Below, piece by piece: positions 1 through 64,000 of a DNA stretch of 64,000 nucleotides (positions are counted from its first letter, which is position 1; each line of letters starts with the position of its first letter). Below the pieces are notes generated by a model that searched no databases, was not told the DNA's origin, and saw only the letters and a program-made list of their open reading frames with translations. Position numbers and translations under genes: made by a program. Origin of the DNA: Serratia entomophila (lineage in GTDB: Bacteria > Pseudomonadota > Gammaproteobacteria > Enterobacterales > Enterobacteriaceae); NCBI RefSeq assembly GCF_021462285.1, contig NZ_CP082787.1, forward strand, positions 3,224,001 through 3,288,000, written 5' to 3'.

Positions 1-9
1 AAGCCGGCC

Positions 10-1200
10 TTACAGCGCACCGCTGTTCAGGCCAAAAGCGTTAAGCATGGTGCCCAGCTTGGCGGCGGTTTCCGCCCATTCGGACTGCGGCGTCGAGGCT
101 TCGACGATGCCCGCGCCGGCAAACAGCCGCACCCGGTTGCCGCGCAGAATGCCGCTGCGGATGACGATCGCCCACTCGCCGTCGCCGTTGGCGTCGCACC
201 AGCCGACGATGCCGCTGAACAGGCCGCGATCGTACTGCTCCAGTTCGGCGATCAATTGGCGTGCAGTTTCGGTCGGGAAGCCGCACAGCGCAGGCGTCGG
301 GTGCAACAGGCAGGCGAGCTGCATCACGTTAAGCTGCGGGTCCCTCAGCTCGCCGCGAATGCGGGTGGACAGGTGCCACATGGTGCCGGTGCTCATCAGC
401 GAAGGCCCGGAAGGCACGCTGAGCGTGGCGCACAGCGGTGCCAGCCGCCGGCGAATGTCGTCGATCACCAGCCGGTGTTCATATTTGTCTTTGGTTGAAC
501 GCATCAGGCGTTCGCTGCCGATGCGGTCCTGCTGCGCATCCGCCTGGCGGCGCGCCGAGCCCGCCAGCGGATTGGAGTGGATCTCGCCGCCCTGTTTGCG
601 GATCAGCAGTTCCGGGCTGGCGCCGATCAGCACGCCGCCGTCGGCCAGCGGCAGGGAAAAGTGGTAACCGTTCGGGTTCTGCACCATCAGGTTATTGAGG
701 ATCTGATGGCCCGCCACCGGCTGCTCCAGCTCGATCTCCAGAATGCGCGACAGCACCGCCTTGCTCAGCTTGCCCTGTTTAAAACGGCTGACCGCTTCCG
801 CCACCGCATGCTTGAAGCGCGGCTCGTCCGGAATGCTGGTGCAGGCGGTCAACCGGTGCCGCTGCTGCAGCATCGGCCGCGCATCGCGGGTGTAATGATC
901 GTTGGCGACGAACCGGCTCTGTTGCGGTACGTACAGGCAGGAGGGCTGGCGGGTATCGAAAGGAATGGCGCCCACCACCACCGGCGCATCCTGGCCGGCC
1001 TGTTTGGCGCGCTGCAGCGCCTGGCTGATGTTCTGCGCCAGCGCGCTGTCGGCCTGCTCACCGCCGAAGGCCGGCGTCTCGATCCGTTCGAATACGCCAT
1101 CCGCGCTCAGCGAGCGGAACTCCGACTGGTATAAAAAGGTAGATTGCTCTGAGTAAACAAAACCGGGAAAGGTTTCGTTTTCCGTTGTCAATGTAGCCAC
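10..1200 (-). CDS. entC: Isochorismate synthase EntC
   Basis: Converts chorismate to isochorismate, the first committed step to 2,3-dihydroxybenzoate for catecholate siderophores. The 396-residue protein is close to the usual EntC length (about 390) and carries the chorismate-binding enzyme core, including the HPTPALCGFP segment and the C-terminal GAGIVEAS segment. I choose the GTG at 1200 because AAGGAG lies 7 nt before it; an in-frame GTG at 1227 has no such site. A tandem Fur-like sequence sits directly upstream, so iron repression is likely. The rest of the ent-type genes would lie off the left edge. MenF and salicylate-type homologues are the alternatives; the Fur site and entD neighbour favour EntC. 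Confidence 0.9.
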   Translation of the reverse strand: MATLTTENETFPGFVYSEQSTFLYQSEFRSLSADGVFERIETPAFGGEQADSALAQNISQALQRAKQAGQDAPVVVGAIPFDTRQPSCLYVPQQSRFVANDHYTRDARPMLQQRHRLTACTSIPDEPRFKHAVAEAVSRFKQGKLSKAVLSRILEIELEQPVAGHQILNNLMVQNPNGYHFSLPLADGGVLIGASPELLIRKQGGEIHSNPLAGSARRQADAQQDRIGSERLMRSTKDKYEHRLVIDDIRRRLAPLCATLSVPSGPSLMSTGTMWHLSTRIRGELRDPQLNVMQLACLLHPTPALCGFPTETARQLIAELEQYDRGLFSGIVGWCDANGDGEWAIVIRSGILRGNRVRLFAGAGIVEASTPQSEWAETAAKLGTMLNAFGLNSGAL

Positions 1201-1229
1201 AAGACCACTCCTTTGCGTTGCCCGCACTA

Positions 1230-1266
1230 ATGATAATGGTTATGCGAATGATTATCATTAGTTATA
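1230..1266. promoter_or_regulatory. Tandem Fur box before entC
   Basis: Two overlapping AT-rich matches to the 19-bp Fur consensus are visible. Positions 1244-1262 match 14 of 19 bases and positions 1232-1250 match 12 of 19. They lie about 30-60 bp upstream of the chosen entC start, as expected for an iron-repressed siderophore promoter. Confidence 0.8.
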
Positions 1267-1388
1267 ATGATCGGTAAATTACACCGCCGCCCGGCGCGGG
1301 TCAATCACCGTTAGCGTAATAATTAATGAATAAAACGCTCAGGCATGGCAAATTCACGTTACAGTGCAACGCAGATTAATATACTGAT

Positions 1389-2081
1389 TTAACAGTAAAT
1401 AAACGTAGTTACATCGTCACAATCATGCCAGTAGCGGCCCAGAAATCGGCGGCCTGCACGGCACTGCGGGGTGAGTGTCTTAAGCAGTTCTAATTCAAAG
1501 GTCTGGGTTTGCGCATCAATTGCCACCATGCGCGCATCCAAAAAATCAAAGTAGCGGCGCACCTGCGGGTACAGCGCTTTGAACAGGCTCTCCTTGGCGG
1601 AGAACGTCAACGTCAGCATCCGGTTGAACGCCTGCGGCCCGCGGCGCAGCGCGGCGCACTCATCAGCACTGACGATGGCGCCCCACAGCTCTTCCGCGCG
1701 CGCCTGCGGCATCAGCGTCTCCACGTCCAGCCCGACGCCGCCCAGGCCCTTTTCAGGGTGCACCGCGCACAGCGCGGTATCCGCATTGTGGCTCAGCGCG
1801 CCGGCGACGCCCGCCGGCCACCGCGGGGCGCGATCTTCGCCTGGCAGCAGGATAAAACCGCTGAAGCCCAACGGCGCCAGCAGCCGCTGCGCCAGACAGC
1901 GCCCGGCCAAATACTCCGCCCGGCGCTTGGGCACCGCGCGCGCCAGGTGCGCCGGCAGATCGAGGCCCGCCTCGCGAAAGCGCTCGTCACGATAGTCCGC
2001 CAGTGAAAAACGGCAACGCGCCACCTGCCCAGGGTAATCAGCCAGGTTAAAAAGTTCGATATCGCGGATAAAAGCGGGCAA
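1389..2081 (-). CDS. entD: 4'-phosphopantetheinyl transferase EntD
   Basis: Transfers 4'-phosphopantetheine from CoA to a serine of carrier proteins, activating the siderophore synthetase. The 230-residue protein has the EntD/Sfp hallmarks: SHNADTALCAV in the middle, GLDVE with magnesium-binding acids, and FSAKESLFKALYP. The start appears to be TTG at 2081, with AAGGA about 8 nt upstream. It reads toward entC, with a 188-bp gap that holds the Fur box, so entC also has its own promoter. Inference: this enzyme could also activate the acyl carrier protein encoded near 52.5 kb, although AcpS is equally possible. Confidence 0.9.
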   Translation of the reverse strand: MPAFIRDIELFNLADYPGQVARCRFSLADYRDERFREAGLDLPAHLARAVPKRRAEYLAGRCLAQRLLAPLGFSGFILLPGEDRAPRWPAGVAGALSHNADTALCAVHPEKGLGGVGLDVETLMPQARAEELWGAIVSADECAALRRGPQAFNRMLTLTFSAKESLFKALYPQVRRYFDFLDARMVAIDAQTQTFELELLKTLTPQCRAGRRFLGRYWHDCDDVTTFIYC

Positions 2082-2149
2082 CGAGAGGTTCCTTGAACAA
2101 TGCGCAGAGCGATGATTTTAGCCCCGGCGCTCCCCGGCAACAACGACTA

Positions 2150-2179
2150 TTCCTCTCCCCCGCCGCCGGGGGAGAGGAA
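2150..2179. terminator. Hairpin between agp and entD
   Basis: A perfect 12-bp inverted repeat (2150-2161 with 2168-2179) and a 6-nt loop lie just past the agp stop. There is no good T-run, so termination is not certain; it may be an mRNA 3' stabiliser. Confidence 0.45.
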
Positions 2180-2185
2180 CGCAGC

Positions 2186-3415
2186 TTACAGAATGCCCTT
2201 CATGGTTTTTTCAAAATCGCTCCAGGCGCAGAAGCCGTCCTTGTCGATTGGGCAGCCTTTCAGCGCCAGGGTCACGCGCTGCGGCGGGTTTTGCAGCGTC
2301 AGCGGCGTGGCTTTGCGCAGTTGATCGGTAGACTGGTAAACGTATTCAATCTTCAGCAGCTCGCGGTCATTCTGCTTGTCATGCCAGCGCTGGAACACCA
2401 GCTTGCCGCCGATCGGCGTTTTCTCGTACTGCAGCGGCAGTTGATACGGCTGGAACTGCATCGCCGACAGCAGCGAAGCGATATTCGAATCGTGGCCGAC
2501 CAGCACCGTCAGCTTGGGCGCATCCGGTTTGCGTTCGCCGAGCAGCGCGCCGTTGATGTAGGTCAGCAACGGTTTGGCGACGTTCTGCGCCACCACCGGC
2601 GAGGTGAACAGCGAGTCCTGATAGCCGTCTTTCAGCTGCGCCAGCTGCTTCCACTGGTGCGGGGTGACAATTTTGCCCCAGGCCACGTCCTTGAGCGGGA
2701 AACCTTCGTAATACTGCAGCATAAAGGCGTCCACCAGCGAGTTGCCCACCCGCAGCGGCCCGGCCACGCCCGGCTCCTTGCCCGGCACCGCGCTTAGGAT
2801 GCTGGCCTCTTTGGTCAGATCGCAGTGCCGGTCGGTTTTGCAGGCGCTGGAATCTTTATAATCGACGATTTTCGCCAGCTGCCGGTAAGACGCGTCCAGC
2901 TTCAGCGAGGCCAGTTTGGCGTTCATCGCCGCCAGCGCCTGTTGATTGAAGGCTGCGCTGCCGTCGGTGATGACCGGGTTGAAGGTCGGGTCCATCTCGC
3001 CCATTTTTTCCTGATGGTGCACGCTGACGTCGCAACCGGGGAAAGCGCCGTTGCTGAAGAACTGCGCGGTGGCCACCGTGCGCTGCAGGCTGTTGGCGTA
3101 TACGTACAGGCTGCCGGCGGCCGGGCAGCCTTCCTGCGGCAGCAGGCCGGTCTGCTTCAGCCAGGCGTTGAAGTAGTGCCCCATATACACTTCCAGCACC
3201 CCGCCCTTGGTGGTCAGCAGCCCGCCCGGCGTTTCCCATGCCGGCCAGGCCCGCGGCGTGGACTGCGCCAGCACGCTGCCGTTATTGGCCAACGGCGCGC
3301 GCAGGTTGTGGCGGCTCATCACCAGCACCTGCTCCAGCTGATAGCCGTCGGTTGCCCCCCATACGGTCCCGGTGAACAACAAAGGCAGGCACAGCAATAA
3401 CGTTTTTTTTCTCAT
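2186..3415 (-). CDS. agp: Periplasmic glucose-1-phosphatase (histidine acid phosphatase)
   Basis: Hydrolyses glucose-1-phosphate, and phytate in relatives, in the periplasm. The 409-residue length fits Agp (E. coli 413). A signal peptide runs to about residue 21 (VWGA). The histidine acid phosphatase motif is present as RHNLRAP with the nucleophile His36, the Agp variant of RHGxRxP. The proton-donor HD pair is in VGHDSN. ATG at 3415 begins a typical signal peptide. The same frame stays open far upstream through citT, but that extension is antisense-type noise. It lies behind citT with a hairpin between them, so it is probably a separate unit. Confidence 0.92.
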
Positions 3416-3528
3416 CCGCAGAGGCTCCCGGAAAGTGATTATTTTTAATGTGTTAGCTTTCGCCCGGCTATGATGGCGGGGTTGGTCGACCAAGTGTGTG
3501 ATGGGGTTCACGGGAAAAGATCGTACCA

Positions 3529-3550
3529 GCGGCCATCTTCCGATGGCCGC
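3529..3550 (-). terminator. Likely terminator of the cit operon
   Basis: A 9-bp GC-rich perfect stem (3529-3537 with 3542-3550) and a 4-nt loop lie 12 nt past the citT stop. In the leftward direction a short T-rich stretch follows a few bases later. It separates citT from agp. Confidence 0.55.
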
Positions 3551-3561
3551 CGCAGGTGAGT

Positions 3562-5025
3562 TTAGAACCACAGGCGCATGATCGGCCAGCCGATCAGCAA
3601 CAGCGCGGCGATGTACACCACGCCGAGGATGCCCCCCAGCCGCCAGTAATCTTTCGATTTCACGTAGCCGCAGCCGTAGATGATCACCCCCGGGCCGGTG
3701 GCGTACGGCGTCAGCACGCCCATGATGCCGATCGACAACACCAGCAGCATCGACAGCTGCTCCATCGGCACGCCCGGCAACCCCTTGCCCACCGCCAGGA
3801 TCACCGGCAACAGGGTGGCGGTATGCGCCGACAGGCTGGCGAACAGGTAGTGGGCGAAATAGAACACCAGCACCAGCGCCACCACCGTCATGTTGGGCGA
3901 GAAACCGCCCAGGTGGGTGCTCATGGTCTGGGCGAACCAGTCGATAAAGCCGGAGCGGGTCAGGCCGTTGGCCATCACCACCAGCGTCGCCAGATTGACC
4001 AGGGTGTTCCAGGCGCTGGAATATTTGGTGATGTCCTTCCACGAGACCACGTGCAGCGCCAGCATCAGCGACACCGCCAACAGGCACACCGCGGTGGCGT
4101 CCAGCACCTTGCCGCCGAACACCCACAGGCACAGGCTGAACAGCACCAGGCCGATCAGGGTGTACTCCTTGCGCGTCAGCTTGCCCATTTCGCCCAGCGC
4201 GGTGTTGGCCCAGGCCGCCACTTCGCTGCTGTGGGTCACCCCCGGCTTGTACAGGCAGTAAGAAATCAGCGGCGCGACGATCAGCAGCAGCAGGCCGACC
4301 GGCAGGAACGCCAGGAACCACTGCATCCAGCTGATGTGCACCCCGGCGATTTTGCCGACGAACTCGATGCCCAGCACGTTGGGCGCCGCGCCGGTCACGA
4401 ACATCGAGGAGCTGATGCTGGTGCCCACCACCATCATCCACATCAGGTAGCCGCCGATGCGTCGCGAAGAGGGATCGTTGGGGAAGGAATCGAACAGCGG
4501 CGGCAGGTTTTTCACCACCGGGAACACCGTACCGCCGGTGCGGGCGGTATTGGACGGGGTGAACGGCGCCAGCAGGATGTCGATGATCACCACCGCATAG
4601 CCCAGCGTCAGGGTGCGCTTGCCCATAAACTTCACCAGGAACAGCGCGATGCGCCGCCCCAGCCCGGTGGCCTCGTAGCCCAGCGCGAAGATAAAGGCGC
4701 CGAACACCAGCCAGACGGTGGTGCTGGAGAAGCCCGCCAGCCCCCATTTTAGCGCTTCCTTGCCCGCTTTGAAGCCAGGCTCGGCCAGTTCCTGCGCGCC
4801 GAACAGCACCCAGTTGGCGCTCAGCACGCTGACGGTCACGGCGATAAAGCTGATGGCGGTGGCGGGGATCGGCTCCAGAATCATGCCGACGATCATCGCC
4901 ACGAAAATGGCGAAGTAGCGCCAGGCCTGCGGCGGCATGCCGTCGGGCACCGGTATCAACAGCAGGATCGCGAGCACCGCCAGCGGCGCTATCGCTTTCC
5001 AGATTTTTTCCTGGGTTTGGGACAT
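3562..5025 (-). CDS. citT: Citrate/succinate antiporter CitT (DASS family)
   Basis: Inner-membrane divalent anion:sodium symporter family carrier, expected to import citrate in exchange for succinate during anaerobic citrate fermentation. The 487-residue protein is strongly hydrophobic with about 12 membrane segments. It shows family signatures such as [16 protein letters not shown] and a matching C-terminal [10 protein letters not shown] segment (the two SNT/TAT-like hairpin regions). It is the last gene of the citCDEFXG-T operon, 18 bp after citG, the same order as in E. coli. Position and family together make the substrate call strong. Confidence 0.92.
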
Positions 5026-5043
5026 GGGGATTTCTCCTGAAAG

Positions 5044-5925
5044 TTATGATTCCTGGTCACCCGGCTGCGGCAGTTGCGCCAGCAGCCAGGTCACGATCAA
5101 CAGGTCGGCGCTGCCGCCGGGGCTGAGATTGCGGGCGATGCACTCGGCGTCGAAGCGCTGCATGTCCTGCGCGCCGTTCTGCGCCAGCAGCGCGGCGGCG
5201 CGCCGCTGCAGCCAGCGCAAGCCGCCGATGCCGCCGCGCGAGGCGACGTTGGTGTCGTCGTTGTGGGCCATCAGCCACAGCAGGCTGTCCGTCAACGCCC
5301 GTTGTTCGCCCTGTCCCGCCGCCATGCGCCGCCGATACAGCGGCAGCGCGCCGGCGATCGCCAACCGGAAACCGGACTCCGCCTCACCGCGCGCCCCGCT
5401 CAGGCCGTGGGCGGCGAACAGCCGCTGGCCGGCGGTTTGCCCGGCGTTGTTGCGCCGCAGTTCGTTCGCCACCAGCCCCTGGCACATCGCCGCGGTTTCG
5501 GCGCACAGCGTTTCGGCGCTTATCGCACGGCGCTGCTGGTGCAGGCGGCCGAAGGCGGCGCACAGCAGGCCGAGCGAAAACACGCTGCCTTTGTGGGTGT
5601 TGACGCCGCCGGTCGCGCGGAACATGTGGTTTTCACAGGCCAGGCCGAGCGGCCGCAGCCGCGCCAGCTGGTGTTCCACCGGCAGCGTGGCGTCTTCGCG
5701 GCCCTGGCGGATAAAGCGCGGCAGCCACGGGCCGATGGCGCGGGCGCTGCGGTAGAAATGGCCGAGATCCATATCGCGGTGCGCGCCGCTGTTGTGGCGA
5801 TCCACCAGCCCCGGCTTGGGCGTGAGGTTGACCTCCACCAGCAGCGCGCGGTAGGCGGCGCGGGCGAAGTCGCAGGCCGGCTGCGGCGCTGGCGAAGGCG
5901 AATTAACCGGCTGAGAGCGCATCAT
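5044..5925 (-). CDS. citG: Triphosphoribosyl-dephospho-CoA synthase CitG
   Basis: Makes 2'-(5''-triphosphoribosyl)-3'-dephospho-CoA, the precursor of the citrate lyase prosthetic group, from dephospho-CoA and ATP. The family segments [19 protein letters not shown] and [13 protein letters not shown] are clear. I start it at 5925, where two ATG codons follow AAGGAGG; an in-frame GTG at 5946 is less likely. It overlaps the citX end by about 20 nt, a sign of translational coupling. It is a separate gene here, as in E. coli, rather than fused to CitX. Confidence 0.93.
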
Positions 5926-6451
5926 CGAGCCTCCTTGCCATTTCACTCAGCAGCTCATCGCTGCCGTGGCGCCGCTGACGGGCGCAGATCCTGGCCGGCT
6001 GGCCGCACAGCAGGCAGCGGCGCGCCGGCAGGCCAACGTCGCGCCGCGACAGAATGCGCCCCTGCGGATTGATCACATCGATGTCCCACAGCCGGCCTAT
6101 CGGCTGGCGCGCTTCCAGCTGCATGGCGCAGCCCTTAACCCGCAGAGCGTCGACCGGCAGCGCCAGATAGCCTTCGCAACCGGTCGACAGCGCCAGCGTT
6201 TCGGCCTGCAGGCAGCGCCAGCCCTGCTCGGCCAACAGCCGCTGCAGCGCCCGCCACCCCAGGTTGAAGACGCCGCGCGTCAGGGCGCTGTCTTTCACCG
6301 GCCCCGGCGCCACCAGCGTCAGCACCAGCAGCGTGCAGCTATGGCGCGCCAGCCACGCCTGCTGGCGGGCCTGGCGGCATTCGCGGCTGGCCAACAGCGC
6401 CGGCAGGCTCACCGCGCGGTTGGCGGCTAAACGCGGATCGACGGCGGCCAT
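5903..6451 (-). CDS. citX: Apo-citrate lyase phosphoribosyl-dephospho-CoA transferase CitX
   Basis: Attaches the phosphoribosyl-dephospho-CoA group made by CitG to the serine of the CitD carrier protein (holo-citrate lyase synthase). The 182-residue length fits CitX. The conserved [11 protein letters not shown] and [17 protein letters not shown] segments are present. It starts 3 nt after the citF stop and overlaps citG, consistent with one polycistron. Confidence 0.92.
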
Positions 6452-6454
6452 GGC

Positions 6455-7963
6455 TTACTCCGCCACCTGGTGAACCACGTCGATCACCGAGCCATCGCGG
6501 TAGCGCACCACCGCCACCACCTTGTCGGTGAAGGCGATCGGCGCCGGTTCGCCGGTCAGCTGCAGCGCACGCTGGCGCAGCCAGTCGATGCTCACCACCG
6601 GCAGCCCGGCCTGCCGCAGGCGTTGCGCCAGCTCCGGCCGCGCCGGGTTGACGGCGATGCCGTGGTCGGTCACCAGAATGTCGATGCTCGAGCCCGGGGT
6701 AACGCAGGTGGTCACCTGCTCGACCAGCGTCGGGATGCGCCCGCGCACCAGCGGCGCCACGACGATCGCCAGCCGGGCGGCGGCGGCGGTATCGCAGTGG
6801 CCACCGGAAGCGCCGCGCAGCACGCCGTCCGAGCCGGTCAGCACGTTGACGTTAAAGCCGGTGTCGATCTCGAGCGCGCTCAGCACCACCACGTCCAGCC
6901 GATCGACCGAGGCGCCCTTGGAACTGAAGTTGGCGTATTGGTTGGCGCTGATTTCGATGTGGCTGGGGTTGCGCGCCAGCGACATCGCCGCCGCGCGGTC
7001 AAAGCTCTGAACGTCCAACAGCTTGCCGATCAGCCCTTTCTCATGCAGGTCCACCATGGTCGAGGTGATGCCGCCAAGCGCGAAGCCGGCGCGAATGCCG
7101 CGCGCGCGCATCTTGTCCTCCAGAAAACGCGTTACCGCCAGCGAGGCACCGCCGGTGCCGGTCTGCAGCGAGAAGCCTTCGGTGAAGTAGCCGGAACCGG
7201 CGATCACCTCGGCAGCGCGGCGGGCGATCAGCAGCTCGCGCGGGTTGGAGGTCATGCGCGTGGCGTCGGCGCCGATCTTGTCGGCGTCGCCCACCCGCTC
7301 CAGCTGCACGATCAGATCCACCCGATCCTGCGCCAGGCTGGCCGGATGATGCGGATACGGCAGGATTTGCTCGGTCAGCAGCACCAGGGTGCCGGCCGCT
7401 TCGGCATCCACCCGCGCATAGCCGAGCGAGCCGCAGCAGGCCTCGCCGCTGTAACCGTTGGCGTTGCCGAACTCATCGCAGGCCGGCACCCCAAGGAAGG
7501 CGACGTCGATGTTCAGCTCGCCGGATTCGATCAGGTTGACCCGCCCGCCGTGGGAGTGGATCTGCACCGGCTCCGTCAGCAGGCCGCGCGAGACGGCGTC
7601 CGCCAGTGGCCCGCGCAGGCCGGAGGTGTAAATGCGGCTCACCACGCCGTTGCGGATATGTTCAACCAACGGTGCATGGCAATCGGTCAGCGAGCTGGAG
7701 GCCAGCGTCAGGTGGCGAAAGCCCATCGCCGCCAGCGTTTCCATCACCTGGTTCAGCGCCAGGTCGCCGCCGCGAAACGCATGGTGGAACGAGATGGTCA
7801 TGCCGTCCTGCAGCCCGCTGCGGCGCACCGCCTCCTGCAGCGAATCGCAGCGTTTGAGATCGCGCGGTTTGCGCGCCTGCAGGTTGGCCTTGGAAACGTC
7901 CTGATAGCCCGGCAGATCCGCCGGGTTGGCGAAGGTCATCAATCGTTGTTGGCGGTTCATCAT
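6455..7963 (-). CDS. citF: Citrate lyase alpha subunit (citrate:acetyl-ACP transferase)
   Basis: Exchanges the acetyl thioester on the CitD carrier arm for citrate, giving citryl-ACP. The 502-residue protein fits CitF (about 505-510) and contains [17 protein letters not shown] near the N terminus and [18 protein letters not shown] in the middle, typical of this CoA-transferase-like family. The start at 7963 is the first of two ATG codons after GGGGAGGAAGC and overlaps the citE stop. Confidence 0.95.
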
Positions 7964-8880
7964 GCTTCCTCCCCGTGCTGCGCCGGTTCTTCCCGTAAGC
8001 CGGACAGCGCGGCGCGCTCCAGCACCAGCCGGGCGCGTTCAATCACCGGGCTGTCGACCATTTTTCCGTTGAGCGACACCACGCCGCGCCCTTCCCGCTC
8101 CGCCGCTTCGGCGGCGTCCACCACCCGCTGGGCGTGCGCCACCTCTTTGGCGGTCGGCGCGTACAGGTTGTGCAGCAGCTCAATCTGGCGCGGGTTGATC
8201 AGCGATTTGCCGTCGAAGCCGAGCTGTTTGATCAGCGCCGCCTCCTGCAGGAAACCGGCCTCATTGTTGGCATCTGAATAGACGGTGTCGAACGCCTGAA
8301 TGCCGGCGGCGCGCGCCGCCTGCAGCAGCGAGCAGCGGGCGAACAGCAGCTCGATGCCCTGCGGCGAACGCTCGGTGCGTAGGTTGCGCACGTAGTCTTC
8401 CGCCCCCAGCGCAATGCCTATCAGGCGCGGCGAAGCCTGAGCGATCGCCACCGCGTTGGTGATGCCCTGCGCCGATTCGATCGCCGCCAGCAGGCCGGTG
8501 CTGCCCACCGGGCGGCCGCAGTCGGCCTCGATGGCGGCGATTTCCCGCGCCATGTCGATGACGTCCTGCGCGCTGTCGGTCTTCGGCAGCCGCACGATGT
8601 CCGCCCCGCCGCGCACCACCGCCTGCAAATCCGCCAGGCCGTAGGCGGAGTCCAGCGCGTTGACCCGCACGATGGTTTCCACCTCCCGATACAGCGGGTG
8701 CTGCAGCGCGTGATACACCAGCCGCCGCGCGGCGTCTTTCTCGCGCAGAATGACCGAGTCTTCCAGATCGAACATCAGCGCATCGGCCTGGTAGATAAAG
8801 GCGTTGCTGACCATCGCCGCATTGGCGCCCGGCACGAACAGCATGCTGCGGCGCAGCCGGGTTTTATTCAGCGTCTTCAT
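7960..8880 (-). CDS. citE: Citrate lyase beta subunit (citryl-ACP lyase)
   Basis: Cleaves citryl-ACP to oxaloacetate and acetyl-ACP. The 306-residue HpcH/HpaI-type TIM-barrel protein starts with [11 protein letters not shown]. It has the metal-binding and substrate segments FDLEDSV and the Glu of AAIESAQGI and the Asp of LGAEDYV. Overlaps at both ends (17 nt with citD, ATGA type with citF) show tight coupling in the operon. Confidence 0.95.
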
Positions 8881-9175
8881 CTTTCGCCTCCCAGGGCAGT
8901 GGCTCGCCGCCGCTCGCGCGCATCAGCGCGGTTTCCAGCCGGGCGCGCAGCACGCAGTCCAGCGCGCCCTTGTCGTCGATCATCACCTGCACCGGCTCCA
9001 CCTGATAACGCTGCAGCACCTCCAACAGAGTGCGGCGGATGGCGGCGCCAAACTGCTTCTCTACGCTGCTGGCGATCAGCAGATCGTGCTGCGGCCCCTC
9101 GGCCGGCGCGATGCGCACCATGACATCGCTGGATTCCAGCGTGCCGGCCATTGCTTCTCGGATAATTTTCATCAT
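8864..9175 (-). CDS. citD: Citrate lyase gamma subunit (acyl carrier protein)
   Basis: Small carrier subunit bearing the phosphoribosyl-dephospho-CoA arm on which acetyl and citryl groups ride. The 103 residues fit CitD (about 98). The prosthetic-group serine is in the GTLESSD segment near residues 12-18. Two ATG codons are adjacent (9175 and 9172), after CAGGTGA; the second has the more usual spacing. The first overlaps the citC stop. Confidence 0.93.
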
Positions 9176-10242
9176 TCACCTGATTGTGCGGACTCAAAGG
9201 GATGCGGGGCCGCCTTGGCCCGGCGCTGCGTTTGCAGATCCTGCAGGTAGTACAGGGTGTCCGGCGGCACCAGCGGCGCGGCGGCGTGAAAGTCCCCCGC
9301 CGCCAGCAGCTTGCGCACCCAGGAGGCGGAGATCGCCGTGCCCTGATACTGCAAACGCTCAATTTCCACCAGCGCGATCGGCGGGCTGGGCAGCGCCGGC
9401 GTTTCCAGCCAATAGCGCATGTCGCGGTTGTATTTCGCGGTCACCGCGCAGAAGGGTTCGTTGCCGACAAAGCGGTGGGTAATGCCCAGCGCCGGCGCCA
9501 GATGCTGGCGGAAGATTTTCAGATCGATTTCGGTGTAGCAGTCGTCGGCCACGCCCTGATCCTTGATGAAATAACAGGGGAAGGTGGCGCGCGAAATCAC
9601 GTACTGCGAGCCTTCATGTACCGTGAGGTTGGGGATATCGGCGGTGCCGGCCAGCACCAGCCGCCGCCGGTCTTCATAGCTGAAGCGCGAGGTGTTCTCT
9701 TTGACCAAAAACAGATGCAGCCAGTCGCACCGCTTCGCCGCCTGGCGCACCAGATACTGGTGCCCGCGGGTAAAGGGGTTGGCGTTCATCACGATGCTGC
9801 CGATGGTGTCGCCCGGCCGGCGCTGCGCCGCCAACTGGGCCGCATAGCGTTTCAGGCGGCACGGGCTGTTTTCCATCAGCACCACGATGCCGGGCACGGT
9901 GGCGATCGGGTAAAAACCGCACTGGCGGAACAGCGGCTCGTTCTGCACCTTGGTGTAGATAAACAGCTGGGTGTGATGGCGCTCATAGGCCAGGTTGACC
10001 AATTCGGTCGCCAGCGCCAACGCCAGCCCTTCCCCGCGCATCTGCGGGCTAATGGCGACGCATTTGATAATATTGTCGGCGATGCCGCCGCAGGCGAGTA
10101 ATTTCTCGTTTTGGGTCACGGTAATAAAAACCTCTACCGTGGTATCTATATTCAGATCGTTGCTGCGCAGAAATGCGTTTATCGCCGCTATGCTTTTATG
10201 GTCCGATCTTTTCACCCGATTAAATACGGCATCGCCTAACAT
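9172..10242 (-). CDS. citC: [Citrate (pro-3S)-lyase] ligase CitC
   Basis: Acetylates the thiol of the citrate lyase prosthetic group with ATP and acetate, switching the enzyme on. The 356-residue protein has an N-terminal GNAT-like region (about residues 1-130) and a C-terminal nucleotidyltransferase domain with the [18 protein letters not shown] signature carrying the HxGH-like motif. It is the first gene of the operon and faces the divergent response regulator gene across an AT-rich promoter region. Confidence 0.95.
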
Positions 10243-10555
10243 GATACGCTCTCTGGGTTAACTGACAAATAACAAATGAAATACAAAAAGATATTTTAAT
10301 TAACATCAGTAATGGCAATTAAAACCTTAAAAACCATTAAGATAAAATCACCCTCACGTTCGATGAATCCATGGTAAGCAGAAAAAAAACGCGGATTATT
10401 GACCTATTTCACAAACCGATCCCGGTTAATAAGTTATTTAATGTTCTTTATTTGCTTAATTAATCTTATGGTGTTTATTATTGAGATAATCTTTATTTGG
10501 CGCCGCAATTCACTTACATTCGCTTAGCATTTTTATTGCAATTACGGGTCGCACT
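10243..10555. promoter_or_regulatory. Divergent promoter region of citC and dpiA
   Basis: A 313-bp strikingly AT-rich stretch separates citC from the response regulator gene. CitB/DpiA proteins bind AT-rich DNA in such intergenic regions, so this is the likely control region of both units. One stretch near 10398-10414 (TTGACCTATTTCACA) partly resembles a CRP site, without certainty. I see no open frame here that would encode a sensor kinase. Confidence 0.6.
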
Positions 10556-11233
10556 ATGGAATGGCTGAACATCCTGATCGTTGAAGACGAAACGCCGCTG
10601 GCGGAGATGCACGCGGAGTTTATCCGCCAGAACGGCGGCTGCCGCCAGATTTGGCTGGCGGGCACGCTGGCGCAGGCGCGCATGATGACCGAACGCTTTA
10701 AACCGGATCTGATCCTGCTGGACAACTTCCTGCCCGACGGCCAGGGCATTGAGCTGCTGCGCGAGCTGACGCTGAGCGGCTATCGCGGCGGCATCGTGTT
10801 CATCACCGCCGCCAGCGACATGGCCACCGTGGCCGAGGCGCTGCGCTACGGCGTGTTCGACTACCTGATCAAGCCGCTGGCCTATGACCGGCTGAGCCAG
10901 ACCCTGCAGCGCTTCAGCCAGCGCCGTGAAGCGCTGAAGGACAAGGCGCGCCTCAACCAACGCCGCATCGACGAGATGTTCAACACCTACGCCCGCGGCG
11001 AACGGCAGGCGGCGCTGCCGGCCGGCATCGACGCGCTGACGCTGGTGAAAATCCGCGCCCTGTTCGAAGAGCCCGCGGCGCGCCACACCGCTGAAAGCGT
11101 TGCGCAAAAAATGGGATTAAGCCGCACCACCGCCCGCCGTTATCTGGAGTTTTGCACCGCCGCTCAACAGCTGGGCGCCGAGATCATTTACGGCAAGGTT
11201 GGCCGCCCACAGCGGATCTACCGCGCCGTCTAA
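10556..11233 (+). CDS. dpiA: Response regulator of citrate fermentation (CitB/DpiA type)
   Basis: Predicted activator of the citrate lyase operon in response to citrate through a CitA/DpiB-type kinase. The 225-residue protein has an N-terminal receiver domain (acidic pair Glu10-Asp11, phospho-acceptor Asp56 in LILLDNF, and the Lys of LIKPL). The C-terminal helix-turn-helix (ESVAQKMGLSRTTARRYLEF) is of the DcuR/CitB type. It is divergent from citC. Unusually, no histidine kinase gene precedes or follows it in the window; the next gene is lacZ. The product call is firm; DcuR is a less likely alternative given the location. Confidence 0.85.
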   Translation: MEWLNILIVEDETPLAEMHAEFIRQNGGCRQIWLAGTLAQARMMTERFKPDLILLDNFLPDGQGIELLRELTLSGYRGGIVFITAASDMATVAEALRYGVFDYLIKPLAYDRLSQTLQRFSQRREALKDKARLNQRRIDEMFNTYARGERQAALPAGIDALTLVKIRALFEEPAARHTAESVAQKMGLSRTTARRYLEFCTAAQQLGAEIIYGKVGRPQRIYRAV

Positions 11234-11246
11234 CGCTAAGGCGCGG
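11221..11246 (+). terminator. Possible hairpin at the end of dpiA
   Basis: CCGCGCC at 11221-11227 pairs with GGCGCGG at 11240-11246 across a 12-nt loop that includes the dpiA stop codon. Only a weak T-rich stretch follows, so termination is uncertain. Confidence 0.3.
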
Positions 11247-11352
11247 TTATTTGATCGCCCCTGCAAGCTTGAATGTAACCGCTTTACTTTTTTAGCGCTC
11301 GTCAGCATCTTGGTTGGCAGACCTCCCCTTTTATCCGCCGACAGGACGATAG

Positions 11353-14436
<3,084 letters not shown>

Positions 14437-14462
14437 ATCTGCCAAAAGCTCAACGGGTTGCG

Positions 14463-14490
14463 CATTCTGTAAGCAAACAGTCACAGAATG
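14463..14490 (+). terminator. Hairpin after lacZ
   Basis: CATTCTGT at 14463-14470 pairs with ACAGAATG at 14483-14490 across a 12-nt loop, 26 nt past the lacZ stop. No strong T-run follows, so it is a weak terminator candidate. Confidence 0.35.
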
Positions 14491-14502
14491 TGTAATCCGC
14501 CT

Positions 14503-14531
14503 TTGACATGCCGGCGGCGGGTCGCTATGAT
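14503..14531 (+). promoter_or_regulatory. Sigma-70 promoter of first tRNA-Asn
   Basis: A perfect TTGACA at 14503-14508 is followed after exactly 17 bp by TATGAT at 14526-14531 and then a GC-rich discriminator, the typical arrangement of stringently controlled tRNA promoters. Confidence 0.85.
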
Positions 14532-14549
14532 TCGCCCCGTTCACACGAT

Positions 14550-14625
14550 TCCTCTGTAGTTCAGTCGGTAGAACGGCGGACTGTTAATCCGTATGTCACT
14601 GGTTCGAGTCCAGTCAGAGGAGCCA
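14550..14625 (+). tRNA. tRNA-Asn (anticodon GUU)
   Basis: The 76-nt gene begins TCCTCTGTAG and ends in encoded CCA. The anticodon arm carries GTT (ACTGTTAATC) and the T arm GGTTCGAGTCC, and the acceptor ends pair. It is identical to the second copy at 39585. It has its own promoter and terminator, so it is an independent unit. Confidence 0.97.
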
Positions 14626-14634
14626 TATTAGAGA

Positions 14635-14666
14635 CGCCCGCTTAAGGAAACTTAAGCGGGCGTTTT
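14635..14666 (+). terminator. Terminator of first tRNA-Asn
   Basis: A 12-bp perfect stem (14635-14646 with 14651-14662), a GAAA tetraloop and a TTTT tail follow 9 nt after the tRNA. Nearly the same hairpin follows the second tRNA-Asn. Confidence 0.9.
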
Positions 14667-14772
14667 GCCGTTGGGTTTTTTAGGTACGGGCCGATGAACG
14701 GGCCTTGGCTTCTCTGCCGAACCCCATGGCAGAGATAACGATTAGCCAAGGGTGCAGTATAAAGGCGTTGCG

Positions 14773-15966
14773 CTAATGCACCGGGTTGGCTTGACGGGAC
14801 GAAAGAAATGTCATCGCTGCCGCACCAAGAAGTAATGCACCACTCAGCCCAAAAGAACTTTGCCATCCCAGGCGGTCAAAGACCCAACCTCCCGTGGTTG
14901 AACCGAGCGCAATCGAGAGCTGAATGACGGCGACCATCAGACCGCCGCCCGCCTCGGCATCCTCGGGCAGCGTCCGCGCTATCCATGTCCACCATCCCGT
15001 CGGCGCCGCGGTCGCAAGCATCCCCCACAGGCTTAATAGCGCGGCAACGGTCCAGGCGCTGTGCCCGGCCAGAAGCAACGCTCCGGCAATCGTGGCCATC
15101 AGCAAAGGGATCATAATCAGCGTCTGATAAAATCTGGCGTTCAGGAACTTCGTAATTATCAGTGTGCCAACAAAACCGGCTACGCCTATAGCGAGTAGAA
15201 TTAAGGACAGGCCGGAGGCGTTTACTCGGGTCACCGTCTCCAGAAACGGTCGCACATAGGTAAATAATGCAAACTGCCCCATAAAGAATAATCCACAGGC
15301 GATCAGGCCGGTTGATACGCTGGAGAGTCTGAATAGACGAAGCACAGACCTGTGCGGCTTGCGTTCCCTGTCGATTTCCATCGTTGGCAGGCTGACGCAT
15401 TGCCAAATGAACGCGGCTATCGCAAGAGGCACGAGACATAAAAAGGCCCCACGCCAACCTACGGTCGCCCCCAGATAGCTGCCAAGCGGCGCCGCCACGA
15501 CGGTTGCGAGCGCGTTACCACCGTTAAAAATGGCCAAGGCGCGGGGTACCTGATGCTGTGGCACCAGACGAATGGCGGCTGCCGCCGACATTGACCAGAA
15601 TCCACCGATGGTGATACCAATCAGGGCCCGCCCCACCATATAAACCGCATAGCTGGACGCCAGGAAGATAACCATTCCCGACACGGCCATCAGAAACGTC
15701 AGCCCCAGCAGAAGATATTTTCGATTCATATTTCCGGCAACCTGAGAGATTGTCAGGCTGGTCAACACCGCCAGCACGCCGGAGATGGCAATCCCCTGAC
15801 CTGCCAACCCTTCCGTAACGTGCAAATCTCTGGCAATCGGCGTCAGCAGGCTGACCGGCAGAAATTCTGATGCGATCAGAATAAAAACGCAGAACGTCAT
15901 AGCAAACACGCCGCCCCAGTGTGCGTGTGTTTTATTGCGTGATGTTTTATGACTCGGTGTGGGCAT
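14773..15966 (-). CDS. MFS efflux transporter, NepI-like (DHA1)
   Basis: Twelve-helix major facilitator transporter, 397 residues. The N-terminal half has EFLPVSLLTPIARDL and GGFWSMSAAAAIRLVP, closely resembling E. coli NepI, a purine ribonucleoside exporter, and the wider YdeA/AraJ-like drug:proton antiporters. I choose ATG at 15966 (GAGAAG upstream) over an upstream in-frame start because the extra 40 residues look non-coding. It lies next to the tRNA-Asn in a stretch that looks less GC-rich than its surroundings. It is followed on the other side by a secreted hydrolase gene and a LysR regulator. The exact substrate is unknown. Confidence 0.8.
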   Translation of the reverse strand: MPTPSHKTSRNKTHAHWGGVFAMTFCVFILIASEFLPVSLLTPIARDLHVTEGLAGQGIAISGVLAVLTSLTISQVAGNMNRKYLLLGLTFLMAVSGMVIFLASSYAVYMVGRALIGITIGGFWSMSAAAAIRLVPQHQVPRALAIFNGGNALATVVAAPLGSYLGATVGWRGAFLCLVPLAIAAFIWQCVSLPTMEIDRERKPHRSVLRLFRLSSVSTGLIACGLFFMGQFALFTYVRPFLETVTRVNASGLSLILLAIGVAGFVGTLIITKFLNARFYQTLIMIPLLMATIAGALLLAGHSAWTVAALLSLWGMLATAAPTGWWTWIARTLPEDAEAGGGLMVAVIQLSIALGSTTGGWVFDRLGWQSSFGLSGALLLGAAAMTFLSSRQANPVH

Positions 15967-16161
15967 TATTATCTTCTCTGAATATCGCCCCGGCAGAACA
16001 CAGGCGCGGCCGGGGCGGACGCTATTCATGGAATAACGACAAAACGTGGTTAGGAATGAGGTGCAATGTGACATATTCTGCGTCACATCAGACTGACTGA
16101 AGCCAGATTAAAGGCTACCTGCGAACGTCAGGCGGCTTTGCTGAAATTCCTGACTCAGAAC

Positions 16162-17298
16162 CTATCTCAAGTGGGTTTTGAAAAACTGTTCAAATTTGGC
16201 AAACGGGATCTTACCGGCAACATTGTCGTAGAGATCCACATGGTTCGCCCCCGGGATAACCACCAATTCTTTCTCTTTGCTGCCGACGGCCTTAAAAGCG
16301 TCTTCGGCAAAATAGCGTGAGTGCGCTTTTTCACCGGTCACGATCAGCGCAGGAACGGTGATTTCTTTTGAATAGCTCAGCAACGGCATATTCATAAACG
16401 ACAAAGGCATTGTCGCAGTCCATGCTCCGGTTGAGTTTACGGAACGTGCATGGAAACCACGCGGCATTCGATAATAATCAAAGAATTCTTTCAAAACCGG
16501 GTTGGGATTTGCGGGTAACGTTTCCGGCAGGATACGTTTGGAAGCGGTGACGTTGCCCTTGCCGTCGACATAAATATCATGGCCGCCGGGCGCGAAATCG
16601 CCGTTTTCTGCATCCTTCCAGCGCTGCTCGTTCAGATAGTGCAAGACGGCACGGCGATCGGCAGTTGAATACCTGTCTTTACCCTCGCCAACCCCATGCC
16701 CCATCGCACGGCTCATGTCATACATCACGCTGGTTGCAACCGCTTTGACGCGCGTATCCATAGCGGCGTCGTTTAACGCCATACCGCCCCAGCCGCAGAT
16801 GCCGAGCAGCCCGATACGATTGCGATCCACCTCTTGTTGTAAACCCAGGAAATCAACCGCAGCGCTGAAATCCTCGGTGTTGATATCCGGAGAAGCGAGG
16901 TTACGCGGGTAGCCGCCGCTTTCACCCGTGTAGGAAGGATCGAATGCCAGCGTTACGAAACCCTTTTCAGCCAGCGTCTGCGCATACAGCCCGCTGGACT
17001 GTTCTTTGACAGCGCCAAAGGGGCCGCTAACGGCAACCGCCGCCAGCTTACGCTCACCGCGGTCTTTTGGAATGTAGAGATCGCCGACTAAGGTGATCCC
17101 GTAGCGGTTCCGAAAGGACACCTTGCGGTGATAGACTTTGCCGCTCTCGGCGAAGGTCTTGTCCCATGTTGCGACCATCGAAACGGGCGCGTTCGGACTC
17201 GTTGTTTCAGCATAACTCATGGTTGTCACTCCACTTAATGATGCGCTTAGCAGCATGGCAGGTATGGCGGCCGTCAGTTTTCTGGTGAAAGCTTTCAT
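16162..17298 (-). CDS. Exported alpha/beta hydrolase
   Basis: 378 residues with an N-terminal signal peptide ending near residue 30 (MSYAE), so probably periplasmic or secreted. The alpha/beta hydrolase core shows a nucleophile elbow GICGWGG, with Cys where many relatives have Ser, as in dienelactone-hydrolase-like families. The candidate His is in PGANHVDLYD. Similar proteins are annotated as YcjY-like or general hydrolases; the substrate is unknown. The gene is divergent from a LysR regulator and sits 195 bp upstream of the MFS gene, so the three may form one functional unit. Confidence 0.75.
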   Translation of the reverse strand: MKAFTRKLTAAIPAMLLSASLSGVTTMSYAETTSPNAPVSMVATWDKTFAESGKVYHRKVSFRNRYGITLVGDLYIPKDRGERKLAAVAVSGPFGAVKEQSSGLYAQTLAEKGFVTLAFDPSYTGESGGYPRNLASPDINTEDFSAAVDFLGLQQEVDRNRIGLLGICGWGGMALNDAAMDTRVKAVATSVMYDMSRAMGHGVGEGKDRYSTADRRAVLHYLNEQRWKDAENGDFAPGGHDIYVDGKGNVTASKRILPETLPANPNPVLKEFFDYYRMPRGFHARSVNSTGAWTATMPLSFMNMPLLSYSKEITVPALIVTGEKAHSRYFAEDAFKAVGSKEKELVVIPGANHVDLYDNVAGKIPFAKFEQFFKTHLR

Positions 17299-17381
17299 TA
17301 TTCGTTCCCCTAAAACACCTTGTTGGCGCAGGTTTCATACGGACAACGCTGCCGTGCTTTGTTGCAATGCGCCCATTATAG

Positions 17382-17400
17382 TTAGCAGAAATAATGCTGA
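17382..17400. promoter_or_regulatory. Candidate LysR operator
   Basis: A near-palindrome TTAGCA-N7-TGCTGA lies between the divergent hydrolase gene and the LysR gene, as expected for an autoregulatory LysR-type site. This is inferred from position and symmetry only. Confidence 0.35.
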
Positions 17401-17483
17401 TTAGAGGGAGTAAACTGCTAAGATTAATATCATATTGTTATAAATTGCGATGTGGCTGCGGGTTGATTTGGGAGGTGATACGG

Positions 17484-18368
17484 ATGGCAAAACGGGAAAA
17501 TTACAACGATCTTTACCTGTTTATGATGGTGGTGCAGGAAGGGAGTTTTACCGCCGCGGCGCAAAGGCTCGGGCTTGCTCAGTCCGGTATCAGCCGTTCC
17601 GTCCGCGAGCTTGAACAGCGGCTGGGTTTGCAACTCCTGGTTCGCACCACGCGCAAATTGTCTCTGACACAGGCAGGCGAGCAACTCTACAGAACGGTAC
17701 AGTCAGGATTTGATGCTTTAGATACCGGGCTCGCCACCCTGGCCTATTATCGCCATACCCCATCCGGTACGGTACGCATCAATGCCAGCCAACACGCCAT
17801 TGATAAAGTGCTGTTGCCGAAGCTGGCGATATTTCAACAACGCTATCCAGATATCAGGCTTGAACTCATCAGTGAGAGCCGGTTTGTCGATATTATTGCG
17901 GAACGGTTCGATGCTGGAGTGCGCCTGGGCCCGGAAGTGGGCAGTGGCATGGTCGCGGTGCGCATTACGCCCGACATGGAGATGGCTGTTGTCGGCACAC
18001 CTCAGCATTTTCGTCGCTACGGCTTTCCGCAAACGCCGGCAGATTTAGTGGTGCATCCTTGCATCGCTTACCAGTTGGGTGACGGAAGCCTGTACGCATG
18101 GGAACTCAATGAGGACGGAAAAAAAATCACCCACCGGCCGCAGGGGCAGTGGGCCTTTGCCGACAGTTATATGGAGACAAAGGCCGCCAGGCTGGGTCTG
18201 GGGTTAGCCTATGTTCCCGAGGAGCTGGTTGCTGATGATTTAGCACGCGGCACGCTTATCAGGGTTCTGCAGCGTTACAGCTTACGCCTGGAAGGCTCAT
18301 TCCTTTATTATCCTCATCGTAATGTTTCGCCCGCTTTGCGCGCCGTAATCGACGCATTGAGAACCTGA
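17484..18368 (+). CDS. LysR-family transcriptional regulator
   Basis: 294 residues with an N-terminal winged helix (SFTAAAQRLGLAQSGISRSVRELEQRLG split over residues about 20-50) and a C-terminal substrate-binding domain. ATG at 17484 follows GGGAGGTG with ideal spacing, so the longer open frame from 17394 is not the gene. It is divergent from the exported hydrolase and probably controls it and the MFS pump. The inducer is unknown. Confidence 0.88.
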   Translation: MAKRENYNDLYLFMMVVQEGSFTAAAQRLGLAQSGISRSVRELEQRLGLQLLVRTTRKLSLTQAGEQLYRTVQSGFDALDTGLATLAYYRHTPSGTVRINASQHAIDKVLLPKLAIFQQRYPDIRLELISESRFVDIIAERFDAGVRLGPEVGSGMVAVRITPDMEMAVVGTPQHFRRYGFPQTPADLVVHPCIAYQLGDGSLYAWELNEDGKKITHRPQGQWAFADSYMETKAARLGLGLAYVPEELVADDLARGTLIRVLQRYSLRLEGSFLYYPHRNVSPALRAVIDALRT

Positions 18369-18516
18369 AAGAGTACGATGGCATACCTCCATCGCGGGAA
18401 ATCAAGCACAGCTCAATGAAGATTGTCCGCTCCCGCCACACAGCCGAGGCAATCAGAATCGCCTCCCCCGCAGCTCGGCATTTTCCAGGCGGGCTGCCAA
18501 CGCTCAAGGCAACGCA

Positions 18517-19089
18517 TCACCCCTCATCCCGCTCGGCAATCCGGGCGATCAATGCCCCCAGCAGCGCCAGATCGGCCAGCAGCGCGAAGGCGAAGCAGAA
18601 CCCGCTCACGCCCGGCGCGGCATAGGTTTGGATCAGCAAAGCCGCCGCCACTGTGGCCACGATGCTCGCGAGCGTCGTCAGCCTGACGATCGCGCTCAGC
18701 GCCCCCGCTTCCCCCGCCGCCGTGCGGTACGCCACGCCCAGCCCCAGGCCGCCGAGGGCGATGCCCGGCAGCAGGGCCGGCCAAGCGTGGCCGCCGAACA
18801 GCATCAGCAGCGTTGATAACCAGCCCGCCGCCGCCAGCAAAAAGCCGTAGCGGAGGGTTATCAGCGCGCGCCCGTTTTGCAGCGGCCGTAAGCAGGCCAG
18901 CGCCGCGCCGCCGATAAACGCCAGCGCCAATGCCGCCAGCAGCGTCAGGCCGGCGCCGATGCCCACTATGCTTTCCAACTTCAGCAGCAACGCGCCCGCC
19001 GCGACCGGCGCGCTGAGCGCGATGGCGCTGGCCGCCGCTCCCGAGTGTTCCAGCGCGCCCATCGCGCCGTTATTAACATATAGGCTCAT
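18517..19089 (-). CDS. Small MFS-like membrane protein of unknown function
   Basis: 190 residues, almost entirely hydrophobic with about six membrane segments, and a short acidic tail. It resembles the C-terminal half of an MFS transporter, but no partner half is adjacent, so it may be a trimmed transporter or a distinct small family. ATG at 19089 follows GGGAG by 6 nt. It is divergent from a GcvA-like LysR gene (128-bp gap), which may regulate it. No function can be assigned. Confidence 0.6.
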   Translation of the reverse strand: MSLYVNNGAMGALEHSGAAASAIALSAPVAAGALLLKLESIVGIGAGLTLLAALALAFIGGAALACLRPLQNGRALITLRYGFLLAAAGWLSTLLMLFGGHAWPALLPGIALGGLGLGVAYRTAAGEAGALSAIVRLTTLASIVATVAAALLIQTYAAPGVSGFCFAFALLADLALLGALIARIAERDEG

Positions 19090-19217
19090 CTTCAACTCCC
19101 GACATTTCGATAGGATGAAATAAATTCACCACCTGATTCATATGTCGGTAGCCTATCCCCTGTATAATGGGCAAGACAAACTCATAGTTTTCAGCATTAG
19201 ATGAGAATAATTCAGCC

Positions 19218-20108
19218 ATGAGAAAACCCCGTTTGCCGCCGCTGGGCGCGCTGCGCGCCTTTCACGCCGTGGCCGGTTGCCACAGCTTCAAACACGCCGC
19301 CGAGGAATTGGGCGTCAGCGCGACGGCGGTCAGCCACCAGATCAAACTGCTGGAATCGGTGCTGGAGTGCCGGGTCTGCGAACGCAGCGCGCAGGGCGTC
19401 AGCCTGACCGAGACCGGCGAAATTTTGTATGCCGGCACCCAGCGCGCCTTCGCCGCGCTGGAACAGTCCGTCGCCCAGCTCGCCCGCGCGCATCAGCCGC
19501 CGGCGCTGACCGTCACCACCACCTCCAACTTTCTCACCCACTGGCTGGTGCCGCGGCTGGCAGATTTCAAAACGGAGTTTCCGGCGATCGATCTGCGCTT
19601 GCACACCAGCGTCGAGCGGGTGGATCTCAGCCAGCGCACCGTGGATGTCGCCATCCGCTATCGCGAGACGCCGGAGACCGATCTGCACTGCACGCTGCTG
19701 CATGAGGATCGTTTTATCGTGGTGGCCAGCCCTGCGCTGGCGCTGGCCTGCGTCGAAGATTTACGCCGGGTGACGCTGTTTCACGTGGAACACCGGCAGG
19801 TGCCCGCCGACGCGCCAACCTGGGAAAACTGGCGGCGGCGCTACGGGCCGGAGGGATTGAAGGTGGACGCCGGGTTGACCTTCAGCGATGAGACCCATGC
19901 GCTGCAGGCGGCGGTGGCGGGCCAGGGGGTGGTGATCGCCAGCGAGCTGCTGGCGCGCGACCTGTTGCAGCGCGGCGTGCTGGCCGCGCCGTTCGAGATG
20001 TCGTTGCCCGGCGCCAACTACTATCTGGTCGCCACCGAAGAGACCGCGCAGCGCCCCGATATCATCGCCCTGCGCGAATGGCTGCTGCGGCAAATGACGG
20101 CGGGTTAA
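19218..20108 (+). CDS. LysR-family regulator, GcvA-like
   Basis: 296 residues with an N-terminal helix-turn-helix (SFKHAAEELGVSATAVSHQIKLLE, seen across residues about 23-46) of the GcvA/AmpR subgroup, and a periplasmic-binding-protein-like effector domain. It is divergent from the small membrane protein gene, which is its most likely target. It converges with hchA. Effector unknown. Confidence 0.85.
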   Translation: MRKPRLPPLGALRAFHAVAGCHSFKHAAEELGVSATAVSHQIKLLESVLECRVCERSAQGVSLTETGEILYAGTQRAFAALEQSVAQLARAHQPPALTVTTTSNFLTHWLVPRLADFKTEFPAIDLRLHTSVERVDLSQRTVDVAIRYRETPETDLHCTLLHEDRFIVVASPALALACVEDLRRVTLFHVEHRQVPADAPTWENWRRRYGPEGLKVDAGLTFSDETHALQAAVAGQGVVIASELLARDLLQRGVLAAPFEMSLPGANYYLVATEETAQRPDIIALREWLLRQMTAG

Positions 20109-20145
20109 GCGGGCGCAGACAGGGCATTCTGGCCCGCCGGCGCCG

Positions 20146-21024
20146 TCAGGAAAGCGCGGCCACCTCGGCCAGCAGCGTCTCCGCAGCCAGCTTGCCTAAA
20201 TGATTGGAGGCCAGCGGGCTGTCGCCGGTCAGCAGCCGCCGATCCTTATGCACCTTGCCGGTGATATCCGCATTGATGATTTTTACCCCCAGCTCGCGCA
20301 GGCGCTCGCCCACCAGCCAGGGCATCGGGCCGGGAATATAGCCGATGTCGAGATTGGCGCCGAGATCCAGCGCATCCGGGAACACGCACATTTCGTAACC
20401 GCGGAACAGGAAATCCTCCTTGCTCTCGCCGATCCCCGCCGCCAGCAAACCGGCCGGGCCGTGGCAAAGCGAAATCACGTAGCGATCGTTATCGTGCGCC
20501 CAGTACAGCGTTTTCTTAACGTCTTCGCTGAACGGAATGCCGTTAAGCGCGCCGTGGCCGCCGGGAATAAAGACGCCGATATAGTTGCCCGCATCCAGAT
20601 CCTTCACCACATCAGACAGCTTTTTCGGCTGCTTGAGCTGATGACGATATTTTTCATAGGTGGCTTTAACCGCTTCATCCTCGCCGGGGAAGGCCCACAT
20701 TTCCAGCTTCACCGGATCGCCCGAAGGCGTGGCGATGTCGATCTCAAAACCGGCCAGATCCATATGGTGCATCGGCAGCAGCATCTCAACCGGATGGTTG
20801 CCGGTGGAGAAGAACTTGCCGTTTTGCATCAGCAGATACCGTTCCTGCGAAGCTATCATCAACACCTTCCATTTCCCGCCCCGATAGGCATTGGGATAGC
20901 TGGCGCCGTCAAAATCGGTTTTGGACGAAGTGTACTGCGACAACGAGTAAGGTGATGGAAAGAAAGCGTTTTCTTCTGCTACGTCAGGGGTGGGATTACG
21001 ATCTGCGGATTGTAAATCGGTCAT
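20146..21024 (-). CDS. hchA: Hsp31/HchA chaperone-deglycase (DJ-1/PfpI family)
   Basis: 292 residues (E. coli HchA 283). Cytoplasmic holding chaperone with glyoxalase III / deglycase activity. The nucleophilic elbow SLCHGPAG carries the catalytic Cys, and [13 protein letters not shown] matches HchA closely. The start ATG at 21024 follows GGAGATAATC. It is divergent from katG across a region with an OxyR-like site, which suits a shared oxidative or electrophile stress response. Confidence 0.9.
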
Positions 21025-23568
<2,544 letters not shown>

Positions 23569-23586
23569 GTTAACCTGCAGTAAAAA

Positions 23587-23618
23587 AGCCCGCCCCGGGC
23601 GACCCGGGCGGGCTTTTT
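23587..23618. terminator. Bidirectional terminator after katG
   Basis: A 12-bp GC-rich stem with one bulged C (23587-23599 with 23603-23614), an A-run before it and a T-run after it. It serves katG and probably the convergent LysR gene. Confidence 0.88.
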
Positions 23619-24514
23619 CACGCTCCTTCCGTCGGAAACAACCTTTCGCTGAGAAAGTCGATAAACACCCGCAGCTTGGGCGCCAGATATTTACTCGACG
23701 GCCAGACGATGCGAAAGGCGCCCTGATGCTCGGTGTACTGCGCCAGCACCTGTTGCAGCGCGCCGCGCCGCAGCGGCTCCCGCACCATAAAATCCGGCAG
23801 GCAGGCGATCCCCAGACCGGCCTGCGCCACCTGGACCAACGCCTCGGTGGTATTGCAAATCATGGTCGCCGGCAGCTCCAGCGGTGCCTCATCCGGCAGG
23901 TGCCGCAGTGGCCAGGGTTCGAAACGCCCCGAACTCGGAAATTTATGCTGCAGGCAGGCGTGGTTCAACAAATCCTGCGGCGTCTGCGGCAGGCCGCGCC
24001 GCAGGAGATAATCGGGCGCCGCCACCAGCATCAGCCGGAAGCGGCCCAGCCTGCGCGACATCAGCCGCGAGTCGGCCGGTTCACCGGTGCGCACCACCGC
24101 GTCAAACCCTTCTTCGACGATATCAACCAGGCGATCGGTAAAATCCACGTCCAGCGCAATGTCCGGATAATGATGCATAAAATCCGTCAGCACCGGCAGC
24201 ATCAGCCCGCTCACCAACGGCAGGCTGATGCGCAGCTTGCCGCGCGGCGCCGCCCGGCTGTCGGCCAGCTCCAGCTCTGCCGCAGCGATCTCCGCCAGAA
24301 TGCGCCGGCAACGTTCGAGAAACTGCGCCCCCTCCGCCGTCAACGTAATGCTGCGGGTGCTGCGGTGGAACAACCGCACCCCGAGGCGCTGTTCCATGCG
24401 CGCCACGCTTTTGCCCATTGCCGAGGATGAAACGCCCAACAGCCGCCCGGCGGCGGAAAAACTGCGGGTTTCCGCCACCAGCACGAAGGCCTGAATGCCG
24501 CTGAGACTGTCCAT
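23618..24514 (-). CDS. LysR-family transcriptional regulator
   Basis: 298 residues of the LTTR subgroup that includes DmlR and many drug-pump regulators: N-terminal helix-turn-helix (SFSAAGRLLGVSSSAMGKSV) and an effector domain with LVDIVEEGFDAVVRTGEP. It is divergent from a 14-helix MFS pump with 86 bp between the starts, so it is the probable local regulator. Confidence 0.88.
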   Translation of the reverse strand: MDSLSGIQAFVLVAETRSFSAAGRLLGVSSSAMGKSVARMEQRLGVRLFHRSTRSITLTAEGAQFLERCRRILAEIAAAELELADSRAAPRGKLRISLPLVSGLMLPVLTDFMHHYPDIALDVDFTDRLVDIVEEGFDAVVRTGEPADSRLMSRRLGRFRLMLVAAPDYLLRRGLPQTPQDLLNHACLQHKFPSSGRFEPWPLRHLPDEAPLELPATMICNTTEALVQVAQAGLGIACLPDFMVREPLRRGALQQVLAQYTEHQGAFRIVWPSSKYLAPKLRVFIDFLSERLFPTEGA

Positions 24515-24533
24515 AAGCTTCTCCGCTGATATT

Positions 24534-24547
24534 GGACATTTTTGTCC
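24534..24547. promoter_or_regulatory. Palindrome, candidate LysR operator
   Basis: GGACA-TTTT-TGTCC, a perfect 5+5 palindrome in the 86-bp divergent region between the LysR gene and the MFS gene. Position and symmetry suit an operator; the binding protein is inferred. Confidence 0.4.
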
Positions 24548-24600
24548 GCTATATATGGAAATTTAGCCTATTTTTCTTTTCTGCGTGAAGGCCTACCTTA

Positions 24601-26157
24601 ATGACAACGCCGCTGGGCGGCTCTTCCTCTGACAGGCAGACAATGACCATGACGCAAATCACCTCCACCGCAGACCGCACCTCCCTTCGCGAATGGCTAC
24701 AGCTGCTGGCCGCCTGCCTGACCGGCATTCTCATCCCGCTGAGCTTCACCGGCCCGGCGGTGGTGCTGCCCTCGATTGGCCATGCGCTGGGCGGCAGCGC
24801 TGCGCAGCTGAGCTGGGTGGTCAACGGTTACATCCTGACCTACGGCAGCGCCATGATGGCCGCCGGCAGCCTGACCGATATCTATGGGCGGAAAAGAGTC
24901 TGGCTGTTGGGGCTGGCGGCCTTCGCCGCCGTCACCCTGATTATCCCCTATGCCCCTTCCGTTATCGGCATCGATGCGCTGCGGCTGGTCCAGGGATTGG
25001 CGGGCGCCGCCGCCTTCGCCGGCGCCATGTCGTCGCTGGCGCAAAGCTTCCACGGCCCGTTGCGCACCCGGGTATTCAGCCTGTTGGGCACCACCTTCGG
25101 CATCGGGCTGGCGTTCGGCCCGTTGGCCGCCGGCTGGCTGGCGGATGCTCTCAGCTGGCGCTGGGTTTTCATCGCCACCGCCCTGATCGCCTTGCTGGGC
25201 GTGGCGCTGGTGTTGCGGCATGCCGACGAATCCCGCGATCCGCACGCGGCAGGCCTCGACTGGCCAGGCGCCGCCGCGTTCACCGCTGCGCTGGCGCTGT
25301 TCACCTACGCCATTTTGCTGGCACCTGAGCATGGCTGGAGCAATGCCGCCGTTCTGGCGCCATTGCTGGCGTCGCTGGCGGTCTTCATTGCCTTCGTGTT
25401 TATCGAAAAACGCGTGGCGCGCCCGATGCTCGATTTGTCGCTATTCAGCAGCCCGCGTTTTATCGGGGTGCAGGTGCTCGCCGCGTCGCCGGCCTTCTTC
25501 TTCGTCATTCTGATCGTGATGCTGCCGGGCCGCTTTATCGGCATAGACGGCCTGAGCGCCCTGGCCGCCGGCAAAAGCATGATCGCCCTGGCGGCGCCGC
25601 TGCTGGTAGTGCCCTTTGTAGCGGCGCTGCTGGCGCGGCACATCACCGCAGGTGCGCTCTCCGCCCTGGGGTTATTGCTGGTTGCCGCGGGCCTGGCCTG
25701 GCTGGCCGGGGAATTGCCGCAGGGCGCCTCCGGCCTGATGGCGCCAATGGCGTTGATCGGCGTCGGAATAGGCCTGCCCTGGGGCTTGATGGACGGCATG
25801 GCGGTCAGCGTGGTGGAGAAGCAGCGCGCAGGCATGGCGACCGGCATTTTCAACGCGGTGCGCGTTTCCGCCGACGGCATCGCCATCGCCATCGTCGGCG
25901 CACTGCTGGCGACCTTGATCCAGGGAGGGTTGCAGAATGCCTTGCACGGCGGCATTGACCCGCAACGGCTGGCGGAGGCAGCCAGCCGCGCGGCGCTCGG
26001 CGATATCGAGACGCTGCCCGGCCAGCGCGCCTTGATGCTGCAGAACTATAACGACGCCTTGCGCACGCTGCTGTATAGCCTGTCGGCCGCCAGCGTGGCG
26101 ACGGCGCTGCTGGTGTTCGCCCTGCTCGGGCGACAGCATGCCCAGGGGGCGGAGTGA
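24601..26157 (+). CDS. MFS transporter, DHA2 (14-helix) family
   Basis: 518 residues, about 14 membrane segments. Motifs of drug:proton antiporters are visible, for example SWVVNGYILTYGSAMMAAG in helix 2 and LTDIYGRKRV in the first cytoplasmic loop. It probably exports a toxic compound controlled through the divergent LysR protein. The start is uncertain: 24601, 24643 or 24649 are all in frame, and the Shine-Dalgarno signals are weak for each. Confidence 0.82.
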   Translation: MTTPLGGSSSDRQTMTMTQITSTADRTSLREWLQLLAACLTGILIPLSFTGPAVVLPSIGHALGGSAAQLSWVVNGYILTYGSAMMAAGSLTDIYGRKRVWLLGLAAFAAVTLIIPYAPSVIGIDALRLVQGLAGAAAFAGAMSSLAQSFHGPLRTRVFSLLGTTFGIGLAFGPLAAGWLADALSWRWVFIATALIALLGVALVLRHADESRDPHAAGLDWPGAAAFTAALALFTYAILLAPEHGWSNAAVLAPLLASLAVFIAFVFIEKRVARPMLDLSLFSSPRFIGVQVLAASPAFFFVILIVMLPGRFIGIDGLSALAAGKSMIALAAPLLVVPFVAALLARHITAGALSALGLLLVAAGLAWLAGELPQGASGLMAPMALIGVGIGLPWGLMDGMAVSVVEKQRAGMATGIFNAVRVSADGIAIAIVGALLATLIQGGLQNALHGGIDPQRLAEAASRAALGDIETLPGQRALMLQNYNDALRTLLYSLSAASVATALLVFALLGRQHAQGAE

Positions 26158-26189
26158 TCCTGCCGAACCTTCCAGCGGCATAACCGGCT

Positions 26190-27248
26190 TCAGCCGCGGG
26201 TCGCCGCAAGCTCTTCCGCAAGCAGGGCCACCAGCTGCGCCGCCGGCATCGGCCGCCCCAGCGCCACGCCCTGCCCGGCCCATAACGACATAAACTCCGC
26301 TCGCCCCGCTTTTGCCGCCGCCTGGCGAATGTCGCCGGTCAGGGCATTTTGCACCGGGTAAGGCAGGATTTGCTGTTCGAAAGGACGCATCCGCTCCATA
26401 AACTCGTTGACGATGCCGCGCGCCGGCCGGCCGCTGAACGTCCGCGTCAGGCGCGTGCTGTCATCGCCGGCGGTGCGTAACGCCGTGCGCCACGCTTCGG
26501 CGATGCCCGATTCCGGGCTGCAGAGGAAGGCGGTGCCCAGCTGCGCCGCCTGCGCGCCGAGCAGCATTGCGGCCGCGATGCCGCGCCCGTCCATGATGCC
26601 GCCGGCGGCGATCGCCGGGATCTTCACCGCCGCCGCCACCTGCGGGATCAACGCCAGCAGGCCAACCGAAGACTGTTCGACATCGCCGAGGAAGGTTGGC
26701 CGATGGCCACCGGCTTCCGAGCCGGATACGCAAACAAAATCGGCGCCCGCCTCTTCCCAGGCTCTGGCTTCCGCCACCGTGGTGGCGGTGCCGATGACCC
26801 GCGAGCCGGCTTTTTTGAACTGCGCGACCGTTTCACGCGGCAGCACGCCAAAGGTAAAGCTGACCACCGGCGGGGCGGCCTCCAGCAGCGCCGCGATCTG
26901 ATCGCGGTTGTTTTCGGCGAACCTGGCCGGAATTTCCGGCTCGCTCAGCCCCAGCGCTTCGCGGAACGGCCGCAGCAGGTGCTGGGCGCGCTTCAGCTCA
27001 GCGATTTCCGGGTGCTGTTCATCGAGGAGAAACAGATTGATATTGAACGGCGCGGCGGTCTGCGCGCGGATCTGCTGCACCCGTTCGAGGATCGTCGCCG
27101 GTGAAAACAGCGCCGCCGCGCACGAACCCAGCGCCCCGGCGTTGCTGACCGCCACCGCCAAATCCGGCGGCGAAGCGCCGTTCATCGGCCCCTGAACAAT
27201 CGGATAGCGCAACCCGAGCTCATGGGCAAAAGCAGAAGGTGCCGTCAT
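26190..27248 (-). CDS. Nitronate monooxygenase (NPD family)
   Basis: 352-residue FMN-dependent TIM-barrel enzyme that oxidises nitronates such as propionate-3-nitronate. Family segments include PIVQGPMNGAS at the N terminus, VSGSEAGGHRP (phosphate and flavin binding) and IAAGGIMDGRGIAAAMLLGAQAAQLGT split near residues 205-235. ATG at 27248 follows GGGAGAAAC. It lies about 95 bp downstream of the MFS_3 gene on the same strand and may be part of that operon. Confidence 0.88.
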   Translation of the reverse strand: MTAPSAFAHELGLRYPIVQGPMNGASPPDLAVAVSNAGALGSCAAALFSPATILERVQQIRAQTAAPFNINLFLLDEQHPEIAELKRAQHLLRPFREALGLSEPEIPARFAENNRDQIAALLEAAPPVVSFTFGVLPRETVAQFKKAGSRVIGTATTVAEARAWEEAGADFVCVSGSEAGGHRPTFLGDVEQSSVGLLALIPQVAAAVKIPAIAAGGIMDGRGIAAAMLLGAQAAQLGTAFLCSPESGIAEAWRTALRTAGDDSTRLTRTFSGRPARGIVNEFMERMRPFEQQILPYPVQNALTGDIRQAAAKAGRAEFMSLWAGQGVALGRPMPAAQLVALLAEELAATRG

Positions 27249-27345
27249 CAATGTTTCTCCCTGTGCTTGATACGTTCGTCTTCACGGCGGGCACGCCGCC
27301 GAACCGACCAAAAGCATAGCACCTTCTCATCGGCTCACCGTGCAG

Positions 27346-28950
27346 TTAATGCTTCGCCTGCCGCCGATCCAGCGACAGGAAGTGGTGCACCACGGGTTGA
27401 TCCGGACCGATATGGAAGCGCAGCGCCTCCTGCTGCAGATCGGCGTCGGCGTGCGACACCCGCTGATGCTGCCGCAGGTGCTCCGCCCAGGACTCCACCA
27501 GGAACCACTCCATCACCCGCTCCGGATCGCCGGTGTGCTCGGTAATGCCCCAGGCGTAGGCGCCGTCGCGGCGGCGCGCCCGCTCCAGCATCAGCAGCGT
27601 GCGTAAAAACGCCGGCCGATCCTGTTCGCGGATGCGGTATTCCACCTGGATCATCACCGGGCCGCGATCGTGCTCGATCGGAGTGTTGAGCAGCGGCTCG
27701 GGCCAGTGGTTCGACGGCTGCAGATCGGCCTCGCCCTGCGGCAGGCGCAGGCGGTGAAACGCCAACCCCGCCGCCAGCAGGCCGGCGCCGCCCGCCAGCA
27801 AGGTGGCGGCGACGCCAATTTGCTGCGCGACCAGCCCCCACAGCAGGCTGCCGGCGGCCATCGCGCCGTTGAACACCATCAGATAAATCGCCAGGCCGCG
27901 CCCGCGTACCCAGTTGGGCAATATCCCCTGCGCCGCCCCGTTCAATGAGGTCAGGGCGATAATCCAGCCGCCGCCCAGCGCCAGCAACAGCAACACCGCC
28001 ACCCACTGAGGCGGCGCCAGCGACAACGCCGCCATCACCGCCGCGGTGATCACCGCCGCCAGCAGCACCAAACCATCGGCGTTCAACCGTTGGCGCAAGC
28101 GCGGCAGCAGCACCGCCCCGAGGATCGCCCCGGCGCCGACCGCCCCTAACAGAATGCCGTAAAATCCGGCGCTGCCGCCCAGCATCTGGCGCGCCACCAG
28201 CGGCAACAATGCCCACACCGAGCTGGAGAAGGCGAAGAATACCGCCGCCCGCAGCAAGACCACGTGCAGTTCGCGGCTGGCGCGGGCATAGCGGATACCG
28301 GCGCGGAAAGCGCCGAAAAAGTGCTCGGACAGGCCGCTGTCTTCCACCTTCGGCCGTTTCCACCACAGCAGCGCCGCCACCACCAGCACATAGCTCATGA
28401 CGTCCGCGCCATAGGCCGCGCCGGCGCCAAAGCTGGCCAACAGCAGCCCACCCGCCGCCGGGCCGATGGCGCGGGCAATGTTGATGCCCAGCGAATTCAG
28501 CGCCACCGCATTGCGCAAATCGGCGCGCGGCACCAGCTCCGGCACGATCGATTGCCAGGTCGGCCCCATCAGCGCCGCGCCGATGCCGCCGACGAAGGTC
28601 AGCGCCAACAGGTATTCCACCGTCAGCGCGCCGCTTTGCGACAGCAGCAACAGGCTGCCGCTGACGCAGGCCAGCAGGATCTGCACAAAAATCAGGAAAC
28701 GCCGGCGATCGAGGATATCCGACAGCACCCCGGCCGGGATCGCCAGCAGGAATACCGGCAGCGTGGCGGCGGTCTGCATCAGCGCCACCGCCGAGGGGTT
28801 GGCCGAAAGATCGGTGATCAGCCAGGAGCTGGCGACATCGCGCATAAAGCTGCCGACGTTACCCAGCACCGTAGCGCCCCACAAGACGGCGAATACCGGT
28901 ATCTTCAAGGGCGCAAAACCGCCCGCTCGGCTCTCAGCCTGTTGCGCCAT
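27346..28950 (-). CDS. MFS_3 transporter fused to a small barrel domain
   Basis: 534 residues. Residues 1 to about 410 form an MFS_3-type permease (PVFAVLWGATVLGNVGSFM, LDRRRFLIFVQ). The last 120 residues are a soluble ferredoxin-like alpha-beta domain resembling antibiotic-biosynthesis-monooxygenase folds (MIQVEYRIREQDRPAFL, WFLVESWAEHLRQHQRV). This fusion is known in the family, but the role of the tail is unclear. The gene overlaps doxX by 17 nt and is the last of a hydrolase-doxX-MFS operon. Confidence 0.8.
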   Translation of the reverse strand: MAQQAESRAGGFAPLKIPVFAVLWGATVLGNVGSFMRDVASSWLITDLSANPSAVALMQTAATLPVFLLAIPAGVLSDILDRRRFLIFVQILLACVSGSLLLLSQSGALTVEYLLALTFVGGIGAALMGPTWQSIVPELVPRADLRNAVALNSLGINIARAIGPAAGGLLLASFGAGAAYGADVMSYVLVVAALLWWKRPKVEDSGLSEHFFGAFRAGIRYARASRELHVVLLRAAVFFAFSSSVWALLPLVARQMLGGSAGFYGILLGAVGAGAILGAVLLPRLRQRLNADGLVLLAAVITAAVMAALSLAPPQWVAVLLLLALGGGWIIALTSLNGAAQGILPNWVRGRGLAIYLMVFNGAMAAGSLLWGLVAQQIGVAATLLAGGAGLLAAGLAFHRLRLPQGEADLQPSNHWPEPLLNTPIEHDRGPVMIQVEYRIREQDRPAFLRTLLMLERARRRDGAYAWGITEHTGDPERVMEWFLVESWAEHLRQHQRVSHADADLQQEALRFHIGPDQPVVHHFLSLDRRQAKH

Positions 28951-29353
28951 GCGCCCTCTCCTTCAGATCGTTAACGCCCACCAGCAACAGCGCGCCGGCC
29001 AGGCCAATATGTTCAAAAAAACCGTTCATCGCGCCTGCGCGCTCCGCCCCATCCAGCAACCAGAACGGGTTGGCCATCAGCGTCGCCGCCAGCGTAAAGC
29101 CGGCCAGCGCAAACGCGCCGAGCCAGCGGTGGAAACCGCTCAGGATCAACGCCGACGCTCCCAGCTCCAGCGCCGTTACCAGGGCGGCGAACAGCGGCGC
29201 CGGCCGCAGGCCGAAGTGAACCATTTCCGCCACCGCGCCGTCGAAGTCCAGCGCCTTGACCAGGCCGCCCTGCAGATAAGCGGCGCAGACCGCCAGCAAC
29301 AGCAGCCAACGCACTGCGGGAACGTTGAGGCGCGCCAATAACCAGATTGTCAT
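28934..29353 (-). CDS. DoxX-family membrane protein
   Basis: 139 residues with four membrane segments typical of DoxX/YphA-like proteins, including the LQGGLVKALDF and GFFEHIGLAGALLL stretches. Such proteins occur with redox and detoxification enzymes. Two ATG codons (29356 and 29353) follow AAGGGGG; the second has better spacing. It lies 10 nt after the hydrolase stop and overlaps the MFS gene. Confidence 0.75.
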   Translation of the reverse strand: MTIWLLARLNVPAVRWLLLLAVCAAYLQGGLVKALDFDGAVAEMVHFGLRPAPLFAALVTALELGASALILSGFHRWLGAFALAGFTLAATLMANPFWLLDGAERAGAMNGFFEHIGLAGALLLVGVNDLKERAHGATG

Positions 29354-29363
29354 CATCGCCCCC

Positions 29364-30194
29364 TTAGAACGGCGCATTTTGAATAAACGCCAGCAGATCG
29401 GCGTTGAAGCGATCGGGATCGCGCTGCGCCAGGCCGTGCGATCCGCCCGGATACACCCTCAGCTCCGCCTGTCTCAACAGCTTAGCGGCTTTCTGCGCAG
29501 AAGCGGCAAGGGGCACGATTTGGTCGGCGTCGCCGTGCACCAACAGCGTCGGTGTGTCGACGGCCAACAGATCCGCCGTGTAATCAACCTCGGAGAATTC
29601 GCGCACGCAGTCATACAGCCCCTTGATGCCGCCCTGCATCCCCATCAGCCAGAAGCCGTCTATCAGCCCGGCGTTGCTTTCGATCTCGTCGCAGGTAAAG
29701 CCGTAGAACGGCACCGCCAGATCGCGGAAGAACTGCGAGCGATTGCCCGCCGTGCCGCTGCGAATGCCGTCGAAGGCGGCCATCGGCAGCCCTTCCGGGT
29801 TGGCCGAGGTTTGCAGCATCAGCGGCGGCACCGCCCCCACCAGCACCAGCTTCGCCACCCTGGCGCTGCCGTGCCGCCCGATGTAGCGCACCGCTTCGCC
29901 ACCGCCGGTAGAGTGGCCGACCAGGATCAAATCGCGCAGATCCAGCGCTTCAATCAGCGCCGCCAAATCGTCCGCATACTGGTCCATCGTGTTGCCGTCC
30001 CAGGTTTGGTCCGAACGGCCGTGGCCGCGGCGATCCGCTGCGATCACGCGGAATCCGCTTTGGCCGAAAAACAACATCTGGTTGTCCCAGGCGTCGGCGG
30101 AAAGCGGCCAACCGTGGGAGAACAGGATCGGTTGGCCACGGCCCCAATCCTTATAGAAAATGCGCGCGCCGTCTTGCATGGTGATAGTGCTCAT
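29364..30194 (-). CDS. Alpha/beta hydrolase, non-haem chloroperoxidase-like
   Basis: 276 residues. The nucleophile elbow is [12 protein letters not shown], with the oxyanion region [13 protein letters not shown], a catalytic Asp near HGDADQIVP and His in [10 protein letters not shown]. This pattern matches cofactor-free chloroperoxidase/esterase proteins. ATG at 30194 follows a GGGGGA site; the open frame continues upstream but without coding character. First gene of the operon with doxX and the MFS_3 gene. Confidence 0.88.
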
Positions 30195-30334
30195 GGTGTT
30201 TCCCCCGATCGGTATCGAATAGGACCTGCTCCGGGTAACAGTAAGACAGGGGCAAAAGCAGTGATAACGGAATAATTTTCGGATGATCGCGAATTTTTTT
30301 GCTGGAGATGCCGGCGCTGCCGCCGGCGGAGGGA

Positions 30335-31732
30335 TCAGATGTTTTCCAGGTCGATGCCGCGCGTCTTCGGGCCGAACAGCCCGATCACCAGCATCACGAT
30401 CAGCATGCTGGCGACGATGAAGGCGATCACCCCCTGCGAGCCGCCGTACTGCAGGATAATGCCGATGATGATGCTGCTGAACACCGTCGACAGGCGGCTG
30501 AACGAGTAACAGAACCCCACGGCGCGGGCGCGGATGTAGGTCGGGAACACCTCGGACTGATAGGAGTGGTAGCTGTAGGTCAGCCAGGCGTTGGACCAGG
30601 TGATGAAGAAACCGCACAGAATCAGCCACAGCGGATTATTTTGCAGCGCAAACAGCGAACCGAAAATCACCGTCACCAGGCAAGACAGAACGATCTGCCA
30701 CTTGTTCTCCATCCTGTCGGCATAGCGGCTGCACAGCAGCGAACCGAGCGGGTACGCCAGCGTAATGAAAAAGGCGTACAGCAGGCTGTGGGTGACGGAA
30801 GCGCCCTTGCCGGACAGCAGCGCCGGCAGCCAGTTGCCGAAACCGAAGAAGCCGATGGCCTGAAAAAAGTTCATCACCACCAGCATCAGCGTGCGGCCGC
30901 GATAACGCGGCGACCAGATATCCTTAAAACTCCCCTGCCGCGGCGGCAACTCCGCCTCGGCGGTGCGCCCTGGCGGAAGCTCCGCCGCTTCGGTCACGCC
31001 GCAGCGCCGTTCCATCTCCAGCATTACCCGCCGCGCCTGCGCATAACGCCGCTGCTGCACCAGCCAGCGCGGCGATTCCGGCAGCCCCTTGCGCACCAGC
31101 CAGATCACCAGCGAAGCCGCTGCGCCGGCAATCACCACGTAGCGCCAGCCGCTCAGCCCGAGAATAGTTTGCGGCACCAGCCACCAGGACATCAGCGCCA
31201 CCGCCGGCACCGACAGAAACTGAATGAAAAACGAGAAAGCGAAAGCCCGGGTGCGCAGATGCGCGGGCACCCACTCCGTGAGGTAAGTGTCGATGGTCAC
31301 CAGCTCAATGCCGAGGCCCACGCCCACTAAAAAGCGCAGGAAGATCACCCACTCCGCCTGCTGCTGGAACGCCAACAGCAGCGAGAACGCGCCGTACCAG
31401 GCCAGAGCGAACATGAAGGTGGTGCGGCGGCCGAAGCGATCGGCATAGGGGCTGAGCAGGCTGGCGCCGATAAACAGGCCAAGAAAGGTGGCGGAGGCGA
31501 AGGCCGCCTGGTCCGACACGCCGAACACCCCCTGCGCGCCGATATGGAAAATGCCGTCGGCGATCAGGCCGGTGCTGATATAGCCGGTTTGAAACAGATC
31601 GTAGAGTTCGAAAAAGCCCCCCAGCGCCAGCAGGGCGATAAAACGCCACAGGCCGGCCGAGGCGGGCAAGGCATCGATTCTTGCCGATAAATCCCTTTCA
31701 TGGATCGGCGCCGCCGCTACAGAATCACTCAC
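30335..31732 (-). CDS. MFS metabolite:proton symporter (sugar-porter-like)
   Basis: 465 residues, 12 membrane segments. Signatures include [16 protein letters not shown] in helix 1, DRFGRRTTF in loop 2-3 and [19 protein letters not shown] in the central loop, as in YdjK/NaiP-type metabolite carriers. The start is GTG at 31732 with GAGG 7 nt upstream. It stands alone on its strand between sotB and the hydrolase operon. Substrate unknown, probably an organic acid or aromatic acid. Confidence 0.78.
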
Positions 31733-31867
31733 CGTTAACCTCGCATTAACATATTTGATAACTTTCTATGCTAGCGATCCGACGGCGGAGTTAAATTTTT
31801 AATTAGCAGACTATGAAAAAAAGTTAAGCATAAAAAACTGCAGCAGACTGTTTTACAGCAAAAAAAT

Positions 31868-33058
31868 TTAGCGGCTGTGCTGCTGTTGCAGCCGCCCGCT
31901 GCGATAAAAATTGAGCAGGCACCAGCCGAGGGCGATCAGCGCCAACGGCGCGCCGACGAAGCCGATGTTGCCCATGCCCAGATGCAGGCTGACCTGGTTG
32001 CCCAGCAGCGCGCCGCCGCCAATGCCGAAGTTGTACAGCCCGGAGTAGATCGACATCGCCACGTCGGTAGCGTCCGGCGCCAGGCTCAGCACCCTGGCCT
32101 GCATCGACAGACCGATAGCCATGATCGCCATGCCCCAGACGATGCACAGCAGCGTCAGGTGGTTTTCATCGCCGGAGGCCGGCAGCAGCAGCAACAGGCT
32201 CAGCGCCAGCAGCGCGATGGCGCCGATAAAGAAGCCCGACGGAAAGCGTTCGCTGAAGCGGCTGAACAACAGGCTGCCGACGATGCCGGCGGCGCCGAAC
32301 AGCAGCAGCATCAGGGTGGTGAAGTTCTCCGACAGTCCGGCCACGGTTTGGATAAACGGCTCGATGTAGCTGTAGGCGGTGAAGTGCGCCGTAATCACGA
32401 TGATGGTCAGCATATACAGGCTGACCAGCGCCGGGCGTTTGAACAGCATCGGCACGCTGGACAACGAGCCGGAATGCTCGCTTTTCAACACCGGCAGCAG
32501 GCGCCACAGCAGCACCAGCGCCAGGGTGGCGCATACCGCGATGCCGATAAAGGTCATGCGCCAGCCGAGGATCTGGCCAACGACGCGCCCCAACGGCAGG
32601 CCGAGCACCATCGCCAGCGCGGTGCCGCCGGCCAGCAGGCTCAGCGCCTGCGCTTTTTTGCCCGCCGGCGCCACGCGGATCGCCAGCGAGGCGGTGATCG
32701 ACCAGAACACCGAGTGAGCCAGCGCCACGCCGGCGCGGGAAATCACCAGCGTGGTGAAGTTCCAGGCCACTGCGGTCAGCACGTGGCTGGCGATGAACAG
32801 GATAAATACCCCGATCAGCAGCCTGCGGCGCTCGATCTTGCTGGTCAGCAGCATGCACACCAGCGAGGCGGCGGCGACGATCCAGGCGTAAATGGTGATG
32901 ATCAGCCCGACCTGCTCGGTTTGCATCGAGAAGCTGGCGGCGATGTCGCTCAGTAAACCGACCGGAATGAACTCGGTGGTATTAAAGATAAAGGCCGAGA
33001 CGGCAAGAATGACCACCCGCAACCAGGCGGTTGAACGGGAGACGTTGGCTTGTTCCAT
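31868..33058 (-). CDS. sotB: Sugar efflux transporter SotB
   Basis: 396-residue MFS exporter closely resembling E. coli SotB (YdeA), which exports arabinose and other sugars. The N-terminal [18 protein letters not shown] and the helix 4 region [20 protein letters not shown] are characteristic. It has no obvious operon partner. ATG at 33058 has only a weak ribosome-binding site. Confidence 0.82.
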
Positions 33059-33333
33059 ATGGCAGGGATCCGGCAGGTGCGAGCAGTAGCGATATTTTAA
33101 CCAACTGGCGGGATAAATGCGATAAGCGTCACATTTTTATTGCGCGTTTTTTTCGGCGCGCGCTTCCCCGGTGTTCGGCGCATTTCCCGGCTGCCTGCTG
33201 TGGAGATATTGTGCTAATCTCTTGAAGCGTACCGATTTTCTTTTCGCCATGCCGCGCATTCCCCGCCTCTGCCGGAGCGCGGCGCAGCATAGGCGAAAAT
33301 TGCTCAACTGGCGTTTCTCAATGCGAGGTCACT

Positions 33334-34020
33334 ATGTCGGCTATTTATGATTGGTCCGTGCTTGCTTTGCGTAACGTTTACGATCGCCGCATTCAGGGGA
33401 CGCCGGTGCTGGACTGCGCCGCATTGTTCCCGGACGCGCAGCGCTTTACCGCACACTGGCGGCAGATCCGCGACGAAGCGCTGGCCGTCGCCCATGACCT
33501 GCATAATATCCCGCGTTTTCACGAGATCATGAGCGAACAGGCGTCGATCTCCGCCAATGACGCGCGCGACTGGCGCATGTTCATCATGCAAGCCTACGGC
33601 CAACCCATCCCCCGCAACCTGGCGCGCTGCCCGACGCTGGCCGGCATCATCGCCGCTTCACCGGACGTGCTGTCCGCTTCGCTCTCCTTCCTGGCACCCG
33701 GCAAACAGGTGCCGGCGCACCGCGGCCCGTTCCGCGGCATTTTGCGCGGCTATCTGGTGCTGGACATGCCCAAACGCGAAGACGGTTCGCCCGCTGCGGT
33801 GCTGAAGGTCGACGGGCGGGAATATCGGCTGCGCGAGGGCGAGTTCATGCTGTGGGACGATACCTTCGAACACGAGGTGTGGAACGACAGCGAGCAGGTG
33901 CGCACCGTGCTGCTGCTGGACGTTCGCCGCCGCGATTTGCCCGGCGGGCTGCGGCTGCTTTCCCGCGCCATCATCGCGCTGGTGCGGTTGAACGTGCGCT
34001 GGATCCAGCGCACGTTCTAG
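33334..34020 (+). CDS. Aspartyl/asparaginyl beta-hydroxylase-fold protein
   Basis: 228 residues with the 2-oxoglutarate/Fe(II) oxygenase fold of the Asp/Asn beta-hydroxylase family: iron ligands are expected at the His of PAHRGPF and the His of DDTFEHEVWND, and the Arg of the final barrel strand is in VRTVLLLDVRR. LpxO, which 2-hydroxylates lipid A acyl chains, belongs to this family, so a lipid substrate is possible but unproven. ATG at 33334 has GAGG 6 nt upstream. The gene converges on livF. Confidence 0.75.
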   Translation: MSAIYDWSVLALRNVYDRRIQGTPVLDCAALFPDAQRFTAHWRQIRDEALAVAHDLHNIPRFHEIMSEQASISANDARDWRMFIMQAYGQPIPRNLARCPTLAGIIAASPDVLSASLSFLAPGKQVPAHRGPFRGILRGYLVLDMPKREDGSPAAVLKVDGREYRLREGEFMLWDDTFEHEVWNDSEQVRTVLLLDVRRRDLPGGLRLLSRAIIALVRLNVRWIQRTF

Positions 34021-34024
34021 GCGG

Positions 34025-34737
34025 TTATCCGCCGCCCAGATAGGCCTTTCTCACCTCCTGATTGCTCAGCAGCTCTTCGCCGCTGCCGCTCAGGCGGATC
34101 TGGCCGTTGACCATCACGTAACCGCGATCCGACAGCTTCAGCGCATGGTTGGCGTTCTGCTCCACCAGGAACAGCGTCATGCCGCTGCGGGTCAGCTCGC
34201 GCAACACGCCGAAGATCTGTTTGACGATGATCGGCGCCAACCCGAGGCTGGGTTCGTCCAGCAGCAGCAGTTTGGGCCGGCTCATCAGCGCCCGGGCGAT
34301 CGCCAGCATCTGCTGTTCGCCGCCGGACATGGTCATCGCCCGCTGGTTGCGCCGCTCCTTCAGCCGTGGAAACAGCTCGAACATCCGCTGCAGATCCTCC
34401 TGCACATAGCGATTGCCGACGGTAATGGTGCCCATCAGCAGGTTTTCCTCCACGCTCATGTCCGGGAAGATGCGCCGCCCCTCCGGCGCCTGCGCAATGC
34501 CGCTGCTGGCGACGAAATGGGTGGAACGGCGGCTGATGTCTTCGCCGCGAAACAGGATCTGCCCGCCGCTGATGCGCGGCTGGCCGAAGATCGACATCAG
34601 CAGCGTGGATTTGCCCGCGCCGTTGGCGCCGATCAGCGCCACCGTCTCCCCTTCGTTCACCTGCAGCGACACCTGCCGCAGCGCCTGGATCGGGCCGTAA
34701 AACACGTCGACATTGCGAAATTCCAGCATCGCTTCAC

Positions 34738-34741
<4 letters not shown>
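34025..34741 (-). CDS. livF: Branched-chain amino acid ABC transporter ATPase LivF
   Basis: 238 residues with Walker A GANGAGKST, signature MSGGEQQMLAIARAL and Walker B LLLDEPSLGL. One of the two ATPases that power leucine/isoleucine/valine uptake. Last gene of the operon; its start overlaps the livG stop (ATGA). Confidence 0.92.
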
Positions 34742-35609
<868 letters not shown>

Positions 35610-35613
<4 letters not shown>

Positions 35614-36896
35614 GGCGCCACCCCCTTGCGGGCGGCAAAGCTGGCGCGGCTGATGCGCACCAGCCCGCGCGGCCGCCAGATCATCATCACCACCATCAAC
35701 ACGCCAAACAGCAACACCCGGTATTCGGCGAAGCTGCGCAGCAACTCGGGCGCCACCGTGAGCACGAAGGCCGCCAGCACCACGCCGATGGTCGACCCCA
35801 TGCCGCCCAGCACCACGATCGCCAGGATCAGCGCCGATTCGAAGAAGGTGAACGAGGTCGGGTTAACGAACCCCTGATAGGTGGCGAAAAACACCCCGGC
35901 CAGCCCGGCGGTAGAGGCGCCCATCATAAAGGCCGACAGTTTCACCAGCACGTGGTTCAGGCCCAGAGAGCGGCAGGCGATTTCGTCTTCGCGCAGCGCT
36001 TCCCAGGCGCGGCCGATCGGCATGCGCGTCAGCCGGTGCTTGATGTACAGCACCAGCAGCACCACCAGAAACAGCACCGCATAGATAAAGATGAACTTGA
36101 GGTTGGGGTTATAGCCGATGCCGAGGAACTCGTGGATCGGCACCCCGCCGTCTTTGGCTCGCCGGCCAAACTCCAGGCCGAAAATGGTCGGCGAAGGCAC
36201 CGAAACGCCGTTGGGGCCGCCGGTCAGCGACATCCAGTTGTTCAGCACCAGCCGGATGATTTCGCCAAAGCCCAGCGTCACTATGGCCAGATAATCGCCG
36301 TGCATGCGCAGCACCGGGAAGCCCAGCAACGCGCCCGCCAGCGCCGCCATCAGCGCCCCCAGCGGCAGCATCGCCCAAAACCCCAGCCCCAGATACTGGT
36401 AGCCCAGCGCCAGCCCGTAGGCGCCGATGGCGTAAAACGCCACGTAACCCAGATCCAGCAGCCCCGCCAGCCCAACCACGATATTCAGCCCCAGCCCAAG
36501 CAGCACGTAGATCAGACCGAGGATCGCCACCGTCAGCAGGTATTTGGTGGCGATGAAGGGAAACAGCAGCGCTATCGCCACCATCAGCGGGATCACCCAA
36601 CGCATACGGGATTGGTAGCCCAGCGGCCGCACGTACACGCCGTCGTTACCGCCGTCGAAACGCGCCAGCACCTTGCGCCCTGGGGCGGTTTGCAGGAACA
36701 GGCTGAGCAGCAGCCGCCCGGCCATCACCGCCGCGATAATCCACACCAGCCGGTGCGGCTCGAAGTTGAAGCTGTAGCCGTTCAGCACGATGCCGACGAT
36801 CGGCCCGAACACGATCAGGGCGATAAGCCCCGCCAGCACGGCGTCCAGCAGGCTGCGTTTAACGTCCAGCCCGGTATTGATCAGGGTTTGCGACAT
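35610..36896 (-). CDS. livM: Branched-chain amino acid ABC permease LivM
   Basis: 428-residue inner-membrane permease with the conserved cytoplasmic EAA-like stretch GRAWEALREDEIACRSLG. ATG at 36896 follows GGGAGAAAATC; an in-frame start at 36911 would overlap the livH stop. Works with LivH as the membrane channel. Confidence 0.9.
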
Positions 36897-36907
36897 GATT
36901 TTCTCCC

Positions 36908-37822
<915 letters not shown>

Positions 37823-37887
37823 AATGAGCAGTCTCGCCTGGTGAGGCCGCAAACGAAATCCGACGCGGCCCAAAGGAAGTATCGGAA

Positions 37888-37912
37888 CGGATCCGCCCAA
37901 TGCGCGGATCCG
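37888..37912. terminator. Intercistronic hairpin between livK-type gene and livH
   Basis: CGGATCCGC at 37888-37896 pairs with GCGGATCCG at 37904-37912 over a 7-nt loop. Such hairpins after binding protein genes commonly stabilise the upstream message or reduce read-through, so that the binding protein is made in excess over the permease. Confidence 0.55.
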
Positions 37913-37969
37913 CTTTTAGTCCATCTCGGCGCATTGCAAACGCTGCAGCCTGAAAGACGCAGGAAAAGG

Positions 37970-39088
37970 TTAGAGTTGGTGGTATTTGCCTTTGTCATCC
38001 CATTGATAGACTACGTAATCCGACACCTTCAGGTCGCCTTTTTTGTCCCAGGCTTTCTTGCCCATCACCGTATCCACGTCGTGCGACTTCAGCCATTCGC
38101 TGGCCTTGGCGCTGTCTTTGCCGCCGGTGGCGCTGAAGGCGGCGGCGATCGCCTGGATCGACGCGTAGGAGTACAGGGTATAGCCTTCCGGCTCGAAACC
38201 GCTGGCGCGGAATTTGGCGATTACCGCCTTACCGTCCGGGATCACGCGCGGGTCGTTGCCGAAGGTCATCAGCACGCCGTTGGTGTACTGCGGGCCGCCG
38301 GCGGCGGTGACCAGTTCTTCGGTTACGATGCAGTCGCCGGAGAAGAATTTGGCGGTAACTCCCTGCTCACGCATCTGGCGCACCAGCGGCCCGGCTTCCG
38401 GGTGGCAGCCGCCGAAGTACACTACGTCCGGCTTGACCGAGGCGATTTTGGTGACCAGCGCGTTGAAGTCTTTCTCGCCGCGCGACAGCCCCTCATACAG
38501 CACCTCTTTCACCCCGCGCTTGTTCATCGCCGCTTTGGCGGCGTCCGCCAGCCCCTGGCCATAGGTGTCTTTGTCGTGGATCACCGCGATGCGCTTGGCC
38601 TTTAGCGTATCCAGCATGTAGTTGGTGGCGATCACCCCTTGCTGGTCGTCGCGGCCGCACATGCGGAACATGTTGGTCATACCGCGCTCGGTGATCTGCG
38701 GGTTGGTGGAGCCGGGGGTGATGGCGATGATGCCGGCCTCGTCATACACCTCGGAGGCGGGCATGGTGGAAGACGAGCAGAAGTGTCCCACCACCGCCGC
38801 GACCTTGTCCTGATCGACCAAACGGTTGGCGACCGCCACCGCCTGTTTCGGTTCGCAGGCGTCGTCGCCCTGCACCAGTTTGATTTTTTCCCCTTTAATC
38901 CCGCCGGCGGCGTTGATGTCCGCCGCCGCCTGCGAAGCGCCGCGCCAGTACTGATCGCCATAGGTGGCGTTCGGCCCGGAGAACGGCCCGGCGACGCCGA
39001 TAACGATATCGGCCTGGGCAGTGAAAGCGGTTCCTAAACAACCGATAAGCAGAGCAGCGAGCGGACTTTTAATCAATTTTGATGACAT
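37970..39088 (-). CDS. livK: Periplasmic branched-chain amino acid binding protein (LivJ/LivK type)
   Basis: 372 residues with a signal peptide cleaved after AQA (residue 26). The mature protein has the LivJ/K pattern: GPFSGPNATYGDQ, INAAGGIKGEKI, DDACEPKQAVAVANRLV, GHFCSSSTMPAS (the amino-acid-binding serines and threonine) and HDKDTYGQGLA. First gene of the liv operon. Whether it is leucine-specific or binds all three amino acids cannot be read from the sequence. Confidence 0.9.
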   Translation of the reverse strand: MSSKLIKSPLAALLIGCLGTAFTAQADIVIGVAGPFSGPNATYGDQYWRGASQAAADINAAGGIKGEKIKLVQGDDACEPKQAVAVANRLVDQDKVAAVVGHFCSSSTMPASEVYDEAGIIAITPGSTNPQITERGMTNMFRMCGRDDQQGVIATNYMLDTLKAKRIAVIHDKDTYGQGLADAAKAAMNKRGVKEVLYEGLSRGEKDFNALVTKIASVKPDVVYFGGCHPEAGPLVRQMREQGVTAKFFSGDCIVTEELVTAAGGPQYTNGVLMTFGNDPRVIPDGKAVIAKFRASGFEPEGYTLYSYASIQAIAAAFSATGGKDSAKASEWLKSHDVDTVMGKKAWDKKGDLKVSDYVVYQWDDKGKYHQL

Positions 39089-39537
39089 TGTTTTTTCCTC
39101 AGCACTGTTTTGATACCCCAGATATCTGGAGCGGCTTCAAGCATGACGGGGACAGCGGAACGCCCGGGGGCGCAGAGCGCGTCACTTTATGTGTAGACGG
39201 CGAAAATAATTTGCGTGAGAGCGCAGTCGCATTACCCAAAATTAAGTAAGCAAAAATCCAGCCATTGTGACGGCCAATACATATTTTTTGCTTATTCATC
39301 GTACATATAAATTACCGAACCCGGGCGATGCGCCGCCGTGCAGGGGATTATCGACGGTGCGGGAGGTGTAGCGGTAGGCGGGGAAACAGGCGGGAAATAC
39401 GTGGGCGCACCATAAAGGTGCAGCGCCGGGTGCAAAGAGTTTGCCGGCAAAACCATCGCATAAGCGCGATGAGTGCCGAAAAACAGCGCAAGATGCTCAT
39501 TCTGGCAGCAAACGCGCTTTTTTCACGGTTTAGCGCT
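39089..39537. other. Non-coding region upstream of livK
   Basis: About 450 bp between the liv promoter side and the second tRNA-Asn promoter. The part nearest livK (39200-39310) is AT-rich and likely holds its promoter. The short open frames here have no coding character, and I see no other defined element. Confidence 0.5.
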
Positions 39538-39566
39538 TTGACAAAGCCCGGCGACGCCGCTATTAT
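39538..39566 (+). promoter_or_regulatory. Sigma-70 promoter of second tRNA-Asn
   Basis: TTGACA at 39538-39543, a 17-bp spacer and TATTAT at 39561-39566, followed by the same GC-rich discriminator as at the first copy. Confidence 0.85.
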
Positions 39567-39584
39567 TCGCCCCGTTCACACGAT

Positions 39585-39660
39585 TCCTCTGTAGTTCAGT
39601 CGGTAGAACGGCGGACTGTTAATCCGTATGTCACTGGTTCGAGTCCAGTCAGAGGAGCCA
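39585..39660 (+). tRNA. tRNA-Asn (anticodon GUU), second copy
   Basis: Identical over all 76 nt to the gene at 14550, with encoded CCA. The flanks are also alike: about 20 nt upstream and the downstream terminator hairpin are nearly the same, showing a duplication. Confidence 0.97.
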
Positions 39661-39670
39661 TATTAGAAAA

Positions 39671-39701
39671 GCCCGCTTAAGGAAACTTAAGCGGGCTTTT
39701 T
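39671..39701 (+). terminator. Terminator of second tRNA-Asn
   Basis: An 11-bp perfect stem (39671-39681 with 39686-39696), a GAAA tetraloop and a five-T tail. Almost the same sequence as the hairpin after the first tRNA-Asn. Confidence 0.92.
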
Positions 39702-40000
39702 GCTTTTGAGGTTTTGAGCTGCGCTAAACTCCCGGTGGATTGCCGGTGTGGATCCCTTGGGGCGGCGCCTTCTGCAACTGCGCCGCTCCTGGCCGCGCGC
39801 CTCATCATGAATATCGTTCATGTTCAATGAAATTAAATCACTTTTCCTCAATCAATGACTCAGGCATAACATGTGCATAGCTATTAACAATAGATAATAT
39901 AAAGCCTGCTAAATGAGAAAACCAGAAAAGAAATTTGGAAATCCTGAATAGCAAGCAATAAAACCAGATTTTATATCAGAATTTAGGATACCAAATTACG
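39702..40000 (+). promoter_or_regulatory. Control region of mesX-mesD
   Basis: About 300 bp, becoming AT-rich toward mesX. It carries a perfect MetR-type site and a degenerate second copy, listed separately. I see no MetJ boxes (AGACGTCT repeats). No gene is evident. Confidence 0.55.
39808..39840. promoter_or_regulatory. Paired MetR-type binding sites
   Basis: A perfect TGAA-N5-TTCA lies at 39808-39820. A second, degenerate copy (TGAA-N5-ATCA) lies exactly 20 bp further on at 39828-39840. Known: MetR activates metE through paired sites of this consensus, with homocysteine as co-effector. Here they precede genes for a methionine synthase system. Confidence 0.6.
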
Positions 40001-40984
40001 ATGAATAATAAATTCAAATTTACTATTAACAGCATTTCTTTCGACGAGAATTATAACCCCTCCGAAAGCACGCGCATCACGACCAACTTTGCCAATTTGG
40101 CTAGAGGCGAAAAGCGCCGTGAGAACTTGCGCAACGCCCTGGTGATGATTGACAATCGTTTCAATGCGCTGGCGCATTGGGATAACCCCAAAGGAGATCG
40201 TTACGCCGTCGAACTTGAAATTGTGACCGCCGAATTGAATATTGATGCTGAAGACAAACGCGGCATCTTTCCCGTGATTGAAATATTGAAAACCCATATC
40301 CTTGATAAAAAAACCAACGAACGCACTGCAGGCATTGTAGGGAATAACTTCTCCTCTTACGTGCGAGATTATGATTTCAGCGTATTGCTGTCAGAGCACA
40401 ACAGGAATCAATCCGGGTTTAGCACACCAGATAACTTTGGCGCTTTGCATGGGAACATATTCAAGTACTTTGTCAACTCAGAGGCATACAGAGCGAACTT
40501 TAATAAGCCGCCTGTGATATGCCTGAGTGTTTCAAGTAAAAACACCTATTATCGGACAGGCAATGAGCACCCGGTATTGGGTATCGAATATCAGCAAGAC
40601 GAACCTTCGCTGACCGATGAATACTTCAATAAAATGGGGTTGCAGGCTCGCTACTTTATGCCAAAAAACAGCGTTGCGCCTTTGGCCTTTTATTTTAATG
40701 GCGACTTGCTCAGCGACTACACTAATCTGGAACTTATTGGCACCATCAGCACGATGGAGACTTTCCAAAAGATTTACCGGCCTGAAATTTACAATGCTAA
40801 TTCTGCAGCAGGAAATTGCTATCAGCCAAGCCTGAATCAACAGGATTATTCTTTAACTCGAATTGTTTATGATCGAGAAGAACGCAGCCATTTAGCTATT
40901 GAGCAGGGGAAGTTTACTGAAGAGAACTTTATTAAACCCTACCAAAGCATTCTTGAACAGTGGTCTGCTAATTGCGTTCTTTGA
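40001..40984 (+). CDS. mesX: DUF1852 protein MesX, partner of methionine synthase MesD
   Basis: 327-residue cytoplasmic protein of the DUF1852 family, recognised from its overall sequence (for example GNNFSSYVRDYDFSVLLSEH and FGALHGNIFKYFVNS) and its position directly before a MetE-C-terminal-like gene. Known for the family: MesX is needed for MesD to work in bacteria that use it; its biochemical role (possibly methyl supply) is not settled. It has 25 bp to mesD. The pair is visibly more AT-rich than the chromosome around it, which suggests transfer. Confidence 0.8.
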   Translation: MNNKFKFTINSISFDENYNPSESTRITTNFANLARGEKRRENLRNALVMIDNRFNALAHWDNPKGDRYAVELEIVTAELNIDAEDKRGIFPVIEILKTHILDKKTNERTAGIVGNNFSSYVRDYDFSVLLSEHNRNQSGFSTPDNFGALHGNIFKYFVNSEAYRANFNKPPVICLSVSSKNTYYRTGNEHPVLGIEYQQDEPSLTDEYFNKMGLQARYFMPKNSVAPLAFYFNGDLLSDYTNLELIGTISTMETFQKIYRPEIYNANSAAGNCYQPSLNQQDYSLTRIVYDREERSHLAIEQGKFTEENFIKPYQSILEQWSANCVL

Positions 40985-41009
40985 TTAAAAAAATACAGGG
41001 TCATCTATT

Positions 41010-42041
41010 ATGAAAAAGTTATTACCGACGTCGACCGCCGGCAGTTTACCTAAGCCCTCTTGGCTGGCGCAGCCTGAGCAACTGTGGTCCCCCTGGAAAT
41101 TGCAAGACCAGGAATTGATTGACGGCAAACAAGATGCTCTGCGTTTGTGCCTGGAAGATCAACAGCAGGCAGGTATTGATATTGTCAGCGACGGCGAGCA
41201 AACGCGCCAACATTTTGTCACCACCTTTATTGAACACCTCAACGGCGTTGATTTTGAGAAACGCGAGATCGTTAAAATTCGTAATCGGTATGATGCCAGC
41301 GTACCGACGGTCGTTGGCCCGGTGAGCCGGCAAAAATCTGTTTTTGTCGAAGACGCCAGGTTTTTACGCCGGCAAACTGACCAACCGATCAAGTGGGCCC
41401 TGCCAGGGCCGATGACGATGATCGATACGCTGTACGATAACCACTATAAAAGCCGCGAAAAGCTCGCCTGGGAGTTCGCTAAAATTCTCAATGAAGAAGC
41501 CAAAGAATTGGAGGCTGTGGGCGTCGATATTATCCAATTTGACGAGCCCGCCTTTAACGTTTTCTTCGATGAGGTGAACGATTGGGGCATTGCCACGTTA
41601 GAAAGGGCCATTGAAGGGCTTAAATGCGAAACCGCGGTACACATTTGCTACGGTTACGGCATCAAAGCCAATACCGATTGGAAAAAGACGCTGGGCTCAG
41701 AGTGGCGGCAATATGAAGAGATTTTTCCAAAGCTGCAGAAATCCAATATCGATATCATCTCGCTGGAATGTCAAAACTCCCACGTTCCCATGGAGCTGAT
41801 GGAGCTGATTCGAGGCAAAAAGGTGATGGTTGGCGCCATTGACGTAGCGACCAATACCATTGAAACACCGGAAGAAGTTGCCGCTACCCTGCGAAAAGCC
41901 CTGCAGTTTGTCGACGCCGACAAGCTCTACCCTTGCACTAACTGCGGCATGATCCCTCTACCGCGTGGCGTGGCGAGAGGCAAGCTGGATGCGTTAAGCG
42001 CAGGCGCAGAAATCGTCCGAAAAGAACTCCTGGCGAAATAG
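41010..42041 (+). CDS. mesD: Folate-independent methionine synthase MesD (MetE C-terminal-like)
   Basis: 343 residues, corresponding to the catalytic C-terminal half of cobalamin-independent methionine synthase without the N-terminal folate domain half. The zinc-ligand pattern of MetE is visible as His211 and Cys213 in VHICYG and Cys312 in PCTNCGM; the Glu ligand I cannot assign. SDGEQTR and IIQFDEPAF match the homocysteine-binding region. Adjacent mesX makes the MesD subfamily call likely. MesD proteins methylate homocysteine without methyltetrahydrofolate. Paired MetR-type sites upstream fit a methionine role. Confidence 0.8.
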   Translation: MKKLLPTSTAGSLPKPSWLAQPEQLWSPWKLQDQELIDGKQDALRLCLEDQQQAGIDIVSDGEQTRQHFVTTFIEHLNGVDFEKREIVKIRNRYDASVPTVVGPVSRQKSVFVEDARFLRRQTDQPIKWALPGPMTMIDTLYDNHYKSREKLAWEFAKILNEEAKELEAVGVDIIQFDEPAFNVFFDEVNDWGIATLERAIEGLKCETAVHICYGYGIKANTDWKKTLGSEWRQYEEIFPKLQKSNIDIISLECQNSHVPMELMELIRGKKVMVGAIDVATNTIETPEEVAATLRKALQFVDADKLYPCTNCGMIPLPRGVARGKLDALSAGAEIVRKELLAK

Positions 42042-42066
42042 CTTCGCCAAATATTGGATGACCTGA

Positions 42067-42138
42067 AACAGCTCAGTCCGCGGTTAGCGCTCTGATCAAT
42101 CGCTAACCATTCCAAACCGCCAAGCGGACTGAGCTGTT
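42067..42138. repeat. Nested inverted repeat after mesD
   Basis: Perfect 15-bp arms (42067-42081 with 42124-42138) enclose a second, 8-bp inverted repeat (42082-42089 with 42101-42108). The RNA could form a long stem with an internal asymmetric loop, followed by a short T-rich stretch. It may terminate mesD transcription or be a mobile repeat. Confidence 0.55.
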
Positions 42139-42320
42139 CTTCATTGTTTAACACAACACGACGTCAGTAACGTCCACTTCCAGGCCAGACTGAAAGGTCG
42201 TCGGATCTGCTATGAGCGGGAAGCGGGCCTTGGCAAATCAGACAGATACTATTTAAAGGATTTTATCGAAACGGATAAATCGAGAGATCTGTCCGATTTA
42301 ATATTTTCTATCTGTCAGAA

Positions 42321-42683
42321 CTAATCAAATCCGAGAGTCTCTCGGCGTAGTAAAGCCCATTCTATTAAAGCAGTCATTGACGGCCCAAGCGCTTTTCCCA
42401 GATCTGTAAGTGAGTATTCAACACGAGGAGGGACTTCGGGATAAAACATGCGCGACACAATTCCGTCTTTTTCCAGTTGCTTAAGCTGCTGTATCAGCAT
42501 TTTCTGGTTTACGCCTTCCATCCGTCGCTCCAACTCTGAAAAGCGCAGTGGGGCTTTAGCTGCGAAAAGCTGACATATAATTATTATCTTCCATTTACCT
42601 TCAATAACCTTCAACGCTTCGGTGGTAGCCTGAGCCCACATCAGTCGCTGTTCGGGCACATCGCAACGCCAGTCTCTTTCCAT
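42321..42683 (-). CDS. HxlR-family transcriptional regulator
   Basis: 120-residue winged-helix protein (KWKIIIICQLFAAKAPLRFSELERR; NQKMLIQQLKQLEKDGIVSR; PRVEYSLTDLGKAL). HxlR proteins sense reactive electrophiles or oxidants in several bacteria. It is divergent from an NADP-binding oxidoreductase with about 100 bp between the starts, the usual arrangement with its target gene. Confidence 0.88.
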   Translation of the reverse strand: MERDWRCDVPEQRLMWAQATTEALKVIEGKWKIIIICQLFAAKAPLRFSELERRMEGVNQKMLIQQLKQLEKDGIVSRMFYPEVPPRVEYSLTDLGKALGPSMTALIEWALLRRETLGFD

Positions 42684-42783
42684 ACTTACCTCTGAGTTAG
42701 TAACCCACTATTTTGTGTGTTCTTGTTGTTTATTCAGCAAGAATATAGTGTATCTCACTCCATTACAGAATCAGGAGTTAAAT

Positions 42784-43530
42784 ATGAAAATCGGCATAAT
42801 CGGTACAGGTAATATAGGCGGCACCTTAGCGCGTAAACTGAGTGAAGCGGGACATGATATTAAAGTTGCTAATTCACGCGGAGTAGACGCAGTGCGTGGT
42901 TTTGCCAGCGAAATTAACGCAATACCCGCAGACATCCAGGGTGCAGTCACTGACGTGGAAGTCGTCATTCTCTCGATTCCGCTTCCCGCACTCAGCAACC
43001 TGCCTGATCAGCTTTTCGAAGGCCTTCCTCCACATGTACCGGTGATCGACACAAGCAACTATTATCCAGGCTTGCGCGATCCCCACATTGCTGCGTTGGA
43101 TGAGGGGCAGACGGAAAGCGAATGGGTTCAGGAGCAAATCGGGCACCCTGTCGTGAAAGCCTTTAACAATATTCTTGCCGATTCGCTCTCCGGACTTGGC
43201 CTGCCACAGGGGAGTCGGGGACGTCTGGCTGTTGCAATAGCCGGAGACCATCATGACGCAGTGCAGATCGCCATGTCGCTAGTGAACGATACCGGCTTTG
43301 ATCCCGTGTTTTCAGGGTCTATCGCTGAATCATGGCGTCAACAGCCATGTACGCCTTCTTACTGCTGTGACTGGGAAGCTGCCACCATGCTTCGTGCACT
43401 GCCTCTGGCAAAAAGGGGAGAAGGCTTAGCCCGTCTGCCTTTACTTTATGCCAGCTTCGGAAAATTGGGTGAGTCGCCGTCTCATGAAGAGATAATTGAA
43501 AATAATCGTGCGATTAATTGGCCCGTTTAA
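42784..43530 (+). CDS. NADP-binding oxidoreductase (F420-dependent NADP reductase-like)
   Basis: 248 residues with an N-terminal Rossmann motif GIIGTGNIGGTLA and the KVANSRG phosphate-binding loop that suits NADP. It resembles the NADPH-dependent F420 reductase / YqeB-like family, probably acting on another substrate in a bacterium without F420. ATG at 42784 follows CAGGAGTTAAAT. Likely controlled by the divergent HxlR protein. Confidence 0.75.
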   Translation: MKIGIIGTGNIGGTLARKLSEAGHDIKVANSRGVDAVRGFASEINAIPADIQGAVTDVEVVILSIPLPALSNLPDQLFEGLPPHVPVIDTSNYYPGLRDPHIAALDEGQTESEWVQEQIGHPVVKAFNNILADSLSGLGLPQGSRGRLAVAIAGDHHDAVQIAMSLVNDTGFDPVFSGSIAESWRQQPCTPSYCCDWEAATMLRALPLAKRGEGLARLPLLYASFGKLGESPSHEEIIENNRAINWPV

Positions 43531-44239
43531 TTCTTTTTGATGAGTAATCTGCCTGTGATTATGACTGCGATAAGACAGGTAGATCCCTCACTAATTTCCT
43601 CTTCTCTACCTATGTCCGTTTCTGGCAGTTAGCTTCCCGCAGGAGCGGGTCGTGGTTGATTAAGAGCCGTGAGTAGGCATTTAGGCTGAAATTAACCCGT
43701 CTGCTCCGGGCATCGGCGAGCATCGCGCGTCTGACGTTGCCTTATTGTCGGCTATGAAAGTGCATCACTGTTTAACCGCGAATATGTGTGACAGTTCGGG
43801 GCGCCTCCCCGACGCGACATGCAACAGATACGAGAGGCGATTGATGTATCGGCAAGAACAAACCGTCACGGTTAATTCGGGCTCTCGCGAGTCGGGCGCA
43901 GCACGTTCGAATGTCCGCTTCCCGCGGTGAGTTCACCCGCTGACAAGGCGACAGTGTTCGAGCGGCCCATCTTGCCCCCTATCCGCATTTTTCTGCCCCT
44001 GCGCCTTATATGATGCCTGTCACAAAACGCGCATGACGTTTTTCGCCTGTAACCGGCAAAGTCGCACAGGGTAATCTTGTTAACGGCCTGTTACAGCGCA
44101 TCGCGCGCAATTGTTGGCATTTATTCATGCGCAAAACGCATCAGCCCATGAGTTTATTGCGCTTATTTACTTTATTTTCATGGTCCAGTCTGCAGAAACA
44201 GATGCTGTTAAAAGCGTCAATGACAAACTGGAGATAAAG
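43531..44239. other. Gene-poor region before the citrate symporter gene
   Basis: About 700 bp with no convincing gene. A 61-codon frame at 43745-43930 has no ribosome-binding site and no coding character. The last part holds the promoter side of the symporter gene, with a symmetrical ATGCG-N5-CGCAT at 44127-44141 that has the T-N11-A form of LysR sites. Confidence 0.45.
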
Positions 44240-45535
44240 ATGCATTCCGCTAACGCACCAATGACAACTCGGGCAAGGACCAGCGCGATACTGCGCGTGA
44301 CCTCCGGCAACTTTCTGGAGCAGTTCGATTTTTTCCTGTTCGGATTTTATGCCACCTACATCGCCCATACGTTCTTTCCGGCCAGCAGCGAATTCGCCTC
44401 GCTGATGATGACCTTCGCGGTCTTTGGCGCGGGCTTCCTGATGCGCCCTATCGGCGCCATCGTGCTGGGCGCATACATTGATAAAGTCGGCAGACGTAAA
44501 GGGCTGATTGTTACCCTGTCGATTATGGCCGCGGGCACCTTCCTGATTGTGCTGATCCCCTCTTACCAGGCCATCGGGCTGTGGGCGCCGTTGCTGGTGC
44601 TGGCCGGCCGTTTGTTGCAAGGCTTCTCGGCGGGCGCAGAGCTGGGCGGCGTATCGGTTTACCTGGCTGAGATCGCCACGCCGGGCCGTAAAGGCTTTTA
44701 CACCAGCTGGCAGTCCGGCAGCCAACAAGTGGCCATTATGGTGGCCGCAGCGATGGGCTTCGCGCTGAATGCCGCCATGGACGAAAGCGCCATTCGCGAG
44801 TGGGGCTGGCGTCTGCCTTTCCTGTTCGGCTGCCTGATCGTGCCTTTCATTTTTTTACTGCGCCGCAAGCTGGAAGAAACCCAGGAGTTCAGCGCCCGCC
44901 GCAACCACCTGGCAATGCGCGAGGTGTTTAAAACCCTCCTGGCGAACTGGCCGGTGGTTATCGCCGGCATGCTGATGGTGGCCATGACCACCACCGCGTT
45001 TTATCTGATCACCGTGTATGCGCCAACCTTCGGCAAAAAAGTGCTGATGCTCAGCGCCTCTGACAGCCTGCTGGTGACACTGCTGGTGGCGATATCCAAC
45101 TTCCTGTGGCTGCCGGTAGGCGGCGCTCTTTCGGATCGCTTTGGCCGCAAACGGGTCTTGGTGACCATGGCGCTGCTGGCGCTGGTCACTGCGTATCCCG
45201 CGCTCAGCCTGCTGGCCGAAGCCCCCAGCTTTGCCATGATGCTGACGGTGCTGCTGTGGCTGTCCTTCCTCTACGGCCTCTACAACGGCGCCATGATCCC
45301 GGCATTAACCGAGATCATGCCGACGGAGGTTCGGGTTGCCGGTTTCTCGCTGGCCTACAGCCTGGCGACCGCCGTTTTTGGCGGATTTACCCCGGTGATC
45401 TCCACCGCGCTGATTGAATACACCGGCGATAAGGCCTCACCCGGCTACTGGATGAGCTTTGCCGCGCTATGCGCATTACTGGCGACGCTTTATCTTTACC
45501 GTCGCAGCACGTTGTCATTACAAACCGCACGTTAA
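44240..45535 (+). CDS. citA: Citrate/tricarballylate:proton symporter (MHS family, CitA/TcuC-like)
   Basis: 431-residue, 12-helix transporter strikingly similar to the plasmid-type citrate-proton symporter Cit[65 protein letters not shown] and [17 protein letters not shown] at 44240 follows GGAGATAAAG; the open frame extends further upstream without a good start. It would support aerobic citrate uptake, complementing anaerobic CitT. TcuC (tricarballylate) is the main alternative. An orphan binding protein gene follows 15 bp later. Confidence 0.85.
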
Positions 45536-45550
45536 ATCAGGGATTACGGC

Positions 45551-46357
45551 ATGCAAAAAATTTATCGTTCACTGCTCGCCACGCTGGTGCTTTCCTCTGT
45601 CAGCACGGGCGTGCCGGCCAAAGAGGTGACCGTGATGATTTCAGGCGGGTTTAAAGCCGCGCTGGAAAAACTGGCCCCGCAGTTTGAAGCGAAAACCGGC
45701 GACAACATCATCGTGGTCTCCGGCCCCTCGATGGGTAAAACGCCTCAGGCGATCCCGGCGCGCCTGGCGCGCGGCGAAAAAGCCGACGTGGTGATTATGG
45801 TAGGAGACGCGTTGACCCGCCTGCAACAGGAGAACTGGATCCAGCCGGGTTCACGCGTGGAGCTGGCCGACTCGCCGATTGGCATGGTGGTTAAACAGGG
45901 CGCCCCCAAACCCAATATCCAAAAGGATGCCGACCTGCGCAATACCCTGCTGCAGGCCGAATCCATCGCCTATTCCGACAGCGCCAGCGGCCGCTATGTC
46001 AGCGGCCAACTGTTCAAAAAGCTGGGTATCGCAGACCAGGTGAAAGAGAAAGCGCACATGATTGAGCGCATTCCGGTGGCGTCCGAGGTGGCGAAAGGGA
46101 AATATACGCTAGGTTTCCAGCAAGTGAGTGAGCTGCTGCCGGTGCCGGGCGTCACCTTTATTGGCGAACTGCCTGAGGATGTGCAGTACATTACCCGCTT
46201 TGCCGGCGCGGTCACCGCCAAGGCAGAGCACCGCCAGGAAGGCCAGGCGTTGCTGAATTTCCTGTCTTCCGGCGAGGCGCAAAACACCATTCGCGCCACC
46301 GGCATGCGATCCGTGCCGGCTGAACAGCCGGTTAAACAACCTGATACCGTTCAGTGA
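45551..46357 (+). CDS. ModA-like periplasmic substrate-binding protein
   Basis: 268 residues with a signal peptide ending near residue 23 (VPAKE) and a type-2 periplasmic-binding fold like molybdate-binding ModA: VMISGGFKAALEKLAPQFEA, GEKADVVIMVG, and SDSASGRYVSGQLFKKLGI. No ABC permease or ATPase is nearby. It follows the citrate-type symporter by 15 bp, so it may bind a related carboxylate or act in sensing. It overlaps the 3' end of the LysR gene on the other strand by 26 nt. Confidence 0.75.
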   Translation: MQKIYRSLLATLVLSSVSTGVPAKEVTVMISGGFKAALEKLAPQFEAKTGDNIIVVSGPSMGKTPQAIPARLARGEKADVVIMVGDALTRLQQENWIQPGSRVELADSPIGMVVKQGAPKPNIQKDADLRNTLLQAESIAYSDSASGRYVSGQLFKKLGIADQVKEKAHMIERIPVASEVAKGKYTLGFQQVSELLPVPGVTFIGELPEDVQYITRFAGAVTAKAEHRQEGQALLNFLSSGEAQNTIRATGMRSVPAEQPVKQPDTVQ

Positions 46358-47231
46358 TCAGCTTTTCCAGCTCGGCGGCGACGTAGGACTGCATGCGCCC
46401 GCTGCGCCGGATCAGGCCAACGGTGCGCTTCACCACAGGATCGGTCAGCGGCAGGTGCGTCAGCACCGAATGCTCCGACGGCGGCATCGACATCGCGGGC
46501 ACGGCGGCGATGCCGACGCCCGCTTCAACCATGCCCAGCATGGTCGTCACGTGGCGGGTTTCGCAGATGCTGGGCCGCTCGGGAATGATGTGTTCCAGCA
46601 TCTGATCCAGCAGGTTGCGGTTGCCGGAGGTTTTATCCAGCCCCACATAATCCTGCTGATAAAACTCGCGCCAGGTCAGGCTTTTCTTACTGGCGATGGG
46701 ATGATCGCGCCTGCAGGCCGCCACGTAGACATCCCCCACCAGCGGCAGGAATTCGATATTGGCTTGCAGGCTGCGCGCAAAACAGATGCCGAAGTCTGCC
46801 TGGCCGCTGGCAACCGCTTCGATGACGTTGCCGGCACTGCTGTCGATAAGCTTGACGCGCACCCGTGGGTAGCGGGCCTGGAAACGGCGGATCACGTCCG
46901 GCATGAAATAGTAGGCCGCCGAGGGCACCGTGGCGACGGTGACCAGCCCCACGCGATCCTGACTGACCTTATTGATATCCGCCAATACCGACTCGACGTT
47001 CGCCAGCAGCTGGTCTGAGCGCTCGGCAAAGGTTTGCCCGTAGAGCGTCAGCGTGACGCGCCGGGTGGTTCTGTCGAACAACTTAATGCCCAGCGCAGAC
47101 TCCAGCTTCTCTATCCTGCGGCTCAGTGCCGACTGCGACAGGCAGATGGACTCCGCGGCCAGCCGAAAATTGCCGTATTCAACCAGCGCGCGGAAGGCGT
47201 ACAGATCGTTGAGATCAAAATTCACGGGCAT
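46332..47231 (-). CDS. LysR-family transcriptional regulator
   Basis: 299 residues with helix-turn-helix (NFRLAAESICLSQSALSRRIEKLE) and the LysR effector domain (VEAGVGIAAVPAMSMP). It converges with the symporter and binding protein genes. By location it may control them, though the target is not certain. Confidence 0.87.
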   Translation of the reverse strand: MPVNFDLNDLYAFRALVEYGNFRLAAESICLSQSALSRRIEKLESALGIKLFDRTTRRVTLTLYGQTFAERSDQLLANVESVLADINKVSQDRVGLVTVATVPSAAYYFMPDVIRRFQARYPRVRVKLIDSSAGNVIEAVASGQADFGICFARSLQANIEFLPLVGDVYVAACRRDHPIASKKSLTWREFYQQDYVGLDKTSGNRNLLDQMLEHIIPERPSICETRHVTTMLGMVEAGVGIAAVPAMSMPPSEHSVLTHLPLTDPVVKRTVGLIRRSGRMQSYVAAELEKLITERYQVV

Positions 47232-47336
47232 AGCGACACACTATCCTTTCAGAGGCGGCAACGGCGCAAAGCAACGATGATAGTCGCTTATTTAGCCACG
47301 GCAACCGGTTTAACGCCTGAGCGTGCATTGCCGCTC

Positions 47337-47714
47337 TCACCCCAGCAGCACCGCGCCCCAGATAACGAGGGTCATCACCACCGCCACCAGCTGCGCCGCA
47401 CCGCCCAGATCTTTGGCGCGTTTGGATAACGGATGCAGCTCCAGCGAAATGCGATCGACCACGGTTTCAATCGCCGTATTAAGCAACTCAACCGCCAATA
47501 ACAGGAAGCTGCAGGCAATTAACAACAGCCGTTCCATTTTGGTAATATCGAGAAAGAATGTAACGATAAGTAAAATCAGGTTAATAACCAATAATTGACG
47601 AAAAGCATCCTCGGTGAGCGCGGCGTCAATAAAGCCGGCCCATGAGTTTTTTATGCTGTACGTTAACCGGCTTATTCCTTTTTTCTTTTCCACAGGCATG
47701 CGTTTTGCTCTCAT
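47337..47714 (-). CDS. Diacylglycerol kinase DgkA paralogue
   Basis: 125 residues, three membrane helices, DgkA family. The active-site pattern is kept: Glu of TEDAFRQ and the signature VELLNTAIETVVDRI with its Glu, Asn, Glu and Asp. Housekeeping dgkA usually lies near lexA/plsB, so this looks like a second copy. Known: E. coli DgkA can also phosphorylate ceramide. It lies on the same strand as, and 190 bp downstream of, the candidate ceramide synthase gene, which makes lipid phosphorylation in the sphingolipid pathway a reasonable inference. A start at 47699 is also possible. Confidence 0.85.
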   Translation of the reverse strand: MRAKRMPVEKKKGISRLTYSIKNSWAGFIDAALTEDAFRQLLVINLILLIVTFFLDITKMERLLLIACSFLLLAVELLNTAIETVVDRISLELHPLSKRAKDLGGAAQLVAVVMTLVIWGAVLLG

Positions 47715-47904
47715 AAACTCACGACAAACACCGAAAATAAATCACGCAGCGTGAGTTTTACTCAGGTTTATTTATTAACAACGTTAATCCATGCCCCTCA
47801 AGCGGCGTTTAATTCATCCGCGCCGCAGCAAAAAATCGCCGCGCCCGAAAACGCTGCGCTCTTATCCTCTCCAGGGCGTTAAAAGCCGATTTATTATCAA
47901 TCTG

Positions 47905-49029
47905 TTAAAGTCGTTTTTCATATAAACGATAACGCTTATAGGGCACCGCCCCGATGCGCTCCAAAATCGTCCGCATGCCGGTATTGGTTTCCAGGATCCA
48001 CGACATTTCCAGCGCATCGATATTGCGCTTGGCAAAGGGGTCGCGCAGCGCCTCAATAAGCAGCAGCGCGATAATCGGCCCGATGCGGCTGAATTGATAT
48101 TCCTGACGCACGCCCATCAGCGGCACGCGCGCGGTGCGTACGCCGCTGACTTTCAGCCGCCACAATAGCTTCGCCCAACCGAAGGGCAGTAAACGCCCCT
48201 GCAGATCGGCGATGGCCTCGTTAATGTTCGGCAGACCCACGATAAAGGCGCAGGGAGCGCCGTCCACCTCGGCGATATGGATCATATCGTCGGGCACCAG
48301 GAACTTAAGCTGATCCCCCATAGTGGCGAACTCGTGCTCGGTGAACGGGACAAACCCCCAGTTATGCTGCCAGCCGGAATTGAACACCTCCCGCAGCACC
48401 TGCATCTCCTGCCGAAAGCGCTTGCGGTCGAGGCGGCGAATAGTCACCTTTTTGCGCACCTGCTCCATCATCCGGGTTAACGAAGGCGAAAAATGCAGGT
48501 CGGTTCTTTTCATCCAATAGGCAAGCAGATCAATCCCTTCCGTATAGCCTTGCTGCGCTATCTGGGCCGCGTAGTAAGGTTTGGCGTGCGTCATCAGCGC
48601 CGCCGGCGGGGTGTCAAACCCTTCGACCAACAGGCCGCTTTCCTGATTGATATTGAGGCTGAATGGCCCGGTGATGTTACGCGCGCCCTTTGAGCTCAAC
48701 CAGGCTTCCGCCGCCGTGAATAACGCGCTGAAAACGGCGGGATCGTCAATGGCGTCGATCATGCCGAAGTGGCCGGTATCCTCACCATGCAGCTGCCGGT
48801 GCAGGGAGTCGATTTGTGCGGTGATGCGCCCGACCACTTCCCCATTCTTTTTCGCCACCCACGCCTGCCATTCAATATGCTCGGTGCCGGGGTTCTTGTT
48901 TGACAGATGCTCCGCGCGTTCTAAATACAGCGGGTCAATCCAGTTCGGATCATCGCGAAACAGTAACGAAGGGAAAGCAATAAATGCTTTAAGTTCGCGC
49001 TTATCCAGAACTTTCTCAATGTGAATCAT
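47905..49029 (-). CDS. yghO: YghO-family GNAT-like acyltransferase, candidate ceramide synthase
   Basis: 374 residues with a GNAT-like core (residues about 55-130: WQAWVAKKNGEVVGRITAQID) and a second GNAT-like half near the C terminus (PIIALLLIEALRDPFAKRNIDALEMSWILETN). It resembles E. coli YghO. Known: the bacterial ceramide synthase of Caulobacter is a GNAT-type protein, and its genome also has the FAAL-SDR-ACP-SPT set seen here across the divergent promoter. I infer N-acylation of a sphingoid base. The family name is firmer than the reaction. Confidence 0.65.
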   Translation of the reverse strand: MIHIEKVLDKRELKAFIAFPSLLFRDDPNWIDPLYLERAEHLSNKNPGTEHIEWQAWVAKKNGEVVGRITAQIDSLHRQLHGEDTGHFGMIDAIDDPAVFSALFTAAEAWLSSKGARNITGPFSLNINQESGLLVEGFDTPPAALMTHAKPYYAAQIAQQGYTEGIDLLAYWMKRTDLHFSPSLTRMMEQVRKKVTIRRLDRKRFRQEMQVLREVFNSGWQHNWGFVPFTEHEFATMGDQLKFLVPDDMIHIAEVDGAPCAFIVGLPNINEAIADLQGRLLPFGWAKLLWRLKVSGVRTARVPLMGVRQEYQFSRIGPIIALLLIEALRDPFAKRNIDALEMSWILETNTGMRTILERIGAVPYKRYRLYEKRL

Positions 49030-49285
49030 AAATAGCCTTAGATTTTAATAAAATAATTAAATAAGCGCACGACAACGCCGTTAGCATTTTTTATGCTGTT
49101 CTCGTTTATTGGATTGTGTATTGCCTGGATAATCGATAAGAAAAACCGATTATTGCCCTATATGAATCAGCGCGTTATTTACCCGGCGCCCCCTGTAATT
49201 CCCATGATTTATCAAAAAAAGAGAACCAAAAAGCGGCGCTCACAGGCTACGCTAATAGTGCTCTTTTATTATTTAGTGCTGTTTC

Positions 49286-49308
49286 GGCGAAAGAACTTCG
49301 CCTTTTTT
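49286..49308 (+). terminator. Intrinsic terminator in the leader of the lipid cluster
   Basis: GGCGAA (49286-49291) pairs with TTCGCC (49297-49302) over a 5-nt loop, followed directly by six T. It points rightward, 450 nt before the first gene of the operon, so something is transcribed and stopped here. Confidence 0.6.
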
Positions 49309-49659
49309 AGTGTAGCGACTTTAATCAGGAGAAGCACCGTCGATTTTACCACTTAATGCTATTTTTAAGTTCCGGGTTAAATGAGCCATTCACTTTTGGA
49401 TTTCTTGCTGCATACTGTTTATGAAGCGTTTAAGTTCCAAGATAGCCATGTACGAGGTCATAACCTATGAGCAGACAGTTATTTACTGCCAAACACATGC
49501 AGGCCAAAGAACGGCGAAGCCCGGATCTTGCAGTGTCGCTTCGTATACCCATCAGGTGCCGTTCGAGGCTGATAACAGGGGTGGCTTGCGCTCTCCCAGG
49601 TTAATAACTGGCGTGCCGACAAAGCACGGTAATATACGCTATTCGCGTAATAAAGATGG

Positions 49660-49680
49660 TTGAATAACAAACTTATTCAA
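49660..49680. promoter_or_regulatory. Inverted repeat upstream of the acyl-AMP ligase
   Basis: TTGAATAA-N5-TTATTCAA, perfect 8-bp arms, 76 bp before the start codon of the operon. A candidate operator. Confidence 0.4.
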
Positions 49681-49756
49681 AACCTATTATATCCATTATC
49701 TCGCCAAGAGCGGTTTATCTCTTTTGGTGATCTTTAATCTATGGCTATGTTTGTCT

Positions 49757-51496
49757 ATGTCTGAAACAAGTTCCGTTCATTCTATTCCTATGCGCTATGC
49801 GGACTTCCCCACTTTAGCGGATGCTTTGGATTACGCGGCGCAGGGCAATACGGGAATGAATTTTTACGACCGTCGCAATCAGCTGGTGGCGGTTCTCGAA
49901 TATCGCACGCTGCAACAAAAGGCGATCGCGGGCGCACGGCGTTTATTATCCCTGAAGCTCAAGAAAGGCGATCGCGTGGCGCTTATCGCCGAAACCAGCG
50001 CGGGATTTGTCGAAGCCTTTTTCGCTTGCCAGTATGCCGGCCTGGTGGCGGTGCCGCTGGCGATCCCGATGGGCGTTGGCCAGCGCGATTCCTACACCGC
50101 CAAGCTGAAAGGGCTGATCGCCAGCTGTAACCCCGCGGCAATTATCAGCGGCGAGGAGTGGACGCCGCTGATCGCCTCCGCCACGGAAAGCGCGTCGGCG
50201 ATACGCATTCTCAGCGACGCGGATTTTAACGCGTTGCCGCAGCCGGACATCGCGCTGCCGGCGCCGTCTCCCGACGATATCGCCTATCTCCAATACACCT
50301 CGGGCAGCACGCGTTTTCCACGCGGGGTCATCATTACCCAGCGCGCGGCCATGGCTAACCTGAGCGCGATCAGCCGCGACGGGATCAAGCTGCGCGCGGG
50401 CGACCGCTGCGTCTCCTGGCTGCCCTTCTATCACGATATGGGCCTGGTCGGTTTCCTGCTGACCCCGGTAGCCACCCAGCTGTCCGTCGACTACCTGCGC
50501 ACGCAAGATTTCGCCATGCGTCCGATGCAGTGGCTGAAACTGATCGCGAAAAATCGCGGCACCGTGTCCGTCGCCCCGCCGTTCGGCTACGACCTGTGCC
50601 TGCGCCGCAGCAACGCCAAAGAGCTGGCCGATCTGGATCTCTCCAGCTGGCGCGTGGCGGGCGTGGGCGCCGAGCCGATCCCGGCCGAGTTGCTGAGCCA
50701 GTTTGGCGAACACTTCAGCGGCATCAACTTCGACAGCAAGGCGTTCATGCCCTGCTATGGCCTGGCCGAAAACACCCTGGCGGTCAGCTTTTCCGACCCT
50801 TCCTCCGGCCCGCAAACCAACGCGGTCGACCGCGATATTTTGGAGTACCAGGGTAAAGCGACCGCGCCCGGCAAAAAGACCCGCGCCGTCTCGACCTTCG
50901 TCAACTGCGGCAGAGCGCTGCCCGGCCATCGCATCGAGATCCGCAGCGAAACCGGGCAACCGTTGCCGGAACGTCAGGTCGGCCATATCACCATTTCCGG
51001 CCCCAGCCTGATGAACGGCTATTTCAGCGATGATGAATCACAGCAGCAGATCCAGATGACCGGCTGGATGGACACCGGCGATCTGGGCTATCTGCTGGAC
51101 GGCTATTTGTACGTCACCGGCCGCAAAAAGGATTTGATCATCATTCGCGGCCGCAATATCTGGCCGCAGGATATTGAGTACGTCGCGGAATCCGAACCGG
51201 AAATCCGTTCCGGCGATGCTATCGCTTTCGTGGCCGAAGAACATGGCGAGGCGGCCAGGATCATTTTGCAAATCCAGTGCCGGGTCAGTTCGCAGGAGCG
51301 TCGGGAACAAATCGTGCATTCGCTGAGCGCGCGCATTCAAAGCGAATTCGGCATTGCGGTGGATATCGAGCTGCTGCCGCCGCACAGCATCCCCCGCACA
51401 TCGTCGGGCAAGCCTGCCCGCGCCGAAGCCAAAAAACGCTGGCTGAGGGCGGCGCTCTACCCGCAGCTGCCGCAGCTGGCCGGTTTCGCGCAATGA
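49757..51496 (+). CDS. Fatty acyl-AMP ligase (FAAL)
   Basis: 579-residue ANL-superfamily enzyme. It adenylates a fatty acid and should load it onto the carrier protein encoded downstream. Visible are the P-loop YTSGSTRFPRGVIIT (about residues 190-205), the YGLAENTL motif, TGDLGYLLDGYLYVTGR and the C-terminal Lys of RTSSGKPAR. The pattern around WLPFYHDMGLVG and RGRNIWPQDIE is that of FAALs rather than acyl-CoA ligases. Its stop overlaps the next start (ATGA). It corresponds by position and family to the acyl-ACP synthetase of the Caulobacter sphingolipid operon. ATG at 49757 has a weak ribosome site. Confidence 0.85.
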   Translation: MSETSSVHSIPMRYADFPTLADALDYAAQGNTGMNFYDRRNQLVAVLEYRTLQQKAIAGARRLLSLKLKKGDRVALIAETSAGFVEAFFACQYAGLVAVPLAIPMGVGQRDSYTAKLKGLIASCNPAAIISGEEWTPLIASATESASAIRILSDADFNALPQPDIALPAPSPDDIAYLQYTSGSTRFPRGVIITQRAAMANLSAISRDGIKLRAGDRCVSWLPFYHDMGLVGFLLTPVATQLSVDYLRTQDFAMRPMQWLKLIAKNRGTVSVAPPFGYDLCLRRSNAKELADLDLSSWRVAGVGAEPIPAELLSQFGEHFSGINFDSKAFMPCYGLAENTLAVSFSDPSSGPQTNAVDRDILEYQGKATAPGKKTRAVSTFVNCGRALPGHRIEIRSETGQPLPERQVGHITISGPSLMNGYFSDDESQQQIQMTGWMDTGDLGYLLDGYLYVTGRKKDLIIIRGRNIWPQDIEYVAESEPEIRSGDAIAFVAEEHGEAARIILQIQCRVSSQERREQIVHSLSARIQSEFGIAVDIELLPPHSIPRTSSGKPARAEAKKRWLRAALYPQLPQLAGFAQ

Positions 51497-52407
51497 CAGG
51501 CACCGTCGCAGTCACCGGCGCGACCGGCTTTATCGGCCGGCACATCGTGCGTGAACTGCTGGCGCAGGGGTTCAGCGTGCGCGCCTTGACGCGGCGCACG
51601 GGGAAAGCCGCCGCCGACAACCTGCTGTGGGTGCCCGGCGCATTGGAAGACCAGGCGTCGCTCGCCGAGCTGGTTCGCGGCGCGGACTGCATCGTTCACT
51701 GTGCGGGCCAGGTGCGCGGGCATGCGGAAACGGTTTTCACCCGCTGCAACGTGACCGGCAGCCTGAACCTGATGCAGGCGGCCAAACGGAGCGGCGATTG
51801 CAAACGTTTCCTGTTCATGTCTTCTCTGGCGGCTCGCCATCCGGAGCTGTCCTGGTACGCGAATTCAAAATGCGTCGCCGAGCAGCAATTAACCGCTGCG
51901 GCATCGGATATCGCGTTGGGTATTTTCCGCCCGACGGCGGTTTACGGGCCAGGCGACAAAGAGCTGAAACCGCTGTTCAACGGGCTGCTGCGCGGCGTGC
52001 TCCCCCGGCTGGGCGCGCCTGAAGCGAAACTGTCTTTTCTGCACGTGAGCGACCTGGCGAAAGCGGTCAGCCAATGGTTATTGGCGCAGCCCGCGCAGCC
52101 GAATATTTACGAACTGTGCGACGGCGCGGCCGAAGGCTATAGCTGGCGGCGCCTGAAAGAAATCGGCGCCGCCGTGCGCCAGGGGCCGGTACTCCTGCTG
52201 GGCATTCCACTGCCGCTGCTGAAATTCATGGCGGATATCGGCACGTCGTGGAACCGCATGGCAAAGCAAGAGCCGATGCTGACGCGCAGCAAAATACGCG
52301 AATTAACCCATAGCGACTGGTCCGCCAGCAATCAATCTTTGTCGCAGCAGATTGATTGGCTCCCACAGGTCAGTTTGGAGCGCGCACTGCGTGAAGGGCT
52401 GTTTTAA
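51493..52407 (+). CDS. Extended SDR, candidate ceramide-pathway reductase
   Basis: 304-residue NAD(P)-dependent epimerase/dehydratase-type protein. The Rossmann motif VTGATGFIGRHIV is at residues about 6-18, the catalytic YANSK follows SSLAARHPELSW, and the PTAVYGPGD segment is typical. Known: in Caulobacter an extended SDR (CerR) beside SPT reduces the 3-keto group in ceramide formation; the same role is inferred here. Translationally coupled to the FAAL by ATGA. Confidence 0.78.
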   Translation: MTGTVAVTGATGFIGRHIVRELLAQGFSVRALTRRTGKAAADNLLWVPGALEDQASLAELVRGADCIVHCAGQVRGHAETVFTRCNVTGSLNLMQAAKRSGDCKRFLFMSSLAARHPELSWYANSKCVAEQQLTAAASDIALGIFRPTAVYGPGDKELKPLFNGLLRGVLPRLGAPEAKLSFLHVSDLAKAVSQWLLAQPAQPNIYELCDGAAEGYSWRRLKEIGAAVRQGPVLLLGIPLPLLKFMADIGTSWNRMAKQEPMLTRSKIRELTHSDWSASNQSLSQQIDWLPQVSLERALREGLF

Positions 52408-52438
52408 TTATTCCAACCAGAGGTGTGTCAACGTTCTT

Positions 52439-52699
52439 ATGCTAAATCGCGATGCTGTAATGGAATATATCCTGACGTGTTTGCAAGGTATCGTCGAAGG
52501 CGGATTAGAAATAAAACCTGATAGCGATCTCGTCAACGATCTTGGCCTGGAATCCATCAGAGTATTGGATCTGCTGATGATGCTGGAAGATAAGTTAGAT
52601 ATCTCCATTCCTATCAATATATTGCTCGATGTCAGAACGCCGGAGCAACTGCTTGACGCGCTGCGCCCTTATCTGGAGAAAAGCCATGGGACTTTATGA
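52439..52699 (+). CDS. Acyl carrier protein of the lipid cluster
   Basis: 86-residue acidic carrier protein. The phosphopantetheine serine is Ser39 in the DLGLESIRVLDLL motif. It is not the housekeeping AcpP, which has DSLD at this site. It probably carries the acyl chain from the FAAL to the SPT-type enzyme. Its 3' end overlaps the next gene by 14 nt. The start at 52439 has AGAGGTG rather far upstream; ATG at 52460 is an alternative. Confidence 0.85.
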   Translation: MLNRDAVMEYILTCLQGIVEGGLEIKPDSDLVNDLGLESIRVLDLLMMLEDKLDISIPINILLDVRTPEQLLDALRPYLEKSHGTL

Positions 52700-53858
52700 T
52701 AAGTTTTCGCGGCTCGCCAACGACCGTGAACAATTTCAAACCTCCGGCCTGAACCCGTTCGGCACCTGCATCGACGAAGTATATTCCGCGACCCGGGGGC
52801 GCATCGGCGATCGAAAAATCATCCTCGCCGGCACCAATAACTATCTCGGCCTGACCTTCGACGCGCAGGCGATCGCCGCAGGCCAGGCCGCGTTGGCCGC
52901 ATTGGGCACCGGCACCACCGGCTCGCGCATGGCGAACGGCAGCTACGGATCGCACCTGACGCTGGAACGGGAGCTGGCGGAGTTCTTCGATCGGCCCGGC
53001 GCCATCGTCTTTTCCACCGGCTACACCGCCAATCTCGGCGTCATCAGCACGCTGGCGGGGCCGGGTTCCGTGGTACTGATCGATGCGGACAGCCACGCGA
53101 GCATCTACGACGCCTGCGCCCTCGGCGGCGCGGAGATTATTCGCTTCCGCCACAATGACGCCGGCGATTTGGAGCGCCGCATGCTGCGCCTGGGCGAGCG
53201 CGCCCGCGAGGCGATCATTATCGTGGAAGGCATCTACAGCATGCTGGGCGACGTCGCGCCGCTCGTTGAAATTGTCGAGATTAAACGGCGGCTGGGCGGT
53301 TATCTGCTGGTCGACGAGGCGCACTCGTTCGGCGTGATGGGCGCCCACGGCCGCGGCCTGGCCGAAGCGCTGGGCGTCGAGCAAGAGGTGGATATTGTAC
53401 TGGGCACCTTCAGCAAGAGCCTGGCATCGATCGGCGGTTTCGCCGTCGGCGGCGAGGGGATGGAGGTGCTGCGCTACAGCAGCCGCCCGTATATCTTTAC
53501 CGCTTCGCCGTCGCCTTCCAGCATCGCGTCGGTGCGTTCGGCTCTGCAGAAAATTGCGCATCATCCCGAACTGCGGGAAAAACTGTGGAGCAACGCGCAC
53601 CGCCTGTACCACGGGCTCGCCGAGCTGGGGTATACGCTGGGGCCACGCATCAGCCCGGTGGTGCCGGTGATGATCGGCTCGAAAGAGGAAGGCCTGCGCT
53701 TCTGGCGCGAGCTGATCGCCCACGGCGTGTATGTGAATCTGGTGTTGCCGCCGGCCGCGCCGGCGGGCGTCACCCTGTTGCGCTGCAGCGTCAACGCCGC
53801 GCACAGCGATGAAGAGATCGACGCGATCGTCCATGCCTTTGCGGCGCTGAAGAAGTAG
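52686..53858 (+). CDS. Serine palmitoyltransferase-type PLP enzyme (AOS family)
   Basis: 390-residue alpha-oxoamine synthase. These decarboxylatively condense an amino acid with an acyl thioester; with serine the product is 3-ketosphinganine. PLP Lys244 is in GTFSKSLASIGG, the ring-stacking His in DADSHASIYD, and the PLP Asp in VDEAHSFGVMG. It is clearly of the AOS family; KBL, BioF and SPT are the choices. The adjacent ACP, FAAL and SDR, the same set as the Caulobacter sphingolipid operon, point to SPT. ATG at 52686 follows GGAGAAAAGCC. Confidence 0.82.
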   Translation: MGLYDKFSRLANDREQFQTSGLNPFGTCIDEVYSATRGRIGDRKIILAGTNNYLGLTFDAQAIAAGQAALAALGTGTTGSRMANGSYGSHLTLERELAEFFDRPGAIVFSTGYTANLGVISTLAGPGSVVLIDADSHASIYDACALGGAEIIRFRHNDAGDLERRMLRLGERAREAIIIVEGIYSMLGDVAPLVEIVEIKRRLGGYLLVDEAHSFGVMGAHGRGLAEALGVEQEVDIVLGTFSKSLASIGGFAVGGEGMEVLRYSSRPYIFTASPSPSSIASVRSALQKIAHHPELREKLWSNAHRLYHGLAELGYTLGPRISPVVPVMIGSKEEGLRFWRELIAHGVYVNLVLPPAAPAGVTLLRCSVNAAHSDEEIDAIVHAFAALKK

Positions 53859-53916
53859 GCCGCCCGCCCCTCGCGCGCGGCGGCGGAAACGCCACCGCGC
53901 CGAACGGGGTCAAACC

Positions 53917-54648
53917 TCAGTGAACGGCCGCCGATTCTTCATCGGCCCCGTAGCGATAACCCTGCGCCGCCATAAATTCCGCAATGGCCTTTTCCGCCGC
54001 CGCAAGCACCTCCCCGATCGGCTGATTGGCATCGAGATCCACGATGTCGGCGCCTTCGAAAGTCAATAACGGCGTGACGGCGATTTTTTTCTCCAGCGCC
54101 GCTTTGCGGTGATCGGGCTTGCGCGCGCAGGCCACGTCCAGACTGACATTCAGCCTGAGAACCAGATCCGGCTTGTGCCCCGCCATCCATTGAAACGCCG
54201 CCCGCTCCCGCGCCGCCAGCCAGCGGACGAAACGATTCCCTTCGACGTTGACGGGAAATACCGTGCCGTCGTACGCGCCGGGGATTTGCGCCTGGGGGAA
54301 ACGGTCGGTCAACACGATGAAACCCTGCCGACGAAACGCCAGCATGCGGCGAAAACGCAGCAGCCGGCGCCCCACAAAGGCGATGATCACCACCGACGGC
54401 AGCAGGCCAAGCCTGGATTGGGTCGTTTTGACTTTTTTGGTATTGCTCTCGATGGCTTTGCCCACCGAGCGCCCCAACAGCGGCAATTTCGCCGCCGCGC
54501 GCCCGACGTTGCCCGCCTGTTTGCCCAGATGCACCCGCACCGCCGGCCCGTATTGCTTCACGTACTCGATCAGATGTTCACACACGGTGGACTTGCCCGA
54601 TCCGTCGCTGCCGATAACCGCAATCAGCGGCGGCAATTTTGCACTCAT
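53917..54648 (-). CDS. yghT: P-loop kinase-like protein, YghT type
   Basis: 243 residues, thymidylate-kinase-like P-loop fold. Walker [10 protein letters not shown] is at residues 13-21, with LTDRFPQAQ near the middle and [18 protein letters not shown] later. The same motifs recur in the next two genes on the other strand, so the three are paralogues. In E. coli K-12 yghT is likewise opposite to yghS, yghR and yghQ. Substrate unknown; a phosphoryl transfer to a lipid or sugar head group is a guess. ATG at 54648 is favoured over the longer frame. Confidence 0.72.
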
Positions 54649-54953
54649 AATAAGACTCTCTTTCAATACACCGGAAACGGCGCGCCAGGCCAAAAAGCAC
54701 AAAAGATTAAGCGGGAATTGAAAACTTCTGCTCTTTGCCCGTGGCGATAAACACCGGGAATTAACATAAAAAGCTAAACCGGACCACGTACAGATAATTA
54801 GCACAAAATAACAAGAACGAACGTTATGAATATCAATTCAAATAACGAACCAAAATACAAACCTCATTATTTTATCGCAACAAAGCACAATAAATATCTT
54901 GAACCCAAGACGTATTGGAATACAATAGTTTTTTTCGCATTGGATCAATTATT
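54649..54953. promoter_or_regulatory. Divergent AT-rich promoter region between yghT and yghS types
   Basis: About 305 bp, very AT-rich between 54790 and 54950, with no gene. It should contain the promoters of both divergent units. No specific operator was recognised. Confidence 0.5.
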
Positions 54954-55679
54954 GTGAGTCAGCAGATAAGACCCTCGTCTGATCGCTCACCCGTGCGCGT
55001 AATAGCGATAACGGGCTGTGACGGCTCGGGAAAATCCACTTTGGCCGCCAGCCTGGTCAACGCGTTATCGGCGCAAGAGCCTGCGGAACTGCTTTATCTC
55101 GGCCAGTCTTCAGGGCGCATCGGCGAATGGATCGGTGCGCTGCCGATTATTGGCGCGCGCTTCGGGCGTTATTTGCTGGCGAAGTCGGAACGCGTGCATC
55201 AGCGCCCTTCCACGCCCCCGGATAACGCCACGGCGCTGGTGATTTTTTTACTCTCATATTGGCGGGTTTATAAATTTCGCCGCATGCTGGCGAAAAGCCG
55301 CCGGGGCGCATTGCTGATTACCGATCGTTATCCGCAGGCGGAAGTGGCGGGCTTTCGTTTCGATGGCCCGCAGCTGGCGAAAACGGTCGGCGGCAATCGC
55401 TGGATCCGCTGGCTGAGAAAGCGCGAACAACACCTGTACCAATGGATGGCGTCTTATCAGCCGTTATTATTAATTCGGCTGGATATTGACGAACAAACGG
55501 CCTATTCACGCAAACCCGATCACCCGCTGGATGCGTTGCGTGAAAAAATTGCCGTCATCCCGCACCTGACTTTTAACGGCGCCAACATACTGGATTTAGA
55601 CGGCCGCGAGCCGGCGAGTAAAATTTTCGATGAATCACTGCGTGCAGTGAAAATATCACTGACGGCACCCAACGCATAG
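54954..55679 (+). CDS. yghS: P-loop kinase-like protein, YghS type
   Basis: 241 residues starting at GTG 54954 (a TTG at 54915 is also in frame). Walker A GCDGSGKST at residues 21-29, LITDRYPQAEVAG and AYSRKPDHPLDALREKIAVI. Thymidylate-kinase-like fold. Paralogous to the genes on both sides and similar to E. coli YghS (about 237 residues). Function unknown. Confidence 0.7.
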   Translation: MSQQIRPSSDRSPVRVIAITGCDGSGKSTLAASLVNALSAQEPAELLYLGQSSGRIGEWIGALPIIGARFGRYLLAKSERVHQRPSTPPDNATALVIFLLSYWRVYKFRRMLAKSRRGALLITDRYPQAEVAGFRFDGPQLAKTVGGNRWIRWLRKREQHLYQWMASYQPLLLIRLDIDEQTAYSRKPDHPLDALREKIAVIPHLTFNGANILDLDGREPASKIFDESLRAVKISLTAPNA

Positions 55680-55709
55680 CCGCCAAATAACCTTTGCGTA
55701 CGGAAATAG

Positions 55710-56486
55710 ATGAAAAAAAATAAAGACTCTGCCGAACATACCTTCTGCATCACCGGGCTTATCGCCGTCGTGGGCAGCGACGGCACCGGCAAATCTACCC
55801 TGACCGCCGATCTGGTTAAAAATCTGCAGCGGCATCGCGCCACGGAGCGGCGTTATTTAGGGCTGATCTCCGGCGAAGACGGCGACAAAATCAAGCGGTT
55901 GCCGTTCATCGGCGTCTGGCTGGAACGGCGCCTGGCGGCCAAATCCGATAAGACGCAGCGCATGAGCAATAAACCGCCGGCGCTGTGGGCGGCGCTGATC
56001 ATGTACGGTTTTTCACTGTGGCGCGCCTCCAACCTGCGCAAAGTGCGGCGGCTGGCGCAGAGCGGCGTGCTGGTGATCAGCGATCGCTACCCGCAGGCGG
56101 AGATTTCGGGCTTTTACTACGACGGGCCCGGCATTGGCGTCGAACGCGCCAAAGGCTGGCTGCTGGGCCGCCTGGCGGCGCGCGAGCGCCGTTTGTACCA
56201 GCAAATGGCGCAATATCGCCCAGAACTGATCATTCGCCTGGATATCGACGCCGATACGGCCTTTTCACGCAAACCCGACCACAGTTACGAAGAGCTGGAA
56301 GACAAAATATCCGCCATGGTGCGCCTGCAATACAACGGCTCGCGAATTATCGAACTGGACGCCAGAGCCCCTTACGACGAAGTGCTGAGCAACGCGCTCA
56401 ACGCCATCGCCGCCGTGGCGATCCCCGCACAGCGAACCCGCGGCGCCCCGGCGAATACGACGGCGCCGTTGGAGAAAGAAGCTTAG
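55710..56486 (+). CDS. yghR: P-loop kinase-like protein, YghR type
   Basis: 258 residues with Walker A GSDGTGKST at residues 22-30, VISDRYPQAEISG and AFSRKPDHSYEELEDKISAM. Third member of the paralogous set; E. coli YghR is about 252 residues. It lies 30 bp after the YghS-type gene and 81 bp before the flippase gene, so it is probably in one operon with both. Confidence 0.72.
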   Translation: MKKNKDSAEHTFCITGLIAVVGSDGTGKSTLTADLVKNLQRHRATERRYLGLISGEDGDKIKRLPFIGVWLERRLAAKSDKTQRMSNKPPALWAALIMYGFSLWRASNLRKVRRLAQSGVLVISDRYPQAEISGFYYDGPGIGVERAKGWLLGRLAARERRLYQQMAQYRPELIIRLDIDADTAFSRKPDHSYEELEDKISAMVRLQYNGSRIIELDARAPYDEVLSNALNAIAAVAIPAQRTRGAPANTTAPLEKEA

Positions 56487-56567
56487 GTTTATTAAACAGA
56501 TACAGGGCAAGCGAATGACTGCGGAACGCGAGATGCAAAAAAATAACGATGCTGGCTGGTTTGCATC

Positions 56568-57905
56568 ATGAAACGGTGGTTTTCCGATGGCGCTTTTCGC
56601 TCCATATTACGTAATGCCGCCTATTTAGGCTCCGGCAGCGTGGCCAGCGCGCTGCTCGGCTTGCTGGCGCTGTCCTGCGCCGGTAAAGGCATGTCGCCCG
56701 AAATGTTCGGCGTGCTGGTGGTGATTCAGGCCTATACCAAAGCGGTCAGCGATTTCATCAAATTCCAGACCTGGCAATTCGTCGTGCAATTCGGCACCCC
56801 GGCTTTGGAGCACCAAAACATCTCGCGCTTTCGCGACGTCATCGCCTTCTCCTTCGGCCTGGATATCGCCAGCGGCGCCATCGCCGTGCTGGGCGGCATG
56901 CTGCTGCTGCCGTTGTTGTCGCATGCCCTGGGGTTGGACAACGAAAGCTTCTGGCTCGCCATCCTTTACTGCACGCTGATCCCGTCGATGACGTCATCCA
57001 CGCCGACCGGCGTGCTGCGCGCCTTTAACCGCTTCGATCTGATCGCCGTGCAGCAGGCGATCAAGCCCTTCCTGCAGGCGGTGGGCAGCGTCATCTCGTA
57101 TTACTTCGATCTGGGCTTCCCGGGGTTCATCGTCACCTGGTACGCCTCTAACCTCATCGGCGGCACGCTGTTTTGGTGGTTCACCGCACGCGAACTGCGC
57201 CGCCGGAGCATCCACGGCGCGCTGAGGCCGCGCCTGTTCAAAACCGCGCGCCGCATCGAGGGCGCATGGAACTTCGTCTGGACCACCAACTTTGCGCACA
57301 CCATTTGGGCCGCGCGCAACTCCTGCACCACCGTGCTGGTTGGCGTGGTGCTGGGGCCGGCGGCCGCCGGGCTGTTCAAGATCGCCATGACCTTCTTCGA
57401 CGCGACGGGCACCCCGGCCAAGCTGCTGGAAAAAAGCTTCTACCCGGAGATCATGCGCCTGGATCCGCGCACCGCCAAGCCGTGGCTGCTGGGCCTGCGC
57501 TCCGCGCTGCTGGCCGGCGGCATCGGCGTCGCCGTCGCGGTGTTGGTGCTGCTGGTCGGCAAACCGCTCATTGCCGCGGTGTTCGGCCAGCAATACCTGG
57601 AGGCCTATGACCTCATTCAGATCATGCTGGGGGCGATCGTCGTTTCCATGATGGGCTTCCCGCAGGAGTCCTTGCTGTTCATGGCGGGCAAGCAGCGCGC
57701 GTTCCTCATCGCACAGACGATTGCCTCGGCGTCCTACATTGCGCTGTTGATATCGATGTCGTACGCCTTCGGCGTGCAGGGTGCCGCCTTCGCTTATTTA
57801 TTGGGCCAATGTTTAGACGTGCTGTTATCCCTGATACCGACGATCGGCGCCTACCGCAATCGCTATATGTTGGGGCTGAATGTGCCCAAAGAGAGTAATC
57901 AATGA
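56568..57905 (+). CDS. yghQ: Polysaccharide/lipid-type flippase, YghQ family
   Basis: 445-residue integral membrane protein of the MOP superfamily (Wzx-like), about 12-14 helices. It appears full length, whereas E. coli K-12 YghQ is shorter. Wzx-type proteins move lipid-linked molecules across the inner membrane, so a role in flipping the product of the cluster is inferred. The stop overlaps the next start by ATGA. Confidence 0.75.
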   Translation: MKRWFSDGAFRSILRNAAYLGSGSVASALLGLLALSCAGKGMSPEMFGVLVVIQAYTKAVSDFIKFQTWQFVVQFGTPALEHQNISRFRDVIAFSFGLDIASGAIAVLGGMLLLPLLSHALGLDNESFWLAILYCTLIPSMTSSTPTGVLRAFNRFDLIAVQQAIKPFLQAVGSVISYYFDLGFPGFIVTWYASNLIGGTLFWWFTARELRRRSIHGALRPRLFKTARRIEGAWNFVWTTNFAHTIWAARNSCTTVLVGVVLGPAAAGLFKIAMTFFDATGTPAKLLEKSFYPEIMRLDPRTAKPWLLGLRSALLAGGIGVAVAVLVLLVGKPLIAAVFGQQYLEAYDLIQIMLGAIVVSMMGFPQESLLFMAGKQRAFLIAQTIASASYIALLISMSYAFGVQGAAFAYLLGQCLDVLLSLIPTIGAYRNRYMLGLNVPKESNQ

Positions 57906-58738
57906 CCGCTAGCAATAATTGGAAAAAGTTCTCCGCTGAAACCACCCGGGCGCTATTTGTCGCGGTGGAAGAGGACGATCTGGTTGAGGCGAACATCAGC
58001 CTGCCGCAACAGATTGATTTGCACTGCTCTCTGGAGCACATTCGGGACAACTATGCGCTGTGCCTGCAATTTTGGGAGGACGGCTTTTCCCGCCGCGAGC
58101 TGCTGCAGCTGGTGAACGCTTTCCTGCAGGATCCGCAATTGGCGGCGGCCACCCGCATGCGTTACAAATATATTCGCGCACGCTATAAGCATTTTCGCTT
58201 CGCCCAACAGCTTTACGGCGAACGGCACCGCGCCAACCGCCTGTTCCACACCACCACCGTGGTGCTCGGCCATTTTCAGGACGCGTTTCGCAACGGCAAC
58301 CGGAAGAACCTGAAGCTTTACGGCAACCTGCTGCGGGTGCTGCTCAGCAGGCCGGTTTGGTCCTGCGTGCGCTATGCGCTGCGCCATATTCATCTGGCGA
58401 GCGAGCGCGACTTCATCGCCTATCGCCAGGCGCAGATGCGCTTGCTCCAGACGTTAATCGCCAGCCCGGAACTCACCGGCAGGCAGTTTCACGACGTGCG
58501 CAAAATCGTCAGCCGGCAGGTCTCTTTTTACGACACGCTGAGATCGATCGATCCCGACAACCGCGAGGCGCGGCAGATCTCGCGTTTTCTGGCGGCGATT
58601 AACGGCCTGATGGGCGACCGGCACGACGTGATGGTGGCGGATAAGCTGGCCGGCGGCGATGTTTATGACCGGCCCGGGATGCTGGATATCGATATCCGCC
58701 AGCGCCTGGAGCTGCTGCTTGCGCGTTTCCCCCTATAG
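57902..58738 (+). CDS. Uncharacterised helical protein, possibly CHAD-like
   Basis: 278 residues, no signal peptide, predicted mostly helical and rich in Arg, His and Leu. I do not recognise a named family. The C-terminal part (FHDVRKIVSRQVSFYDTL, then FLAAINGLMGDRHDVMVADKL) recalls CHAD domains, which bind polyphosphate with conserved His and basic residues, but this is a remote similarity by eye. It is coupled to the flippase gene by ATGA and followed after 13 bp by the YtfJ-like gene. Confidence 0.6.
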   Translation: MTASNNWKKFSAETTRALFVAVEEDDLVEANISLPQQIDLHCSLEHIRDNYALCLQFWEDGFSRRELLQLVNAFLQDPQLAAATRMRYKYIRARYKHFRFAQQLYGERHRANRLFHTTTVVLGHFQDAFRNGNRKNLKLYGNLLRVLLSRPVWSCVRYALRHIHLASERDFIAYRQAQMRLLQTLIASPELTGRQFHDVRKIVSRQVSFYDTLRSIDPDNREARQISRFLAAINGLMGDRHDVMVADKLAGGDVYDRPGMLDIDIRQRLELLLARFPL

Positions 58739-58751
58739 CGGAGGAGGCTGA

Positions 58752-59348
58752 ATGAGCTTACGCCGATGGCTGATAATACCGCTGCTGCTGTCGCCGCTGC
58801 TGGCGTCAGCGCATAATTTCATGCCCGGCAAGCCGGTTGCGCCGGTCGCCATCGCCGATCGCGGCGAGCTGCTGCTGCTGCTGCACAATGGCGATTTCAG
58901 CTACCGGCCGTGGAACAGCGCAGAGCTGGCGGGCAAGGTGCGCGTGATCCAGTACATCGCCGGGCGCACCTCCGCCAAGAAGAAGAACTCGCTGCTGATC
59001 GCCGCCGTCAAGGAGGCCGCTCTGCCGAACGATCGCTTTCAGCCCACCACCATCGTCAACACCGACGATGCGATACCGGGATCCGGCTTTTTCGTGCGCG
59101 GCAAAATAGAGAAAAACAAGCGGCACTACCCCTGGGCGCAGTTCATCGTCGACAGCGACGGGCTGGGGCGCAGGGCCTGGCGACTGCCGGAGGAGAGCTC
59201 CAGCATCGTGGTGTTGGACCAGGCCGGGCGCGTGCAGTGGGCGAAGGACGGCGCACTCACCCCGCAGGAAGTTGACCAGGTGATCGCCCTGCTGCGCGCG
59301 CTGATCGACCGGGATAAGCCAGAATCGCACGCCGCCGGGAGCCGATGA
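58752..59348 (+). CDS. YtfJ-family periplasmic thioredoxin-fold protein
   Basis: 198 residues with a signal peptide ending at LASA (about residue 20). It closely matches E. coli YtfJ: VRVIQYIAGRTSAKKKN, TTIVNTDDAIPGSGFFVRG, YPWAQFIVDSDG and VVLDQAGRVQWAKDGAL. The family has a thioredoxin-like fold without a CxxC motif and unknown function. Here it is embedded in a lipid operon just before an LptF/LptG-like pair, 3 nt before lptF-like, so it may act as a periplasmic partner of that exporter. Confidence 0.85.
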   Translation: MSLRRWLIIPLLLSPLLASAHNFMPGKPVAPVAIADRGELLLLLHNGDFSYRPWNSAELAGKVRVIQYIAGRTSAKKKNSLLIAAVKEAALPNDRFQPTTIVNTDDAIPGSGFFVRGKIEKNKRHYPWAQFIVDSDGLGRRAWRLPEESSSIVVLDQAGRVQWAKDGALTPQEVDQVIALLRALIDRDKPESHAAGSR

Positions 59349-59351
59349 CGC

Positions 59352-60422
59352 ATGTATTTGATTGAACGCTACATCATGGTTGAGATCCGCCGCCTGGTGG
59401 TGACGATCGCCGGGTTTCTCCTCTTTATGTTCGCCAGCTACTCCGCCCAGCGCTACCTCACCGACGCCGCCAACGGCACGCTGGCGCTGCGGGTGGTCGC
59501 CGACGTGGTTTTCTATAAATCGCTGATTGCGCTGGAGATGATATTGCCCGTCGCGCTGTACGTCTCGGTGGCGGTCGCGCTGAGCCAGCTGTATAGCGAT
59601 GCGGAGATCACCGCCATGCAGGCCGCCGGCGCCAGCCCGCTGCGGCTGTACAAGGCGGTGCTGCTGCTCGCCGTTCCGCTGGCGATAGGCGTTACGCTGC
59701 TTTCCCTGTATGGCAGGCCCTGGGCGTACGCCAATATTTATCAGCTGCAGCAGCAGTCGCAGTCGGTGCTGGACGTGAGCCACCTGCAGGCCGACAAATT
59801 TAACCTGAGCGGCAACGGCCGCATGATCCTCGCCGGCCACATCGACAAAACGGCCAATCACCTGACGGACGCCCTGATTTATGTCCGCACCGCCAGCCAC
59901 ACCAATCTGTACCGCGCGCAGTCGGTTGAGGTGCTCGACGCCTCCGCCGCCAGCCCCGCCGTGCGGCTGAAGGCCGGCACCGCCTATGTGCTGGATCGCC
60001 AGGGCGCCGACGACAACGGGCAGAATTACGACAACTTTGACATCGCGCTGAGGCCGTTCACGCCCAGCGCCGAGTCCCGGCACAAATCGGCCTCGCCGGC
60101 GGCGCTTTCGCGCTCCGCCGATCCGGCCGACGCGGCGGAACTGCAGTGGCGCGAGAGCCGTGGGCTGACCACCGTGCTGATGGTGCTGCTGGCGATCCCC
60201 TTCAGCCGCACCAAACCGCGGCAGGGGCGCTATGCCGCGCTGCTGCCCCTCACGATTCTGTTTACCGTGATTTTCTATGGCGGCAACATTTGCCGCACGT
60301 TGGTGGCGAACGGCTCTCTGCCCGCGATCCCCGGCGTGTGGCTGGTGCCGATAGCGATGACGATCGGCCTCGCCCTGCTGCTCGCGCGCGATTTATCCCT
60401 GCTGCGGAAAACCTCCCGATGA
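59352..60422 (+). CDS. LptF-like permease (second copy)
   Basis: 356 residues of the YjgP/YjgQ (LptF/LptG) family: six membrane segments, in two groups of three, around a periplasmic domain. Family cues are MYLIERYIMVEIRR at the N terminus, LSQLYSDAEITAMQAAGASPLRLYKAV and AIPFSRTKPRQGRYAALLP. The essential lptFG pair normally lies next to pepA, so this is a divergent paralogue. No LptB-type ATPase gene is in the cluster. Stop overlaps lptG-like by ATGA. Confidence 0.85.
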   Translation: MYLIERYIMVEIRRLVVTIAGFLLFMFASYSAQRYLTDAANGTLALRVVADVVFYKSLIALEMILPVALYVSVAVALSQLYSDAEITAMQAAGASPLRLYKAVLLLAVPLAIGVTLLSLYGRPWAYANIYQLQQQSQSVLDVSHLQADKFNLSGNGRMILAGHIDKTANHLTDALIYVRTASHTNLYRAQSVEVLDASAASPAVRLKAGTAYVLDRQGADDNGQNYDNFDIALRPFTPSAESRHKSASPAALSRSADPADAAELQWRESRGLTTVLMVLLAIPFSRTKPRQGRYAALLPLTILFTVIFYGGNICRTLVANGSLPAIPGVWLVPIAMTIGLALLLARDLSLLRKTSR

Positions 60423-61498
60423 CTATTTTTAGCCGTTACCTGATGCGTAACCTGTTCATGGGCTTTGCCGCCGCGGCGGGGTTGCTCATCCCGCTGTTCA
60501 CCACCTTTACGCTGATCAACGAGCTGGAGGACGTGACCCCGGGCGGCTACCGCTGGCAGCAGGCGCTGCTGGTCACTCTGATGACCCTGCCGCGCAGCCT
60601 GGTCGATCTGGGGCCGTTTATCGCGCTGCTCGGCGGCATCGTCGGGCTGGGGCAGCTTGCCAAAAGCCTGGAGCTGACGGCGATCCGCGCCGCCGGCATG
60701 TCGATATTTCGCATCGCGCTGGTGATGCTCGCCGCCGGGCTGCTGATGAACCTCTCGCTCGGCGCCATCGACGAATGGGCCGCTTCGCCGCTGCAGCAAC
60801 GCGCGCTGCAGATGAAGAACAACGCCCTGGCGCAATCGAACGATAACGACGTCGCCGTCAACCCGCTGTGGGCGCGGCGCGGCAACGAGTTTGTGACGGT
60901 AAAGACCGTTGATGAGCACGACCAACCCCACGACATCGAAATCTTTCGCTACCGGGCCGACCGCTCACTGGAGTCTTACCTCTACGCGGAAAGCGCCGGC
61001 ACCGGCGCCGACGGCAACTGGCTGCTGCACCACGTGATGCAGAAAAGCTGGCAGGGCAGAAAAGAGACGATTCAACGACGAGACAGCCTGCCCTGGCGCT
61101 CGCTGTTCGCCGTGCCGAGCCTGAAAGAGCTGACCCTGCCGGCGGGCAGCTTCTCGCTCCGGCAGCTGGAGCGCTATATCGCTTACCTGCAAGGCTCGGG
61201 GCAGCCCAGCACCGAATACCGCCTGGCGCTGTGGAAAAAGCTCGGGCAGCCGCTGCTGGTGCTGGCGATGATTTTATTGGCCGTTCCCTTTACCTTCACC
61301 GCCCCGCGCGCGCCCGGCCTGGGCAGCCGGTTGGCGCTTGGCGTCATCGTCGGGCTGCTGACCTACATCGCTTATCAGATCGTCCTCAACCTGGGGTTGC
61401 TGTTCTCCCTTAACGCGCCCTTCACCGCCCTCGCCCCGCCGCTGCTGATCCTGGCGCTGGCGTTGGCGCTGGTTTATCGGTTTGATCGGCGGGGTTAA
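60419..61498 (+). CDS. LptG-like permease (second copy)
   Basis: 359 residues, partner of the LptF-like protein. Cues: IFSRYLMRNLFMGFAAAAGL, LGQLAKSLELTAIRAAGMSIFRIAL (coupling-helix region that contacts LptB in LptG), ARRGNEFVTVKTVDE and YIAYLQGSGQPSTEYRLALWKKLGQPLLVLAMI split along residues about 255-290. The periplasmic beta-jellyroll region is present. The pair might use the housekeeping LptB2 ATPase. Last gene of the lipid operon. Confidence 0.85.
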   Translation: MTIFSRYLMRNLFMGFAAAAGLLIPLFTTFTLINELEDVTPGGYRWQQALLVTLMTLPRSLVDLGPFIALLGGIVGLGQLAKSLELTAIRAAGMSIFRIALVMLAAGLLMNLSLGAIDEWAASPLQQRALQMKNNALAQSNDNDVAVNPLWARRGNEFVTVKTVDEHDQPHDIEIFRYRADRSLESYLYAESAGTGADGNWLLHHVMQKSWQGRKETIQRRDSLPWRSLFAVPSLKELTLPAGSFSLRQLERYIAYLQGSGQPSTEYRLALWKKLGQPLLVLAMILLAVPFTFTAPRAPGLGSRLALGVIVGLLTYIAYQIVLNLGLLFSLNAPFTALAPPLLILALALALVYRFDRRG

Positions 61499-61551
61499 AA
61501 CCCGTATCGGCCTTTGGAAAACGAGAACTTTCCGGTTAACATTTGGCCGGC

Positions 61552-61579
61552 TTTACAAATTGGCTTGAGCCGTTATTAT
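61552..61579 (+). promoter_or_regulatory. Candidate promoter of the effector-immunity pair
   Basis: TTTACA at 61552-61557, a 16-bp spacer and TATTAT at 61574-61579, about 140 bp before the effector gene. It would separate this pair from the lipid operon. Confidence 0.4.
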
Positions 61580-61718
61580 CCTTTGTTTGGTGTCCTATGC
61601 GCCGTTAGCTATCGCTGACTGCTGTTCGATAAAATGCCCCTCTGGGTTCCATCGTGCAAGGAGCGCGAGCGCCTGCCTGTACAGGCCAAGACGCAGCAAG
61701 CAAAGGAATAGACACACT

Positions 61719-63221
61719 ATGTTTTCCAATTTGAAACTGCTGTATATCGCCGATGATATTATTTCACCTGATGAATTCCCCCGTATAGTCAGCCCTTCCA
61801 GCGCATGTCACGGACTGTCATACATGCCGGACAGTGACATTCTGACACTTTTTTCTGGTTTTGGCGGTGGCGAACGGATCCGCCGTGAAGCCGGCGTTAC
61901 GCAAAACGGGATAAGTTCCAACCTGCGCGCAAAGGTGCAGAGCGACCTGATGAGAGGCGTTGTCGTAGCGGTTGAAACCCGGCCCGGCGTGTTGGCGACG
62001 ATGGGGCCATTTTACGCCGACATCGACGGTTATCTGATACCGCACGGGCGGCAAGAGCCTAACTATCCGCTGGACAAGATAGTGAGTCGGTACGAGGAGG
62101 CCGTAAAGTCTTATGGTGGCCGCCGGGCGCGCCCATCAGTCTTTCCCGCACAAGTCACTCGGGCAAAACCGGCTATAGGCCCAGATAACCCGGCGCAAGG
62201 TGGAAGAGTTTCACAGCAGGTCGTGTCTGGGCCCTTGACCAAAGCGCAACGCTGGCAGGAGCGAAAATACCTCATTGGCCGCGGGCAACGGAGTATCTAC
62301 CCGGACGCCCGAATCGCCTCGGAACGCCTGGCGGCAAACAATGTCGCCGTCGAGAAGGCAAAGCTGGCTGAGAATATCTACAAGACTACGAATCCGCTAA
62401 AGGATACCCCTGGCGTTCCTGAGGGCTGGAAAGATATCAGTAACGATAATGCTGCCCTGAGTAAAATTGGGCTAAACAGAAATATGCTCTTAGACAGAGA
62501 TGAATCACCGGATTTTTTGGCAAGGGTATATCAACCTGATAACAGTATTTTTGGTAAAGAGATGAACCCAACTGTCGTGTTCAGAGGATCAAGAGCGCCA
62601 GAATTCCCAGAGGGACTCGGCAGTGCCGCCAAAAAAGCCCTTAAGGGCGATTTATCAGGAATTAAAAATGTGAATGACTGGATAAATAATGGTGCTCAGG
62701 GGATGGGGGCGAACTCTGAGTATTATAAAAAGGCCATCAATATTGGCGAAAGCATATCAAAAAACCCCAGCATTGATATTTCTGGTCATTCATTAGGTGG
62801 CGGAATGGCCTCCGCCGCATCAATGACCAGTGGAAAACCCGCCTGGACGTTTAATGCAGCCGGACTCAACAGCGGAACAATTAGAAAATACGGGGGTAAG
62901 GCTCTTGGTTCAGCCAAGAACATACAGGCCTATCGAGTTGAAGGAGAACTGTTAACCACGTTACAGGAGGTTAATAACGAAAGTGATTATGAGCTTATAA
63001 AAAATGCCCTGCCCGATCCTTTGCAAAAACCCTGGGGCGTAGCATTGCCTTTCACCTTGAAAGAGTGGTCATCACTTGCGGTTCCTGGTGCCGTTGGCAT
63101 ACCGCACACTCTTGCCGGAGGGACAGGAACCTTGCTCGATAAACACGGTATAGACCAGACAATAAAGTTGATTGAAAACCAGAAAGACGATGATATCGCC
63201 ACTATCAGGGGGAGAATATGA
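61719..63221 (+). CDS. Probable phospholipase effector (type VI Tle-like)
   Basis: 500 residues. The C-terminal half has the lipase elbow SGHSLGGG with nucleophile Ser358, after VVFRGSRAPEFPEG and before AWTFNAAGLNSGT, as in class-3-like lipases and Tle phospholipase effectors. The N-terminal 160 residues are a separate domain that I do not recognise. No signal peptide. It is followed with ATGA overlap by an ankyrin lipoprotein, the typical Tle-Tli arrangement. From about 62400 the DNA is clearly more AT-rich than the start of the gene. ATG at 61719 follows AAGGAAT at long spacing. No VgrG, Hcp or PAAR gene is in the window. Confidence 0.72.
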   Translation: MFSNLKLLYIADDIISPDEFPRIVSPSSACHGLSYMPDSDILTLFSGFGGGERIRREAGVTQNGISSNLRAKVQSDLMRGVVVAVETRPGVLATMGPFYADIDGYLIPHGRQEPNYPLDKIVSRYEEAVKSYGGRRARPSVFPAQVTRAKPAIGPDNPAQGGRVSQQVVSGPLTKAQRWQERKYLIGRGQRSIYPDARIASERLAANNVAVEKAKLAENIYKTTNPLKDTPGVPEGWKDISNDNAALSKIGLNRNMLLDRDESPDFLARVYQPDNSIFGKEMNPTVVFRGSRAPEFPEGLGSAAKKALKGDLSGIKNVNDWINNGAQGMGANSEYYKKAINIGESISKNPSIDISGHSLGGGMASAASMTSGKPAWTFNAAGLNSGTIRKYGGKALGSAKNIQAYRVEGELLTTLQEVNNESDYELIKNALPDPLQKPWGVALPFTLKEWSSLAVPGAVGIPHTLAGGTGTLLDKHGIDQTIKLIENQKDDDIATIRGRI

Positions 63222-63991
63222 GCAAATTGATAATGGCAATGGCGTTACTGGTTACTGTTTTCATGATGCAAGGATGCAAAAAAAACATGGAATATGAACC
63301 ACAGGATTTTTTTGAAGGCCGTCAACTGGACATCGCACAGCTGATTTATGATGGCGACGAAGTGAAACTGAAAGAAAAGCTTCCTTCAATAAGTAAGCAA
63401 GAACTGAATCGGCCGGTGAAAGCAGACATGACCCTGCTGTTTTGGTCGGTGCTAAACGCAATCTATGATAAAAACACGCCGGAAAGGCTGAGCATGATAA
63501 CCGACCTGGTTAAAGCGGGCGCAGACCCGTTGCAACCCAGACCGGAGGGCGGGAGCAGCCCGGCGGAATTCGTCATGAAAGCCGACAAGGGGATTTGGAT
63601 CAAGGCCATGCTCGACGGCGGTTTGCCGCCAAACGCAAAAGATAAGGTATTCAATGAACCCATCATATTCGAAGCGTTAGATGCGAAAAATCCTGAAACA
63701 TTAAAGGTGATGCTGGATTATGGTGCGGATATAAACACAAGGGACTCATTGGGAAATACCTTGTTAATAAGCTCTCTGGATTCTCATTCATTTGATCATA
63801 CAATTCTTTTGTTAGAGAGAGGCGCGGATAGTAAAATCAAAGGGAAGTTTGGTTGGACTATGGGCAATCAGCTTCAGCGCTTTATAGATAGAGGTGTAGG
63901 AGATGCCGAGGATAAAGAGAAAATTAACAAGATAAAAGAGTTGCTAATTAAAAATGGTGGAGACTGGCCTCCTCTGCCTGTAGAAAATTGA
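63218..63991 (+). CDS. Ankyrin-repeat lipoprotein, probable Tli-type immunity protein
   Basis: 257 residues. The signal peptide ends in the lipobox VFMMQGC, so Cys19 should be lipidated, placing the protein in the periplasm. Ankyrin-type repeats are seen at DLVKAGADPLQPR, EALDAKNPETLKVMLDYGADINTRDSLGNTLL and ILLLERGADSKIKG. Known: ankyrin lipoproteins of this kind neutralise Tle phospholipases. It is translationally coupled to the upstream effector gene. The stop falls 9 bases before the window end, so the gene is complete. Confidence 0.75.
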   Translation: MSKLIMAMALLVTVFMMQGCKKNMEYEPQDFFEGRQLDIAQLIYDGDEVKLKEKLPSISKQELNRPVKADMTLLFWSVLNAIYDKNTPERLSMITDLVKAGADPLQPRPEGGSSPAEFVMKADKGIWIKAMLDGGLPPNAKDKVFNEPIIFEALDAKNPETLKVMLDYGADINTRDSLGNTLLISSLDSHSFDHTILLLERGADSKIKGKFGWTMGNQLQRFIDRGVGDAEDKEKINKIKELLIKNGGDWPPLPVEN

Positions 63992-64000
63992 CTCTATTCT

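Follow-up and report, generated by a model that had tools for sequence, protein, structure and literature searches.

The 64,000-nucleotide stretch of Serratia entomophila DNA analyzed here (the window) raises the question of whether an enterobacterium carries the genes to make a ceramide-type sphingolipid and, if so, how far that gene set extends and what its other members do. The first-pass annotation had named a fatty acyl-AMP ligase (FAAL), an extended SDR, an acyl carrier protein (ACP), a serine palmitoyltransferase (SPT)-type PLP enzyme and a GNAT-like YghO-family protein. All five classes are present and were correctly named, their likeness to the published ceramide gene set holds, and for four of them the family scores lie far beyond what chance would give. 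The FAAL, an acyl-ACP synthetase of the AasR type (49757..51496, + strand, with 49757 as the most likely start), scores 874 bits with NCBIfam NF006624 (cut-off 600), and its best solved relative is 3pbk, annotated as Fatty Acyl-Adenylate Ligase (E 4.2e-290). The SDR (CerR/epi type; 51493..52407, +) scores 98 bits with Pfam Epimerase (cut-off 20.9), the dedicated ACP (AcpR type; 52439..52699, +) 44.6 bits with PP-binding (cut-off 20.8), and the 390-aa SPT (52686..53858, +) 612 bits with NCBIfam NF047599 (cut-off 500). All ten PDB sequences that match the SPT best are named serine palmitoyltransferase. The fifth protein, a putative bCerS/YghO-type N-acyltransferase of 374 aa (47905..49029, - strand), gave no Pfam or NCBIfam match and no credible solved relative in a PDB sequence search (best E 0.39). 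Its structural model shows a tandem GNAT fold, which supports the predicted GNAT nature. It adjoins the FAAL-SDR-ACP-SPT genes, as expected for bCerS, and is 41% identical to a Sandarakinorhabdus relative encoded in an spt neighbourhood.

The genes on the forward strand had been described as one overlapping operon. This is correct for FAAL and SDR (4 bases) and for ACP and SPT (14 bases), but SDR and ACP are separated by 31 bases. Similarly, of the active sites said to be intact in each enzyme, that of SPT is confirmed by alignment, while for the ACP and the SDR only the motifs can be recognized in the sequence (the serine in DLGLES, and TGATGFIG and YANSK, respectively). Residues H137, D210, H213, K244 and R366 of SPT are identical in all 37 aligned rows, including the KBL, BioF and ALAS of the same genome; because these enzymes share them, they show that the enzyme is an intact alpha-oxoamine synthase but do not establish SPT specificity. 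The position of the SDR matches that in E. coli BL21, and its sequence leaves no space for a signal peptide, unlike Caulobacter CerR, which is periplasmic (PMC11087976). The divergent intergenic region (49030..49756, 41% G+C) is presumed to harbor both promoters. A consensus scan found no promoter-like match within it, promoter and terminator scans stayed near the shuffled expectation (9 vs 6.3 and 23 vs 18.3, respectively), and alignment of 15 such regions yielded, in place of a conserved regulatory motif, just one partly conserved 18-base stretch near 49345.

The novelty that the first-pass annotation saw in a five-gene set in an enterobacterium does not stand. The available portion of PMC9386255 describes the clustered set in E. 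coli BL21(DE3), reports assays of the SPT, ACP and acyl-ACP synthetase, shows that the SPT prefers acyl-AcpR for 3-oxo-sphinganine synthesis, and treats these five genes only. The BL21(DE3) genes yghO-aasR-epi-acpR-spt (ECD_02850-02854) have the same order and divergent layout as those of Serratia, and the five proteins of E. coli REF1, annotated in the BL21 order, are 68-80% identical to their Serratia counterparts. Nor is the set rare in E. coli, since its spt was matched in 4088 of 5426 complete genomes.

The interval originally assigned to the locus, 47905..53858, proved too narrow: the core sits in a conserved block of 14 genes spanning about 47337 to 61498. Downstream of the ceramide synthase gene lies that of a second DgkA-type lipid kinase, DgkA2 (47337..47699, -, start inferred from relatives), which scores 107.5 bits with Pfam DAGK_prokar, above the cut-off, and matches none of the NCBIfam families. 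On the other side are genes for three P-loop kinase-like proteins, of YghT type (53917..54648, -, start inferred from homologue length), YghS type (54915..55679, +, start uncertain) and YghR type (55710..56486, +). Walker A and DR motifs are intact in the YghT-type protein, which scores 21.7 bits with the DTMP_kinase model, and the three together score 21.7, 24.5 and 30.4 bits, all under the dTMP kinase cut-off of TIGR00041 (83.25 bits). E. coli records name two of YghR, YghS and YghT dTMP kinases. A PDB sequence search with the YghR-type protein returned 0 matches at E up to 1. Next comes a MOP-type flippase of the YghQ type (56568..57905, +), above cut-off for Pfam Polysacc_synt_3 and Polysacc_synt and weak, under cut-off, for the NCBIfam MOP model. 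It is followed by a CHAD-like all-helical protein of 278 aa (57902..58738, +) and a YtfJ-family protein with a hydrophobic N-terminus (58752..59348, +; TIGR01626 228 bits, cut-off 151.1). A role of the latter as redox partner of the SDR was considered and dropped, its sequence being without cysteine. The block ends with a second LptF, LptF2 (59352..60422, +; TIGR04407 276 bits, cut-off 230), and a second LptG, LptG2 (60419..61498, +; TIGR04408 296 bits, cut-off 240). The genome has four LptF/LptG copies, the other pair lying elsewhere. All 14 genes are under purifying selection (pN/pS 0.08-0.29, two comparisons), which together with their conservation rules out a chance or decayed cluster.

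The distribution of these genes points to co-inheritance. Among 392 genomes of the family (154 genera, of which 17 have SPT), SPT, the three YghR/S/T-type kinases and the CHAD-like protein occur in the same 38 genomes, and none of the 354 genomes lacking SPT carries the kinases or the CHAD-like protein. The identity of the three 38-genome sets was compared by eye and, the 392 genomes being related, the 38 do not represent 38 independent events. One SPT, that of genome G528, is cut short and falls below the cut-off. Two genomes beyond the family also have SPT. A YghR-type copy lies within 7.5 kb of spt on the same contig in 36 of the 38, and on another contig in G509 and G526. The 36 enterobacterial loci that were fetched, some on short contigs, contained the kinases in 33 cases, the flippase, CHAD-like and YtfJ genes in 33, LptF2 in 32, LptG2 in 31 and DgkA2 in 24; one locus with full flanks (L066) has no flippase, CHAD-like or LptF2/G2 genes nearby. 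The five nearest of the fetched loci are from Serratia (SPT identity 95-96%), in agreement with the Serratia-like host recognized earlier. The whole block, with its order unchanged, is also carried by two plasmids, a conjugative one from Klebsiella michiganensis and one from Rahnella. In E. coli the next eight genes (yghT, yghS, yghR, flippase, CHAD-like, YtfJ, lptF2 and lptG2) are shared as well, so that BL21(DE3) has 13 of the 14, but the adjoining dgkA copy is absent and the right-hand genes differ in order and orientation. The K-12 genes yghO and yghQRST are a remnant of the same locus: an IS5 copy separates yghO from yghQ, and no annotation is given there for the genes running from FAAL to the CHAD-like protein.

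Because of the exact co-occurrence, the carriage on plasmids as a block and the purifying selection on all 14 genes, we consider it probable that the locus is a horizontally mobile cassette that makes, phosphorylates and exports a sphingolipid whose head group is not of the Caulobacter phosphoglycerate type. By analogy with relatives in which these steps have been shown, FAAL would put a fatty acid onto the dedicated ACP, SPT would join the acyl-ACP and serine to 3-oxo-sphinganine, and N-acylation by the GNAT protein and reduction by the SDR would give dihydroceramide. DgkA2, where present, may phosphorylate the ceramide, and the YghR/S/T kinases perhaps modify it further. The MOP flippase would then flip the lipid across the inner membrane to its outer face. 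From there LptF2/LptG2, which presumably rely on the shared LptB ATPase, would deliver it to the outer membrane by an Lpt-type route, and the CHAD-like and YtfJ-type proteins may be accessory. An unlikely alternative is that only the core acts in this way, yielding plain dihydroceramide or its keto form, with neighbours that do other envelope jobs and a locus that is mostly silent. Biochemical support does exist for the core alone, DgkA2 is absent beside 12 of the 36 loci, and the kinases can outlive the core, since the yghR query matches 4579 E. coli genomes, 491 more than spt, and K-12 retains yghQRST without spt. The exact co-occurrence in the 392 genomes, the sharing of the block by plasmids and the selection acting on every gene all argue against it. 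Among the matches listed in open-access full texts, none reports a native enterobacterial sphingolipid.

Comparison with other spt loci bears on the head group and on export. Caulobacter crescentus CC_1152-CC_1168 (PMC11324152) encodes the same ceramide core, a second LptF/LptG and a candidate flippase, and LptC2/F2/G2 and the flippase have been proposed to transport the phosphosphingolipid (PMC11324152). The nine Pseudomonas loci (L084-L091, L109) all share the core, LptF2/LptG2 and YghR/S/T-like kinases, the latter counted as one group as the three queries match one another. They differ by having DAGK_cat and MobA-like genes (9/9), a sulfatase-fold protein in most and, near spt, an ABC transporter resembling the L085 one (9/9), and by having a MOP flippase, CHAD-like protein, YtfJ-type protein or DgkA2 in 0/9. 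DAGK_cat and MobA-like genes are also near spt in 19-20 of the 20 loci from acetic acid bacteria, but relatives of the Caulobacter-type head-group genes (DAGK_cat as in CpgB, MobA-like as in CpgD, and the 331-aa gene), searched with Pseudomonas and not Caulobacter queries in flanks of up to 10 kb, were found near spt in none of the 36 enterobacterial loci. The one DAGK_cat gene of the Serratia genome does not match that of Pseudomonas at E 1e-5, and the MobA-like and 331-aa queries had no match in the whole genome, an empty result that, having no control, shows little. The earlier guess of an unusual head group thereby gains support, as other conserved genes adjoin the core. Since Pseudomonas loci hold both DAGK_cat and YghR/S/T-like kinases, the idea that the latter just replace a CpgB-type ceramide kinase is not supported, and we discarded it.

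The sequence cannot tell which substrate is used, and PMC10196870 reports that SPT also accepts alanine and glycine, far less efficiently. It is nevertheless improbable that the enzyme makes a different N-acyl amino-ketone lipid from an amino acid other than serine or from an uncommon acyl chain: the SPT model matched above is an equivalog model, the E. coli BL21 SPT converts labelled serine to a product moving like 3-oxo-sphinganine (PMC9386255), and the REF1 SPT is 79% identical to that of Serratia.

DgkA2 is not the sole dgkA, since another copy, 42% identical, lies elsewhere in the genome; within the genus the second copy is present in 17/17 genomes with SPT and 0/13 without. It does not adjoin the locus in E. 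coli, Citrobacter, Pseudocitrobacter, Pluralibacter, Cedecea, Klebsiella indica and some Erwinia and Rahnella. In E. coli DgkA, S98 touches the 2-position of the lipid (PMC4703834), and E34 has been proposed as the catalysis trigger. All 27 DgkA2 copies keep E28, E69, N72, E76, K94 and D95, have S98 changed to G and S73 to T, and have lost E34; G97 is changed to A in 4 of them. Without E34, and with S73T and G97A, activity could be weak or the substrate another alcohol. The missing E34 and the stretch LLNTAIE are reminiscent of Gram-positive undecaprenol kinases, and O-antigen and LPS pathways are where MOP flippases and Lpt components typically act, so that the right-hand genes and DgkA2 might serve a polyprenol-linked glycan and share just their location with the core. 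We regard this as very improbable, however, as the window's 14-gene block contains no glycosyltransferase gene, the genes co-occur genome-wide with SPT, and the Pseudomonas loci join the core to LptF2/G2 without a MOP flippase, with the ABC transporter nearby.

A KBL or BioF identity for the PLP enzyme, in a cluster unrelated to sphingolipids, the outcome named beforehand as refuting the sphingolipid reading, is rejected with near certainty on model scores and tree: although the enzyme belongs to the same superfamily and is 31-34% identical to the KBL, BioF and ALAS encoded in this genome, it groups with neither KBL nor BioF, its SPT score standing against 327 bits for bioF and 293 bits for KBL (both, like the ALAS model, under cut-off), the host has a separate KBL and BioF elsewhere, and the tree splits it from KBL, BioF and ALAS, whose branches are long, with support of 100/99.

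Together these results indicate that, whereas the five-gene core has already been described in E. coli, the larger set of about 14 genes, also carried by plasmids, looks new, and that it probably serves to decorate the lipid and deliver it to the cell surface. A more detailed picture can be put forward only tentatively, with somewhat less than an even chance: a complete mobile line for a novel-headed phosphosphingolipid, with YghR/S/T as head-group kinases, YghQ as flippase, LptF2/G2 delivering the lipid to the outer membrane alongside LPS, transfer of the trait by a conjugative plasmid, and the duplicated DgkA of Serratia and relatives acting as ceramide kinase. Co-inheritance ties the orphan E. 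coli genes yghQ, yghR, yghS and yghT, as well as the CHAD-like protein and LptF2/LptG2, to sphingolipid synthesis, and the resulting prediction is that roughly three quarters of E. coli, K-12 excluded, may place a sphingolipid in the outer membrane. If true, a class of lipids in the outer membranes of many enterobacteria would have been overlooked, and the trait could spread by plasmid.

The observation of five genes made in the first-pass annotation is correct. A GNAT-like N-acyltransferase gene is located at 47905-49029 on the minus strand, and genes for a FAAL, an SDR, an ACP and an SPT follow at 49757-53858 on the plus strand. The divergent region of 727 bases between the GNAT-like gene and the FAAL gene (49030-49756) has a G+C content of 41%, below that of the genes around it, a pattern also found in 14 other loci compared (31-43%). 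The FAAL passed model NF006624 (874 bits against a cut-off of 600), and among solved structures its best relative is 3pbk, a fatty acyl-adenylate ligase (E 4.2e-290); the ACP and the SDR matched the PP-binding and Epimerase families, respectively.

By the first-pass annotation, clustering of the 390-aa PLP enzyme with KBL or BioF would refute the proposal; both of these, and an ALAS, are encoded elsewhere in the genome. The PLP enzyme does not group with either, as judged from model scores and a tree. It scored 612 bits with the curated SPT model NF047599, above the cut-off of 500, and stayed below the cut-offs of the bioF (327 bits) and KBL (293 bits) models. When solved structures were ranked by sequence, the top ten were all named serine palmitoyltransferase, with KBL 1fc4 next. 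In a tree of 37 rows a 100/99 branch separated 34 SPT-type rows from the KBL, BioF and ALAS of the same genome, these three being long branches for which the program warned that joins may be false; the window enzyme fell within an enterobacterial clade of 16 rows that has strong support (100/99). Residues H137, D210, H213, K244 and R366 are kept in all 37 rows, KBL, BioF and ALAS included. The ALAS gene itself (contig C1:1879501-1880523; locus L005:1459-2751) clearly encodes a 5-aminolevulinate synthase (511 bits with TIGR01821, whose cut-off is 339). Enterobacteria usually make 5-aminolevulinate by the C5 route, and an ALAS is unusual there.

The novelty claimed for this gene set in an enterobacterium has mostly gone. 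Five clustered genes, the same as those of the window core, have been described in E. coli BL21(DE3), with yghO named as the acyltransferase (aca) (PMC9386255), and their order in the BL21(DE3) record is that of the window. In a set of 5426 complete E. coli genomes, the five-gene stretch of the window was matched in part by 4030 (best rows, 61% of the stretch at ∼73% identity) and an E. coli spt query by 4088. Because of this published set and these matches, the core is of a known kind and not a discovery. A section of PMC11324152 gives Azotobacter vinelandii and Pseudomonas luteola as gammaproteobacteria that have the larger cluster, and leaves E. coli unmentioned. Among the matches listed in the open-access literature (titles and abstract starts), no native enterobacterial sphingolipid was reported and no paper tied yghQ, yghR, yghS or yghT to sphingolipids.

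The part worth following is the wider cassette. The conserved unit exceeds the core. It spans 14 genes (47337-61498), with a second dgkA gene, DgkA2 (47337-47699, minus strand), to the left of the GNAT-like gene and, to the right of the core, genes for YghT-, YghS- and YghR-type kinases, a MOP flippase, a CHAD-like 278-aa protein (57902-58738), a YtfJ-family protein, LptF2 and LptG2. A further dgkA gene and a further lptFG pair are present elsewhere in the genome. E. coli strains REF1 and BL21(DE3) have the same gene set in another order, and no dgkA copy beside it; in K-12 MG1655 yghQ, yghR, yghS and yghT are left, and the stretch from the FAAL gene through the CHAD-like gene is not annotated. 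An IS5 copy overlaps the first bases of K-12 yghO (L144 11044-13341). The annotation of K-12 calls yghO a putative transcriptional regulator, whereas the relative in Serratia is modelled as a tandem GNAT. Just past LptG2 (61587-63991) comes a gene for a 544-aa protein carrying the lipase-like motif GHSLGGG, and then, overlapping it, one for a 257-aa ankyrin-like protein whose start resembles that of a lipoprotein; the two may form an effector–immunity pair.

The genus has SPT in 17 of 30 genomes, the family in 38 of 392 (of which 37 exceed the curated cut-off) and the order in 3 of 148. Of the 392 family genomes, 38 have YghR-type kinases (E 1e-30), each with three of them, and 38 have the 278-aa protein (E 1e-20). 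The three lists, compared by reading, are identical, and therefore none of the 354 genomes lacking SPT has a YghR-type kinase or 278-aa protein at those limits. A DgkA2-like copy was present in 17/17 SPT-positive genomes of the genus (75-89% identical in the other 16) versus 0/13 SPT-negative ones, 12 of which have a distant DgkA copy only and one none.

Neighbourhoods were compared for 80 of 214 relatives. The 36 enterobacterial loci (L051-L083, L092, L094, L103), some of them on short contigs and one of them (L103) a stray second copy of SPT, have near spt the GNAT gene (34), the kinases, flippase, 278-aa and YtfJ genes (33 each), LptF2 (32), LptG2 (31) and DgkA2 (24); in ten, the GNAT gene is present without DgkA2 beside it. 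Nine Pseudomonas loci share with the window the core, LptF2/G2 and kinase-like genes but, unlike it, gave no flippase, 278-aa, YtfJ or DgkA2 match. A second SPT within one genome occurs in Serratia sp. M24T3 (L103 9700-11161), where the ACP gene alone adjoins it and the rest of the cassette is missing, and in genome G285 (C1:3112127-3113293). A Pseudomonas sp. MAG (L086 315-1824) carries, with a Pseudomonas-type kinase, YghS- and YghR-like genes 81% and 72% identical to those of the window, far closer than in other Pseudomonas loci, which points to recent transfer or a binning error.

The 14-gene block is present whole, with its order kept, on the conjugative Klebsiella michiganensis plasmid NZ_CP106839.1 (SPT 93.8%) and on Rahnella aquatilis plasmid CP042359.1, typed as non-mobilizable (SPT 86.9%). 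Among 72,556 plasmid records, 20 contain an SPT relative (E 1e-100); of the ten that were listed, at least two are E. coli records of chromosome size. All 14 genes are under purifying selection (pN/pS 0.08-0.29, two comparisons).

E. coli records name yghS and yghT as dTMP kinases, which is unsupported because the three YghR/S/T-type proteins of the window score 21.7-30.4 bits with the dTMP kinase model (cut-off 83.25); the Walker A motif and DR pair are intact in each of 24 proteins of this type that were compared. Ceramide is an in vitro substrate of E. coli DgkA. In an alignment of 27 DgkA2 copies (the window, 24 loci and two plasmids) E28, E69, N72, E76, K94 and D95 are retained in all; E34 is changed to L or I, S73 to T and S98 to G in all, and G97 to A in four. 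For E. coli DgkA, E69 has been proposed to act as the base and E34 as its trigger, and S98 touches the lipid 2-position (PMC4703834). It is possible that DgkA2 is a weakened enzyme. From these residues it is fair to infer that its acceptor has changed, with ceramide as a candidate.

In Pseudomonas mandelii (L085), LptG2/LptF2 are flanked by genes of the DAGK_cat and MobA-like types, which we read as putative relatives of the Caulobacter proteins CpgB, the ceramide kinase with an LCB5 DAG kinase domain (PMC10331486), and CpgD, a nucleotidyltransferase (PMC12275187). Using these two and a 331-aa L085 protein as queries in flanks of up to 10 kb around spt, relatives were found in nine, nine and eight, respectively, of the nine Pseudomonas loci and in 19, 20 and 20 of the 20 loci from acetic acid bacteria; none turned up in the 36 loci of enterobacteria, in the window or in E. 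coli. The MobA-like and 331-aa queries had no match in the whole S. entomophila genome, in a search run without a control, and its sole DAGK_cat gene did not match that of L085 at E 1e-5. Since no such relatives were found near spt or in the genome, a Caulobacter-type head group seems unlikely here. A sulfatase-fold protein, which may be a periplasmic head-group transferase, neighbours the kinases in L085 (L085:14723-16507; 186 bits with PF00884) and in most other Pseudomonas spt loci.

Acyl loading and condensation are reported for relatives: AasR and AcpR cooperate when both come from one species, and SPTs of three species, E. coli B included, prefer acyl-AcpR (PMC9386255). In Caulobacter, SPT and ceramide synthase are cytoplasmic and the reductase is periplasmic (PMC11087976); ceramide kinase takes the first head-group step, and LptC2/F2/G2 and a flippase have been proposed as the export route (PMC11324152). 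The Serratia cassette would follow this logic with a different head-group module, and its gene content is compatible with a lipid that would be made, phosphorylated, flipped and exported.
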